A stretch of 64,000 bases of DNA from NCBI GenBank assembly GCA_039720395.1, contig CM077824.1:32824759-32888758 (forward strand), in the 5' to 3' direction. Below are positions 1-64,000 of this stretch, one piece after another (position 1 is the stretch's first letter; the number at the start of each line of letters is the position of its first letter). The position numbers and the translations under genes were made by a program. Below the pieces are notes generated by a model. That model did not search any database, was not told where the DNA came from, and saw only the letters and a list, made by a program, of their open reading frames with translations. The DNA comes from Liquidambar formosana (lineage: Eukaryota > Streptophyta > Magnoliopsida > Saxifragales > Altingiaceae).

Positions 1-364
1 GTGTGACATGGCATAAGAGGCTTGCACAATAAACCCTAGCCGTCCAGCCCCTTGGAGGCTCTCTTCTCTCTCTCTCTCTTCTCCACCTCTAGCAACAACA
101 AGGAAGAAGAAAGAAAGGACTTGAAGCTCTAGCTAGGTGTGGATACCGTTGGAGGCAGCACACTTGGGCTGCTCATTCACCGCTGTCCGGAATCAAAGCT
201 TGGAGCAAAAAGGAGAAGACAAAAATTCTGTAAGTGTTCTAACCCTCTTTGTAGTTAGGGTTTGATTTTGTGTTATGCATAGTTAGATTCATGGGATTGG
301 GAATCGTAGGAAAAATTTTTTATATTCCGCACTTCTATTTTTCCCTCTTGTTCGATTCCCGACA
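1..364 (+). mobile_element. 3' end of a Ty1/copia-type LTR inserted in gag of element A'
   Basis: The stretch ends in CA at 364, exactly where gag sequence of the gypsy element A' begins. It resembles, but is clearly diverged from, the last 330 bp of the copia LTR at 51613-53279: a CT-rich run followed by the cctctagcaac block, the gctaggtgtggatac block and the gggaatcgtaggaaaaa block near the end. The probable target duplication is caaga at 365-369. The 5' part lies outside the window, so it could be a solo LTR or the 3' LTR of a full element. Confidence 0.8.
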
Positions 365-3272
365 CAAGATGCCGGAGTTAGAAAAGTTCGATGGGACGGG
401 TTGCCCTAAGACTCATTTGAAGATGTATGTGCGAGCCATGCACCCTCGAGGGGCTACTGACGAGCTTTTAGCTCAAATGTTCCATGAAACCTTGGCCACT
501 TCCGCTTTGAAATGGTTCTTGTCCTTGGATGAGAATAGAACTCGGACTTGGGAAGACATATGCAATGAGTTTTCGGAGCACTACAAGTACAACACAGAGG
601 TGGATGTTACTTGAAGGGACCTGGAAACTACCAAGCAAGGAGCTCATGAAACCTTCTCCGCTTACATCACAAGGTGGAGACAAAAGGCGTCGAGAATGAC
701 GGATAGGCCAAATGAGGAGGACCAAATTCAGCTAGTGGTTAAGAACTTGCTGCCCGTGTATCACAAGCACTTATTTGCCCATTATTTCCCCAATTTTAAA
801 GCTCTCATAGGGGCCGGCACGCAGGTTGAAGATGCTATCAATGATGGGACAATCAAAACTGAGGAAGTGAGGAGTCGTAAGACAAACTTTATTGGGAAGA
901 ACAATGCCGAGGTCAACACCATAACTCAACCCATCCAACCCTTCTCTCTCAATGATGTCAACCCACCTCGCCATTTCACCAACCTATTCATGCCACTCGA
1001 AAGAGTCCTTGAAAAACTCATAAGCCGTGACCTATTGAAGCCACTCGACCCAAGACCTCCACCAAATCCCTTACCCAAGAACTACAACGAGAATGAGTAC
1101 TGCAAGTACCACCAATCCAAAGGCCATGCCACCAATCGTTGTGTTCGCCTTCGCCATCAAGTCCAAGACCTCATTGACAAACAAGTCATCTCATCACCAA
1201 CCCATCTAAATGTCACCCGTAATCCTCTCCCATCTCATAACAACACACCACCACCTAACACCATAAATGCCATTGGGGTTGAATCCTCTTGCCCTCGCCG
1301 TCCCATAAGACAATACACTCCACTCCTCATGACCTTAACTCGTCTCTTCACTATTTGCCGCAATAACAGCCTTATCATGCCACTTCCACCAAAGCCAAGG
1401 CCCTCAACCCCTCACCAATATTGCCAATACCATCGTGCACCCGGCCATGACACCAAGGCTTATTCTATACTAAAGAAGATCATTCAAGACCTCATTGACC
1501 AAAAGGTTTTGTTGTTGCCAAAGAAATCTATCCAACAAGAACTGAAAGAAAGATATGAAGCAGGGGATCCTCAGGTTGGCCTATTAGGAGAATCGTCGGG
1601 GAAATTTGATTACTATGTACTGTACTCAAGCCCAAGCCCAATATCAGATGAGCCGATAGTCCCTACAGGTTGGAATGACTTACCAATGGAAATGGAGAGC
1701 ATTGACATGATAGAATGGGATGACTTAATGAATGACTCCGAGGAAGTCCATGACATATGGGCTAGTGATGATGAGTTAGACCATATAACCAGAGGGGGTC
1801 GTCATTTCAAGCCTCCCCACCTAGAATCTGAAAATCCGTTGGAAGATTTGGAAGGGTAGAGGCGTCCTAGCTTGCAAGAAGAAGAGGATGAAGTGCTTAG
1901 GCAACTGAAGAAGACCAATACCAACATCACTATTTGGGGCTTGCTCATGGCCTCGCACAAGCATAGACAGACCGTGTTGAAACTGCTGAATCAGATACAA
2001 GTGCCTGTTGACACATCCCCCGAGGGATTGGTACATTTGGTGAATCCAACCCCCAAGAACTCAACCATCGTGTTCACCGATGTGGACCTACCCAAAAGCG
2101 GGCCAAGCCATTCTCAAGCTCTCTATGTAACCGTTGACACTATGGGGAAGAGGGTACCTACCGTCCTTATCGACAATGCGTCTGCACTAAATGTATGTCC
2201 TCTCTGAACTGCCACTGTCTTGGGTTTGGGACCCACCGATTTCACACCATCTGGGCAGACCGTAAGAGCCTATGACAACACCCGCCGAAAAGTAATAGGG
2301 GTAGTTACTTTGCCTCTTATCATGGGACCCACTGAATTTAGGGTGGAATTCCAAGTGTTGGATGTGCCGTCATGTTTCAACTTGCTATTGGGCCGACCTT
2401 GGATCCATCCCGCTGGGGCTGTGCCATCTTCACTCCATCAAAAGGTGAAGTTTCCTTATGAAGGAGCCATAGTAACACTTCAAGGGGACTATGAATTGAA
2501 ACTCGCAGGCGTGCCTATATATGAGATACAACCTGAATCAGCAGCAGTACCACTATCTGGGTTTGACTATGTCCAATGCATTGAGAAAGAGCTCGAGAAG
2601 GGTGAATTAATACCCTTGGACTTTTGCCCCTATGGCAACTTGCACATTGGTGAGATCATGAGAAGAATGAGCTTCTTTCCAGGCATGGGGCTAGGACGTC
2701 GCCAACAAGGGATCCCTACGTCTATTCAAAGCTGTGTCACCTCATACACCTTCGGGCTAGGATATGAGCCCTCCAGAAATGATCATGCGGAAATGTTGAA
2801 GAGGAATAAAGAGAAAGTAAGAGCCAAAGCCGAGGGAAGGGTGCCAGACCTGAGAATCTCGCCATACCGACCTACTTTGAATGGTTACTTCGTCAAAGAG
2901 GGGGATGATTTTCTATATTGCGGGTTTCCAGAACCCACCTTTGACCAAGCTACCAAGATCCGAGTTCCAGGGTTTGAAATTTTCTTCACCGAAGGGTATC
3001 CAATCACAGCTGAAATGGTGGATGATGAAGCCATCAATGATGAGTTCTGGGAAAAGAAAGAAGAAGACTGGGCAGAGAACCTTGATGCAAGGGCTATGGC
3101 TGAAATGTTCCAAGATATGATCCTCACCGTGGAAGACTCGACCATTGAAGAACTCCAGGGTTCGTCCATTAGCCATGCTACCATGCCACTCCTGAATTGG
3201 TACCTTGAATGTGGTGTCATTGCGGAGCTCCATGAAGAAGAAGACCTTGGCCTACCTGATAGCAGCTTGTAG
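365..3272 (+). pseudogene. gag-protease of element A', 5' truncated, three nonsense mutations
   Basis: Translated in one frame it aligns throughout with the intact gag-protease of element A (33271-36609). The 5' end is lost: homology starts at 365, four bases before the ATG at 369, right after the copia LTR. The retained parts are the gag domain (about 370-850), two zinc-knuckle-like CX2HX4HX4C repeats (about 1110 and 1425), the aspartic protease around 2165-2400 (active-site triplet region LIDN, where A has DNGS and this copy DNAS), and a glycine-rich G-patch-like segment near 2680-2770. In-frame stops at 612-614 (TGA), 1857-1859 (TAG) and 2205-2207 (TGA) replace CGA, CAG and CGA of A, all by C-to-T change. 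It cannot make a full protein. Known role of the family: the capsid and nucleocapsid precursor plus the maturation protease. Confidence 0.92.
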
Positions 3273-3438
3273 GTGTCTTAGTTTAGTAATATTTCCCTAA
3301 TTCAATAAGATGTATCTACTCAACTCTCTTTGTGGAGTCATGGTATTGATACAGATTTGTTTGTTTTCTTTCTTCTTTTGTGTGTCATTCCTACTATTCC
3401 TAGTCAATAAAGTGTGTTTTCTTTCTCTATATGTGCAG
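3269..3438 (+). other. Putative Ogre-like intron between protease and RT exons of A'
   Basis: The gag-protease frame ends at TAG 3270-3272 and the RT frame restarts about 200 bp later. A donor GTAGGT at 3269-3274 overlaps that stop. An acceptor ending TGCAG at 3434-3438 follows a pyrimidine-rich run. Removing these 170 bp joins the two frames (phase 2 donor, 19 bases to the next in-frame ATG) without the stop. Element A has the same sites. An intron at this place is known in Ogre elements; splicing here is inferred, not shown. Confidence 0.6.
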
Positions 3439-3501
3439 TGTCTCTTTTCTCTCCTCTATGGATATTTATGGCATGGATATAGAATCTAGGAACGATGTCC
3501 C
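3439..3501 (+). pseudogene. Start of the pol exon of A', cut by insertion of B
   Basis: The 63 bp after the putative acceptor encode the beginning of the RT-integrase polyprotein, matching the corresponding start in element A (33103 downward). The frame is interrupted at 3501 by the LTR of B and resumes at 51001. The last five bases, gtccc at 3497-3501, are the target duplication. Confidence 0.85.
3497..3501. repeat. Target site duplication gtccc, left copy (right copy 51001-51005)
   Basis: gtccc precedes the first LTR of B and is repeated at 51001-51005 after its third LTR. Removing B plus one copy restores the pol sequence seen in element A. This shows that the whole 47.5 kb three-LTR block occupies one integration site. 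Confidence 0.92.
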
Positions 3502-4134
3502 TGTAGACACCCCATTTTCACCCCCATGAGATTATGATAGCATTTGGTTAGGTTTAGAAGCATGTAGGAGTCCCTAAGCCTTAAAGGACAATTTTGCCCT
3601 TTTAAGCCTTAGGAGAATAGGTCATTATCGCATGCATAGTTTTGTCTCTTTGTTGAGTCCCATCACTTGCATTTAGTTTCTAGGATCATTTTAGATATGT
3701 GTGTCAAATTTGGTTCAATTCCAGATAGGTTTGGATAGCTAATTAGAACTTTTGCGACTTGAAGGGCAATTTCGTCTTTTACTTCTTATATTTTCCAATT
3801 GACTTCCAAATTTGCTCCGGAGTGTTCCATTGACCTTAGAATGATGAAATGAGCCTAATTGAAGTGCCAATTTAATTTATTGATAGGTTTGGGATTGGTT
3901 CACCACATTACCCTATGCTTAATTGACCTTTTTTCGGGTAATTGCCTCATGAAAACCCAGCCACCTAACCGTGGTCATGGATTCTTGGTTCAAGAATATT
4001 CTAGGCTTATTCTACATTGAATCCTTGAAATTTTGGCTTTTGAATCACTCAAATCGGAGTTAAAACGAAGAATTTGTGTCCGTTTGAAGTTCAGAGTCCA
4101 AACCGAGCTAGAATTCCAAAATTTTTGGATTCTT

Positions 4135-4214
4135 CTCGGGTGACCGGTTGGGCCCAACCGGTTGGACCGGTTCACCAACCGGTTGGACCGGTTGGAGCCA
4201 ACCAGTCACCCGAG
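4135..4214. promoter_or_regulatory. Inverted-repeat cluster of ACCGGTT motifs in LTR1
   Basis: The block starts CTCGGGTGACC and ends GTCACCCGAG, an inverted repeat, and the interior alternates ACCGGTTGG and CCAACCGGT. It lies about 200 bp upstream of the LTR TATA box. Equivalent blocks are at 17400-17479 (LTR2) and 48211-48290 (LTR3). A related block lies beside the promoter of the antisense gene at 14994-15068. A role in transcription is inferred from position. Confidence 0.65.
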
Positions 4215-4410
4215 CGTTTCGTCCTGATTTTTCTCCTTTTGAGTTTTTGATGAAATGGGACTCTACCACTCCGAATTTCAGCCTTCTAAAGGACTTCTAA
4301 GCCTATTGGGAGGTGGTTTTGAGTTGTTTAACATTCATGGGATTTAATTACAGCCCTAGATTGGTTTTATGGTGAATTAATCCCAACCATTGTTCATATG
4401 GTTGGTTGGT

Positions 4411-4419
4411 TATAAATAG
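4411..4419 (+). promoter_or_regulatory. TATA box of LTR1
   Basis: TATAAATAG, a textbook plant TATA box, follows a run of GTTGGTTGGT. The same box is at 17677-17685 in LTR2 and 48488-48496 in LTR3. Transcription would begin about 30 bp downstream, which marks the U3/R boundary. Confidence 0.75.
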
Positions 4420-6931
4420 AGGCTCATTCATCAGCATAAGGGACTTTTGACACTTCATACTTATAAGAGAGAGAGGGACCACGAGTTTGCACACACCCAC
4501 ATCACTTGGGGGAGGCTTTCTACTGCAATTTCAAAGGAGAACTAGAAGGGAACCAAGCCAAAGAGAAGGAAGAACGCAGCGAAGACCCTTGCTTCATTGT
4601 AAGTATCCTTTGCTTTCTTTTATAATTCCTTCTTCTTCTACTCCATTCCCTGCATAATTATGGCTTAGAATTGATTTAGGAATCGTATATACTCTATATT
4701 TTAGAGTGTATATGATTCAAAGATGATGGGAATGTATGTTAGTGGATTAGGATTGTGAATTGCTTGCTGTTAGGATAGTTTCTCCCTTAAGGATAGAGGT
4801 ACGTTTTGCATGAAAAATTAGTTGGTGTGTTTAGGCTGTTTTCTCTTCATGGTTCAATTATATGCATGATTTTAAGCATCTTTTGTATAGGATACTTGCT
4901 GTGTAAGCCTCGTCTTCATAGGTGTATGGATGATTATCCTTTTCGAGGATAATTATCGTCCTTAGAGGATGAGGATGTGCATAGGTGCTTTCTAGAGTGT
5001 GTTTAAGTGTGCTGTGAGTTTCATTGCATTCTTAGGTATATATTTTACGTAGGATATGTGAAGAAACCATTCATATGGAGTGATTTCTACGTAAAATTAT
5101 CTCCGGATAGTTTTACTTAAGAAAGCTCACCGTAAAGATGCTTATTTCACATTCTTACATAAAGTACTTACCTAAGGCATCATGTTAGGTTTTCTTTTCA
5201 TGTTTAGGATTGTCATATGATATTTTCATCATGGTAATGCCTATTTAGCATGTTTTTGATAGTTTTTGTGCATGTTAGGGTGTTTAGAGCATATAGGAGC
5301 ATATAGGATATTGTTTTTCTTTTGATTTTTGTTATTTGCATGAGTTTAGGGTCATTATATGCATGTTTAGTATTCTGTCCAGATTTGATTTAGGTCTTCT
5401 AATGATGATTTGAGCATGAATATGAATGATTTGAGCTTAATAATTGCCTTATAGAATACATAGGGTGATTAATTGGTGATTTCTCGATGTTTCGGGATTA
5501 TTGGCATGGGTTTTAGGTCATTATATGCATATTTAATATTCTGTCCAGATTTGAATTAGGTTTTCTAATGATGATTTGAGCATGAATATGGTGGATTTGA
5601 GCTTAATAATTCCCCTATAGAATACATGGGGTGATTAATTGGTGTTTTCTCGATGTTTCGGGATAATTTGCATATGGTAAGTGGTTCATGGTAAGTTGTG
5701 TATGAATTGTTCTCTTCTCCCTCCTTTGGGTTATTCTCTTTACTTTGGACTATAATTCTTGAGTTTCCATGTTTTCTAAAATCCTTTTTGAATTAGAGTT
5801 CTATCTCTTTTAGAACTCTACTTTCATTAAAATTCTGTTTTAATTAGAGTTCTATCTCTTTTAGAATTCTACTTTTCTTAAAATCCTTTTTTAGTTAGAG
5901 TTCTATCTCTTTTAGAATTCTACTTTTCTCAAACTCCTTTTTGGATAAGAGTTCTATCTCTTTTAGAATTCTACTTTTCTCAAACTTCTTTTTGGATAAG
6001 AGTTCTATCTCTTTTCAACTTCTATCTTTTCTCAAATTCCTTTTTTTGGAAACTCTTCTTCTTTTTCAAACTCTTCTTTTCTTTTAATGGAAACTTAGGG
6101 TTTATAGTTCATTGTAAAGGGAGTAACCCCTTCTCAATCGAACTACGTGGACTTTGATCCTTACATCTTTGTATGTAAGGTACGAAGGCGCTCATTTGAT
6201 GTTCAAGTCCGCCCTAGGATACTAAGTATCCTAGGTTTTCTTTTTCTTTCTTTCTCTTTCTCTCTACCCATTTGTCCATCACATATATGCTAGTGGATAG
6301 GATGGACTCATGCTTATACATTTATCCATCACATATTTATTAGTGGATAGGATGGATTTGTTTGCTTGCTCATTTATCCATCACATATTTGATAGTGGAT
6401 AGGATGGATTTGTTTATTCATTTTCTCTATCTCTCTTACCTGCTTTCCATATCTCTCATATCTGTTCATGGATGTTTACATGCTTTATGGATGTTTATAT
6501 GTTTTATGGATGTTCATGGGTGAATGTGGATTATTTATGGATGATTCTTTGCATATGCATGGTGACTAATTAGGAAGTGATTGAAATAGCCCATATAAAT
6601 TCAGAGACCCATTTTAGGGCGATGTGGGTGCCTATAGGATGTTTCCTAGAACCTTCCCACATCGTAACTTAGTCTCCGAATCCTCTCTTGTTTTGATAGA
6701 CCTGCTTTTCCTTAATCGGAGTCATGTGGTTTGTTTTTCAAAGGATTTCTTTAAAAAACTGTTTTATGGTTTTCCTCTTTTCCTAAAAATGAGGTGGCGA
6801 CTCCTTGATTGTTTTGTTTTTGTGAACCTTTTAAAAACCAGATTTTTATTAATTTAAATCTCTACAAGTTTTTTTTAAAAGAAGGGTTCTCCTTCCTTCC
6901 TCCCCTGGATCGAAACCCGTGGTTCACAGTC

Positions 6932-6949
6932 TGGCGACTCCACTGGGGA
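6932..6949 (+). other. Primer-binding site of B, internal copy 1
   Basis: TGGCGACTCCACTGGGGA begins 3 bp after the LTR end. It differs by one base from the PBS of element A (TGGCGACTCCGCTGGGGA). A TGGCGACTC-type PBS is usual in Tat/Ogre elements, where it pairs with the 3' end of a tRNA, reported as tRNA-Arg. The tRNA identity was not checked here. Confidence 0.85.
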
Positions 6950-8133
6950 TTAGTGGACTAGACTCAAGGAATTTGTATGGGCTAATTTAATTGCTTAAAT
7001 TAAAATCAATCACTTGCATACGCTTGAATGTGTGTTTACTTTATTGCATTGTGTGCGCAATTGCATTTGAATGATAGGTCGATGTATCCTTGCCTTTTCT
7101 GATTGGCCTAGCCTTGACCCCGGTTCCCCTCGTTCTCGGGTGTTATGTTTGCGAAGCTATCAACTCCTCTTGCCACGTATCCTTGGGTTTTACCCTTGGG
7201 TATATTAAATGGATCAACACGTACCACTTGACTCACGCGGCATCCCTCATGCCACATGTGATAGGTATATAGTTGATTCAAGCAAGTAGGGGACCCTATC
7301 CTACCCTTTTTAGTGCATATAGTGGACTGTCTAGGACACATGGACTCGCTTAGTTTAAAGTCACCATGCTTGTGGAATGAATGCAGGTATAGAGTGGATG
7401 TGTGTTTGAATGTATGTGTGTATGGACTGAATGTATGGGTGGCATGAATATGTGTTGTGGGAATGAATGTGAATGGAATGAATGACAATGCAATTCATGT
7501 CATGGTTCTTTGAGAAGATGATACAAAGCTCTCGATACAGTGATCCGGTTTCTTGCTCTTGAATGCTGTTACAGATATGAATGAATGCTATGTGGGTGGT
7601 TAATTCTAATGGGTAACATGACTCTAAAATCAATAGGTTTACATACCCTTAGTATGTCACTTTATTCTTTGCCCCAAGGGGCACTCTTAAGGATGAAGTG
7701 TCCAACTAGGGGCATGCTTAGTTTGAGCCTAATTCTTTTGTCCACCATTAGTGGTTGCGTAACCATGTGGTCATAGTCTTGGGAAATGTGAGTGCTTGAT
7801 TGTTTTGATGGTGCTTAGTGGCTAAGGTCTAAGGTCAAGTGTTAATTCCCTATGCCTTTAGTATGGCATTTCACCCTTGGACCCAAAAGTCCATTTAAGG
7901 TTGAATTGTCTCACTAGGGGCATAGCAATTTTGAACCCTTTTGCTAAAAAGTATATATATATTTGAACTAGGGGCACTTTTTTAAGGTCAAATTCTGTCA
8001 AATTTAATGCAGTCATAGAACAAAAATATTTTGGATTATGCCTAATTAAAAGTTTGCTATTTAAAGAAGATTGATTGAACCTGTGGTATCTTTTTAAAAG
8101 GTTGAGTTTAGAGCTGAACCCATTGTCACCACC
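6950..8133 (+). other. Untranslated leader of B, copy 1
   Basis: No supported gene. It contains a TGTATG/GAATG-rich stretch at about 7380-7490 and two diverged direct repeats (about 7635-7720 and 7850-7935). Each repeat carries two small inverted repeats: CATAC/GTATG then GCCCC/GGGGC in the first, ATGCC/GGCAT then GGAC/GTCC in the second. Each ends with the shared phrase ACTAGGGGCAT. Short ORFs here are not conserved in meaning and are treated as chance. Confidence 0.6.
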
Positions 8134-8973
8134 ATGGCTGGAATTAGCAACACAACATTAGAAGACTTTAAGGGGATGCCGTATGTGATTGTCCAAGTTA
8201 TTCATCAAGCCCAATCAGAGGTTGCAAGAGTTCCCAAGTTTAAGAGACGCCAAGCCAATTTGAAAGCCCAAACTGTCAAGAAGAAGCCTCGCCAATTCAC
8301 TGAACTCAATATGCCGTTGAGCCATGCTTTTCGAAGAGTGGAGACTTTAGGCTTATTGGCACCACTTGATCCAATACCTGTACCTAATCCTTTGCCTCGT
8401 TGGTTTAGAGAAAATGAGTATTGTGATTTCCATCAAAGTAAAGGACATTACACTAACCATTGTGTGAGGTTGAAGCATGAGATTCAAGACCTTATTGACC
8501 GTGGGGCAGTCACTTTCCCCAAACCAACCACCAATCCAAGTGTTCTTCAAAGGCCTCCCATGAACCCTTTCTTGGCCACCATAAACCCATTCTCTCAAGC
8601 CCAAACCACCTTCCAAAATCCCACTACAGAAATTAATGACAACCATGAGTCTACTATTAAGAGGGCTATGGTCGATATGAGTCCCCAACAACCTCCACAA
8701 TTTGCTAAGGTGCGTCGCCAACTAGACAATCTTTATATGCCCTTGGACCAAGTCTTCTACAACCTGAAAGCTGATGGTGTCTTAAAGCCTCACCCTCCAA
8801 AGCCACCACCCACTCCTTTGCCTCGTTCGTACAAAGAGTATCAATTTTTTGAATTCCACCAAAGCAAAGGGCATCGAACTGACAGCTGTATGAGGTTGAG
8901 ACACGCCATTCAAAACCTTATTGATAAGGGGATTATTGCCAAGCCTAAAGCTCCCAATGAGGGCTTCAAATAA
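8134..8973 (+). CDS. Gag remnant with two zinc-knuckle-like repeats (B, copy 1)
   Basis: An intact 279-aa frame whose ATG has a strong context (ACCACCATGG). The protein is homologous to the nucleocapsid-like middle of the gag of element A. It has two copies of a module made of a Pro-rich PNPLP or PTPLP stretch, then CX2HX4HX4C, then a helix of the type RLKHEIQDLIDRG. The first knuckle (about residues 98-111) has all four ligands. In the second (about residues 240-253) the first Cys is Phe. The gag capsid domain, protease, RT and integrase are absent. A plausible role, inferred, is RNA binding or packaging while an autonomous partner supplies the rest. The second copy (21399-22238) is also open, with seven base changes seen, four of them amino-acid changing. 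No purifying selection can be claimed from so few changes. Confidence 0.8.
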   Translation: MAGISNTTLEDFKGMPYVIVQVIHQAQSEVARVPKFKRRQANLKAQTVKKKPRQFTELNMPLSHAFRRVETLGLLAPLDPIPVPNPLPRWFRENEYCDFHQSKGHYTNHCVRLKHEIQDLIDRGAVTFPKPTTNPSVLQRPPMNPFLATINPFSQAQTTFQNPTTEINDNHESTIKRAMVDMSPQQPPQFAKVRRQLDNLYMPLDQVFYNLKADGVLKPHPPKPPPTPLPRSYKEYQFFEFHQSKGHRTDSCMRLRHAIQNLIDKGIIAKPKAPNEGFK

Positions 8974-9625
8974 GGGAAGGAGACAATTCTTATGGTTCCA
9001 TTCAATGATTGCTGTTACACTGGCTCCATCGTGACCATTTGTGCTTAAGAGTTTAGGCGTAGTATGGATTTGGGATTTGTCCTTTTTGCTTTCTAGTTTT
9101 CTTTTGTCTTTTGAGTTGCATGTGTTAGTGGGTTCTTTGAGCCTGTTATCTCTTATCATTGTTAGTTTGGCTTTCCATTCAGTTCTTCATTCAATAAAGT
9201 ATTGCTTTTTCTATCTCATCCTTCCTATCAATCAATTGACAATCAAAGTGGCATGAAAATATTTCTCAATAACCTCCTCCTACGCTCAATGAGCAAGGGG
9301 CATGCACAATGAGTAATGAATGGACTGTAACTGATTAACTTAGAAACAATGAAAAGTTTAAAATGATAAACATGGGGATCACTCTCCTACTCTATCACAT
9401 GGAACCGTTGAAAGAAGTTCCGAAGTCCTGCAAAGATGAATTTTGAAGAACGAAAGAAGAACTCGATTGCAAAATTTCTAAAGATGATTTACCTCTTTCT
9501 CTATATAAAGGAAAAAAAGAATTGAAAAAAAAAATTTGAAGAAGAAAGAGAGTGAATGGATTAAACATACAAGAGCACCAAAGAAGATCAAGTGCAATCA
9601 AAAGAAGACCTCGTGATCAAGAAGA

Positions 9626-9748
9626 CTACATCATCCATTCGAGAAATGCAAAGAAGAGTTCAACTACATCATCCGTTTGAGAAATGCAAAGAAGAGTTCA
9701 AGTACATCATCCGTTCGAGGAATGAAAAGAAGAGTTCAAGCCAAGTTG
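9626..9748 (+). repeat. 38-bp tandem repeat, three copies
   Basis: The unit begins TACATCATCC, at 9628, 9666 and 9704, and continues with GAGAAATGCAAAGAAGAGTTCAA-like sequence. The same array is at about 40303-40425 in internal copy 2, directly after the site where element A inserted. Confidence 0.85.
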
Positions 9749-9787
9749 GGGTTGTCCCTATGTGGTTATGTGCAAAGCTTAAGCCCG

Positions 9788-9817
9788 CTAGGTTGAAAAC
9801 CTGAAATGGCGACCTAG
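9788..9817 (+). other. Conserved GNRA-capped stem-loop, B copy 1, first unit
   Basis: Outer arms CTAGGTTG and CGACCTAG can pair over 8 positions, an AAAA bulge follows on the left, and an inner CC/GG stem is capped by a GAAA loop (here with one U-U mismatch). A conserved tail GGCAAAAGTTAGGG follows. Homologues are at 10711-10740, 10761-10790, 40466-40495, 41382-41411, 41432-41461, 29689-29718 (A, - strand) and 63834-63863 (A'). Confidence 0.65.
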
Positions 9818-9990
9818 GCAAAAGTTAGGGCGTTGAAAAAATGAATGACAAATGTGATGAACTACGAAGACCTGATTCTCCATTAAAAGAAAAAGATTGT
9901 TTGTTTGCATGGATTTTGTGTTCTCATGAGATTAAAGTGGAGATACGTAGGCAACCCATAAAGTCACTTTGGGTGCGGTCCAATTCATTG

Positions 9991-10021
<31 letters not shown>

Positions 10022-10710
10022 AAGAGAAAAAGAAAGAAGTTTTGCACATAACTAATCATTGAAAGCAATTCTTTGTGATTAAGTTAAGAAGAATCAGTTT
10101 GTTCATTGAACTAATGAGCTTAAAATACTACATGCCACTAAGAAAGTTAATGTGATTATTCTTTCTCTTTATCTTCCCAATTTGTTCTTGTTTTGTTTTA
10201 TTTTGTTCTCCCTATTCTCCTTTGCTTGTTCTTGTTTCCTCTCTTTTTCCCCTCTACTTTGTGTCTTCAGTGGTCATTGACCACGTCTTTGAGAATTATT
10301 GTTAGGCATGGTTTATTCCTGTGATCCATTGTGTCAGGTTCCATTTTTAACTTAGGCTCTTATCATAGATTTAATGATGGAAGAGGGGCAACAGTAGTCA
10401 TTATGGAATCATTTGATTGGTCTAGTGAAGAAAAGGGCCGTGAGATTCATGGGGTTGAATTCGCTATGATTGAGGTAGTTCAAAAGTTCTGAGGTGAAAC
10501 GGGCATGAGACTCCATAACTCATGGAATGATTTGTTTGTCTTAATTGGTTGAAGAATAAGTTGAATTTGATGAAGAAGAATAGGCATGACACTCTATGAA
10601 CTTGGGGGTAGATTTATTCACATGAATAGAAGGGGCATGAGACTTCGTCATTGTAGTAGTTGCAAAATTCATGAAAAAGGAAAAGAAAATGAAAATAAAA
10701 GTGAAACCTG

Positions 10711-10740
10711 CTAGGACGAAAACCCGAAAGGGCGGCCTAG
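10711..10740 (+). other. Conserved GNRA-capped stem-loop, B copy 1, second unit
   Basis: Outer arms CTAGGACG and CGGCCTAG, bulge AAAA, inner stem CCC/GGG with loop GAAA. One outer pair is lost (A opposite G), while the neighbouring U has become C opposite G, which keeps pairing. It lies 50 bp before the third unit. Confidence 0.65.
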
Positions 10741-10760
10741 GCAAAAGTTAGGGTAACCCG

Positions 10761-10790
10761 CTAGGTTGAAAACCTGAAAAGGCAGCCTAG
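10761..10790 (+). other. Conserved GNRA-capped stem-loop, B copy 1, third unit
   Basis: Outer arms CTAGGTTG and CAGCCTAG, bulge AAAA, inner stem CCU/AGG with loop GAAA. Against the CCC/GGG of the second unit, the closing pair changed C-G to U-A on both sides, a compensatory change. Confidence 0.68.
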
Positions 10791-11437
10791 GCAAAAGTTA
10801 GGGTTCTTGAAAAGAAAGAAGAAGAAAAAAAAAGAAGATAAAGGAATTCACTCTATCTTCACACTTCGAGAAAAGAACCATAGTTTGATTAAGACTTCTT
10901 AAAATACATCATTTTCTGAGAAGGCATGTCCCCATTATTGGTTTAAAAATAAAAAATAAAAATTAAAAATTAAAAAAGAAGAAAAAAAAAAGGAAAAAAG
11001 GTGTTCTTAAAGAAGAAATGTTTTGAAAAGAATGGCTTTATGACTGCATTAGATTTACATAGGATTGTCTCGAAAAGTGTAGTAATGCTTCACCTGTGGT
11101 TTCATATTTTCTTACTAGAATTGCTCTTTGACTTAGCCATAAAAGCACTTGAGAAGTAGTTAAGGCCCACTTTCTTGTTTTGCCCCCTTTTGATTCCCAC
11201 TTGTTGTGGAAGTTTGATCTTGGCCTCAAATTGGGACCAGCTTGCACCAAAGATCGTGACATTCAACCAACAAGAGATAGAAATCATAATTCAAAGGTGG
11301 GGAATGCATGAACTTGGTTTTGAAAGAAAGAACTTGAAATATAACATAAATGCCCACATAGGCTTAATACAAGGATTTCACAAGTTAAGAGTTTCTAGAT
11401 GCTTAAATTGAGTTTCCTAAACTTAAAATAAGTGTCT

Positions 11438-14400
11438 TCAACGCTTCCTTCGTGGTTTCCTTCTCTTGCTTGGCCCTGCTTCGTCTGTTGATGGAGGAGG
11501 TGGTGGAGCCGCAGCTGGGTTGTACTAAGGAAAGGAATCAATCTGCAAGTTTCCAAGAAAATAAATAGATGATGTGAGTACCATTTTTTTTTTTAAAAAA
11601 AGAGAAAACCAAAGATTTTCAAAAGTTTTTTATTTGAGCTATTCTTACTGGGTGCGAGTGTTCCCCGCTCTATACGCTTCTTGCCTTGATAGGCTTAGGC
11701 TCATCCTCATCATGTCCCTCCTCAAGCTGGCAGTGAGATTGATCCATTCTTGTGAATACCCAGCGGGTGTCTGTGAAAAGAAAAATTGAGTAAGAAGTGT
11801 CTAATGAATAGTTGGGGATTAAGAGAATCAAGTCAACCTTGAAACTTACAGTCTCATATCTAGGATCTATCTGAGGAACCTCATCCATCACGGGAGGTGC
11901 TATATTCATGGGCACGATGTCACCTCTTTGGCACAGATCAATGGACCACTTAGGCTGCGGCAAAGGGGACAGTGCGTCCCTATCCATGCCCTCATCATCA
12001 CTATCCATATACACCCCTGACACACCCGAGGTTGAACCCACTGTGGAACGGTGGCCACGAGCCCGCCGTCCCTGAAAAGAGTGGCACATAGTCAGCTAGG
12101 AAACATTTGCAAAGCACGTATGGGGTTGAGTATGTACTTACCCCTACAGGTGGAACTCCTACGACCCTAGGAGGCATCAGATACCTCCTACAGAAACTCT
12201 CGTAGTTCCCATTCGGAACTATGAAATCAATCGCATCCTTGCCTCGTATAGCTTTAATCAATTCGCGCCCCTGCAAGGAGTTGGCATGTCTCATGCCCTC
12301 AGGTGGTGCCATAGGGACTGCAGCTGCATTGATGTTGCCTTTTACTTGGCGCCAGACTCTCTCCCCAAGGTACCAGTAGCGACCCATAGGACCTTCCAGG
12401 AGGATCCTCTTCTCTGTCATGTCTACACATCTGTGGCATTGCTCTTCAAGGGCATACTTCCACTGTGCCCATGGGTCCCAGTCCACCTAATTCATGAGTT
12501 GGTGTTAAGTGAAAGAATTCAAAAGATGGAATTCAAAAGATAAAAGCTTTAGAGATTACTTTGTCTGCAGTAATGCAAGCCAAGAATGCCCTAGCATGGG
12601 CATAGTCGTGCTTATTGTCCACCGAATCACTCCTATTGTCGATGTGGTAATTGGCCATAACGGGCCATGAGGGATCATTGTCCATGAGAGCGGGACGCTC
12701 AAACCCCAAGTATTCGTAGTACCAAATCTGTTTTCAAAAAGAAAATGAATTTCAAAAGGAAGTGATAATGTGTACTCATTGCAAATATTGTTAGAAAGGA
12801 AACTTGTAGGTTGATTTACCTCCCAGATAAAGGACATCCCGCAGTGGTTTGTGCTCACTCCACGCAATCTGTCGCTCATAGACCTATACAGTACAGCAAG
12901 AGCGGCGTTACCCCAGTTGTAATCGCCCATCCCCCAAACATCCTCCATGCAAACAAGATATCCTAAAGGAGCAACATCACCGGAGCTAGCAAAGAATATG
13001 CTAGACAACATATATAGCATAAATGCTTGGGCAAGACAAGATGGATCTGCGTCATCCTCTTCTCTTTGATCACCAAAATGAATTTTTAGCCAAGTTCGGC
13101 GCACTCCACCCCTTTGAATAGGAACTATGGTCCCGAGTTGTTCCAAGAGATAATGGGGATCCCTGTGAGCATCCTCATAGTAAGATAATCTCTGCCCACC
13201 TAGGCGAAGTCCGGTGATAACAGTAAAGTCTGTTGGGGTAAGAGTCATTTCCCCAAAGCTGAAGTGAAAAGTGTTTGTGGTATCCCACCACAACTCAGTA
13301 AGGGCCAGCAAAGCTTGTCTATCCCTCTGCTCCACCCATAAAGCATTCAGAAAATCTCCAAAACCCGCATTAATTATAATCTTTTGGGTTTCGGGTTGCC
13401 GTGTAGCCATTTTGCGCCACCACTCAATCACTCCTCCAAGGGCATGTCTCGTCCTATCCTCAAAGTTTGGCTACAAAGAATAAAGGAAATCATGGAAATT
13501 GTTATTCTGAGTATTTGCTATGCTTAATGAATAACTCAAGAATGTTTAAATTCATGGTTTTTCAAGATTTTCAAAGGCTTGCACATAAAAAAAGAAAGTT
13601 TTTTGCAAAGATAAGTGTTTCAAAAATCAAAGGTTAGCATTCAAAGAGAATACCCATGAGTTTTCCTTGGGTTGGTTAAAGCATTTGAAAAGAAAAAGAA
13701 TGATTTTATTCCCTTGAGAATTTTATCAAATATTTGGTAGGCATAGTTATGCCCACATGATTTTGAAAAGGAAAGTGTTTTTTAAAACTCATGGGTAAAC
13801 CTCCTAGAGAATACCTTTGATGTTTTGTTTAAGAATTTGGAATATTTGAAAAAGAAAAGGAATGATTTTATTCTCTTGAAAATTTTATCAAATATTTGAG
13901 GCATATAGCTATGCCTACATGTTTTTGAAAAGGAAAGTGTTTTAAAACTCTTGGATAAACTTCCTAGAGAATACCTTTGATGTTTTGTTTAAGGACTTGG
14001 AGCATTTGAAAAGAAAAAGAATGATTTTATTCTCTTGAGAATTGTATCAAACACTTAGTAGGCATAGTTATGCCCACATGATTTTTGTGAAGAAAAATGT
14101 TTTTTAAACTCATGGGTAAACTCCTTGGAAAATATCTTTGATAGTTTGTTCAAGAACTTTTGGCATTTGAAAGCAAAAAGAATGATTTTATTCTCTTGGG
14201 AATTTTATTAAACACTTAGTGGGCATAGTTATGCCTACAAGGTTTTTTGTAAAGAAAAGAACTTCAAAATCCATGGGTTAGCATTCTAGAGAATGCTCTT
14301 GAGTTCACTCTTGATTATCTTGACTATTTGAAAGCAAAAAGAAAGATTTTATTCTTTTGGGAATTTTATCAAACACTTGGTAGGCATAGTTATGCCTATG

Positions 14401-14705
14401 TTGGAAAATGAGGTCTTTGCATATGGAAAACTCCCAAAAGTTGTCAAAATAGCAAGAACTCAATGCATTTCATTCATAAGAATAGCAAATATTTAAAAAG
14501 AAACAATGAAATGAAAGAATAAGAATGAACTTAAAGAAGTTGGGAATTATCTTACCTCATTCATGAAATGGATGTAGGAGAGATGATTGTTGGGTTCCAA
14601 GAGCAAGCTATCCGGTTGATCTTCCTAATGAGGTGCTTTGTATGTTTTCTTGAGGAAGTGATGTGGATATTTTGCATCGGAGTATTTATTTGATGAAGAA
14701 CTCAT
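11438..14705 (-). pseudogene. Antisense plant-mobile-domain (PMD, MAIN/MAIL1-like) gene in B, copy 1
   Basis: Seven exons on the - strand: 14705-14556, 13470-12820, 12727-12560, 12486-12142, 12071-11850, 11770-11649 and 11542-11438. All introns are GT...AG (1085, 92, 73, 70, 79 and 106 bp) and most junctions are phase 0. Exon 2 carries the aminotransferase-like plant mobile domain signature (a W-W-DTTNTFHF stretch, then FGEMTLTPTDFTVITGL). Exon 3 has IWYYEYLGFERP. The last exon is Pro-rich and ends in the basic, NLS-like KRRKPRRKR. PMD proteins act in the nucleus in gene expression and transposon silencing; relatives occur inside transposons. Here the gene is broken by a TAG in exon 1 (14625-14627, shared with copy 2), a 1-bp deletion in exon 6 (about 11664) and a TAG in exon 7 (11525-11527). 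Exon structure was deduced by hand. The start ATG is the least certain part. Confidence 0.75.
13660..14420. repeat. Five-copy 160-bp tandem repeat inside intron 1 of the antisense gene
   Basis: Five diverged units have period about 160 bp, best seen from the palindrome GGCATA-GT-TATGCC at 13740, 13900, 14061, 14222 and 14382. The second unit reads GGCATATAGCTATGCC and stays palindromic. Each unit also has ATTTTATTC(C/T)CTTG and a TCATGGGTAAAC-like phrase. The same array is at about 44331-45091 in copy 2. Confidence 0.8.
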
Positions 14706-14949
14706 GTTGGGTGTTCTTGAGAAAATGGGTTTGATTTGAAAAAGTAAGTTGGGAAGGATGATTTGATGAATCAAAGGTTGTTTTGAATCCTTGAAAGTGA
14801 TGTTGTTGGTGTTTAATCACCACAATGATTCAAGTTTAATGCCAAAGTTTTGGTATTTTGGAGTTGGGAATGTTGGGTTTTGGGTTTCTAGAGAGAGAAG
14901 TTCTCAAAAACCAAGTTGGAAGGATGAACAAATGAGGTAAGATGCAAGG

Positions 14950-14957
14950 CTTTATAG
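14950..14957 (-). promoter_or_regulatory. Candidate TATA box of the antisense PMD gene, copy 1
   Basis: On the - strand CTATAAAG lies about 245 bp upstream of the ATG at 14705 and about 40 bp downstream of the ACCGGTT cluster. This spacing would suit a core promoter with a leader of about 215 nt. The equivalent in copy 2 is near 45621-45628. Confidence 0.5.
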
Positions 14958-14993
14958 CAAAAACATCAAAAAAATGCAGCAGGAAAATGTGCT

Positions 14994-15068
14994 CTCGGGT
15001 GACCGGTTGGCCCCAACCGGTCCAACCGGTTCACCAACCGGTCCAACCGGTTCAGTCCAACCGGTCCC
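14994..15068. promoter_or_regulatory. ACCGGTT cluster beside the antisense gene promoter, copy 1
   Basis: Starts CTCGGGTGACCGG and repeats CCAACCGGT units. It strongly resembles the LTR cluster at 4135-4214 read in reverse. The copy 2 version (45665-45718) lacks 21 bp. The same motif array thus stands upstream of both the sense LTR promoter and the antisense gene. Confidence 0.62.
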
Positions 15069-15359
15069 CCAAATCGGCTTTGCATTTTGTGCAATTTTTG
15101 CACAATTTCGCTTAACCGGGCCCCTTTTCGCTTGATTTTTTGATGAAATCTCTCTTGAAAGGCCTAGAACCTGATGTGAATGATTTGAAATGAATGAAAT
15201 GAATAGTGATTAGTCACTAATTGAATTATTAGTGCACTCATGGTGATATTTGCAAGCCCACTTTGACAATTGCTTTGTTAAAGGGCTCTATCTTTGGATG
15301 ATGGAAGGATGATGCTTATGATATTTGTTTGGAACCATGGAATTTTATATTCCTTGATT

Positions 15360-16620
15360 TCTTGTGATTGAATTGCTATTGCTATTCATTTCTTGAGGAA
15401 ATTATAGCACGTTGGGATTAATTAAGTGTTCATGCTTATTTTTAATCCTCGGGTTAAAATGAAGCTTTGTTGATTGGATGATGAGTTGATTGAATTCTTG
15501 GGATGTTTTGTAAGGATCATGAAATTGTTATTTCTTGATTCTTTGTCATGAATTGACATTGCTATTAATTTCTGGAGGAGATTATAGCATCATTAGAGTG
15601 TGTGCCTTGCTTAATTTTAACAAAGATTGTTAAAATAAAGCCTATGATTGCTTGATTGGAGCTGGTTTTGGAAGTATGTTTAAATGACTCTTTGAGTCAC
15701 ATACATGGATTATCTTGCATTGCTATTAATTTCTTGAGGAGATTATAGCATCATTAGAGTGTGTGCCTTGCTTAATTTTAACAAAGATTGTTAAAATAAA
15801 GCCTATGATTGCTTGATTGGAGTTGGTTTTGGAAGTATGTTTAAATGACTCTTTGAGTCACATACATGGATTATCTTGCATTGCTATTAATTTCTTGAGG
15901 AGATTATAGCATAATTAGAGTGTGTGCTTTGCTTAATTTTAACAAAGATTGTTAAAATAAAGCCTATGAATGCTTGATTGGAATTGGTTTTGGAAAGTAT
16001 GTTTAAATGACTCTTTGAGTCACATACATGGATTATCTTGCATTGCTACTAATTTCTTGAGGAAATTATAGTACATTTGGAATGTTTGCTCCGCTTAATT
16101 TTAACAAAGATTGTTAAAATAAAGCTTGTTATTGCTTGGATAGAAGTGTTTATGATAGCATGTTTAAATGACTCTTTGAGTCACATACATGGATTGCTTT
16201 GCATTGCTATTTATTTCTTGAGGAAATTATAGCACAATGAATGGATTGCCCTCACTTGATTTTAACAAAGTCGTTAAAATTAAAGTTTCATGATTTTGTT
16301 TAGTAAGTATAGTGTGTTTAAATGACCCTTGTGGTCACACACGCCCCCTATTTTGTGCGAGGTCTCTCATCCAGTGAGGTGAGCGTACATTATGGAAGCA
16401 TACGAGGTCTCTCATCCAGTGAGGTGAGCGTATGAAAGTATAGTGTGTTTAAATGATCCTTGTGGTCACACACGCCTCCTATCTTGTGCGTGTCCTCATT
16501 ATAAGGAATGAGCGTACATTATGGAAGCATATGTGTTCCTATTAGCAAGAATAGGCATATGAGAGTACCGTGTGTTTAAATGACTTTCGAGTCACACACA
16601 AACCCCCCCTATTTTATACA
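15360..16620 (+). repeat. 160-bp tandem array with three stem-loops per unit (B 3' region, copy 1)
   Basis: Near-identical units start at about 15550, 15715 and 15875, with more diverged ones on either side. A unit carries three successive inverted repeats: GCTAT(t)AATTTC/GA(A or G)ATTATAGC, TTTTAACAA/TTGTTAAAA, and GTATG-tttaaa-TGACTC/GAGTCA-CATAC. From about 16310 only the third type continues, with altered but still matching arms (GTGTG...CACAC, TGACC/GGTCA, TGACT/AGTCA). Two copies of GAGGTCTCTCATCCAGTGAG lie at about 16360 and 16405. Copy 2 (about 46010-47431) has one more 160-bp unit. No gene is present here. Confidence 0.8.
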
Positions 16621-16722
16621 AGTGTGCATTATAGCGATCATGAACATCCTCAGTAGTTACTGTTGAAGTTCAAGCCTTGGTTCATCCCCCTTTTCCTGTG
16701 AAAATGGGCTGTCTTGTTCTAA

Positions 16723-16766
16723 CATTGGTGTCGCTTGCGAAGCAAACTCCACCAATGAGGGGCATC
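16723..16766 (+). other. Polypurine tract of B with an overlapping stem-loop, copy 1
   Basis: CCAATGAGGGGCATC at 16752-16766 directly precedes LTR2 and is the polypurine tract. CATTGGT (16723-16729) can pair with ACCAATG (16751-16757), with a small inner stem TTGC/GCAA around a GAA loop. Element A has the same outer stem and PPT core. The copy 2 equivalent is 47534-47577. Confidence 0.7.
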
Positions 16767-19700
16767 TGTAGACACCCCATTTTCACCCCCATGAGATTAT
16801 GATAGCATTTGGTTAGGTTTAGAAGCATGTAGGAGTCCCTAAGCCTTAAAGGACAATTTTGCCCTTTTAAGCCTTAGGAGAATAGGTCATTATTGCATGC
16901 ATATTTTTGTCTCTTTGTTGAGTCCCATCACTTGCATTTAGTTTCTAGGATCATTTTAGATATGTGTGTCAAATTTGGTTCAATTCCAGATAGGTTTGGA
17001 TAGCTAATTAGAACTTTTGCAACTTGAAGGGCAATTTCATCTTTTACTTCGTATATTTTCCAATTGACTTCCAAATTTGCTCCGGAGTGTTCCATTGACC
17101 TTAGAATGATGAAATGAGCCTAATTGAAGTGCCAATTTAATTTATTGATAGGTTTGGGATTGGTTCACCACATTACCCTATGCTTAATTGATCCTTTTTC
17201 GGGTAATTGCCTCATGAAAACCCAGCCACCTAACCGTGGTCAGGGATTCTTGGTTCAAGAATATTCTAGGCTTATTCTACATTGAATCCTTGAAATTTTG
17301 GCTTTTGAATCACTCAAATCGGAGTTAAAACGAAGAATTTGTGTTCGTTTGAAGTTCGGAGTCCAAACCGAGCTAGAATTCCAAAATTTTTGGATTCTTC
17401 TCGGGTGACCGGTTGGGCCCAACCGGTTGGACCGGTTCACCAACCGGTTGGACCGGTTGGAGCCAACCAGTCACCCGAGCGTTTCGTCCTGATTTTTCTC
17501 CTTTTGAGTTTTTGATGAAATGGGACTCTACCACTCCGAATTTCAGCCTTCTAAAGGACTTCTAAGCCTATTGGGAGGTGGTTTTGAGTTGTTTAACATT
17601 CATGGGATTTAATTACAGCCCTAGATTGGTTTTATGGTGAATTAATCCCAACCATTGGTTCATATGGTTGGTTGGTTATAAATAGAGGCTCATTCATCAG
17701 CATAAGGGACTTTTGACACTTCATACTTATAAGAGAGAGAGGGACCACGAGTTTGCACACACCCACATCACTTGGAGGAGGCTTTCTACTGCAATTTCAA
17801 AGGAGAACTAGAAGGGAACCAAGCCAAAGAGAAGGAAGAACGCAGCGAAGACCCTTGCTTCATTGTAAGTATCCTTTGCTTTCTTTTATAATTCCTTCTT
17901 CTTCTACTCCATTCCTTGCATAATTATGGCTTAGAATTGATTTAGGAATCATATATACTCTATATTTTAGAGTGTATATGATTCAAAGATGATGGGAATG
18001 CATGTTAGTGGATTAGGATTGTGAATTGCTTGCTGTTAGGATAGTTTCTCCCTTAAGGATAGAGGTACGTTTTGCATGAAAAATTAGTTGGTGTGTTTAG
18101 GCTGTTTTCTCTTCATGGTTCAATTATATGCATGATTTTAAGCATCTTTTGTATAGGATACTTGCTGTGTAAGCCTCGTCTTCATAGGTGTATGGATGAT
18201 TATCCTTTTCGAGGATAATTATCGTCCTTAGAGGATGAGGATGTGCATAGGTGCTTTCTAGAGTGTGTTTAAGTGTGCTGTGAGTTTCATTGCATTCTTA
18301 GGTATATATTTTATGTAGGATATGTGAAGAAACCATTCATATGGAGTGATTTCTACGTAAAATTATCTCCGGATAGTTTTACTTAAGAAAGCTCGCCGTA
18401 AGGATGCTTATTTCACATTCTTACATAAAGTACTTACCTAAGGCATCATGTTAGGTTTTCTTTTCATGTTTAGGATTGTCATATGATATTTTCATCATGG
18501 TAATGCCTATTTAGCATGTTTTTGATAGTTTTTGTGCATGTTAGGGTGTTTAGAGCATATAGGAGCATATAGGATATTGTTTTTCTTTTGATTTTTGTTA
18601 TTTGCATGAGTTTAGGGTCATTATATGCATGTTTAGTATTCTGTCCAGATTTGATTTAGGTCTTCTAATGATGATTTGAGCATGAATATGAATGATTTGA
18701 GCTTAATAATTGCCTTATAGAATACATAGGGTGATTAATTGGTGATTTCTCGATGTTTCGGGATTATTGGCATGGGTTTTAGGTCATTATATGCATATTT
18801 AATATTCTGTCCAGATTTGAATTAGGTTTTCTAATGATGATTTGAGCATGAATATGGTGGATTTGAGCTTAATAATTCCCCTATAGAATACATGGGGTGA
18901 TTAATTGGTGTTTTCTCGATGTTTCGGGATAATTTGCATATGGTAAGTGGTTCATGGTAAGTTGTGTATGAATTGTTCTCTTCTCCCTCCTTTGGGTTAT
19001 TCTCTTTACTTTGGACTATAATTCTTGAGTTTCCATGTTTTCTAAAATCCTTTTTGAATTAGAGTTCTATCTCTTTTAGAACTCTACTTTCATTAAAATT
19101 CTGTTTTAATTAGAGTTCTATCTCTTTTAGAATTCTACTTTTCTTAAAATCCTTTTTTAGTTAGAGTTCTATCTCTTTTAGAATTCTACTTTTCTCAAAC
19201 TCCTTTTTGGATAAGAGTTCTATCTCTTTTAGAATTCTACTTTTCTCAAACTTCTTTTTGGATAAGAGTTCTATCTCTTTTCAACTTCTATCTTTTCTCA
19301 AATTCCTTTTTTTGGAAACTCTTCTTCTTTTTCAAACTCTTCTTTTCTTTTAATGGAAACTTAGGGTTTATAGTTCATTGTAAAGGGAGTAACCCCTTCT
19401 CAATCGAACTACGTGGACTTTGATCCTTACATCTTTGTATGTAAGGTACGTAGGCGCTCATTTGATGTTCAAGTCCGCCCTAGGATACTAAGTATCCTAG
19501 GTTTTCTTTTTCTTTCTTTCTCTTTCTCTCTACCCATTTGTCCATCACATATATGCTAGTGGATAGGATGGACTCATGCTTATACATTTATCCATCACAT
19601 ATTTATTAGTGGATAGGATGGATTTGTTTGCTTGCTCATTTATCCATCACATATTTGATAGTGGATAGGATGGATTTGTTTATTCATTTTCTCTATCTCT

Positions 19701-20193
19701 CTTACCTGCTTTCCATATCTCTCATATTTGTTCATGGATGTTTACATGCTTTATGGATGTTTATATGTTTTATGGATGTTCATGGATGAATGTGGATTAT
19801 TTATGGATTATTCTTTGCATATGCATGGTGACTAATTAGGAAGTGATTGAAATAGCCCATATAAATTCAGAGACCCATTTTGGGGCGATGTGGGTGCCTA
19901 TAGGATGTTTCCTAGAACCTTCCCACATCGTAACTTAGTCTCCGAATCCTCTCTTGTTTTGATAGACCTGCTTTTCCTTGATCGGAGTCATGTGGTTTGT
20001 TTTTCAAAGGATTTCTTTAAAAAACTGTTTTATGGTTTTCCTCTTTTCCTAAAAATGAGGTGGTGACTCCTTGATTGTTTTGTTTTTGTGAACCTTTTAA
20101 AAACCAGATTTTTATTAATTTAAATCTCTACAAGTTTTTTTAAAAGAAGGGTTCTCCTTCCTTCCTCCCCTGGATCGAAACCCGTGGTTCACA
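16767..20193 (+). repeat. LTR2 (middle, shared LTR) of element B
   Basis: 3427 bp, serving as 3' LTR of copy 1 and 5' LTR of copy 2. It has the ACCGGTT inverted repeat at 17400-17479 and TATA box at 17677-17685. By eye its first 1.64 kb shares at least 14 variants with LTR3 against LTR1. Its next 1.3 kb agrees with LTR1 wherever LTR3 differs (about 11 sites, including a 14-bp deletion in LTR3). It has only about three private differences. That is the pattern of a recombinant LTR. Confidence 0.93.
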
Positions 20194-20196
20194 GTC

Positions 20197-20214
20197 TGGC
20201 GACTCCACTGGGGA
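20197..20214 (+). other. Primer-binding site of B, internal copy 2
   Basis: TGGCGACTCCACTGGGGA, identical to 6932-6949 and again 3 bp after the LTR end. Confidence 0.85.
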
Positions 20215-21398
20215 TTAGTGGACTAGACTCAAGGAATTTGTATGGGCTAATTTAATTGCTTAAATTAAAATCAATCACTTGCATACGCTTGAATGTGTGT
20301 TTACTTTATTGCATTGTGTGCGCAATTGCATTTGAATGATAAGTCGATGTATCCTTGCCTTTTCTGATTGGCCTAGCCTTGACCCCGGTTCCCCTCGTTC
20401 TCGGGTGTTATGTTTGCGAAGCTATCAACTCCTCTTGCCACGTATCCTTGGGTTTTACCCTTGGGTATATTAAATGGATCAACACGTACCACTTGACTCA
20501 CGCGGCATCCCTCATGCCACATGTGATAGGTATATAGTTGATTCAAGCAAGTAGGGGACCCTATCCTACCCTTTTTAGTGCATATAGTGGACTGTCTAGG
20601 ACACATGGACTCGCTTAGTTTAAAGTCACCATGCTTGTGGAATGAATGCAGGTATAGAGTGGATGTGTGTTTGAATGTATGTGTGTATGGACTGAATGTA
20701 TGGGTGGCATGAATGTGTGTTGTGGGAATGAATGTGAATGGAATGAATGACAATGCAATTCATGTCATGGTTCTTTGAGAAGATGATACAAAGCTCTCGA
20801 TACAGTGATCCGGTTTCTTACTCTTGAATGCTGTTAGAGATATGAATGAATGCTATGTGGGTGGTTAATTCTAATGGGTAACATGACTCTAAAATCAATA
20901 GGTTTACATACCCTTAGTATGTCACTTTATTCTTTGCCCCAAGGGGCACTCTTAAGGATGAAGTGTCCAACTAGGGGCATGCTTAGTTTGAGCCTAATTC
21001 TTTTGTCCACCATTAGTGGTTGCGTAACCATGTGGTCATAGTCTTGGGAAATGTGAATGCTTGATTGTTTTGATGGTGCTTAGTGGCTAAGGTCTAAGGT
21101 CAAGTGTTAATTCCCTATGCCTTTAGTATGGCATTTCACCCTTGGACCCAAAAGTCCATTTAAGGTTGAATTGTCTCACTAGGGGCATAGCAATTTTGAA
21201 CCCTTTTGCTAAAAAGTATATATATATTTGAACTAGGGGCACTTTTTTAAGGTCAAATTTTGTCAAATTTAATGCAGTCATAGAACAAAATTATTTTGGA
21301 TTATGCCTAATTAAAAGTTTGCTATTTAAAGAAGATTGATTGAACCTGTGGTATCTTTTTAAAAGGTTGAGTTTAGAGCTGAACCCATTGTCACCACC
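20215..21398 (+). other. Untranslated leader of B, copy 2
   Basis: Near-identical to 6950-8133, with a handful of substitutions. It has the same two diverged direct repeats with small inverted repeats (about 20900-20985 and 21115-21200). No supported gene. Confidence 0.6.
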
Positions 21399-22238
21399 AT
21401 GGCTGGAATTAGCAACACAACATTAGAAGACTTTAAGGGGATGCCGTATGTGATTGTCCAAGTTATTCATCAAGCCCAATCAGAGGTTGCAAGAGTTCCC
21501 AAGTTCAAGAGACGCCAAGCCAATTTGAAAGCCCAAACTGTCAAGAAGAAGCCTCGCCAATTCACTGAACTCAACATGCCGTTGAGCCATGCTTTTCGAA
21601 GAGTGGAGACCTTAGGCTTATTGGCACCACTTGATCCAATACCTGTACCTAATCCTTTGCCTCGTTGGTTTAGAGAAAATGAGTATTGTGATTTCCATCA
21701 AAGTAAAGGACATTACACTAACTATTGTGTGAGGTTGAAGCATGAGATTCAAGACCTTATTGACCGTGGGGCAGTCACTTTCCCCAAACCAACCACCAAT
21801 CCAAGTGTTCTTCAAAAGCCTCCCATGAACCCTTTCTTGGCCACCATAAACCCATTCTCTCAAGCCCAAACCACCTTCCAAAATCCCACTACAGAAATTA
21901 ATGACAACCATGAGTCTACTATTAAGAAGGCTATGGTCGATATGAGTCCCCAACAACCTCCACAATTTGCTAAGGTGCGTCGCCAACTAGACAATCTTTA
22001 TATGCCCTTGGACCAAGTCTTCTACAACCTGAAAGCTGATGGTGTCTTAAAGCCTCACCCTCCAAAGCCACCACCCACTCCTTTGCCTCGTTCGTACAAA
22101 GAGTATCAATTTTTTGAATTCCACCAAAGCAAAGGGCATCGAACTGACAGCTGTATGAGGTTGAGACACGCCATTCAAAACCTTATTGATAAGGGGATTA
22201 TTGCCAAGCCTAAAGCTCCCAATGAGGGCTTCAACTAA
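21399..22238 (+). CDS. Gag remnant with two zinc-knuckle-like repeats (B, copy 2)
   Basis: A 279-aa intact frame, the second copy of 8134-8973, in the same ACCACCATGG start context. Amino-acid differences from copy 1 are His to Tyr next to the last Cys of knuckle 1, two Arg to Lys changes, and Lys to Asn at the last residue. The zinc ligands of knuckle 1 (Cys, His, His, Cys) are unchanged, and the second knuckle again lacks its first Cys. It lies about 620 bp upstream of the insertion point of element A, so any sense transcript of this copy would run into A in reverse orientation. Function is inferred only from homology to the nucleocapsid-like part of the gag of A. Confidence 0.8.
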   Translation: MAGISNTTLEDFKGMPYVIVQVIHQAQSEVARVPKFKRRQANLKAQTVKKKPRQFTELNMPLSHAFRRVETLGLLAPLDPIPVPNPLPRWFRENEYCDFHQSKGHYTNYCVRLKHEIQDLIDRGAVTFPKPTTNPSVLQKPPMNPFLATINPFSQAQTTFQNPTTEINDNHESTIKKAMVDMSPQQPPQFAKVRRQLDNLYMPLDQVFYNLKADGVLKPHPPKPPPTPLPRSYKEYQFFEFHQSKGHRTDSCMRLRHAIQNLIDKGIIAKPKAPNEGFN

Positions 22239-22854
22239 GGGAAGGAGACAATTCTTATGGTTCCATTCAATGATTGCTGTTACACTGGCTCCATCGTGAC
22301 CATTTGTGCTTAAGAGTTTAGGCGTAGTATGGATTTGGGATTTGTCCTTTTTGCTTTCTAGTTTTCTTTTGTCTTTTGAGTTGCATGTGTTAGTGGGTTC
22401 TTTGAGCCTGTTATCTCTTATCATTGTTAGTTTGGCTTTCCATTCAGTTCTTCATTCAATAAAGTATTGCTTTTTCTATCTCATCCTTCCTATCAATCAA
22501 TTGACAATCAAAGTGGCATGAAAATATTTCTCAATAACCTCCTCCTACGCTCAATGAGCAAGGGGGATGCACAATGAGTAATGAATGGACTGTAACTGAT
22601 TAACTTTGAAACAATGAAAAGTTTAAAATGATAAACATGGGGATCACTCTCCTACTCTATCACATGGAACCGTTGAAAGAAGTTCCGAAGTCTTGCAAAG
22701 ATGAATTTTGAAGAACGAAAGAAGAACTCGATTGCAAAATTTCTAAAGATGATTTACCTCTCTCTCTATATAAAGGAAAAAAAGAATTGAAAAAAAAAAT
22801 TTGAAGAAGAAAGAGAGTGAATGGATTAAACATACAAGAGCACCAAAGAAGATC
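22239..22854 (+). other. Non-coding B sequence up to the insertion site of A
   Basis: No gene. It corresponds to 8974-9589 in copy 1 and continues after A at 40273. The undisturbed equivalent in copy 1 (around 9590) shows the empty site. Confidence 0.7.
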
Positions 22855-22859
22855 AAGTG
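22855..22859. repeat. Target site duplication aagtg, left copy (right copy 40268-40272)
   Basis: aagtg flanks element A on both sides. The empty site in internal copy 1 (near 9594) has it once, followed by CAATCAAAAGAAG as at 40273. Confidence 0.95.
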
Positions 22860-25645
22860 TGTGAACCCCGGAAATTGGGCCCACGAGGGATTGAAAAGAA
22901 AGTGGGTTTGAAAAAGAAAAAGGAAAGGAGTCGCCACCTTATTTTTTAAAGGAAACAAGGAAAACCCTAAAAATAGTTTGTTTTAGGAAAACAATTTGAA
23001 TGACTCCATAAAAAAGGAAAGGCAAAAACCAATCTTTTGAAAACCAAAGAAATCGGGGATTCGGAGGCTAAGTTATGACATGGGAAGGTTCTAGGCAAAG
23101 CCTATAGGCACTCATGTCACCCTTTCGGTCTCTCAGTTCATTTGGGCTAAATTAAAGTCTTTCAATACAAAAATCAGCAAGTATATCATCACAAGAATTG
23201 CATGCATATCATATATTTCATTCATCCATCCATGCATAATAAGCAAATAAAAACAGAAAATAAAGAAAAAGAAAACAAAACAAAAATAAACCTAGGATGC
23301 TTGGATCCTAGAACGAACTTGAGCCTCACGAAGAGCGCCTACGTACCATGCAACGAAATACATGGATCAAAGTCCACGTAGTTCGATTAGAATTAGGGTT
23401 AAGACCTAATATAAACCTATGGTTAAAACCCTAGGTTTCCTTATTTGATCAAAAGAGTTGAATTTGATAGAAAGTTTGATTTTAGGAAAGAAATCCACAA
23501 AATGGAAACTTTAATAAAAACCAGAATTTTGTTGGTTAAGGAAACCTCTAATTAAACCATAGGACTTGTATTAAAAATTAATCCTAGATAGGGAGAAGAG
23601 AATGAGTTAAGAAGAAAGGTGAATTGGGGCACCTTCACACCCACTTACCTGAGCGCAATTAGCTCCAAGCATTTAGCCATTTCAGACATAAGCAGCCCTA
23701 TTTGCCATAGGACAAATACCACACCTATTTGCACCCTTACAAGTGCTCAAAACCATGCAAAAACACTAACATGCAAATCTGGACAGAATAGTATTATGGC
23801 CTAAAAATCATCCACTAAGCATGCTAACAGCAACACAGCGAACAATAATAAGTCCTAACATATTCCTAGAACCATATCATGCATAAAAACCCTAAAACAT
23901 ACTAACATGCATGCAAAACCATCATGTTTACTCCATATAAAAAACATATACAGCAAACACGAAGAAAAACCAAATAAAAAAGTCTACTTTATCATGCTAT
24001 ATGAAAACAAACACGAAACAATGACTCTAAAACCCTAAACTCACAAATATGCTTAAAAACATACAAAACATACTTTAATCATGCTAAAACCAAACTAAAC
24101 AGAAATTAAATCATGCATATTAACTAACTAAAGCAATATAACATGATGAAAATCCTAACTCTAACATGCAATGACACTAATCCTAGCACAAGGACAAACA
24201 GGAGCACAAGAATCATAACTATGCATTAAAAACCTAAAGGACAGCCCTAAAGCATGCTAAACAGTAGATAAAAAATAGATATTCCATGTATATTAACTAG
24301 CTAGAGTGTTAATACATGATAAAAAAGTCACCTTTAACATGCAATAAGCCTAACCCATATGAGAACCTAGTTTAAGCTTGAATAGAGAAGGAGAATACCT
24401 TAGGAAGTGGCTCCCCTTGTGTTTGTAATTGTTCGTGGCTCCTCAGGTCTTTAGAGTGAATCAAACCAACACGAATCCTCCTCTTTGTCAAAGTGGTATC
24501 ACAGCAAAGAGATCAAAACTCACTCAATTTTGAAAAGAAATAGAAAACAAAAAGAGAACAAGAGAAAAGAAAAAGTGATTCTCGTCACTTTGCAGCAGCA
24601 GCAACTTCAATCGCGTTTTTGGGTATGAAAACGTTGGATTTGGACAAAGCTTGTGAAATACAAAGTTGTAGAGAATTGAATTATCTTTCTACCAAGACCA
24701 ATTGCATCAAATTCGGACTTCGGATGAAAAAGTTATGATTAAAATACGACTGCTGGTTTTCAGAAAATCTGCTGCTGAATTATAACGAATTTCACTCCCT
24801 CCAAACCCTCTTCTCCTCTCCCTTGTTTAAAGACATTAAGAGAGTATTTATAGCTGAAATCTGGAGTTTCCCTTTCCTTCCTGGACTAGGTTTCCTTGGA
24901 GAATAATCAAAAGGTATTTTATAATGATAAAAGACTTCTAATCTGAATAGGAAAAGGAAATTGTCTTTTATAAAAATTGGGAGACTGACCGCTAACACGC
25001 ATGCACATGTATCGTATGTGCGTACACACACTCATCACATACGTACACGTGTTAGTGTCATGATAAAAATGGCTAATTTAATAAAATAATTTTCTTTTCA
25101 TTTTAACCAAAAATCTCATGCTGTGATTCGCACTAATTCTTCAAGGATAATCCGTAAATAACCACACTAAACTCATCATCAGGCCATATCAAAATTGAAT
25201 TTCATGAAACACTTTTGAGGGTAAAATGATGACTAATGAAAGTCAATTTGAAAAGATTTGGTTGGTAATTGTGAGTCAATTAGAGCTAACCCAAGGAAGG
25301 GTCAATTAACCAACTTGAACCACATCGAGCCATTTTAATCCCGAGCCATTGACTTACCAAATTGAACCTAGAAATACCTCTTATGCATCCATATGAACTC
25401 CAATTGACAATTTGGAGATCATTCCAAGGTCAAATGAAAAGTTTGGGACTTAAAAGACGATTATGCCCCTCAAGTCACAAAAGCTCTTATTATCCCTCAA
25501 GATCAACTCCAATTTGAACCAAAATTCATATCCATTGTCCTTGTGACTCTAGAAAACTAATGCAAGTGACTAGACTCAAAAACAAAACAAAAACATGCAT
25601 GAAATGATGAGCCCTAGTAAGGTGGTGCAAAAATGGGGTGTGGCA
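22860..25645 (-). repeat. 3' LTR of element A
   Basis: 2786 bp. Read on the - strand it starts TGCCACACCCC and ends TTCACA. The TATA box (- strand) is at 24845-24852. It contains the CTACGTGG/TACGTAGGCGCTC segment shared with the LTRs of B (about 23330-23390 here). No gene is supported. Confidence 0.95.
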
Positions 25646-25687
25646 GAAGCCCCTCATTGGCGAACAAGTTACACTTGTGAACCAATG
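25646..25687 (-). other. Polypurine tract of A with an overlapping stem-loop
   Basis: On the - strand CCAATGAGGGGCTTC (25660-25646) abuts the 3' LTR. CATTGG (25687-25682) can pair with CCAATG (25660-25655), with an inner perfect stem ACAAGT/ACTTGT around a GTA loop. Outer stem and PPT core are the same as in B, while the inner stem has different sequence. Confidence 0.72.
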
Positions 25688-25785
25688 ATAAAGAACAACC
25701 CATTTTTGGCCAAAAAGCCTGGAGAAATCACACACTGTAACCAAACAATGATGGGAGGTTGAAAACCTGAGACTGAAATAAGGAA

Positions 25786-27610
25786 GTGTACTCAAGTCAT
25801 GAGTATACTTAAACCACTGGGGGTTGATGATTGTCAAGAGAAGCATATTCAAGCCACTACGAATGAACATACTTTTGAAATGGAGAAATATATTCTAGTC
25901 ACGAATATATTTAACCAAGTGATGAGAATGAGATCTGAGAAGTACGTTCAAGTGATGAACGTACCTTGGAAATGGAGAAGTATATTCAGGTCACGAATAT
26001 ATTTAACCAAGTGAGTGACAAAAAATCTGAGAAGTATACTCAAATGATGAGTATACCACTGAAATGGAGAAATATATTCAGGTCACGAATATATTTAACC
26101 AAGTAATCTGAGAATGAAATCTGAGAAGTATACTCAAGTGGTGAGCATACCATTGAAATGGAGAAATATATCCAAGCGATGGATATCTTTAACCAAGTAG
26201 GATAAGAATAATCTGAGAGGTGTATTCAAGTGATGAGTGTACTTTTGAAATGGAGAAATATATTCAGGTCACGAACATATTTAACCAAGTGATGAAAAAG
26301 ATGCTGAGAAATATACTCAAGTGGTGAGTATACTTAATGATTGAAAAAGACTGAGAAGTACGTTCAAGTGATGAACATACTTTTGAAATGGAGAAATGTA
26401 TCCAAGTGATGGATATATTTAACCAAGTAAGCTGAGAAGTACACTCAAGTGATGAGCATACCATTGAAATGGAGAAATATATCCAAACGACGGATATATT
26501 TAACCAAGTAAGATAAGAATAATCTGAGAAGTGTACTCAAGTGATGAGTACACCATTGAAATGGAGAAATATATTCTAGTCACGAATATACTTAACCAAG
26601 TAAGTGACAAGTATGTTTGAGTGATAAACATACCATTGAAATAGAGAAATATATCCAAGTGATGGATATACTTAACCAAGTAAGTGACAAGTATGTTTAA
26701 GTGATAAACATACCATTGAAATAGAGAAATATATCCAAGCGATGGATATACTTAAGCAAATAAGATAGAGAATAATCTGAGAAGTGTACTCAAGTGATGA
26801 GTACACCATTGAAATGGAGAAATATATTCTAGTCATGAATATATTTAACCAAGTAAGTGACAAATATTCTGAGAAGTATGTTCAAGTGATGAACATACTA
26901 TTGAAATGGAGAAATATATTCAAGTGATGAATATACTTAACCAAGTAAGTGGCAAAATATCTGAGAAGTATACTCAAGTGATGAGTATACCATTGAAATG
27001 GAAAAAAATATACCCAAGTGGTGGATATACTTAACCAAGTAAGTGACAAATGATTTGAGAAGTATGTTCAAGTGATGAACATACCATTGAAATGGAAAAA
27101 ATATACCCAAGTGGTGGATATACTTAACCAAGTAAGTGACAAATGATCTGAGAAGTATGTTCAAGTGATGACCATACCATTGAAATGGAGAAATATACCC
27201 AAGCGATGGATATACTTAACCAAGTAAGTGACGAAATATCTGAGAAGTATACTCGAGTGATGAGTATACCATTGAAATGGAGAAATATATTCAAGTGATG
27301 AATATATTTAACCAAGTAAGTGATAATGAGGATCTGAAACTAGGAAGCATATTCAATGGGTGAACATGCTTTTGAAATGGAAGAATATATTCAAGTGATG
27401 AATATATTCAACCAAGTATGATAGAGAATGAGAATTTGAAGCTGAGAAGCATATTCAAAGAGTGAATACACTTTTGAAATGGAAGAATATATTCAAGTGA
27501 TGAGTATATTCAACCAAGTGGGATGGAAAATCAAGAATTTGAAACTGAGGAGTATATTCAAAGGGTGAATACACTTTTGAAATGGAAGAATATATTCAAG
27601 TGATGAATAC
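25786..27610. repeat. Array of about 38 short stem-loops with constant 7-nt loop (A 3' region)
   Basis: Units of about 95 bp hold two inverted repeats each. Type I stems are GTATACTC/GAGTATAC and relatives; type II stems are ATATATTC/GAATATAT and relatives. The loop is AAGTGAT or a close variant on the + strand. Type I is followed by CATTGAAATGGAGAA and type II by TTAACCAAGTAAGTGAC. At least seven different stem sequences occur with both arms changed together (see findings). Examples: 25942-25964, 26033-26055, 26530-26552, 26690-26712, 26966-26988. Many short ORFs in this region are by-products of the repeat. Confidence 0.88.
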
Positions 27611-27907
27611 ATTCAACCAAGTGAGATGAAAAATCAAGATTTGACATGAGGATATATGATCAATTTATCAAGATTAAACAAGCATGGTGCAAGAGGAAAG
27701 TGTCTTAACACATTGTCACTTGAGTTGGCATGGCACAGGGGAAATATATTCAACCCTTTTGAACATAAAATCAATTCAAGGAATTGATTTCAAGATGGAA
27801 TTTGATTGATTTTAAGCTCAAAAAGTGTTGAATATCTCATTTGGAAGGAGGTTTGATCACGCGTCAAGGCGAGACAAAGCGAGAAGCAAAACCAAAACAA
27901 AGTGGCT

Positions 27908-27963
27908 TGGGTGACCACCAGGCCTCGGGAGGCTAGCCGCCCAGGCCTGGGTGGTTACCCGAG
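27908..27963. promoter_or_regulatory. Long inverted repeat upstream of the antisense DUF7745-like gene
   Basis: GGGTGACCACC-AGGCCT at the left and AGGCCTGGGTGGTTACCC at the right form an inverted repeat with 17 paired positions, one G-T pair and one bulge. The GC-rich centre is short. It ends about 90 bp before the TATA box at 28051. Its outer edges (GGGTGACC, GGTTACCCGAG) match those of the ACCGGTT clusters in B. Confidence 0.6.
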
Positions 27964-28050
27964 CCCGAAGCGGAAATCCCACTTTGAATAGGAAACTTCC
28001 TATTCTGATGGGTTTTTTCCTATTTGAACTTGGATTTGTGACCTTTTCCC

Positions 28051-28058
28051 TATAAAAA
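28051..28058 (+). promoter_or_regulatory. TATA box of the antisense DUF7745-like gene
   Basis: TATAAAAACA lies 56 bp before the ATG at 28107, in a CCTATAAAAACA context. A start site near 28083 would leave a short 5' UTR. It is on the strand opposite to element A, which suggests independent transcription. Confidence 0.65.
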
Positions 28059-28106
28059 CACATCCAAGAGGTTCCTAAACCTACTTGTATTCATTCATTA
28101 GAAATT

Positions 28107-29393
28107 ATGGAGGCTCTAGACAAATTTTTAGGAGGATTTTTGAGAGTTATGAGTGCTGAAGCAAAATCTGAGTTCAAGTGCTTTGGGTTGGATCCATTGC
28201 TCTCCTTGAGGCATGTGAGGCTTGAAACGAACCTCTTGACTGCTGCTACATATTTTTGGGATCCTCAAGTTCATGTGTTCCGCTTCAACTATGAAGAACT
28301 GTGCCCAACCATGGAGGAATTCTGTGCATTGTATGGAGTTTCAACGGTAGGTCCTTTCATTCTCCCTACTCCTCGCCCAAGCTTTCTTACTTCTTTCTCC
28401 AATCTACTTGGGATTCACTCACAATATGCCTCTACGTTTGTAAAGGACCATATGGTAGACTTGATGACATTGGCAACCTCTTTTTTAGCTTGTGATAGTA
28501 AAGGTATTCTGAATTTTACCTTTCCTATTAAGCATGCACTTGCCTTTTGCCTCATTGGTCGTTTTCTTATTTCCACTGGTACTCCACATGTTCCCATTCA
28601 AATCTGTGACTTGATTCCTCTCCTTGCCAAGGGCCATAACTTGATTCCCATGGTGCTAGCTGAAACCCTGAATGGTTTGGATAAAACTCATGAGGACCCA
28701 AAGGTTCCTTTAGGAGGTAGCCCCATTCTACTGCAGATGTGGTTGCTTGAAAGACTGAATTTCTTGTCACCAGTTGCCATTACACCATACAAGCCCCAGC
28801 ATTACTGCCTTCGCCGCATTGAACTACCTGGGCAATTTTCATTGAGAGATTGGCTAGGTTACTTCCAAACCCTTTCTTGGAGGAGTGTCAAGTGGTTTGT
28901 ATTCATATGGGGCTGCAGTGACCAGGTGCTTCTGCGGACTTCTGGATGCGCCATGGTGAGACTCATAGGACTGAGGTCTACTTCCTTCTATTGGCCTTCA
29001 AGGGTTCTTCGTCAGATGGGCGCCATGCAAACCATACCCACTTCCTTGAAAGGTGACTATCCTGTGGTGCCCGCGGGTCTTTCTGTAGTGACTTGGGCGA
29101 AGGATCGATGGCCTAGCAAGTTGATACTAACCCAAGTTACGAATACTGATGGTCCATATATGATGAGCCCCGAGTATAAGGAATGGTTGAAAAGCAATTT
29201 AGGTGAGAGAGAGACTACTCGAAGAGAAAGGATTTTTGGACTTATCAAGAACAACGAACTTGGATCTTGCAGAGAAGATATTATGGAAGCAGTGACAACA
29301 GCTTATGAACATGACTTGAGGAAGAAAAGAAGACATGAAAGAGAGAAGAAGAAAGCTGAGGAGCGAGCTGCAAAGAAGCCCAAGAAAAACTGA
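28107..29393 (+). CDS. Antisense intact DUF7745-like / mobile-domain-related protein carried by A
   Basis: A 428-aa uninterrupted frame, antisense to element A, between its pol gene and the 3' stem-loop array. The N-terminal part has the run FWDPQVHVFRFNYEELCPTM followed by EEFCALYGV (about residues 50-79). This resembles the FWD...F....TPTIEEY signature of plant DUF7745 proteins, a family common in plant repeats and similar in layout to plant mobile domain proteins; the link is from memory, not a search. The middle is hydrophobic and Leu-rich. The last 60 residues are strongly charged, with an RKKRRHEREKKK segment that could be a nuclear localisation signal or coiled coil. There are no introns. 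Its own TATA box (28051) and a polyadenylation-type AATAAA (29482) frame it. It is open although the pol of A has three stops. Its function is unknown. Confidence 0.72.
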   Translation: MEALDKFLGGFLRVMSAEAKSEFKCFGLDPLLSLRHVRLETNLLTAATYFWDPQVHVFRFNYEELCPTMEEFCALYGVSTVGPFILPTPRPSFLTSFSNLLGIHSQYASTFVKDHMVDLMTLATSFLACDSKGILNFTFPIKHALAFCLIGRFLISTGTPHVPIQICDLIPLLAKGHNLIPMVLAETLNGLDKTHEDPKVPLGGSPILLQMWLLERLNFLSPVAITPYKPQHYCLRRIELPGQFSLRDWLGYFQTLSWRSVKWFVFIWGCSDQVLLRTSGCAMVRLIGLRSTSFYWPSRVLRQMGAMQTIPTSLKGDYPVVPAGLSVVTWAKDRWPSKLILTQVTNTDGPYMMSPEYKEWLKSNLGERETTRRERIFGLIKNNELGSCREDIMEAVTTAYEHDLRKKRRHEREKKKAEERAAKKPKKN

Positions 29394-29481
29394 AGACTCA
29401 ATAGAATAGGATATTTATGGCATATTTATAGTTCTTTTACTTAATACCAATGAATTGCTATGTCAATCAATTTTAGTTTTG

Positions 29482-29487
29482 AATAAA
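29482..29487 (+). terminator. Possible polyadenylation signal of the DUF7745-like gene
   Basis: AATAAA lies about 90 bp after the stop at 29393, followed by AATAATAAATC. Plausible by position only. Confidence 0.4.
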
Positions 29488-29688
29488 TTGCCAATAATAA
29501 ATCAAACTTGGGATTTTCTTGTTTGATTTAGACCGCACCCAAGGTAACTTTATGGGTTGCCTACGTATCTCCATGGTTTTTTTTTTTTCTTCTTTTTTTT
29601 TGTTTTTTTTTTTGTTTTTTTGTTTTTTTGTTTTTTGTTTTTGAATGGAGAATCAGGTCTTACGTAGTTCTTATGCCTTAACTTTTGC

Positions 29689-29718
29689 CTAGGCCGCCCT
29701 TACGGGTTTTCAACCTAG
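29689..29718 (-). other. Conserved GNRA-capped stem-loop after pol in A
   Basis: Sense of A: CTAGGTTG, bulge AAAA, CCC, loop GTAA, GGG, CGGCCTAG. All eight outer positions can pair (two as G-U) and the inner three pair perfectly. It starts 7 bp after the pol stop codon at 29725-29727. In A' it lies at the same distance from pol. Confidence 0.7.
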
Positions 29719-29724
29719 CAGGCT

Positions 29725-32700
29725 TCAAACATGATATTTCTTCAATTTATCCAAATTAGTTGGACGAGCGAACTCAATTCCATCTAAATCCATGAGGCGA
29801 ACAGCCCCTGCTGGCAATATCTCTTTGATAATGTATGGCCCACCCTAACTTGGCTTGAATTTTCCCCGCGGATCGAACACTGGAGCTCTGATTTCTTTCA
29901 TCACTACATCCCCTTTCTTTAGACCTCGATCTTTGACATGCTTGTTGAATGCTCTGGCAACTCTCCGTTGATACCCCTGAACATGATACAGCGCCCTTAA
30001 ACGCCTTTCATCCAGCAAAGCTAACTCATCATAGCGGCTCTTAACCCAGTCCACTTCTGTTATCTGGCTCTCCACGGCAACTCTTAGTGAAGGAACTTCC
30101 AATTCAACTGGCAACACGGCCTCCATTCTATAAACTAGAGAATAAGGGGTAGCCCCTGTTGACGACCTTATTGATGTTCTGTAACCCCATAGAGCCAATG
30201 GCAACTTCTCATGCCAGTCTGTGTGTGAGTCCGCAGTCTTCTGTAGTATCTTCTTGATGTTCTTGTTAGCTGCTTCCACCGCTCCATTAGTCTGAGGACG
30301 GTATGGTGACGACAGATGGTGGGCTATGCCATACTTTTGCAAGAGCTCATGGGTTTCTTTCTGAAAGTGCTGGCCATTGTCTGAGATAACTTCATGCGGT
30401 ACCCCATATCGATAGATGATGCTGTGCTGTATGAACTGTGCTACCTTCTTGGAATTCAAGGTCTTGAAGGACGCTGTTTCCACCCACTTAGTGAAGTAGT
30501 CGATGGCAACCAGGATGTATTCATGCCCATTTGACGCCTTTGGCTTGATCTGTCCGATGATATCTATCCCCCACACCGCGAATGGCCAAGGTGACGACAT
30601 ACTCGTTAAAGGCATAGAAGGCAAATGTTGTCCACTGGCGAACAGTTGGCATTTGTGGCACTTCTTGACATGTGCGTGGCAGTCTCTTTCCATGGTAGAC
30701 CAATAATAGCCTAACCTCATGATTTTCTTAGCTAACATATAGCCATTCATATGCGGAGCCCCTGTCCCTTCATGGATTTCTTTAATCAGATGCTCGGCTT
30801 CTTCCTCGGTGACACACAGCAGGTGGATCCCGTCGTATGATCTCCGATATAGCTTTCTTCCACAAAGTACATAGTGACTTGCCAACCGCCTTAGGGTTTT
30901 TCTATCAATGCGAGATGCTCCTTCTGGGTACTCCCTTTCTTCAATGAACTTCTTTATGTCATGGAACCACGGACGGCCATCATTCACTTCCCTTCCTCGG
31001 ATTGCACAACAGTACACAGGCTTGTCTCGGCATTCTATCACCAACGGCTTCACATTTCCCCCTTCAGGTATCTCCACCATGGATGCTAGGGTCGCCAAGG
31101 CATCGGCGAACTGGTTCTTGTTCCTTGAAAGGTAGTTAAATTCTATCTCTGAGAACTCCTTGGTTAGAGCTTCCAGGTAGGCATGGTAGGGTAGCAGCTT
31201 CTCATCTCGAGTTTTCCATTCCCCTTTTATCTGACAAATGATTAGCGCCGAGTCCCCGAACACTTCTAATTCTTTGATCCCCAATTCAAGTGCCGCTTCC
31301 AATGCTAGGATACAGGCCTCATACTCAGCAATGTTGTTGGTAGCTTCGAACCCCAACTTGACCGCCAACGGTGTAAATGCCTCTTTAGGTGAGACCAGCA
31401 GGACTCCTATCCCATAACCTTTCTTATTGGCTGCCCCATCGAAGTATACTCTCCAAGTTTTTCTACCAATCTCTAGCATGTCCTCATCTGGGAATTGATC
31501 GTTGAACGGAGCGGATGATGACACCGGACAGCTGGCTAGGTAGTCTGCGATGACGCTTGCCTTGATAGACTTTTGATTCACGTACTTGATGTCGAATTCA
31601 TTGAGGAGAATTGACCATCGAGCAGTTCTGAATGACAATACTGGCCTTTCTACCAGGTACTTCAACGGGTCCATGCGACTTATCAAGAACACTTCGAAGG
31701 ACATCATGTAGTGCCGGAGTTTCTGCGTCGCCCATACTAGTGCCACACAAGCCTTTTCAATTGCATTGTACTTCACTTCATAGTCTGTCATTTTCTTGCT
31801 TAAGTAATAAATGGCATTTTCCTTTGTAGACCCTTCAAGATATTGAGCTAACATAGCTCCCGTCGCGGTTTCGGTGACCGTTAAGTATAACAAAAGTGGC
31901 GCGCCTTGCCGTGGGGGAACTAAGATTGGAGGATTGCTCAAGTATCTCTTAATGGTCTCAAAGGCCTCTTGGCATTCTTCGTTCCATACTTTTGGCACAC
32001 CTTTCTTAAGCAATTTGAAGATTGGTTCGCAAACCATGGTCAAGTTGGCAATGAATCGGCTTATGTATTGAACTCTTCCCAGAAAACCTCAGATCTGCTT
32101 CTCAGTGCTAGGCGGCTCCATCTCCACAATAGCTTTTATCTTCCCTGGGTCCACTTCGATACCTCTCTGAGTGATCATAAACCCCAATAGCTTGCCTGCA
32201 GTGACGCCGAAAGCACACTTCTGTGGGTTGAGACGGAGATTGTACTTTTTTGCTCGCTCTAAGAATTTCTCTAGTGCCTTGAAATGCCCTTCCCTATCCA
32301 CGGACTTCACGATCATATCATCGACGTAAACCTTGACTTCCTTATGGATCATATCATGCAATAGGGTCGTAGCTGCTCTTTGGTAAGTAGCCCCAGCGTT
32401 TCTTAAGCCAAAAGGCATTACTTTGTAACAGTACGTTCCCCATTGCGTGATAAAGGCTGTTTTCTCCATGTCTTGAGGCGCCATCTTTATCTGGTTATAC
32501 CCGGAGAATCCGTCCATGAAGGAGAGGAGTGCATGTCCCACCGTGCTATCTACCAACACGTCGATATGGGGTAAAGGAAAGTCATCCTTAGGGCTCACGG
32601 CGTTGAGATCTCGGAAGTCGACACACATCCTCACTTTCCCATCTTTTTTAGGCACAGGCACTATATTCGACAACCACTCGGGGTACTCCACAACTTGGAG

Positions 32701-33103
32701 GAAACCCGCGTCTAGTTGTTTAGTTACCTCTTCTTTTACTTTTAGGGCCCATTCTGGTTTTAATCTTCTGAGTTTCTGCTTTACCGGCTTCTTTAGGGAA
32801 TTAGTGGGGATATAGTGTTGCACAATATCGGGGTCGATGCCAGGCATGTCTTCATAAGACTATGCAAAAGCCATAATGTTGGCTTTCAAGAGAGAGATCA
32901 TCTTTTCTTTTTCAACGGGAGAGAGGGTTTTCCCAATTTTAACTATTCTTGGCAATTCATTCGTCCCTAAGTTGATTGATTCCAATTCATCCATATTAGG
33001 TTCGGTGACGCCCCTTTTCCTTTGCTCAATGAGCTCCGGGGGGACATCGTTCCTAGGATCTATATCCACGCCATAAATATCCATAGAGGAGAGAAAAGAG
33101 ACA
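29725..33103 (-). pseudogene. pol of element A: RT, RNase H, archaeal-type RNase H, integrase; three stops
   Basis: Domains in order on the - strand: linker; RT with the catalytic YVDD (near 32315); a degenerate native RNase H, where the usual first Asp and the TDH motif are replaced (LTVTETATG and SRMDPLKYL); a second RNase H with the full D-E-D-D set (VYFDGAANKK, AEYEAC, FGDSAL, NQFADAL), the archaeal-type domain known from Tat elements; integrase with an HHCC zinc finger (HEG...HMNG...CHKCQ) and a DDE core (GIDIIG, SDNGQHF, GAVEAANKN); and a C-terminal tail. Nonsense codons are TAG 32860-32862 (TGG in A'), TGA 32089-32091 and TAG 29845-29847 (TGG in A'). Without them the frame is continuous from the putative acceptor at 33103 to 29725. 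The product would replicate and integrate the element; this copy cannot make it whole. Confidence 0.93.
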
Positions 33104-33274
33104 CTGCATATATAGAGAAAGAAAACACACTTTATTGACTAGGAATAATGGGAATGACACACAAAAGAAAGAAGGAAAACAAACAAATCTGTATCAATAC
33201 TATGACTCCACAAAGTGAGTAAAGTAGATACATCTTATTGAATTAGGGAAATATTACTAAACTAAGACACCTAC
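33104..33274 (-). other. Putative Ogre-like intron of element A
   Basis: Donor GTAGGT begins at 33274 and overlaps the gag-protease stop TAG (33271-33273). The acceptor TGCAG ends at 33104. Removing 171 bp fuses protease and RT frames in phase, exactly as in A' (170 bp, one base shorter). Confidence 0.6.
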
Positions 33275-36200
33275 AAGCTGCTATCAGGTAGGCCAAGGTC
33301 TTCTTCTTCATGGATCTCCGCAATGACACCACATTTAAGGTACCAATTCAGGAATGGCACGGTAGCATGGCTAATGGATGAACCCTGGAGTTCTTCAATG
33401 GTCGAGTCTTCCACGGTGAGGATCATGTCTTGGAACATTTCAGTCATAGCCCCCGCATCAAGGTTCTCTGCCCAGTCCTCCTCTTTCTTTTCCCAGAACT
33501 CATCATTGATGGCATCATCATCCACCATTTCAGCTGTGATTGGATACCATTCGGTGAAGAAGATTTCAAAACCCGGAACTCGGATCTTGGTAGCTTGGTC
33601 AAAGGTGGGCTCTGGAAACCCGCAATATAGAAAATCATCCCCTTCTTCGACGAAGTAACCATTCAAAGTAGGTCGATATGGCGAGATCTTCAGGTCTGGC
33701 ACCCTTCCCTCGGCTTTGGCTCTTACTTTCTCTTTGTTCCTCTTCAGCATTTCCGCATAATCATTTTTGGAGGGCTCATATCCTAACCCAAAAGTATATG
33801 AGGTGACGCGGCTTTGAATAGACGTAGGGATCCCTTGTTGGCGACGCCCTAGCCCCATGCCTGGGAAGAAACTCATCCTTCTCATGATTTCACCAACATG
33901 CAAGTTGCCATGGGGGCAAAAGTCCAAGGGTATTAATTCACCCTTTTCGAGCTCTTTCTCAATGCATTGGACATAGTCAAACCCAGATAGCGGTATCGCT
34001 GCTGATTCGGGTTGTATCTCACATATAGGCACACCTGCGAGTTTCAATTCATAGTCCCCTTGAAGTGTTACTATGGCCCCTTCATAAGGAAACTTCACCT
34101 TTTGATGGAGTGAAGATGGCACAGCCCCAGCAGGATGGATCCAAGGTCGGCCCAACAACAAGTTGAAACATGACGGCACATCCAACACTTGGAATTCTAC
34201 CCTAAATTCAGTGGGTCCCATGATAAAAAGCAAAGTAACTACCCCTATTACTTCTCGGCGGGTGTTGTCATAAGCTCTTACGGTCTGCCCAGATGGCGTG
34301 AAATCAGTGGGTCCCAAACCCAAAACAGTGGCAGTTCGGAGAGGACATACATTCAGTGCGGACCCATTGTCGATAAGAACGGTGGGAACCCTCTTCCCCA
34401 TAGTGTCAATGGTCACATAGAGAGCTTGAGAATGGCTCGGCCCGCTTTTAGGTAGGTCTATATCGGTGAACACGATGGTTGAGTTCTTGGGAGTTGGATT
34501 CACCAAATGTACCAATCCCTCGGGGGATGTATCAACAGGCACTTGTATCTGATTCAGCAATTTCAGTACGGTCTGTCTATGCTTGTGTGAAGCCATGAGT
34601 AAGCCCCAAATAGTGATGTTGGCATTGGTCTTCTTCAGCTGCCTAAGCACTTCATCCTCTTCTTCTTGCAAGCTAGGACGCCTCTGCCCTTCCAAATCTT
34701 CCAACGGATTTTCAGATTCTAGGTAGGGAGGCTTGAAATGACGACCCCCTCTGGTTATATGGTCCAACTCATCATCGCTAGCCCATATGTCATGGACTTC
34801 CTCGGAGTCATTCATCAAGTCATCCCATTCTATTATGTCGATGCTCTCCATCTCTGTCGGCAAGTCATCCCAGCCTGAAGGGACTATCGGCTCATTTGAT
34901 ATCGGACTTGGGCTTGAGTACAGCACATAGTAATCATATTTCCCCGACGCTTCACCTAATAGGCCAACCTGAGGATCCCCTGCTTCATATCTTTCTTTCA
35001 GCTCTTGTTGGATAGATTTCTTTGGTAGCAACAAAACTTTTTGGTCAATGAGGTCTTGGATGATCTTCTTTAGTATAGAACAAGCCTCGGTGTCATGGCC
35101 GGGTGCACGATGGTATTGGCAATATTGGTGAGGGGTTGATGGTCTTGGCTTTGGTGGAAGTGGCATGATAAGGCTGTTATTGCGGCAAATGGTGAAGAGA
35201 CGGGTTAAGGTCATGGGGAGCGGAGTGTATTGTCTTATGGGATGGCGAGGGCGAGAGGATTCAACCCCAATGGCATTTATGGTGTTAGGTGGGGGTGTGT
35301 TGTTGTGTGATGGGAGAGGATTACGGGTGACATTTGGACGGGTTGGTGGTGAAATGACTTGCTTGTCAATGAGGTCTTGGACTTGGTGGCGAAGGCGAAT
35401 ACAGCGATTGGTGGCATGGCCTTTGGATTGGTGGTACTTGCAGTACTCATTCTCATTGTAGCTCTTGGGTAAGGGATTTGGTGGAGGTCTTGGGTCGAGT
35501 GGCTTCAATAAGTCACGACTTATGAGCTTTTCAAGGACTCTTTTGAGTGGCATGAATAGGTCAGTGAATTGGCGAGGTGGGTTGACATCATTAAGAGAAA
35601 AGGGTTGGATTGGTTGAGTTATGGTGTTGACCTCGGCATTGTTCTTCCCAGTAAAGTTTGTCTTGTGACTCCTCACTTCCTCAGTCTTGATTGTCCCATC
35701 ATTGATAGCATCTTCAACCTGCGTGCCAGCCCCAATGAGAGCTTTGAAATTTGGGAAATAGTGGGCAAATAGGTGCTTGTGATACACGGGCAGCAGGTTC
35801 TTAACCACCAGCTGAATTTGGTCCTCCTCATTTGGCCTATCCGTCATTCTCGACGCCTTTTGTCTCCACCTTGTAATGTAAGCGGAGAAAGTTTCATGAG
35901 CCCCTTGCTTGGTAGTTTCTAGGTCCCTTCGAGTAACGTCCACCTCTGTGTTATACTTGTAGTGCTCTGAAAACTCATTGCATATGTCTTCCCAAGTCCG
36001 GGTTCTATTCTCATCCAAGGATAAGAACCATTTCAAAGCAGAAGTGGCCAAGGTTTCATGGAACATTTGAGCTAAAAGCTCGTCAGTAGCCCCTCGAGGG
36101 TGCATAGCTCGCACGTACATCTTCAAATGAGTCTTAGGGCAACCCGTCCCATCGAACTTTTCTAACTCCGGCATCTTGAATTGTAGTGGAATACGAGCCG

Positions 36201-36609
36201 TTGGAAACAGGGATAGAGTCCGCACATCGACCATGTCATCAGCCGTGCGAATCCCTTTTATGGTTCTCTCCAAAGCTTCTACCTTGCTCGCTAACACGGA
36301 ATCACTGCTAGTACCTTTCCCCTTGGCTTCCCCTTCTAGGTTGGTGACCTCAGGTTTCGAGCTACTTTCCCCCCTTGTCTTGGTGTTCTCATTGGATTGA
36401 GGTCCCTCTTCGGTGCCAGCCCCATGAGGTATACCCGAGGAATGGGCCTTAGAGCCATTTTGTTCAAGATCCGCCATCTTCTGTTGGTTCTCTTGAGCCA
36501 TTTTCAATGCGGTATCGGATATCTCGGCGGTATGGTCAAGCTTGGCCATGATGGCTTTCAGGCAAGCCTCAAGGTCAAAGTGCCCCTCACTAGTTCTTTC
36601 GTTGGCCAT
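33271..36609 (-). CDS. gag-protease polyprotein of element A (intact)
   Basis: Start: ATG at 36609 (MANERTSEG). The frame is open for 22 more codons upstream but without an ATG. 1112 aa. Layout: charged N-terminus with a predicted coiled-coil-like heptad region (about residues 10-55); retrotransposon gag domain from MPELEKFDG (about residue 146) to about 290; Pro-rich linkers with two knuckles CKYHQSKGHATNRC and CQYHRAPGHDTEAC, both CX2HX4HX4C instead of the usual CX2CX4HX4C, each followed by an IQDLID helix; an acidic stretch; an aspartic protease with active-site LIDNGSALN (about residue 745); a Gly-rich, G-patch-like segment (PGMGLGRRQQG ... FGLGY, about residue 920); an acidic C-terminus. 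It forms the capsid and the maturation protease. The stop can be removed by the putative intron, joining it to pol. No nonsense mutation is seen. Confidence 0.93.
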   Translation of the reverse strand: MANERTSEGHFDLEACLKAIMAKLDHTAEISDTALKMAQENQQKMADLEQNGSKAHSSGIPHGAGTEEGPQSNENTKTRGESSSKPEVTNLEGEAKGKGTSSDSVLASKVEALERTIKGIRTADDMVDVRTLSLFPTARIPLQFKMPELEKFDGTGCPKTHLKMYVRAMHPRGATDELLAQMFHETLATSALKWFLSLDENRTRTWEDICNEFSEHYKYNTEVDVTRRDLETTKQGAHETFSAYITRWRQKASRMTDRPNEEDQIQLVVKNLLPVYHKHLFAHYFPNFKALIGAGTQVEDAINDGTIKTEEVRSHKTNFTGKNNAEVNTITQPIQPFSLNDVNPPRQFTDLFMPLKRVLEKLISRDLLKPLDPRPPPNPLPKSYNENEYCKYHQSKGHATNRCIRLRHQVQDLIDKQVISPPTRPNVTRNPLPSHNNTPPPNTINAIGVESSRPRHPIRQYTPLPMTLTRLFTICRNNSLIMPLPPKPRPSTPHQYCQYHRAPGHDTEACSILKKIIQDLIDQKVLLLPKKSIQQELKERYEAGDPQVGLLGEASGKYDYYVLYSSPSPISNEPIVPSGWDDLPTEMESIDIIEWDDLMNDSEEVHDIWASDDELDHITRGGRHFKPPYLESENPLEDLEGQRRPSLQEEEDEVLRQLKKTNANITIWGLLMASHKHRQTVLKLLNQIQVPVDTSPEGLVHLVNPTPKNSTIVFTDIDLPKSGPSHSQALYVTIDTMGKRVPTVLIDNGSALNVCPLRTATVLGLGPTDFTPSGQTVRAYDNTRREVIGVVTLLFIMGPTEFRVEFQVLDVPSCFNLLLGRPWIHPAGAVPSSLHQKVKFPYEGAIVTLQGDYELKLAGVPICEIQPESAAIPLSGFDYVQCIEKELEKGELIPLDFCPHGNLHVGEIMRRMSFFPGMGLGRRQQGIPTSIQSRVTSYTFGLGYEPSKNDYAEMLKRNKEKVRAKAEGRVPDLKISPYRPTLNGYFVEEGDDFLYCGFPEPTFDQATKIRVPGFEIFFTEWYPITAEMVDDDAINDEFWEKKEEDWAENLDAGAMTEMFQDMILTVEDSTIEELQGSSISHATVPFLNWYLKCGVIAEIHEEEDLGLPDSSL

Positions 36610-37465
36610 GTCTGTCTGATGGGTAGACTCAACACTCACTAGACGCCCTTGTGGATTGCGGATCCAAGCCAGCACGTCTATGGATAGAAAAGTTTTAACC
36701 TTTAGCCTAAGGACTTGTCCTAAACCTCCATATTTTCCTTAATGAACTCGGTCTCTACACCATGTTCAATTAATTCATTCCTTTTATCCAATTACCTTTA
36801 CAGGGATCATGGATTAAGGGTATGTTTTAAAGAATAGGGCATAGAGTCCTTCAACTAGGTTTAATTAATCCCCTAGGACTAGCACATCACAAACATAGCT
36901 TTACATCCTATTTCCTTAATTTATTCCTCCTAACCCATGGCCTTAACGAAGGCTAGGGTTTAAAGGTCTATATTTTAGGGCATAAGATATGAAGCCTCAC
37001 ACCACAAACACAGCATAGCATCATTACAAACAATTGTGGGTGCATAAAGGTGAGACCGTAGTGTCCTACAAGTCTGTCTATATGGACTAATGATAAAAGT
37101 AGGCTAGGGTCCTTCACTTGCTTGAGCAATCCTTATACCTAACCACATGTGGCATCAGGAACGCCGCGTGGGTCCAGCAGTACGTGATTAACTCATTTAA
37201 TATACCCAAGGGCAAGCCCAAGGGTACTAGGCAAGAGAGGTTGATAGCTTTCGCCCCAACACATGGAATCAGGAAAACCAAGGTTGAGACTAGGCCGATC
37301 GTTGGCAAGGATACATCGAGGGACATCGATCCTAACATGCAAGAGTTTGCGCACACAATGCAATAAATGAAAGCACACAATCAAGCGGATGCAATGTGAT
37401 TGATTTTAATTAAACATAAGAAATTAACCTAGCCCAATTAAACTTTATAGAGTCTAGCCCACAAA
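36610..37465 (-). other. Leader of element A between PBS and gag
   Basis: About 850 bp without a supported gene. Ogre elements proper carry an extra ORF at this place, and I find none here. The part near the PBS (about 37100-37440) resembles the B leader (GATTGATTTTAA, CCAAGGGCAAGCCC, GCGGCGTTCC-like phrases), which again links the two families. Confidence 0.6.
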
Positions 37466-37483
37466 TCCCCAGCGGAGTCGCCA
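37466..37483 (-). other. Primer-binding site of element A
   Basis: TGGCGACTCCGCTGGGGA on the - strand, three bases (GTT) after the end of the 5' LTR. One base differs from the PBS of B. Confidence 0.88.
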
Positions 37484-37486
37484 AAC

Positions 37487-40267
37487 TGTGAACCCCGGAA
37501 ATTGGGCCCACGAGGGATTGAAAAGAAAGTGGGTTTGAAAAAGAAAAAGGAAAGGAGTCGCCACCTTATTTTTTAAAGGAAACAAGGAAAACCCTAAAAA
37601 TAGTTTGTTTTAGGAAAACAATTTGAATGACTCCATAAAAAAGGAAAGGCAAAAACCAATCTTTTGAAAACCAAAGAAATCGGGGATTCGGAGGCTAAGT
37701 TATGACATGGGAAGGTTCTAGGCAAAGCCTATAGGCACCCAAGTCACCCTTTCGATCTCTCAGTTCATTTGGGCTAAATTAAAGTCTTTCCATACAAAAA
37801 TCAGCAAGTATATCATCACAAGAATTGCATGCATATCATATATTTCATTCATCCATCCATGCATAATAAGCAAATAAAAACAGAAAATAAAGAAAAAGAA
37901 AACAAAACAAAAATAAACCTAGGATGCTTGGATCCTAGAACGAACTTGAGCCTCACGAAGAGCGCCTACGTACCATGCAACGAAATACATGGATCAAAGT
38001 CCACGTAGTTCGATTAGAATTAGGGTTAAGACCTAATATAAACCTATGGTTAAAACCCTAGGTTTCCTTATTTGATCAAAAGAGTTGAATTTGATAGAAA
38101 GTTTGATTTTAGGAAAGAAATCCACAAAATGGAAACTTTAATAAAAACCAGAATTTTGTTGGTTAAGGAAACCTCTAATTAAACCATAGGACTTGTATTA
38201 AAAATTAACCCTAGATAGGGAGAAGAGAATGAGTTAAGAAGAAAGGTGAATTGGGGCACCTTCACACCCACTTACCTGAGCGCAATTAGCTCCAAGCATT
38301 TAGCCATTTCAGACATAAGCAGCCCTATTTGCCATAGGACAAATACCACACCTATTTGCACCCTTACAAGTGCTCAAAACCATGCAAAAACACTAACATG
38401 CAAATCTGGACAGAATAGTATTATGGCCTAAAAATCATCCACTAAGCATGCTAACAGCAACACAGCGAACAATAATAAGTCCTAACATATTCCTAGAACC
38501 ATATCATGCATAAAAACCCTAAAACATACTAACATGCATGCAAAACCATCATGTTTACTCCATATGAAAAACATATACAGCAAACACGAAGAAAAACCAA
38601 ATAAAAAAGTCTACTTTATCATGCTATATGAAAACAAACACGAAACAATGACTCTAAAACCCTAAACTCACAAATATGCTTAAAAACATACAAAACATAC
38701 TTTAATCATGCTAAAACCAAACTAAACAGAAATTAAATCATGCATATTAACTAACTAAAGCAATATAACATGATGAAAATCCTAACTCTAACATGCAATG
38801 ACACTAATCCTAGCACAAGGACAAACAGGAGCACAAGAATCATAACTATGCATTAAAAACCTAAAGGACAGCCCTAAAGCATGCTAAACAGTAGATAAAA
38901 AATAGATATTCCATGTATATTAACTAGCTAGAGTGTTAATACATGATAAAAAAGTCACCTTTAACATGCAATAAGCCTAACCCATATGAGAACCTAGTTT
39001 AAGCTTGAATAGAGAAGGAGAATACCTTAGGAAGTGGCTCCCCTTGTGTTTGTAATTGTTCGTGGCTCCTCAGGTCTTTAGAGTGAATCAAACCAACACG
39101 AATCCTCCTCTTTGTCAAAGTGGTATCACAGCAAAGAGATCAAAACTCACTCAATTTTGAAAAGAAATAGAAAACAAAAAGAGAACAAGAGAAAAGAAAA
39201 AGTGATTCTCGTCACTTTGCAGCAGCAGCAACTTCAATCGCGTTTTTGGGTATGAAAACGTTGGATGTGGACAAAGCTTGTGAAATACAAAGTTGTAGAG
39301 AATTGAATTATCTTTCTAACAAGACCAATTTCATCAAATTCTGACTTCGGATGAATAAGTTATGATTAAAATACGACTGCTGGTTTTCAGAAAATCTGCT
39401 GCTGAATTATGACGAATTTCACTCCCTCCAAACCCTCTTCTCCCTTGTTTAAAGACATTAAGAGAGTATTTATAGCTGAAATCTGGAGTTTCCCTTTCCT
39501 TCCTGGACTAGGTTTCCTTGGAGAATAATCAAAAGGTATTTTATAATGATAAAAGACTTCTAATCTGAATAGGAAAAGGAAATTGTTTTTTATAAAAATT
39601 GGGAGACTGACCGCTAACATGCATGCACATGTATCGTATGTGCGTACACACACTCATCACATACGTACACGTGTTAGTGTCATGATAAAAATGGCTAATT
39701 TAATAAAATAATTTTCTTTTCATTTTAACCAAAAATCTCATGCTGTGATTCGCACTAATTCTTCAAGGATAATCCGTAAATAACCACACTAAACTCATCA
39801 TCAGGCCATATCAAAATTGAACTTCATGAAACACTTTTGAGGGTAAAATGATGACTAATGAAAGTCAATTTGAAAAGATTTGGTTGGTAATTGTGAGTCA
39901 ATTAGAGCTAACCCAAGGAAGGGTCAATTAACCAACTTGAACCACATCGAGCCATTTTAATCCCGAGCCATTGACTTACCAAATTGAACCTAGAAATACC
40001 TCTTATGCATCCATATGAACTCCAATTGACAATTTGGAGATCATTCCAAGGTCAAATGAAAAGTTTGGGACTTAAAAGACGATTATGCCCCTCAAGTCAC
40101 AAAAGCTCTTATTATCCCTCAAGATCAACTCCAATTTGAACCAAAATTCATATCCATTGTCCTTGTGACTCTAGAAAACTAATGCAAGTGACTAGACTCA
40201 AAAACAAAACAAAAACATGCATGAAATGATGAGCCCTAGTAAGGTGGTGCAAAAATGGGGTGTGACA
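37487..40267 (-). repeat. 5' LTR of element A
   Basis: 2781 bp. It differs from the 3' LTR by a 5-bp deletion (CTCTC near 39440) and about 16 substitutions. TATAAATA on the - strand is at 39474-39467. The target duplication aagtg follows at 40268. Confidence 0.95.
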
Positions 40268-40272
40268 AAGTG

Positions 40273-42109
40273 CAATCAAAAGAAGACCTCGTGATCAAGA
40301 AGACTACATCATCCGTTCGAGAAATGCAAAGAAGAGTTCAACTACATCATCCGTTCGAGAAATGCAAAGAAGAGTTCAAGTACATCATCCGTTCGAGGAA
40401 TGAAAAGAAGAGTTCAAGCCAAGTTGGGGTTGTCCCTATGTGGTTATGTGCAAAGCTTAAGCCCGCTAGGTTGAAAACCTGAAATGGCGACCTAGGCAAA
40501 AGTTAGGGCGTTGAAAAAATGAATGACAAATGTGATGAACTACGAAGACCTGATTCTCCATTAAAAGAAAAAGATTGTTTGTTTGCATGGATTTTGTGTT
40601 CTCATGAGATTAAAGTGGAGATACGTAGGCAACCCATAAAGTCACTTTGGGTGCGGTCCAATTCATTGAAAAAAAAAAAAAAAAAAAAAAGAAAGAGAAA
40701 AAGAAAGAAGTTTTGCACATAACTAATCATTGAAAGCAATTCTTTGTGATTAAGTTAAGAAGAATCAGTTTGTTCATTGAACTAATGAGCTTAAAATACT
40801 ACATGCCACTAAGAAAGTTAATGTGATTATTCTTTCTCTTTATCTTCCCAATTTGTTCTTGTTTTGTTTTATTTTGTTCTCCCTATTCTCCTTTGCTTGT
40901 TCTTGTTTCCTCTCTTTTTCCCCTCTACTTTGTGTCTTCAGTGGTCATTGACCGCGTCTTTGAGAATTATTGTTAGGCATGGTTTATTCCTGTGATCCAT
41001 TGTGTCAGGTTCCATTTTTAACTTAGGCTCTTATCATAGATTTAATGATGGAAGAGGGGCAACAGTAGTCATTATGGAATCATTTGATTGGTCTAGTGAA
41101 GAAAAGGGCTGTGAGATTCATAGGGTTGAATTCGCTATGATTGAGGTAGTTCAAAAGTTCTGAGGTGAAACGGGCATGAGACTCCATAACTCATGGAATG
41201 ATTTGTTTGTCTTAATTGGTTGAAGAATAAGTTGAATTTGATGAAGAAGAATAGGCATGACACTCTATAAACTTGGGGGTAGATTTATTCACATGAATAG
41301 AAGGGGCATGAGACTTCGTCATTGTAGTAGTTGCAAAATTCATGAAAAAGGAAAAGAAAATGAAAATAAAAGTGAAACCTGCTAGGACGAAAACCCGAAA
41401 GGGCGGCCTAGGCAAAAGTTAGGGTAACCCGCTAGGTTGAAAACCTGAAAAGGCAGCCTAGGCAAAAGTTAGGGTTCTTGAAAAGAAAGAAGAAGAAAAA
41501 AAAAGAAGATAAAGGAATTCACTCTATCTTCACACTTCGAGAAAAGAACCACAGTTTGATTAAGACTTCTTAAAATACATCATTTTCTGAGAAGGCATGT
41601 CCCCATTATTGGTTTAAAAATAAAAAATAAAAAATAAAAAATAAAAAAGAAGAAAAAAAAAAAGGAAAAAAGGTGTTCTTAAAGAAGAAATGTTTTGAAA
41701 AGAATGGCTTTATGACTGCATTAGATTTACATAGGATTGTCTCGAAAAGTGTAGTAATGCTTCACCTGTGGTTTCATATTTTCTTACTAGAATTGCTCTT
41801 TGACTTAGCCATAAAAGCAATTGAGAAGTAGTTAAGGCCCACTTTCTTGTTTTGCCCCCTTTTGATTCCCACTTGTTGTGGAAGTTTGATCTTGGCCTCA
41901 AATTGGGACCAGCTTGCACCAAAGATCGTGACATTCAACCAACAAGAGATAGAAATCATAATTCAAAGGTGGGGAATGCATGAACTTGGTTTTGAAAGAA
42001 AGAACTTGAAAGATAACATAAATGCCCACATAGGCTTAATACAAGGATTTCACAAGTTAAGAGTTTCTAGATGCTTAAATTGAGTTTCCTAAACTTAAAA
42101 TAAGTGTCT
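40273..42109 (+). other. Non-coding B sequence after A, copy 2
   Basis: Continuation of internal copy 2, equivalent to about 9595-11437. It includes the 38-bp repeat (40303-40425), the three GNRA-capped stem-loops at 40466-40495, 41382-41411 and 41432-41461, and an A-rich tract shorter than in copy 1 (about 40671-40690). No gene. Confidence 0.7.
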
Positions 42110-45100
42110 TCAACGCTTCCTTCGTGGTTTCCTTCTCTTGCTTGGCCCTGCTTCGTCTGTTGATGGAGGAGGTGGTGGAGTCGCAGCTAGGTTGTACTGA
42201 GGGAAGGAATCAATCTGCAAGTTTCCAAGAAAATAAATAGATGATGTGAGTACCATTTTTTTTTAAAAAAAAGAGAAAACCAAAGATTTTCAAAAGCTTT
42301 TGATTTGAGCTATTCTTACTGGGTGCGAGTGTTCGCCCGCTCTATACGCCTCTTGCCTTGATAGGCTTAGGCTCATCCTCATTATGTCCCTCCTCAAGCT
42401 GGCAGTGAGATTGATCCATTCTTGTGAATACCCAGCGGGTGTCTGTGAAAAGAAAAATTGAGTAAGAAGTGTCTAATGAATAGTTGGGGATTAAGAGAAT
42501 CAAGTCAACCTTGAAACTTACAGTCTCATATCTAGGATCTATCTGAGGAACCTCATCCATCACGGGAGGTGCTATATTCATGGGCACGATGTCACCTCTT
42601 TGGCACAGATCAATGGACCACTTAGGCTGCGGCAAAGGGGACAGTGCGTCCCTATCCATGCCCTCATCATCACTATCCATATGCACCCCTGACACACCCG
42701 AGGTTGAACCCACTGTGGAACGGTGGCCACGAGCCCGCCGTCCCTAAAAAGAGTGGCACATAGTCAGCTAGGAAACATTTGCAAAGCACGTATGGGGTTG
42801 AGTATGTACTTACCCCTACAGGTGGAACTCCTACGACCCTAGGAGGCATCAGATACCCCCTATAGAAACTCTCGTAGTTCCCATTCGGAACTATGAAATC
42901 AATCGCATCCTTGCCTCGTATAGCTTTAATCAATTCGCGCCCCTGCAAGGAGTTGGCATGTCTCATGCCCTCAGGTGGTGCCATAGGGACTGCAGCTGCA
43001 TTGATGTTGCCTTTTACTTGGCGCCAGACTCTCTCCCCAAGGTACCAGTAGCGACCCATAGGACCTTCCAGGAGGATCCTCTTCTCTGTCATGTCTACAC
43101 ATCTGTGGCATTGCTCTTCAAGGGCATACTTCCACTGTGCCCATGGGTCCCAGTCCACCTAATTCATGAGTTGGTGTTAAGTGAAAGAATTCAAAAGATG
43201 GAATTCAAAAGATAAAAGCTTTAGAGATTACTTTGTCTGCAGTAATGCAAGCCAAGAATGCCCTAGCATGGGCATAGTCGTGCTTATTGTCCACCGAATC
43301 ACACCTATTGTCGATGTGGTAATTGGACATAACGGGCCATGAGGGATCATTGTCCATGAGAGCGGGACGCTCAAACCCCAAGTATTCGTAGTACCAAATC
43401 TGTTTTCAAAAAGAAAATGAATTTCAAAAGGAAGTGATAATGTGTACTCATTGCAAATATTGTTAGAAAGGAAACTTGTAGGTTGATTTACCTCCCAGAT
43501 AAAGGACATCCCGCAGTGGTTTGTGCTCACTCCACGCGATCTGTCGCTCATAGACCTATACAGTACAGCAAGAGCGGCGTTACCCCAGTTGTAATCGCCC
43601 ATCCCCCAAACATCCTCCATGCAAGCAAGATATCCTAAAGAAGCAACATCACCGGAGCTAGCAAAGAATATGCTAGACAACATATATAGCATAAATGCTC
43701 GGGCAAGACAAGATGGATCTGCGTCATCCTCTTCTCTTTGATCACCAAAATGAATTTTTAGCCAAGTTCGGCGCACTCCACCCCTTTGAATAGGAACTAT
43801 GGTCCCGAGTTGTTCCAAGAGATAATGGGGATCCCTGTGAGCATCCTCATAGTAAGATAATCTCTGCCCACCTAGGCGAAGTCCGGTGATAACAGTAAAG
43901 TCTGTTGGGGTAAGAGTCATTTCCCCAAAGCTGAAGTGAAAAGTGTTTGTGGTATCCCACCACAACTCAGTAAGGGCTAGCAAAGCTTGTCTATCCCTCT
44001 GCTCCACCCATAAAGCATTCAGAAAATCTCCAAAACCCGCATTAATTATAATCTTTTGGGTTTCGGGTTGCCGTGTGCCATTTTGCGCCACCACTCAATC
44101 ACTCCTCCAAGGGCATGTCTCGTCCTATCCTCAAAGTTTGGCTACAAAGAATAAAGGAAATCATGGAAATTGTTATTCTGAGTATTTGCTATGCTTAATG
44201 AATAACTCAAGAATGTTTAAATTCATGGTTTTTCAAGATTTTCAAAGGCTTGCACATAAAAAAAGAAAGTTTTTTGCAAAGATAAGTGTTTCAAAAATCA
44301 AAGGTTAGCATTCAAAGAGAATACCCATGAGTTTTCCTTGGGTTGGTTAAAGCATTTGAAAAGAAAAAGAATGATTTTATTCCCTTGAGAATTTTATCAA
44401 ATATTTGGTAGGCATAGTTATGCCCACATGATTTTGAAAAGGAAAGTGTTTTTTAAAACTCATGGGTAAACCTCCTAGAGAATACCTTTGATGTTTTGTT
44501 TAAGAATTTGGAATATTTGAAAAAGAAAAGGAATGATTTTATTCTCTTGAAAATTTTATCAAATATTTGAGGCATATAGCTATGCCTACATGTTTTTGAA
44601 AAGGAAAGTGTTTTAAAACTCTTGGATAAACTTCCTAGAGAATACCTTTGATGTTTTGTTTAAGGACTTGGAGCATTTGAAAAGAAAAAGAATGATTTTA
44701 TTCTCTTGAGAATTGTATCAAACACTTAGTAGGCATAGTTATGCCCACATGATTTTTGTGAAGAAAAATGTTTTTTAAACTCATGGGTAAACTCCTTGGA
44801 AAATATCTTTGATAGTTTGTTCAAGAACTTTTGGCATTTGAAAGCAAAAAGAATGATTTTATTCTCTTGGGAATTTTATTAAACACTTAGTGGGCATAGT
44901 TATGCCTACAAGGTTTTTTGTAAAGAAAAGAACTTCAAAATCCATGGGTTAGCATTCTAGAGAATGCTCTTGAGTTCACTCTTGATTATCTTGACTATTT
45001 GAAAGCAAAAAGAAAGATTTTATTCTTTTGGGAATTTTATCAAACACTTGGTGGGCATAGTTATGCCTATGTTGGAAAATGAGGTCTTTGTATATGGAAA

Positions 45101-45376
45101 ACTCCCAAAAGTTGTCAAAATAGCAAGAACTCAATGCATTTCATTCATAAGAATAGCAAATATTTAAAAAGAAACAATGAAATGAAAGAATAAGAATGAA
45201 CTTAAAGAAGTTGGGAATTATCTTACCTCATTCATGAAATGGATGTAGGAGAGATGATTGTTGGGTTCCAAGAGCAAGCTATCCGGTTGATCTTCCTAAT
45301 GAGGTGCTTTGTATGTTTTCTTGAGGAAGTGATGTGGATATTTTGCATCGGAGTATTTATTTGATGAAGAACTCAT
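42110..45376 (-). pseudogene. Antisense plant-mobile-domain gene in B, copy 2
   Basis: Same seven-exon structure as copy 1: 45376-45227, 44141-43492, 43399-43232, 43158-42814, 42743-42522, 42442-42320 and 42214-42110, all with GT...AG introns. Exon 1 has the same in-frame TAG as copy 1. Exon 2 has a private 1-bp deletion (about 44077, next to the MATRQ position). Exons 3-7 are open and in phase: exon 6 has 123 bp and reads straight through into the basic tail of exon 7, so copy 1's frameshift and exon 7 stop are copy-specific damage. The introns are 71-106 bp except the first, which contains the 160-bp array. The nuclear PMD role is inferred from the family. If exon 1 is wrongly placed, the shared TAG may be harmless. 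Confidence 0.75.
44331..45091. repeat. Five-copy 160-bp repeat in intron 1, copy 2
   Basis: Same array as 13660-14420, with the GGCATAGTTATGCC palindrome in each unit. Nearly unchanged between the two internal copies. Confidence 0.78.
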
Positions 45377-45664
45377 GTTGGGTGTTCTTGAGAAAATGGG
45401 TTTGATTTGAAAAAGTAAGTTGGGAAGGATGATTTGATGAATCAAAGGTTGTTTTGAATCCTTGAAAGTGATGTTGTTGGTGTTTAATCACCACAATGAT
45501 TCAAGTTTAATGCCAAAGTTTTGGTATTTTGGAGTTGGGAATGTTGGGTTTTGGGTTTCTAGAGAGAGAAGTTCTCAAAAACCAAGTTGGAAGGATGAAC
45601 AAATGAGGTAAGATGCAAGGCTTTATAGCAAAAACATCAAAAAAATGCAGCAGGAAAATGTGCT

Positions 45665-45718
45665 CTCGGGTGACCGGTTGGCCCCAACCGGTCCAACCGG
45701 TTCAGTCCAACCGGTCCC
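45665..45718. promoter_or_regulatory. ACCGGTT cluster near antisense promoter, copy 2
   Basis: Shorter than in copy 1: one 21-bp unit set is missing. CTCGGGTGACCGG start retained. Confidence 0.6.
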
Positions 45719-46009
45719 CCAAATCGGCTTTGCATTTTGTGCAATTTTTGCACAATTTCGCTTAACCGGGCCCCTTTTCGCTTGATTTTTTGATGAAATC
45801 TCTCTTGAAAGGCCTAGAACCTGATGTGAATGATTTGAAATGAATGAAATGAATAGTGATTAGTCACTAATTGAATTATTAGTGCACTCATGGTGATATT
45901 TGCAAGCCCACTTTGACAATTGCTTTGTTAAAGGGCTCTATCTTTGGATGATGGAAGGATGATGCTTATGATATTTGTTTGGAACCATGGAATTTTATAT
46001 TCCTTGATT

Positions 46010-47431
46010 TCTTGTGATTGAATTGCTATTGCTATTCATTTCTTGAGGAAATTATAGCACGTTGGGATTAATTAAGTGTTCATGCTTATTTTTAATCCTC
46101 GGGTTAAAATGAAGCTTTGTTGATTGGATGATGAGTTGATTGAATTCTTGGGATGTTTTGTAAGGATCATGAAATTGTTATTTCTTGATTCTTTGTCATG
46201 AATTGACATTGCTATTAATTTCTGGAGGAGATTATAGCATCATTAGAGTGTGTGCCTTGCTTAATTTTAACAAAGATTGTTAAAATAAAGCCTATGATTG
46301 CTTGATTGGAGCTGGTTTTGGAAGTATGTTTAAATGACTCTTTGAGTCACATACATGGATTATCTTGCATTGCTATTAATTTCTTGAGGAGATTATAGCA
46401 TCATTAGAGTGTGTGCCTTGCTTAATTTTAACAAAGATTGTTAAAATAAAGCCTATGATTGCTTGATTGGAGTTGGTTTTGGAAGTATGTTTAAATGACT
46501 CTTTGAGTCACATACATGGATTATCTTGCATTGCTATTAATTTCTTGAGGAGATTATAGCATCATTAGAGTGTGTGCCTTGCTTAATTTTAACAAAGATT
46601 GTTAAAATAAAGCCTATGATTGCTTGATTGGAGTTGGTTTTGGAAGTATGTTTAAATGACTCTTTGAGTCACATACATGGATTATCTTGCATTGCTATTA
46701 ATTTCTTGAGGAGATTATAGCATAATTAGAGTGTGTGCTTTGCTTAATTTTAACAAAGATTGTTAAAATAAAGCCTATGAATGCTTGATTGGAATTGGTT
46801 TTGGAAAGTATGTTTAAATGACTCTTTGAGTCACATACATGGATTATCTTGCATTGCTACTAATTTCTTGAGGAAATTATAGTACATTTGGAATGTTTGC
46901 TCCGCTTAATTTTAACAAAGATTGTTAAAATAAAGCTTGTTATTGCTTGGATAGAAGTGTTTGTGATAGCATGTTTAAATGACTCTTTGAGTCACATACA
47001 TGGATTGCTTTGCATTGCTATTTATTTCTTGAGGAAATTATAGCACAATGAATGGATTGCCCTCACTTGATTTTAACAAAGTTGTTAAAATTAAAGTTTC
47101 ATGATTTTGTTTAGTAAGTATAGTGTGTTTAAATGACCCTTGTGGTCACACACGCCCCCTATTTTGTGCGAGGTCTCTCATCCAGTGAGGTGAGCGTACA
47201 TTATGGAAGCATACGAGGTCTCTCATCCAGTGAGGTGAGCGTATGAAAGTATAGTGTGTTTAAATGATCCTTGTGGTCACACACGCCTCCTATCTTGTAC
47301 GTGTCCTCATTATAAGGAATGAGCGTACATTATGGAAGCATATGTGTTCCTATTAGCAAGAATAGGCATATGAGAGTACCGTGTGTTTAAATGACTTTCG
47401 AGTCACACACAAACCCCCCCTATTTTATACA
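46010..47431 (+). repeat. 160-bp three-stem-loop array (B 3' region, copy 2)
   Basis: As 15360-16620, but with four rather than three near-identical 160-bp units (extra unit about 46381-46560). In the late unit near 47090 the arms TTTTAACA/TGTTAAAA pair perfectly, whereas copy 1 has a mismatch there. Confidence 0.8.
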
Positions 47432-47533
47432 AGTGTGCATTATAGCGATCATGAACATCCTCAGTAGTTACTGTTGAAGTTCAAGCCTTGGTTCATCCCC
47501 CTTTTCCTGTGAAAATGGGCTGTCTTGTTCTAA

Positions 47534-47577
47534 CATTGGTGTCGCTTGCGAAGCAAACTCCACCAATGAGGGGCATC
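47534..47577 (+). other. Polypurine tract of B with stem-loop, copy 2
   Basis: Identical to 16723-16766. PPT CCAATGAGGGGCATC at 47563-47577, directly before LTR3. Confidence 0.7.
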
Positions 47578-50500
47578 TGTAGACACCCCATTTTCACCCC
47601 CATGAGATTATGATAGCATTTGGTTAGGTTTAGAAGCATGTAGGAGTCCCTAAGCCTTAAAGGACAATTTTGCCCTTTTAAGCCTTAGGAGAATAGGTCA
47701 TTATTGCATGCATATTTTTGTCTCTTTGTTGAGTCCCATCACTTGCATTTAGTTTCTAGGATCATTTTAGATATGTGTGTCAAATTTGGTTCAATTCCAG
47801 ATAGGTTTGGATAGCTAATTAGAACTTTTGCAACTTGAAGGGCAATTTCATCTTTTACTTCGTATATTTTCCAATTGACTTCCAAATTTGCTCCGGAGTG
47901 TTCCATTGACCTTAGAATGATGAAATGAGCCTAATTGAAGTGCCAATTTAATTTATTGATAGGTTTGGGATTGGTTCACCACATTACCCTATGCTTAATT
48001 GATCCTTTTTCGGGTAATTGCCTCATGAAAACCCAGCCACCTAACCGTGGTCAGGGATTCTTGGTTCAAGAATATTCTAGGCTTATTCTACATTGAATCC
48101 TTGAAATTTTGGCTTTTGAATCACTCAAATCGGAGTTAAAACGAAGAATTTGTGTCCGTTTGAAGTTCGGAGTCCAAACCGAGCTAGAATTCCAAAATTT
48201 TTGGATTCTTCTCGGGTGACCGGTTGGGCCCAACCGGTTGGACCGGTTCACCAACCGGTTGGACCGGTTGGAGCCAACCAGTCACCCGAGCGTTTCGTCC
48301 TGATTTTTCTCCTTTTGAGTTTTTGATGAAATGGGACTCTACCACTCCGAATTTCAGCCTTCTAAAGGACTTCTAAGCCTATTGGGAGGTGGTTTTGAGT
48401 TGTTTAACATTCATGGGATTTAATTACAGCCCTAGATTGGTTTTATGGTGAATTAATCCCAACCATTGGTTCATATGGTTGGTTGGTTATAAATAGAGGC
48501 TCATTCATCAGCATAAGGGACTTTTGACACTTCATACTTATAAGAGAGAGAGGGACCACGAGTTTGCACACACCCACATCACTTGGAGGAGGCTTTCTAC
48601 TGCAATTTCAAAGGAGAACTAGAAGGGAACCAAGCCAAAGAGAAGGAAGAACGCAGTGAAGACCCTTGCTTCATTGTAAGTATCCTTTGCTTTCTTTTAT
48701 AATTCCTTCTTCTTCTACTCCATTCCTTGCATAATTATGGCTTAGAATTGATTTAGGAATCATATATACTCTATATTTTAGAGTGTATATGATTCAAAGA
48801 TGATGGGAATGCATGTTAGTGGATTAGGATTGTGAATTGCTTGCTGTTAGGATAGTTTCTCCCTTAAGGATAGAGGTACGTTTTGCATGAAAAATTAGTT
48901 GGTGTGTTTAGGCTGTTTTCTCTTCATGGTTCAATTATATGCATGATTTTAAGCATCTTTTGTATAGGATACTTGCTGTGTAAGCCTCGTCTTCATAGGT
49001 GTATGGATGATTATCCTTTTCGAGGATAATTATCGTCCTTAGAGGATGAGGATGTGCATAGGTGCTTTCTAGAGTGTGTTTAAGTGTGCTGTGAGTTTCA
49101 TTGCATTCTTAGGTATATATTTTATGTAGGATATGTGAAGAAACCATTCATATGGAGTGATTTCTATGTAAAATTATCTCCGGATAGTTTTACTTAAGAA
49201 AGCTCGCCGTAAGGATGCTTATTTCACATTCTTACATAAAGTACTTACCTAAGGCATCATGTTAGGTTTTCTTTTCATGTTTAGGATTGTCATATGATAT
49301 TTTCATCATGGTAATGCCTATTTAGCATGTTTTTGATAGTTTTTGTGCATGTTAGGGTGTTTAGAGCATATAGGAGCATATAGGAGCATATAGGATATTG
49401 TTTTTCTTTTGATTTTTGTTATTTGCATGAGTTTAGGGTCATTATATGCATGTTTAGTATTCTGTCCAGATTTGATTTAGGTCTTCTAATGATGATTTGA
49501 GCATGAATATGAATGATTTGAGCTCAATAATTGCCTTATAGAATACATAGGGTGATTAATTGGTGATTTCTCGATGTTTCGGGATTATTGGCATGGGTTT
49601 TAGGTCATTATATGCATATTTAATATTCTGTCCAAATTTGAATTAGGTTTTCTAATGATGATTTGAGCATGAATATGGTGGATTTGAGCTTAATAATTCC
49701 CCTATAGAATACATGGGGTGATTAATTGGTGTTTTCTCGATGTTTCGGGATAATTTGCATATGGTAAGTTGTGTATGAATTGTTCTCTTCTCCCTCCTTT
49801 GGGTTATTCTCTTTACTTTGGACTATAATTCTTGAGTTTCCATGTTTTCTAAAATCCTTTTTGAATTAGAGTTCTATCTCTTTTAGAACTCTACTTTCAT
49901 TAAAATTCTATTTTAATTAGAGTTCTATCTCTTTTAGAATTCTACTTTTCTTAAAATCCTTTTTTAATTAGAGTTCTATCTCTTTTAGAATTCTACTTTT
50001 CTCAAACTCCTTTTTGGATAAGAGTTCTATCTCTTTTAGAATTCTAATTTTTTCAAACTTCTTTTTGGATAAGAGTTCTATCTCTTTTCAACTTCTATCT
50101 TTTCTCAAATTCCTTTTTTTGGAAACTCTTCTTCTTTTTCAAACACTTCTTTTCTTTTAATGGAAACTTAGGGTTTATAGTTCATTGTAAAGGGAGTAAC
50201 CCCTTCTCAATCGAACTACGTGGACTTTGATCCTTACATCTTTGTATGTAAGGTACGTAGGCGCTCATTTAATGTTCAAGTCCGCCCTAGGATACTAAGT
50301 ATCCTAGGTTTTCTTTTTCTTTCTTTCTCTTTCTCTCTACCCATTTGTCCATCACATATATGCTAGTGGATAGGATGGACTCATGCTTATACATTTATCC
50401 ATCACATATTTATTAGTGGATAGGATGGATTTGTTTGCTTGCTCATTTATCCATCACATATTTGATAGTGGATAGGATGGATTTGTTTATTCATTTTCTC

Positions 50501-51000
50501 TATCTCTCTTATCTGCTTTCCATATCTCTCATATCTGTTCATGGATGTTTACATGCTTTATGGATGTTTATATGTTTTATGGATGTTCATGGATGAATGT
50601 GGATTATTTATGGATTATTCTTTGCATATGCATGGTGACTAATTAGGAAGTGATTGTAATAGCCCATATAAATTCAGAGACCCATTTTGGGGCGATGTGG
50701 GTGCCTATAGGATGTTTCCTAGAACCTTCCCACATCGTAACTTAGTCTCCGAATCCTCTCTTGTTTTGATAGACCTGCTTTTCCTTGATCGGAGTCATGT
50801 GGTTTGTTTTTCAAAGGATTTCTTTAAAAAACTGTTTTATGGTTTTCCTCTTTTCCTAAAAATGAGGTGGCGACTCCTTGATTGTTTTGTTTTTGTGAAC
50901 CTTTTAAAAACCAGATTTTTATTAATTTAAATCTCTACAAGTTTTTTTAAAAGAAGGGTTCTCCTTCCTTCCTCCCCTGGATCGAAACCCGTGGTTCACA
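47578..51000 (+). repeat. LTR3 of element B
   Basis: 3423 bp. It contains the ACCGGTT inverted repeat (48211-48290) and TATA box (48488-48496). Private changes cluster after offset 1.6 kb: an extra AGGAGCATAT unit near 49380 and a 14-bp deletion near 49770. Its last base adjoins the target duplication gtccc at 51001-51005. Confidence 0.95.
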
Positions 51001-51612
51001 GTCCCCCTGGAGCTCGTTGAGCAAAGGAAAAGGGGCGTCACCGAACTTAATATGGATGAATTGGAATCAATCAACTTAGGGACGAATGAATTGCCAAGAA
51101 TAGTTAAAATTGGGAAAACCCTCTCCCCCGTTGAAAAAGAAAAGATGATCTCTCTCTTGAAAGCCAATATTATGACTTTTGCATGGTCTTATGAAGACAT
51201 GCCTGGCATTGACCCTGATATTGTGCAACACTATATCCCCACTAATTCCCTAAAGAAGCCGGTAAAGCAGAAACTCAGAAGATTAAAACCAGAATGGGCT
51301 CTAAAAGTAAAAGAAGAGGTAACTAAATAACTAGACGCGGGTTTCCTCCTAGTTGTGGAGTACCCCGAGTGGTTGTCGAATATAGTGCCTGTGCCTAAAA
51401 AAGATGGGAAAGTGAGGATGTGTGTCGATTTCTGAGATCTCGACTCCGCGAGCCATAAGGATGACTTTCCTTTACCCCATATCGATGTGTTGGTGGACAG
51501 CACCATGGGACATGCACTCCTCTCCTTCATGGACGGATTCTCCGAGTATAACCAGATAAAGATGGCACCTCAAGACATGGAAAAAACAGCCTTTATCACG
51601 TAATGGGGAACG
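51001..51612 (+). pseudogene. pol of A', middle piece: linker and N-terminal RT
   Basis: Continues the frame broken at 3501, matching pol of A from PPELIEQRK to the RT motif before YCYKVMPFG. In-frame stops are TAA 51328-51330, TGA 51433-51435 and TAA 51601-51603, where A has CAA, CGA and CAA. The last five bases (gaacg, 51608-51612) are the target duplication of the copia element. RT continues at 61114. Confidence 0.9.
51608..51612. repeat. Target site duplication gaacg, left copy (right copy 61114-61118)
   Basis: gaacg flanks the copia element. Removing the element and one copy restores the RT coding sequence seen in element A (GGGGAACGTACTGTTAC). Confidence 0.96.
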
Positions 51613-53279
51613 TGTTAGGATTATGCCCTAGAGCCAATCATAGAGATGATTGTTTAGGGATTAGGAACAATCAATTGATTTCATTTATATATGTCACATT
51701 TATTATTGATTTAATAAAAGGGCTTATTCTATTATGTTTATATGCATCATTTATATTTACATAATATGTCCATAGAGTTAGAGTTGAGAATATGAAATTA
51801 CAAAGGGTTGTAATTTTGAGACTCTAAATATATCTCTGTACTAAACTCCTAAATCATTCCTAGTTGAAGGTTCACTATAATGGACAGTAATGAACCATAG
51901 GACTAGCACTTGTTAGGTTGACTCTATAGGAGGATAGCTAGTCTCAAGCTATTTGTGTGGAGACACTACAACCAACAAGTGGGTGCCTATTATCAGAATA
52001 GGTACACTGAATGTGACCAAAGATATGAGATACACTGAATGGAGTTTTAACCTGCCTGTCAATCAGTTTCTCATTGTTATAGTGGTACAAGTAATCCTTA
52101 GACCTGAGACACCATGGTTGTCTTATGCATGTAGCTTTAGAAGTTTGATAACACTAAGTGCAGATCCTATTCAGGGGTCTGTAAGGGTGTTCATTGGCCC
52201 TTCTGCTATATGTGTGAAGGCATGTGAGTGATCAACAAGGAATCCATCACTCTCAGGAAAAAGGGAGTGAATGTCTCATACAGCATTCATTGAATATAAC
52301 TCATTAAATCCATGGGCCCATGGTAGAATGAATATGGAAAGGAGTTTCCATAAGTTCATCATTGAGTTGATATTAATGAATGAGTATAAAGTAATTGAAC
52401 TAGGGACTTGATAGACTTCCATGTCCTATTAGTTCAATTGGAGACATTGTGTTGATGGAAGGATGGAATTGTAACCTGTAAACTATAACAGAAGGGTTCT
52501 TTGTAAATGACTATTCACCTCATTAAGGACCACACCATGAGCCATATGCTAGGTGTTACTCATGGTTAGTAGAAGCCCTAATTGATATAAATGAGTTATA
52601 ATCAATTAGGGAATTGAAAGGAGTTTCAATTAGACCCTTAATGGAAAGTGTTCCATTGTGCACAACTTGTGCTGTTCCTACTACTTGATGATGTGAACCC
52701 AATGGGTCACACACTGATCATGCTAAGAGAGCTTGATTGTCTATGAGAGAAAGGGTATAAGTGATTAAAGAAAAGTTCTTTAAGGGGCTAATTTGTATTT
52801 GATGCAAACTAGTGGGCTAATTGTGTAATTAAGAGTAATTACACAAATTAGATTAGGGTTTGGACTCCCCCCTTGGCCGGCCCTAGTTGGAGGCTATTTA
52901 AAGCCTCTTATGATGTGATGACATCATCACTTAATACACTCTTGGAGGCTCCCAAGTGCTGGCCGAAATTTACACAGCTCTCCCTCTCTCTCTCTCCCTC
53001 TTCTCCACCTCTAGCAACCCTAAGGAAGAAGAAGGAAAGGACAACTTGCTCAAGCTAGGTGTGGATACTGTTGGAGGCAGTGCACTTGGACTGCTCAATC
53101 AGAAGACAAAGCTTGGAGCATAAAGGAGAAGACTTGAATCAACTGTAAGTAATTCTACCCTCTTCTAGTTAGGGTTTTTGTTTTGTATTAAGCATAATTA
53201 AGATTCATGGGTTTGGGAATCGTAGGAAAAATTTTAAATTCCGCCTTTGTATTTTTCCTCTCTAGTTTGATTCCCAACA
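51613..53279 (+). repeat. 5' LTR of copia element
   Basis: 1667 bp, TGTTAGGAT...CCCAACA. A TATTTAAAG box is at 52895-52903. It holds five inverted repeats between 52333 and 52851. A 92-aa open frame (51953-52231) recurs in the other LTR but has no recognisable product. Confidence 0.96.
52333..52851. repeat. Run of five stem-loops in copia LTR
   Basis: TATGGAAA/TTTCCATA with loop GGAG (52333-52352); CTAATTGAT.../...ATCAATTAG (52578-52609); AATTGAAA/TTTCAATT with the same loop GGAG (52612-52631); AATGGAA/TTCCATT (52640-52657); CTAATT(g)TGTAATT/AATTACACAAATTAG (52817-52851). The same set recurs in the 3' LTR. Confidence 0.7.
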
Positions 53280-53280
53280 G

Positions 53281-53293
53281 TGGTATCAGAGCC
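53281..53293 (+). other. Primer-binding site of copia element
   Basis: TGGTATCAGAGCC, one base after the LTR. This is the classic copia PBS, complementary to initiator tRNA-Met. Confidence 0.93.
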
Positions 53294-53389
53294 ATGATTA
53301 TGCCTAATACAAACTGCATGTGGGCTGTAATTCATGGTAAATTGATTGGTTTAATGAATTAAAATTCTGTTCATGCATAAAGCTTGGTT

Positions 53390-53910
53390 CCCTCTCATGG
53401 ACGAACCTGGGGTTTATGAACCCTAGGTTATTTCTCTTCTATTTCTCTTCTAAAAGGTGTTTTAGGGCTGCTGGAAATTCAAAGAGTTGAATAGGTTTCA
53501 GTTATGGAGAAGAAGAAGGAGGAAACTAGGGTTTCCTCTTCATGGCCGAACCTGGGGTTTTGAACCCTAGGCTGTTTTTCCCTCTTCTCCTCTTCTAATA
53601 TTCTTCTAACATTAATTCTGGAATTTTTGAGAAGCATGTGATGTATACAGAAGAAGAAGAAACCAGTGTTTCTTCTATGGAGGCCGAACCTAGGGTTTGG
53701 AACCCTAGGTTGTTCTCTTTTGTGTTTTGTTTTTGTTTTGGTTTAATTAAGACATGAGATGCCTGTAATTAATCCACATAAAGTTGTTATGGTGATTTCT
53801 CAAGTATAGGGATGCATAGAAATCAAAACAAATCAAAAAGTTTGGGAAGAACACCATGGAGTTCGAATCTGGGTTTTAGAACCCTATGGTTCTTGCTACT
53901 GTTCTGATAT
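53390..53910. repeat. 140-bp modules with AACCCTAGGT inverted repeats
   Basis: Three modules with GAACCT(G/A)GGGTT and AACCCTAGG arms at about 53405, 53550 and 53687, and a weaker one near 53868. The third is a perfect inverted repeat (ACCTAGGGTT/AACCCTAGGT). In the first, a G-T pair replaces an A-T pair. Confidence 0.68.
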
Positions 53911-54606
53911 GATATCTCTGTAAAATTGATGTAAATCCTTTATAGGATAATTATACATATTGTATGTATGATTTTCTTTAAGTTTTATAAGAGTCTTGAT
54001 GCATATAAGAATCAAAAAGTTTGATTTCTTGAAAAACACAGCAGGCTGTTTTTCTGCAGAAAGTCATCAATGGAGTTTTGTTCATATCTTGAGCTAGGGA
54101 ACTCCAAATTGCATGAAACCAATTTTATTAGTTTCCTAAGACATGTAGGATGCTAGGAAAAATAATTTGGTAACCTGAATTAATCATCTTGCTGGGTTTT
54201 GAATCAATTTGTGATCAGGGACAGTATGCTGTCAAATTCTTGACAGCCTACTGTTCTTGAATTGTTTAGAACAATTGGGGATGATTTGATCATCCAAACC
54301 ACTTCAATTAGCTTAGTAATTCATGTAGGGACATGATACAAAAGCTGGTTTTGTTGGTGGAGTCGAATTGATTAAGTTTTAGAAACGTTTGTGACCTTGG
54401 AGGTCCTTCCATGGTGGTGCCAGCAAGGGTTCTTGAAACCCTAATATTCTTTGAAGAAGACAGCCCTCTTGGCCACTCCACACGTGTCCATGGGCTTGGC
54501 CCAAACCCTAGCTTGAATTCACCTTTGCTGGCCATGGCCTCCCATGGCCTAGCCAAGCCATGGCAGCCTTGGCTAGCCATGGCAGCCCACTGTAGGTGGC
54601 GGCAGC

Positions 54607-55200
54607 CTTAGGGTTTCTTAGGAAACCCTAATTCCCATTAATGATGAAACCCTAATTCATTAATTGCATTAATTAAAACCCTAATTGACTATTAATTACC
54701 TTAATTAAAATTTTTAATGATTGGTCATTAATTGACCAATCATGGTTATTAATCATTAGGGTATAATTAAGTGCATTTATGATGTCTAGGGTTTAGGGTT
54801 TAGGAAACCCTAATTCATATTAATTAAACCCTAATTCTATTAATGCATTAATTAATAACTAAACCTAGTAATTAATGTGTCTAACCTAGGGTTAAATGAT
54901 TGGTCATTAATGACCAATCATGATCATTAATGGTTTAGTAATTAATCATTGGCATTTAATAGGTTTAAGGTTTAGGGTTTTAGAAACCCTAATTAGTGCA
55001 TATTAATTAGGAGTAATTAATATCCTAGGTGGCATTAATTAAACCCTAATCCTAATCATTAATACCGTATAAACCTAGGGTTTAAATGATTGGTCATTAA
55101 TTGACCAATCATAAGGCATTTAATGCATTAGGGTTACACTTAGGGTTTAGAGTTAATGCATTTAGGGTTTAGGGTTTTAGGAAGCCCTAATGCACTAATT
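54607..55200. repeat. Telobox-rich array with three long palindromes
   Basis: About a dozen AAACCCTAA or TTAGGGTTT motifs lie in 600 bp. Three palindromes built on ATGATTGGTCA/TGACCAATCAT are at 54717-54743, 54896-54921 (26 bp, perfect with no spacer) and 55086-55112, spaced by 179 and 190 bp. The arms contain CCAAT boxes in both orientations. Confidence 0.75.
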
Positions 55201-56412
55201 AATTAATAAAATGATTTTATTTAATTCCGAAATTGATTATTTAATTAATGGTGATTAATATATTGTTTTAAATGGTTTAAAACACAATTTAGGATTAAAT
55301 AAAAATCTGGAAATTTTAATTAAATAAAATTGTTTTGTTTAATTAAAAAGATTCTAATATTTGATATTAGAGTTTAATTAGGGGACTTTAAATGTTTCAA
55401 TTGATTTGATTAATTGAAACTAAATGTCTTAATTGTTAAGACTTAATTAATTTTGGAGATTATGCATTTCCTAATGAGATTAGGACACATTAATGAGATT
55501 AATGAAAACCAATCAATAGAGTTACCATGAATGCCCATATGTTTATTGCTTACAGTTATTTCCTTTATTATGCAATATGATTGTATGGTTATGGATGGAT
55601 GATGATTATGGACTATTCCCCTTAAACCAATTGTGATTGGCCGTCTTATGAATGGGTTGTATTAATTTTTCAAGAGTTGTTAATTTTTGGTGATGTATTA
55701 TTTATTTGGGGCTTGCATGCCACCTTCTTCTCTCTCTATCATTCTCTTATGTACCCCACATTCCCCTTATGTATCCCTTTCTTTAAAATTATGTAAATGT
55801 TATGTAATCGAGAGCGCACTAAGGAGCATGGTGGACCTAAAGGAGCATGGTGGAGCCCAACAAGCCTATGGTGGAGACCATGAAGCCAATGGAAGAGATT
55901 GAAGGACTTGAAAGCTTGGAGAAGATTTTCAAGAGTGCATGCTATGTTTCAAATGAATGTTTTACGATCACCTACACCCACCTTAGACCTAGGATTCAAT
56001 TCATTGGCTTGGATTGAATCCTCTTAAAGTCCATAATCATCATAGTGGGAGCTTTTAATGAGATTAATAGAGATAGCTCCAAATCCAAAGATCGTTATAT
56101 GTCACCTTATAGGGACTAATATCGATAAGTGGATTACATATATATAATGTTGTTATATATTTCTTATTTAAATGCATGAGATGTATGTTAGATTAGTTAT
56201 TTTGATGAGACCCTTAAAACCCCTCTATTTTAATATTAAGTTGGAAATGGAGAATACATTAGGGAATGGATTCTTCATTGCCTTCCATCATTATAGGATC
56301 ATCTAACGTCCCTTAATGTGGGTACCTGGCTGCAGACATGTAGGAGCTACCCATATTAAAGACATTACTTGAAACTATCACATATATAGATATCATGGGG
56401 TGCCTAAGCTGG

Positions 56413-56639
56413 TATATACCAAGAAACTAACATGTGAGGTATATATTTGGTGAAACATACCTGTGTGAATGATGGGCTTAACTTAACTAGGGAAGTATTC
56501 CAAGAAACTAACATGTGAGGAGTATGTACCCTAGAGGCAAAATGATTGGAACTTGCTTATGAAGCAATAGACAAAGAGTTGTCTTCTTACTGTGGGTTAG
56601 AAGTCAAGAAACTAACATGTGAGGCTTCTAGGTCACAGT
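56413..56639 (+). repeat. Three stem-loops with one shared loop before copia gag
   Basis: The loop AAGAAACTAACATGTGA occurs three times. Its flanking arms differ each time but match each other: TATATACC/GGTATATA (56413-56445), GTATTCC/GGAGTAT (56495-56525, two G-U pairs) and TAGAAG/CTTCTA with an outer ACTGTG/CACAGT (56589-56639). Confidence 0.72.
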
Positions 56640-56795
56640 GGGACCCCAATCCCCATTAGGAATGAGATTCCCGAATTCCATCAGAGGGTGTATGGAATTT
56701 GATAAAATAGTGGGAGGTACCATATGATTAAAGACCCGATCATTATGGATTAAAAATGAAATCTAATTCTCTAATTTTATATGTAGTTCATAGAA

Positions 56796-57668
56796 ATGGC
56801 TCACCTCAACCCGCTATCCAAAATATTGGACATCAACCGTTTGACTGGACCAAATTACCTTGATTGGCTGAGGAACTTAAAAATAGTTTTAACTTCCGAA
56901 AAGATTACCTACACACTTGATGGCACACTTCCTGAGGCACTGGCTGAGACTGCAACTCAGCAAGAGAGAGACGCTTATCAGAAGCGCATGGACGACGATT
57001 TGAAGGCAAGATGCTATATGATGGCATCCATGAGCCCTGAGCTTCAGAAGCAACATGAGTCCATGAAGAGTGCTCGCGACATCTTTCTCCACTTACAAGA
57101 GTTGTATGGGGAGCAAAGTAGGACCGCAAAGTACAATATTGTCAAGGATCTATTCAAGGCAAGGATGAATGAGGGTTCATCTGTGACTGATCACACCTTG
57201 AAAATGATCAACCATATCGAGCAGCTTGAAAAGCTTGATGTGATCATTGAAGCTGATATGTGTTCAGACATTATACTGCAATCCCTTCCTGATTCATTTG
57301 GGCCGTTCATAATGAATTTTCATATGAACAAGCTTGAGCCCACTCTCCCTGAGCTGCACAATTTGCTCAAGATGACTGAGGAGACAATGAAGAAGGGAAA
57401 AGGTTCTTTGCTCGCATTTGATGGAGCTTCTACTTCCAAGGCCAAGCCCAAGCCTAAGGGCAAGGGCAAAGGAAAGGGTAAGAGTACCCAAGGGAAGAAG
57501 AAGAAGAACTTGAAGCCAAAGGGAGGTGTCAAGAAAGGTAATACTGACAAGGCCAAAGGAACCTGTTTTCACTGCGGCAAGGATGGGCACTGGAAACGTA
57601 ACTGCCGGGAGTATCTGGATACTCTAAAGAGCCGACCTTCGGAAGGTATGGATCATGCTCTAAACTAA
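56796..57668 (+). CDS. copia gag (UBN2-type capsid, CCHC zinc knuckle)
   Basis: 290 aa, ATG in context AGAAATGGCTC. The N-terminus LTGPNYLDWLRNL is the usual start of plant copia Gag. The UBN2/gag-polypeptide domain covers about residues 15-190, with the typical YNIVKDLFKARM and LQSLPDSFGPF stretches. A Lys/Gly-rich segment (about 215-255) precedes one standard zinc knuckle CFHCGKDGHWKRNC (CX2CX4HX4C, about 264-277). Gag forms the virus-like particle and packages the RNA. The frame is intact although pol is destroyed, and it ends soon after the knuckle at TAA (57666-57668), where autonomous relatives would continue into protease. It is the only coding region of this element likely to be functional. 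Confidence 0.92.
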   Translation: MAHLNPLSKILDINRLTGPNYLDWLRNLKIVLTSEKITYTLDGTLPEALAETATQQERDAYQKRMDDDLKARCYMMASMSPELQKQHESMKSARDIFLHLQELYGEQSRTAKYNIVKDLFKARMNEGSSVTDHTLKMINHIEQLEKLDVIIEADMCSDIILQSLPDSFGPFIMNFHMNKLEPTLPELHNLLKMTEETMKKGKGSLLAFDGASTSKAKPKPKGKGKGKGKSTQGKKKKNLKPKGGVKKGNTDKAKGTCFHCGKDGHWKRNCREYLDTLKSRPSEGMDHALN

Positions 57669-59446
57669 ATGTTAGTTTTGCTTCCACTTGGGTACTTAAT
57701 TCTGATGTGAATTTTGAATTCCATGCAGGATCTAGTGGGAAGCAGAAGGCTGAGTAGAAGCGGAATATCCCTACGAGTAGAGAATGGAGCAAAGTGTTGC
57801 TGTATTAGCTATGGGACTTGCTGCTTGACTCTACCTGAAGGAGTAGTTTAGAATTAATAAGCTATCTTGACATTCCAGAAGTTTTTAAAAACATTATCTT
57901 TATTTCAGTTTTGCCTAAACAGTGTTTTTAGTTTGATTTAATAAATGTTTTTATGAAGAGTTCATTACTTTTGGAATTTATAGCATTTATCTTCTAAACT
58001 ACCTTGCAAATATGAATTGCATGAAACATGATAGCTCTAAAATTGAATGCTAATAAACCCAAGAGAACAAGAGAAATAGTTTCTCATACTTTATGAACCT
58101 TTACTTAAAAATGTTAAGGTATAGGTGCATATACTTAAAGAAGTACAAATCTGAAACATTTGAAAAGGTTCAAAGAATTCAGATATGAAGTAAAGAAAAC
58201 AAACTAGTAAAAGTATTAAGCTCTTCGATTGGATCGAGGAGGCGAATATTTAACTGGTGATCTTTCAGATCAACTTGTTCAAATAGGCATTCTATTCTAA
58301 TGGACACCTCTTAGAACATCATAACTAAATGGTATGTCAAAAGGAGGAAGAGGACCTTATTTGATATGGTCCGGTCCATGATAAGTTACAACGACCTAAT
58401 ATTATCCTTGTTAGGATATGCCCTAGAAATTGCCACGTACCTGTGAAACAGAGTTCAAACCAAGGCTGTTCCTTAGGATCTATATGAGATATGGAAAGGG
58501 AAGCACCAAACCTTAAGCATGTTAAGGTATGGGGATGCACTACATATGTAGAGACATATAATGCAACCAAATTGGAAATCAAGATAACTTAAATGTAGGT
58601 TTGTGGATTACCCTAAAGAAAGTTTAGGATATCATATCTATTATCCTGATGAACAAAAGGTGTTTTGTTTGTAAGTTTGCAATCTTTCTTGAAAAAGAGT
58701 TTATTCAAGAAGGAGATAACAACAGGAAAATAGAACTCAAAGAGTTGTCTAATGAGACACAAACCAACATTGATGCAACCCCTATCCCTGTTGAGATAGA
58801 ACCCGTTATTGTACCATGATTGTACAAAGGGTTAGTGGGAGTGCGATCACATTTATGGTCCTATAAGTGAATGACGTTCTACTTATTAGGGAATAATGTA
58901 GAGACGTTGTCAAAAGTGAAAGATTGGTTTTTCACAAAGTTTCTTCATAAAAGATTTGGAAGAAGCATCCTATATTCTAGGAATAGAGGTCTATAGAGAT
59001 AGATCTAAAGGATGCTAAGTCTCTCCCAATCAAAGTACATAGACAAGATTTTGAAAGAGTTCAAAATGCATGATTCCAAAAGGAGGTCTAATTCCTGTCA
59101 GACATGGAATCAAGTTGTCTATAACTAAAAGACCAGATATCAATTTTGCTGTAAATGTTACGAACAGATATCAGGCAGACCCAGATGAGGAACACTGGGA
59201 AGCAGTCAAGGCTATCCTTAAGTTCTTGAGAAGAACTAAAGGACCTATCCCTTGCCTATGGAGAAAGAAACTTGAAATGGTTGGAAGAACGGATTCAGAT
59301 TTTCAATCTGACGATGATGATAGGAGATCAACATCGAGGTATGTTCTCACCTTAAATGGTGGAGCTGTAAATTTGAGCTCATTGCTGCATGTTTGGATGA
59401 GTAAGTTCATTGCAGAACTAGGAGTGGTTCCTAACATTGAGAAGAT
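57669..59446 (+). pseudogene. Remnants of copia pol (integrase, RT, RNase H), deleted and frameshifted
   Basis: Fragments are recognisable in changing frames. Around 58520-58720 is the stretch after the integrase core (VKVWGC-like, then a FVDYPKESLGY-like and YYPDEQKVF-like part). Around 58860-59060 is RT C-terminal sequence (DDVLLIGNNVETLSKVKDWF-like, SKYIDKILK-like). At 59070-59465 is the RNase H region (KRPDINFAVNV, HWEAVKAILKFLRRTKG, TDSDFQSD, STSRYVLTLNGGAV). Protease, most of integrase and the first half of RT are missing or unrecognisable. The RNase H fragment runs directly into the 3' LTR at 59447 without a polypurine tract that I can see, so the 3' end of pol was also deleted. Stops and frameshifts are numerous and no function remains. 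Confidence 0.85.
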
Positions 59447-61113
59447 TGTTAGGATTATGCCCTAGAGCCAATCATAGAGATGATTGTTTAGGGATTAGGA
59501 ACAATCAATTGATTTCATTTATATATGTCACATTTATTATTGATTTAATAAAAGGGCTTATTCTATTATGTTTATATGCATCATTTATATTTACATAATA
59601 TGTCCATAGAGTTAGAGTTGAGAATATGAAATTACAAAGGGTTGTAATTTTGAGACTCTAAATATATCTCTGTACTAAACTCCTAAATCATTCCTAGTTG
59701 AAGGTTCACTATAATGGACAGTAATGAACCATAGGACTAGCACTTGTTAGGTTGACTCTATAGGAGGATAGCTAGTCTCAAGCTATTTGTGTGGAGACAC
59801 TACAACCAACAAGTGGGTGCCTATTATCAGAATAGGTACACTGAATGTGACCAAAGATATGAGATACACTGAATGGAGTTTTAACCTGCCTGTCAATCAG
59901 TTTCTCATTGTTATAGTGGTACAAGTAATCCTTAGACCTGAGACACCATGGTTGTCTTATGCATGTAGCTTTAGAAGTTTGATAACACTAAGTGCAGATC
60001 CTATTCAGGGGTCTGTAAGGGTGTTCATTGGCCCTTCTGCTATATGTGTGAAGGCATGTGAGTGATCAACAAGGAATCCATCACTCTCAGGAAAAAGGGA
60101 GTGAATGTCTCATACAGCATTCATTGAATATAACTCATTAAATCCATGGGCCCATGGTAGAATGAATATGGAAAGGAGTTTCCATAAGTTCATCATTGAG
60201 TTGATATTAATGAATGAGTATAAAGTAATTGAACTAGGGACTTGACAGACTTCCATGTCCTATTAGTTCAATTGGAGACATTGTGTTGATGGAAGGATGG
60301 AATTGTAACCTGTAAACTATAACAGAAGGGTTCTTTGTAAATGACTATTCACCTCATTAAGGACCACACCATGAGCCATATGCTAGGTGTTACTCATGGT
60401 TAGTAGAAGCCCTAATTGATATAAATGAGTTATAATCAATTAGGGAATTGAAAGGAGTTTCAATTAGACCCTTAATGGAAAGTGTTCCATTGTGCACAAC
60501 TTGTGCTGTTCCTACTACTTGATGATGTGAACCCAATGGGTCACACACTGATCATGCTAAGAGAGCTTGATTGTCTATGAGAGAAAGGGTATAAGTGATT
60601 AAAGAAAAGTTCTTTAAGGGGCTAATTTGTATTTGATGCAAACTAGTGGGCTAATTGTGTAATTAAGAGTAATTACACAAATTAGATTAGGGTTTGGACT
60701 CCCCCCTTGGCCGGCCCTAGTTGGAGGCTATTTAAAGCTTCTTATGATGTGATGACATCATCACTTAATACACTCTTGGAGGCTCCCAAGTGCTGGCCGA
60801 AATTTACACAGCTCTCCCTCTCTCTCTCTCCCTCTTCTCCACCTCTAGCAACCCTAAGGAAGAAGAAGGAAAGGACAACTTGCTCAAGCTAGGTGTGGAT
60901 ACTGTTGGAGGCAGTGCACTTGGACTGCTCAATCAGAAGACAAAGCTTGGAGCATAAAGGAGAAGACTTGAATCAACTGTAAGTAATTCTACCCTCTTCT
61001 AGTTAGGGTTTTTGTTTTGTATTAAGCATAATTAAGATTCATGGGTTTGGGAATCGTAGGAAAAATTTTAAATTCCGCCTTTGTATTTTTCCTCTCTAGT
61101 TTGATTCCCAACA
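59447..61113 (+). repeat. 3' LTR of copia element
   Basis: 1667 bp, matching the 5' LTR at all but two positions seen. TATTTAAAG at 60729-60737. Followed by the duplication gaacg (61114-61118). Confidence 0.96.
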
Positions 61114-63827
61114 GAACGTACTGTTACAAGGTAATGCCTTTTGGCTTAAGAAACGCTGGGGCTATTTACCAAAGAGCAGCAACGACCTTATTGCATGATA
61201 TGATCTATAAGGAAGTTGAGGTTTATGTCGATGATATGATCGTGAAGTCCGTGGATAGGGAAGGGCATTTCAAGGCGCTAGAGAAGTTCCTAGAGCAAGC
61301 AAAGAAGTACAATCTCCGTTTAAACCCACAGAAATGTGCTTTTGGTGTCACCGTAGGCAAGCTATTGGGATTCATGATCACTCAGAGGGGCATAGAAGTG
61401 GACCCAGGGAAGATAAAAGCTATTGTGGAGATGGAGCCGCCTAGCACTGAGAAGCAGATCCGGGGTTTTCTGGGAAGGGTTCAATACATAAGCCGATTCA
61501 TCGCCAACTTGACTATGGTTTGCGAACCAATCTTCAAATTGCTTAAGAAAGGTGTGCCAAAAGTATGGAACGAAGAATGCCAAGAGGCCTTTGAGACCAT
61601 TAAGAGATACCTAAGCAATCCTCCAATCTTAGTTCCCCCACGGCAAGGTGCACTGCTCTTGTTATACTTAACGGTCACCGAAACCACGACGGGAGCTATT
61701 TTAGCTCAATATCTTGAAGGGTCTACAAAGGAGAATGCCATCTACTACCTAAACAAGAAAATGACAGACTATGAAGTGAAGTACAATGCCATTGAAAAGA
61801 CTTGTGTGGCACTAGTATGGGCGACGCAAAAGCTCCGACACTACATGATGTCCTTCGAAGTGTTCTTAATAAGTCGCATGGACCCATTGAAGTACCTGGT
61901 AGAAAGGCCGGTATTGTCGTTCAGAACTGCTCGATAGTCAATTCTCCTCAATGAATTCGACATCAAGTACGTGAATCAGAAGTCTATCAAGGGAAGCGTC
62001 ATCGCAGACTACCTAGCCAACTGTCCTGTGTCATCATCCGCTCCGTTCAATGATCAATTCCCAGATGAGGACGTGCTAGAGATTGGTAGAAAAACTTGGA
62101 GAGTATACTTCGATGGGGCAGCCAATAAGAAAGGTTATGGAATAGGAGTCCTGCTGGTCTCACCTGAAGAGGCATTTACACCGTTGGCGGTCAAGCTAGG
62201 GTTTGAAGCTACCAATAACATTGCTGAGTATAAGGCCTGTATCTTAGCACTGGAAGCGGCACTTGAATTGGGGATCAAAGAATTGGAAGTGTTCGGGGAC
62301 TCGGCGCTAATCATTTGTCAGATAAAAGGGGAATGGAAAACTCGAGATGAGAAGTTGCTGCCCTACCATGCCTACCTGGAAGCTCTAACCAAGGAGTTCT
62401 TAGAAATAGAATTCAACTACTTGTCAAGAAATAAGAACCAGTTCGCCGATGCCCTGGCGACCCTAGCATCCATGGTGGAGATACCTGAAGGGGGAAATGT
62501 GAAGCCGTTGGTGATAGAATGTCGAGACAAGCCAGTGTACTGTTGTGCAGTCCGAGGAGGAGAAGTGAATGATGGCCATCCGTGGTTCCATGACATAAAG
62601 AAGTTCGTTGAAGAAAGGGAGTACCCAGAAGGAGCATCTCGTATCGACAGAAAAACCCTAAGGCGGTTGGCGAGTCACTATGTACTTTGTGGAGGAAAGC
62701 TATATCGGAGATCATACGACGGGATCCACCTGCTGTGTGTCACCGAGGAGGAAGCTGAGCATTTGATTAAAGAAATCCATGAAGGGACAGGGGCTCCGCA
62801 TATGAATGGCTATATGTTGGCTAAGAAGATCATGAGGTTAGGCTATTATTGGTCTACCATGGAAAGAGATTGCCACGCACATGTCAAGAAGTGCCACAAA
62901 TGCCAACTGTTCGCTAGTGGGCAACATTTGCCTTCTATGCCTTTAACAAGTATGTCAACACCATGGCCATTCGCAGTATGGGGGATAGATATCATCGGAC
63001 AGATCAAGCCAAAGGCGTCAAATGGGCATGAATACATCCTGGTTGCCATTGATTATTTCACTAAGTGGGTGGAAGCAGCGTCCTTCAAGACCTTGAATTC
63101 CAAGAAGGTAGCGCGGTTCATACAGCACAGCATCATCTATCGATATGGGGTACCGCATGATGTTATCTCAGATAATGGCCAGCATTTTCAGAAAGAAACC
63201 CATGAGCTCTTGCAAAAGTATGGCATAGTTCATCACCTGTCGTCACCATACCGTCCTCAGACTAATGGAGCAGTGGAAGCGGCTAACAAGAACATCAAGA
63301 AGATACTACAGAAGACTGCGGATTCACACACAGACTGGCATGAGAAATTACCGTTAGCTCTATGGGGTTACAGAACATCAATAAGGTTGTCAACAGGGGC
63401 TACCCCTTACTCTTTAGTTTATGGAATGGAGGCCGTGTTGCCAGTTGAATTGGAGGTTCCTTCACTAAGGGTTGCCGTGGAGAGCCAGATAACAGAAGTG
63501 GACTGGGTTAAGAGCCGTTATGATGAGTTAGCTTTGCTAGATGAAAGGCGTTTAAGGGCGCTGTATCATGTTCAGCGGTATCAATGGAGAGTTGCCATAG
63601 CATTCAACAAGCATGTCAAAGATCGAGGTCTAAAGAAAGGGGATGTAGTACTGAAAGAAATCAGAGCTCCAGTGTTCGATCCGCGGGGAAAATTCAAGCC
63701 AAGTTGGGGTGGACCATACATTATCAAAGAAATATTGCCAGCAAGGGCTGTTCGCCTCATGGATTTAGATGGAATTGAGTTCGCTCGTCCAACTAATTTG
63801 GATCAATTAAAGAAATATCATGTTTAA
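61114..63827 (+). pseudogene. pol of A', distal piece: RT (YVDD), RNase H, archaeal-type RNase H, integrase
   Basis: Resumes RT at YCYKVMPFGLRNAG and continues through YVDDMIV (61229-61249), the degenerate native RNase H, the second RNase H (VYFDGAANKK at about 62105; AEYKAC, FGDSAL and FADAL follow), the HHCC and DDE integrase (GIDIIG, SDNGQHF, GAVEAANKN) and the C-terminal tail ending at TAA 63825-63827. One in-frame stop, TAG 61935-61937, replaces a TGG of A. Unlike A, the Trp codons near 63705 are intact (PSWGGPY), so the integrase C-terminus is complete. Combined with upstream stops and two insertions, no functional protein can be made. Confidence 0.93.
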
Positions 63828-64000
63828 GGCCTGCTAGGTTGAAAACCCGTAAGGGCGGCCTAGGCAAAAGTTAAGGCATAAGAACTACGTAAGACCTGAT
63901 TCTCCATTCAAAAAAAAAAAAAAAAAAAACAAAGAAAAAAAAAACAAAGAAAAAAAAAAAAGCAAAAAAGAAAAAATCATGGAGATACGTAGGCAACCCA
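63828..64000 (+). other. Start of the 3' UTR of A'
   Basis: Contains the GNRA-capped stem-loop (63834-63863), CTACGTA (63885-63891) and TCTCC (63901-63905), an A-rich tract, and GGAGATACGTAG (63981-63992), which can pair with the two preceding blocks. It matches the reverse complement of 29560-29720 in element A. The antisense gene expected further on lies outside the window. Confidence 0.75.
63834..63863 (+). other. Conserved GNRA-capped stem-loop after pol in A'
   Basis: Identical in structure and sequence to the copy in A: CTAGGTTG, AAAA bulge, CCC-GTAA-GGG, CGGCCTAG. It begins 6 bp after the pol stop. Confidence 0.7.

Follow-up and report, generated by a model that had tools for sequence, protein, structure and literature searches.

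A tandem array of hairpins with covarying stems in the 3′ region of a Tat/Ogre-type LTR retrotransposon of Liquidambar formosana

The window analysed here, a stretch of 64,000 nucleotides of Liquidambar formosana DNA, consists of nested plant LTR retrotransposons, one of which (element A, 22860-40270, minus strand) sits inside another (element B), as delineated by self-BLAST. Element A is a Tat/Ogre-type Ty3/gypsy LTR retrotransposon (self-BLAST and Pfam), bounded by LTRs of 2790 bp on the minus strand (22860-25649 and 37487-40270) that are 99.2% identical, and is a young element. A primer binding site-like motif is located right behind the 5′ LTR (37466-37483, minus strand; identified from the sequence and an exact match). 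Pfam assigns a gag ORF of 1155 aa with Retrotrans_gag and G-patch domains (33271-36738, minus strand), a reverse transcriptase (RVT_1, 32089-32859, minus strand; E 1.9e-28) and a further part of pol with RNase H, an additional RNase H (RVT_3) and integrase (29845-32088, minus strand), a stop separating the reverse transcriptase ORF from the RNase H-integrase ORF. Since these ORFs all lie on the minus strand, the genomic RNA of element A carries the minus-strand sequence. A further element (element C, 61114-64000), about 94-96% identical to element A, is cut off by the end of the window just before the expected site of the array described below.

The pol region of Ogre/Tat elements is arranged in the order reverse transcriptase, RNase H, additional RNase H and integrase, and the same order (RVT_1, RT_RNaseH, RVT_3, rve) is found in element A. 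The additional RNase H is given as a mark of the Tat lineage, and a plant mobile domain is reported in 57% of Ogre elements, in the available text of one study (PMC6317226). An extra ORF with this domain is present in element A, as in Ogre/Tat elements, in antisense orientation between pol and the 3′ LTR (28056-29393, plus strand; 445 aa, PF10536, Pfam E 2.8e-17). At an E value of 0.001, the only Pfam families detected in this ORF are the plant mobile domain and DUF7745; TRP28, which the accessible part of a Retand study reports in the antisense ORF of 97% of clusters (PMC11963269), is absent at this threshold, and in this respect the element does not resemble Retand. The protein database contains 10 relatives of the antisense protein, the best with 92% identity. 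A locus for this protein was found neither in genome contigs nor in viral contigs, and the viral contigs likewise yielded none for the pol part at 29845-32088. Separately, four viral contigs matching a pattern derived from the repeat were discarded, as blastn of the window against all four revealed no similarity.

Element B (3501-51003, self-BLAST) is laid out as LTR-internal-LTR-internal-LTR, with LTRs at 3501-6931, 16766-20196 and 47577-51003, an arrangement for which unequal recombination is the probable cause; the second internal part is the one that has received element A. Its LTRs are 3.43 kb long, and behind them stands the primer-site motif of element A with one mismatch. The first internal part contains three ORFs of at least 150 aa, of which one is an antisense plant mobile domain ORF (Pfam) and two have no match to a Pfam family, so that element B is non-autonomous in appearance.

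Between the antisense plant mobile domain ORF and the 3′ LTR of element A lies an array of hairpins (25786-27612, minus strand), defined by flanks, pairing, covariance model and consensus fold. It comprises 39 clear hairpins and a degenerate one of type A (25835-25880, minus strand; 30.5 bits with covariance model R1), which is excluded from every count. The array is real and close to the size given in an earlier, sequence-only reading of the locus (about 38 stem-loops), and the arm pairs listed in that reading are all present. There are 20 type-A and 19 type-B hairpins, with 8-bp arms and a 7-nt loop, arranged as two hairpins per unit of ~92-93 bp (lengthening distally to ~102 bp). Like Tat-type 3′ arrays, the array is tandem, comprises at least three units in the interval from pol to the 3′ LTR, and is family-specific in sequence. 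Model R1 was built from the hairpin at 26960-26998 with its flanks (minus strand), which is also its top match (64.6 bits), and 19 other type-A hairpins; model R2 was built from the hairpin at 27277-27315 with its flanks (minus strand; top match, 68.8 bits) and 18 other type-B hairpins. Neither model has a match with E <1 in the window beyond the array, blastn at E 0.01 finds no match to the array in the rest of the window, and Rfam 15 returns no match at gathering score anywhere in the window.

The stems prove to be longer than the 8 bp previously ascribed to them, although the 8-bp arms themselves are present. In the consensus obtained with RNAalifold from an alignment of 18 units, with no structure supplied, the type-A stem consists of 8 bp extended by an outer G.U and a loop-closing A-U pair (10 bp), and the type-B stem of 10 bp and a loop-closing A-U pair (11 bp), followed by a 2x2 internal loop and a lower UGG/CCA helix; the example at 27277-27315 has this 10-bp stem and lower helix. 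Perfect Watson-Crick arms (8/8) occur in 16 of the 39 hairpins, and accepting G.U as a pair raises the number of fully paired hairpins to 32 of 39 if it is read on the minus (transcript) strand, versus 21 of 39 if it is read on the plus strand. The loop, said earlier to be constant, is not: the exact sequence AAGTGAT is found in just 18 of 39 hairpins, and mean diversity is 0.243 in loops. Nor is it the case, as had been claimed, that the arms vary against unchanging loops and linkers, since mean diversity is 0.198 in stems (0.251 in type A, 0.155 in type B) and 0.212 in all non-stem columns, and the arms overall are thus no more variable than the rest. With LTRs only 0.8% apart but unit columns differing by ~20%, the hairpins must be older than the present insertion, and most of their divergence precedes it. 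Past the distal end of the array, at 27745-27790, there are two isolated hairpins, with arms TATATTCA/TGAACATA and AAATCAAT/ATTGATTT.

The dataset for the following comparisons is one array in one copy of element A, together with one companion array in element B. Within the array of element A, 96.7% of type-A and 97.4% of type-B cells are paired, and when the letters of the 3′ arms were shuffled, 0 of 500 trials for type A and 1 of 500 for type B matched the observed pairing or covariation score; both measures are also higher than in slid controls. Exchange of 3′ arms among hairpins never gave folds as good as those with their own arms (0 of 500 for both types and on both strands), and the energy cost of the swap is larger on the sense strand, though the advantage of a hairpin's own arms reaches significance on the antisense strand as well. 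In the window as a whole, 151 starts of perfect 8-bp hairpins were counted versus 3-10 in ten block shuffles, and 34 of the 151 fall within three 1-kb bins of the element A array.

Covariation was also compared with a tree-aware null, which preserves the tree and how many changes each column has undergone. With this null, applied by a custom script rather than R-scape to a single array and to 18 of the 20 type-A and 18 of the 19 type-B hairpins, the covariation is 0.438 versus 0.264 for type A (reached in 2 of 1000) and 0.258 versus 0.176 for type B (29 of 1000); with a tree from all columns the corresponding counts are 2 of 1000 and 17 of 1000. The tree analyses and the unit alignment omit the type-A hairpins at 25786 and 26311 and the type-B hairpin at 25888, which have no partner within the unit. 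Within this one array, covariation thus exceeds the phylogenetic null, as a maintained structure would require, and the covarying stems reported earlier stand, mostly for type A: changes on both sides are seen in 6 of 8 type-A pairs but in only 1 of 8 type-B pairs, plus one compensated pair just beyond the 8-bp stem. RNAalifold identifies compensated changes in 8 of the 24 pairs of a consensus unit. The strongest covariation is at type-A pairs 5 and 6 and type-B pair 9 (numbered as in the tree-aware comparison), the remaining pairs being individually unremarkable; no compensated change occurs in type-B pairs other than pair 9 and the outermost one, and the type-B covariation rests mainly on one pair. 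For type B, 450 of 500 shuffles equalled the observed number of pairs with changes on both sides, and counts of pair types do not stand above shuffles for either type (reached by 500 of 500 for type B and 145 of 500 for type A). Type-A pairs 5 and 6 largely change together, and the events at these two pairs are consequently not independent.

The kinds of substitution differ between stems and the remainder of the units. Counted on the tree, transitions and transversions number 56:2 in stems and 52:28 in non-stem columns (P 4.8e-6; 2 of the 55 non-stem columns, each with fewer than 12 letters, were dropped), and with the other tree 46:2 and 53:27 (P 5.6e-5). The same bias is apparent from a tree-free count, in which a transversion is present in 2 of 25 variable stem columns versus 19 of 34 non-stem columns (P 1.2e-4). 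When stems are compared with loops alone, the difference is modest, both in the tree-free count (2 of 25 stem versus 5 of 12 loop columns, P 0.025) and on the trees (P 0.013 or 0.057). Transitions are the changes that pass via G.U pairs, and the transition bias in stems therefore fits selection for RNA helices. The cells that are not Watson-Crick paired on the transcript strand comprise 21 G.U, 7 A.C and 2 other combinations, and some G.U pairs are spread across several units, one of them across seven. By hand grouping, no A.C pair is common by descent, and one column has A.C in two separate hairpins. Counted as events, again grouped by hand, the numbers are 11 G.U versus 7 A.C (sign test P 0.24; weighted P 0.07), or 11:6 if the two A.C cells in one type-A column (25786 and 26220), here taken as two events, are merged. 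By events, the excess of G.U over A.C on the transcript strand is only suggestive, and the preference for the sense strand by events is weak. Substitutions in flanks and loops (32 versus 31 cells in columns with a 60% consensus) have no strand bias that would mimic the G.U excess.

These data bear directly on an alternative that had also been put forward on first inspection, according to which template switching during reverse transcription (or, as we add here, replication) repairs quasi-palindromes by copying one arm onto the other, so that covariation arises without selection. Palindromes and tandem repeats are classical substrates for template switching, and both the perfect arms of the 16 hairpins noted above and the clustering of two-column changes at type-A pairs 5 and 6 speak in favour of arm correction. 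Arm correction should, however, transfer transversions as readily as they occur elsewhere, whereas they are nearly absent from stems although the linkers and loops of the same units accumulate them freely (56:2 versus 52:28), and four type-A columns that hold a double change also hold single-sided G.U intermediates. We therefore regard correction between arms as unlikely, if still the best of the alternatives; with the transition bias of the stems and the better fold of the sense strand, selection on RNA helices is the preferred reading rather than neutral arm copying.

Predicted folding favours the sense strand. The array with its edges (2111 nt) folds at -603.8 kcal/mol in the sense and -554.4 kcal/mol in the antisense direction, the mean stem probability exceeds 0.5 for 34 of 39 hairpins in the sense and 21 of 39 in the antisense strand, and a 481-nt part of the array has a z score of -11.8 in the sense strand versus -4.8 in the antisense strand. 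Fold strength alone is nevertheless no argument for the array, because stretches outside it fold equally strongly: when the window was cut into 255 pieces of 250 bases and both strands were scanned, the piece at 54751 on the minus strand (z -15.1) is on a par with the best piece of the array (-14.8). A 179-bp tandem repeat at 54618-55191, upstream of a copia-type gag (56787-57668), has a very strong fold, chiefly on the minus strand.

The strand preference is relevant to a second alternative, in which the palindromes act at the level of DNA, either as sites for a dimeric protein, such as a host factor or the plant mobile domain protein encoded in antisense, or as cruciforms, and drive or regulate the antisense gene. 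Seen along the plus strand, the array is upstream of the antisense ORF, and plant mobile domain proteins are assigned roles in gene regulation and silencing in the available portions of two reports (PMC7156037, PMC5418596), both of which would suit such sites. A specific site would be expected to retain its letters, and duplex DNA favours neither transitions over transversions nor one strand over the other. The earlier proposal that the antisense product binds double-stranded DNA is accordingly a poor fit, since the arm sequences differ while pairing persists, and a DNA-level role of either kind appears improbable. Binding sites for protein in RNA, the other role proposed at that stage, are by our analysis plausible, and the view that the array bears the signature of a maintained structure gains support from the tree-aware covariation, the near absence of stem transversions and the sense-strand folding.

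A companion to the array is present in element B, where a 161-bp tandem repeat occupies the corresponding position between the antisense plant mobile domain ORF and the 3′ LTR (15553-16285 and 46203-47096). These arrays are unrelated to that of element A (blastn yields a single shared 12-mer, at chance level, E 0.27), yet the full unit contains about three inverted repeats, one with 15-nt arms, one with arms TGACTC/GAGTCA and a weaker third, the last two recognised by eye. When the most diverged full unit is compared with its neighbour, 1 of 63 positions has changed in the two main hairpins, 3 of 29 in the third and 23 of 70 elsewhere (P 7e-7 for main hairpins versus outside positions); the hairpins were picked after inspection, and the comparison excludes the copy near 47065 as well as the fifth unit, which begins at 16198 and is incomplete. 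Two further comparisons give 1 versus 26 and 1 versus 22 of 70 but, as all three share the one diverged unit, they are not independent. The arms are near-invariant among units, with too little variation for covariation, and the array, which folds well in both directions, does so no more strongly in the sense (z -5.3) than in the antisense direction (z -7.3), so that the strand preference of the element A array is absent there. From the occurrence of hairpins at the same place with unrelated sequence, structure may outlast sequence in these elements. In a further 161-bp tandem repeat of element B (13680-14396), several units contain a small hairpin, GGCATA-2-TATGCC, with a few adjacent changes.

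The near-unchanged main hairpins of element B, in units whose linkers diverge, are not predicted by arm correction. The presence in the window of two unrelated arrays, both bearing hairpins and both at the same position, is in turn what would be seen if hairpins cause reverse transcriptase to pause and switch and hairpin-containing segments thereby become arrays, as a mutational by-product with no function for the element. The family-specific sequence of 3′ tandem arrays, whose origin is called unknown in the accessible text of PMC11963269, is also compatible with such a process. A by-product of this kind would account for the origin of the arrays but not for their upkeep, the covariation and the deficit of transversions having arisen after duplication, and we judge it to be as improbable as a role at the DNA level. 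Chance complementarity of the arms in an AT-rich tandem repeat, for which only their shortness and AT-richness speak, is ruled out by the shuffles, the slid controls, the tree-aware null and the arm swaps (0 of 500), and can be set aside as a very remote prospect.

The explanation that we prefer, and consider probable, is that the array constitutes a cis-acting, structured 3′ non-coding region of the genomic RNA of element A, in which about 40 sequence-degenerate hairpins are kept by selection on pairing and would form a multivalent docking strip. Tandem duplication and mutation would alter the letters of the units, while selection on RNA pairing would retain the hairpins; the 3′ part of the genomic RNA would then offer about 40 putative docking sites to an RNA-binding protein that reads the shape of the stem together with short loop and linker motifs. 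Candidates for this protein are the Gag of the element, which has to select the element's own RNA in packaging or particle assembly, and a host factor through which the full-length RNA would be exported or stabilised, as for retroviral and IAP/musD elements; docking of Gag is slightly favoured because copy number matters for assembly. A role as scaffold in packaging, export or stability is in any case the function that we infer. It is conceivable, although we hold this only tentatively and think it on balance doubtful, that the ‘hypervariable’ 3′ tandem arrays of Tat/Ogre elements, long regarded as junk and as a source of satellites, are RNA hairpin scaffolds in general, in which the letters turn over between families and the row of hairpins is kept as a signal for packaging, export or stability.

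Compared with the hypervariable 3′ regions of the Tat lineage (Ogre, Retand), the array of element A is alike in its location between pol or the antisense ORF and the 3′ LTR, its tandem organisation and its family-specific sequence, but differs from those described in that its units are hairpins with covarying stems. Tandem repeats between pol and the 3′ LTR are reported in about half of the surveyed recently active Retand elements, their origin and function being called unknown, in the available sections of a study in which a search for the terms ‘hairpin’, ‘stem’ and ‘secondary structure’ found none of them (PMC11963269). Arrays of Ogre elements are described as the seeds of most satellites of Lathyrus sativus in the accessible text of PMC7004042, where the terms ‘hairpin’, ‘stem-loop’ and ‘secondary structure’ were likewise not found. 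Among the titles and abstract openings listed for literature on tandem repeats, hairpins or export in these elements, no account of covarying hairpin arrays in such elements was encountered.

Retroviral and IAP/musD export elements occur singly or in small numbers per RNA. The array of element A resembles these elements (CTE, RTE and MTE, and the direct repeats of RSV) in being cis-acting structured or repeated genomic RNA, the element of MPMV also being placed at the 3′ end of the RNA in the portions available of two reports (PMC12789967, PMC12786077); it is unlike them in consisting of about 40 short hairpins with no Rfam match. Direct studies of RNA export in plant LTR retrotransposons are said to be lacking in the accessible part of one of these sources (PMC12786077). 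If the arrays are structured cis-acting RNA, they would gain a function and what survives their rapid sequence turnover would become predictable, and covariation of hairpins on the sense strand would provide a quick computational test for the thousands of copies already known.

Two further systems invite comparison. The 3′ UTRs of alfamo- and ilarviruses contain arrays of hairpins that bind coat protein, in the form of short hairpins in series with single-stranded linkers, and the array of element A is similar in being a series of hairpins at the 3′ end of an RNA, although these are viruses of another kind. In fungal mitochondrial DNA, mobile double-hairpin elements and GC clusters likewise represent repeated hairpins with compensated stem changes; unlike these dispersed elements, the array is fixed inside an LTR retrotransposon. 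As a minor observation on the loops, some of those of type B (25888-26844) have the sense-strand sequence GUGAC, which would allow four base pairs with the UCAC of the common loop. A kissing contact of UCAC in the AUCACUU loop with GUGA in the GUGACCU loop, recognised by eye, is possible, GUGA being present in only some of the type-B loops.
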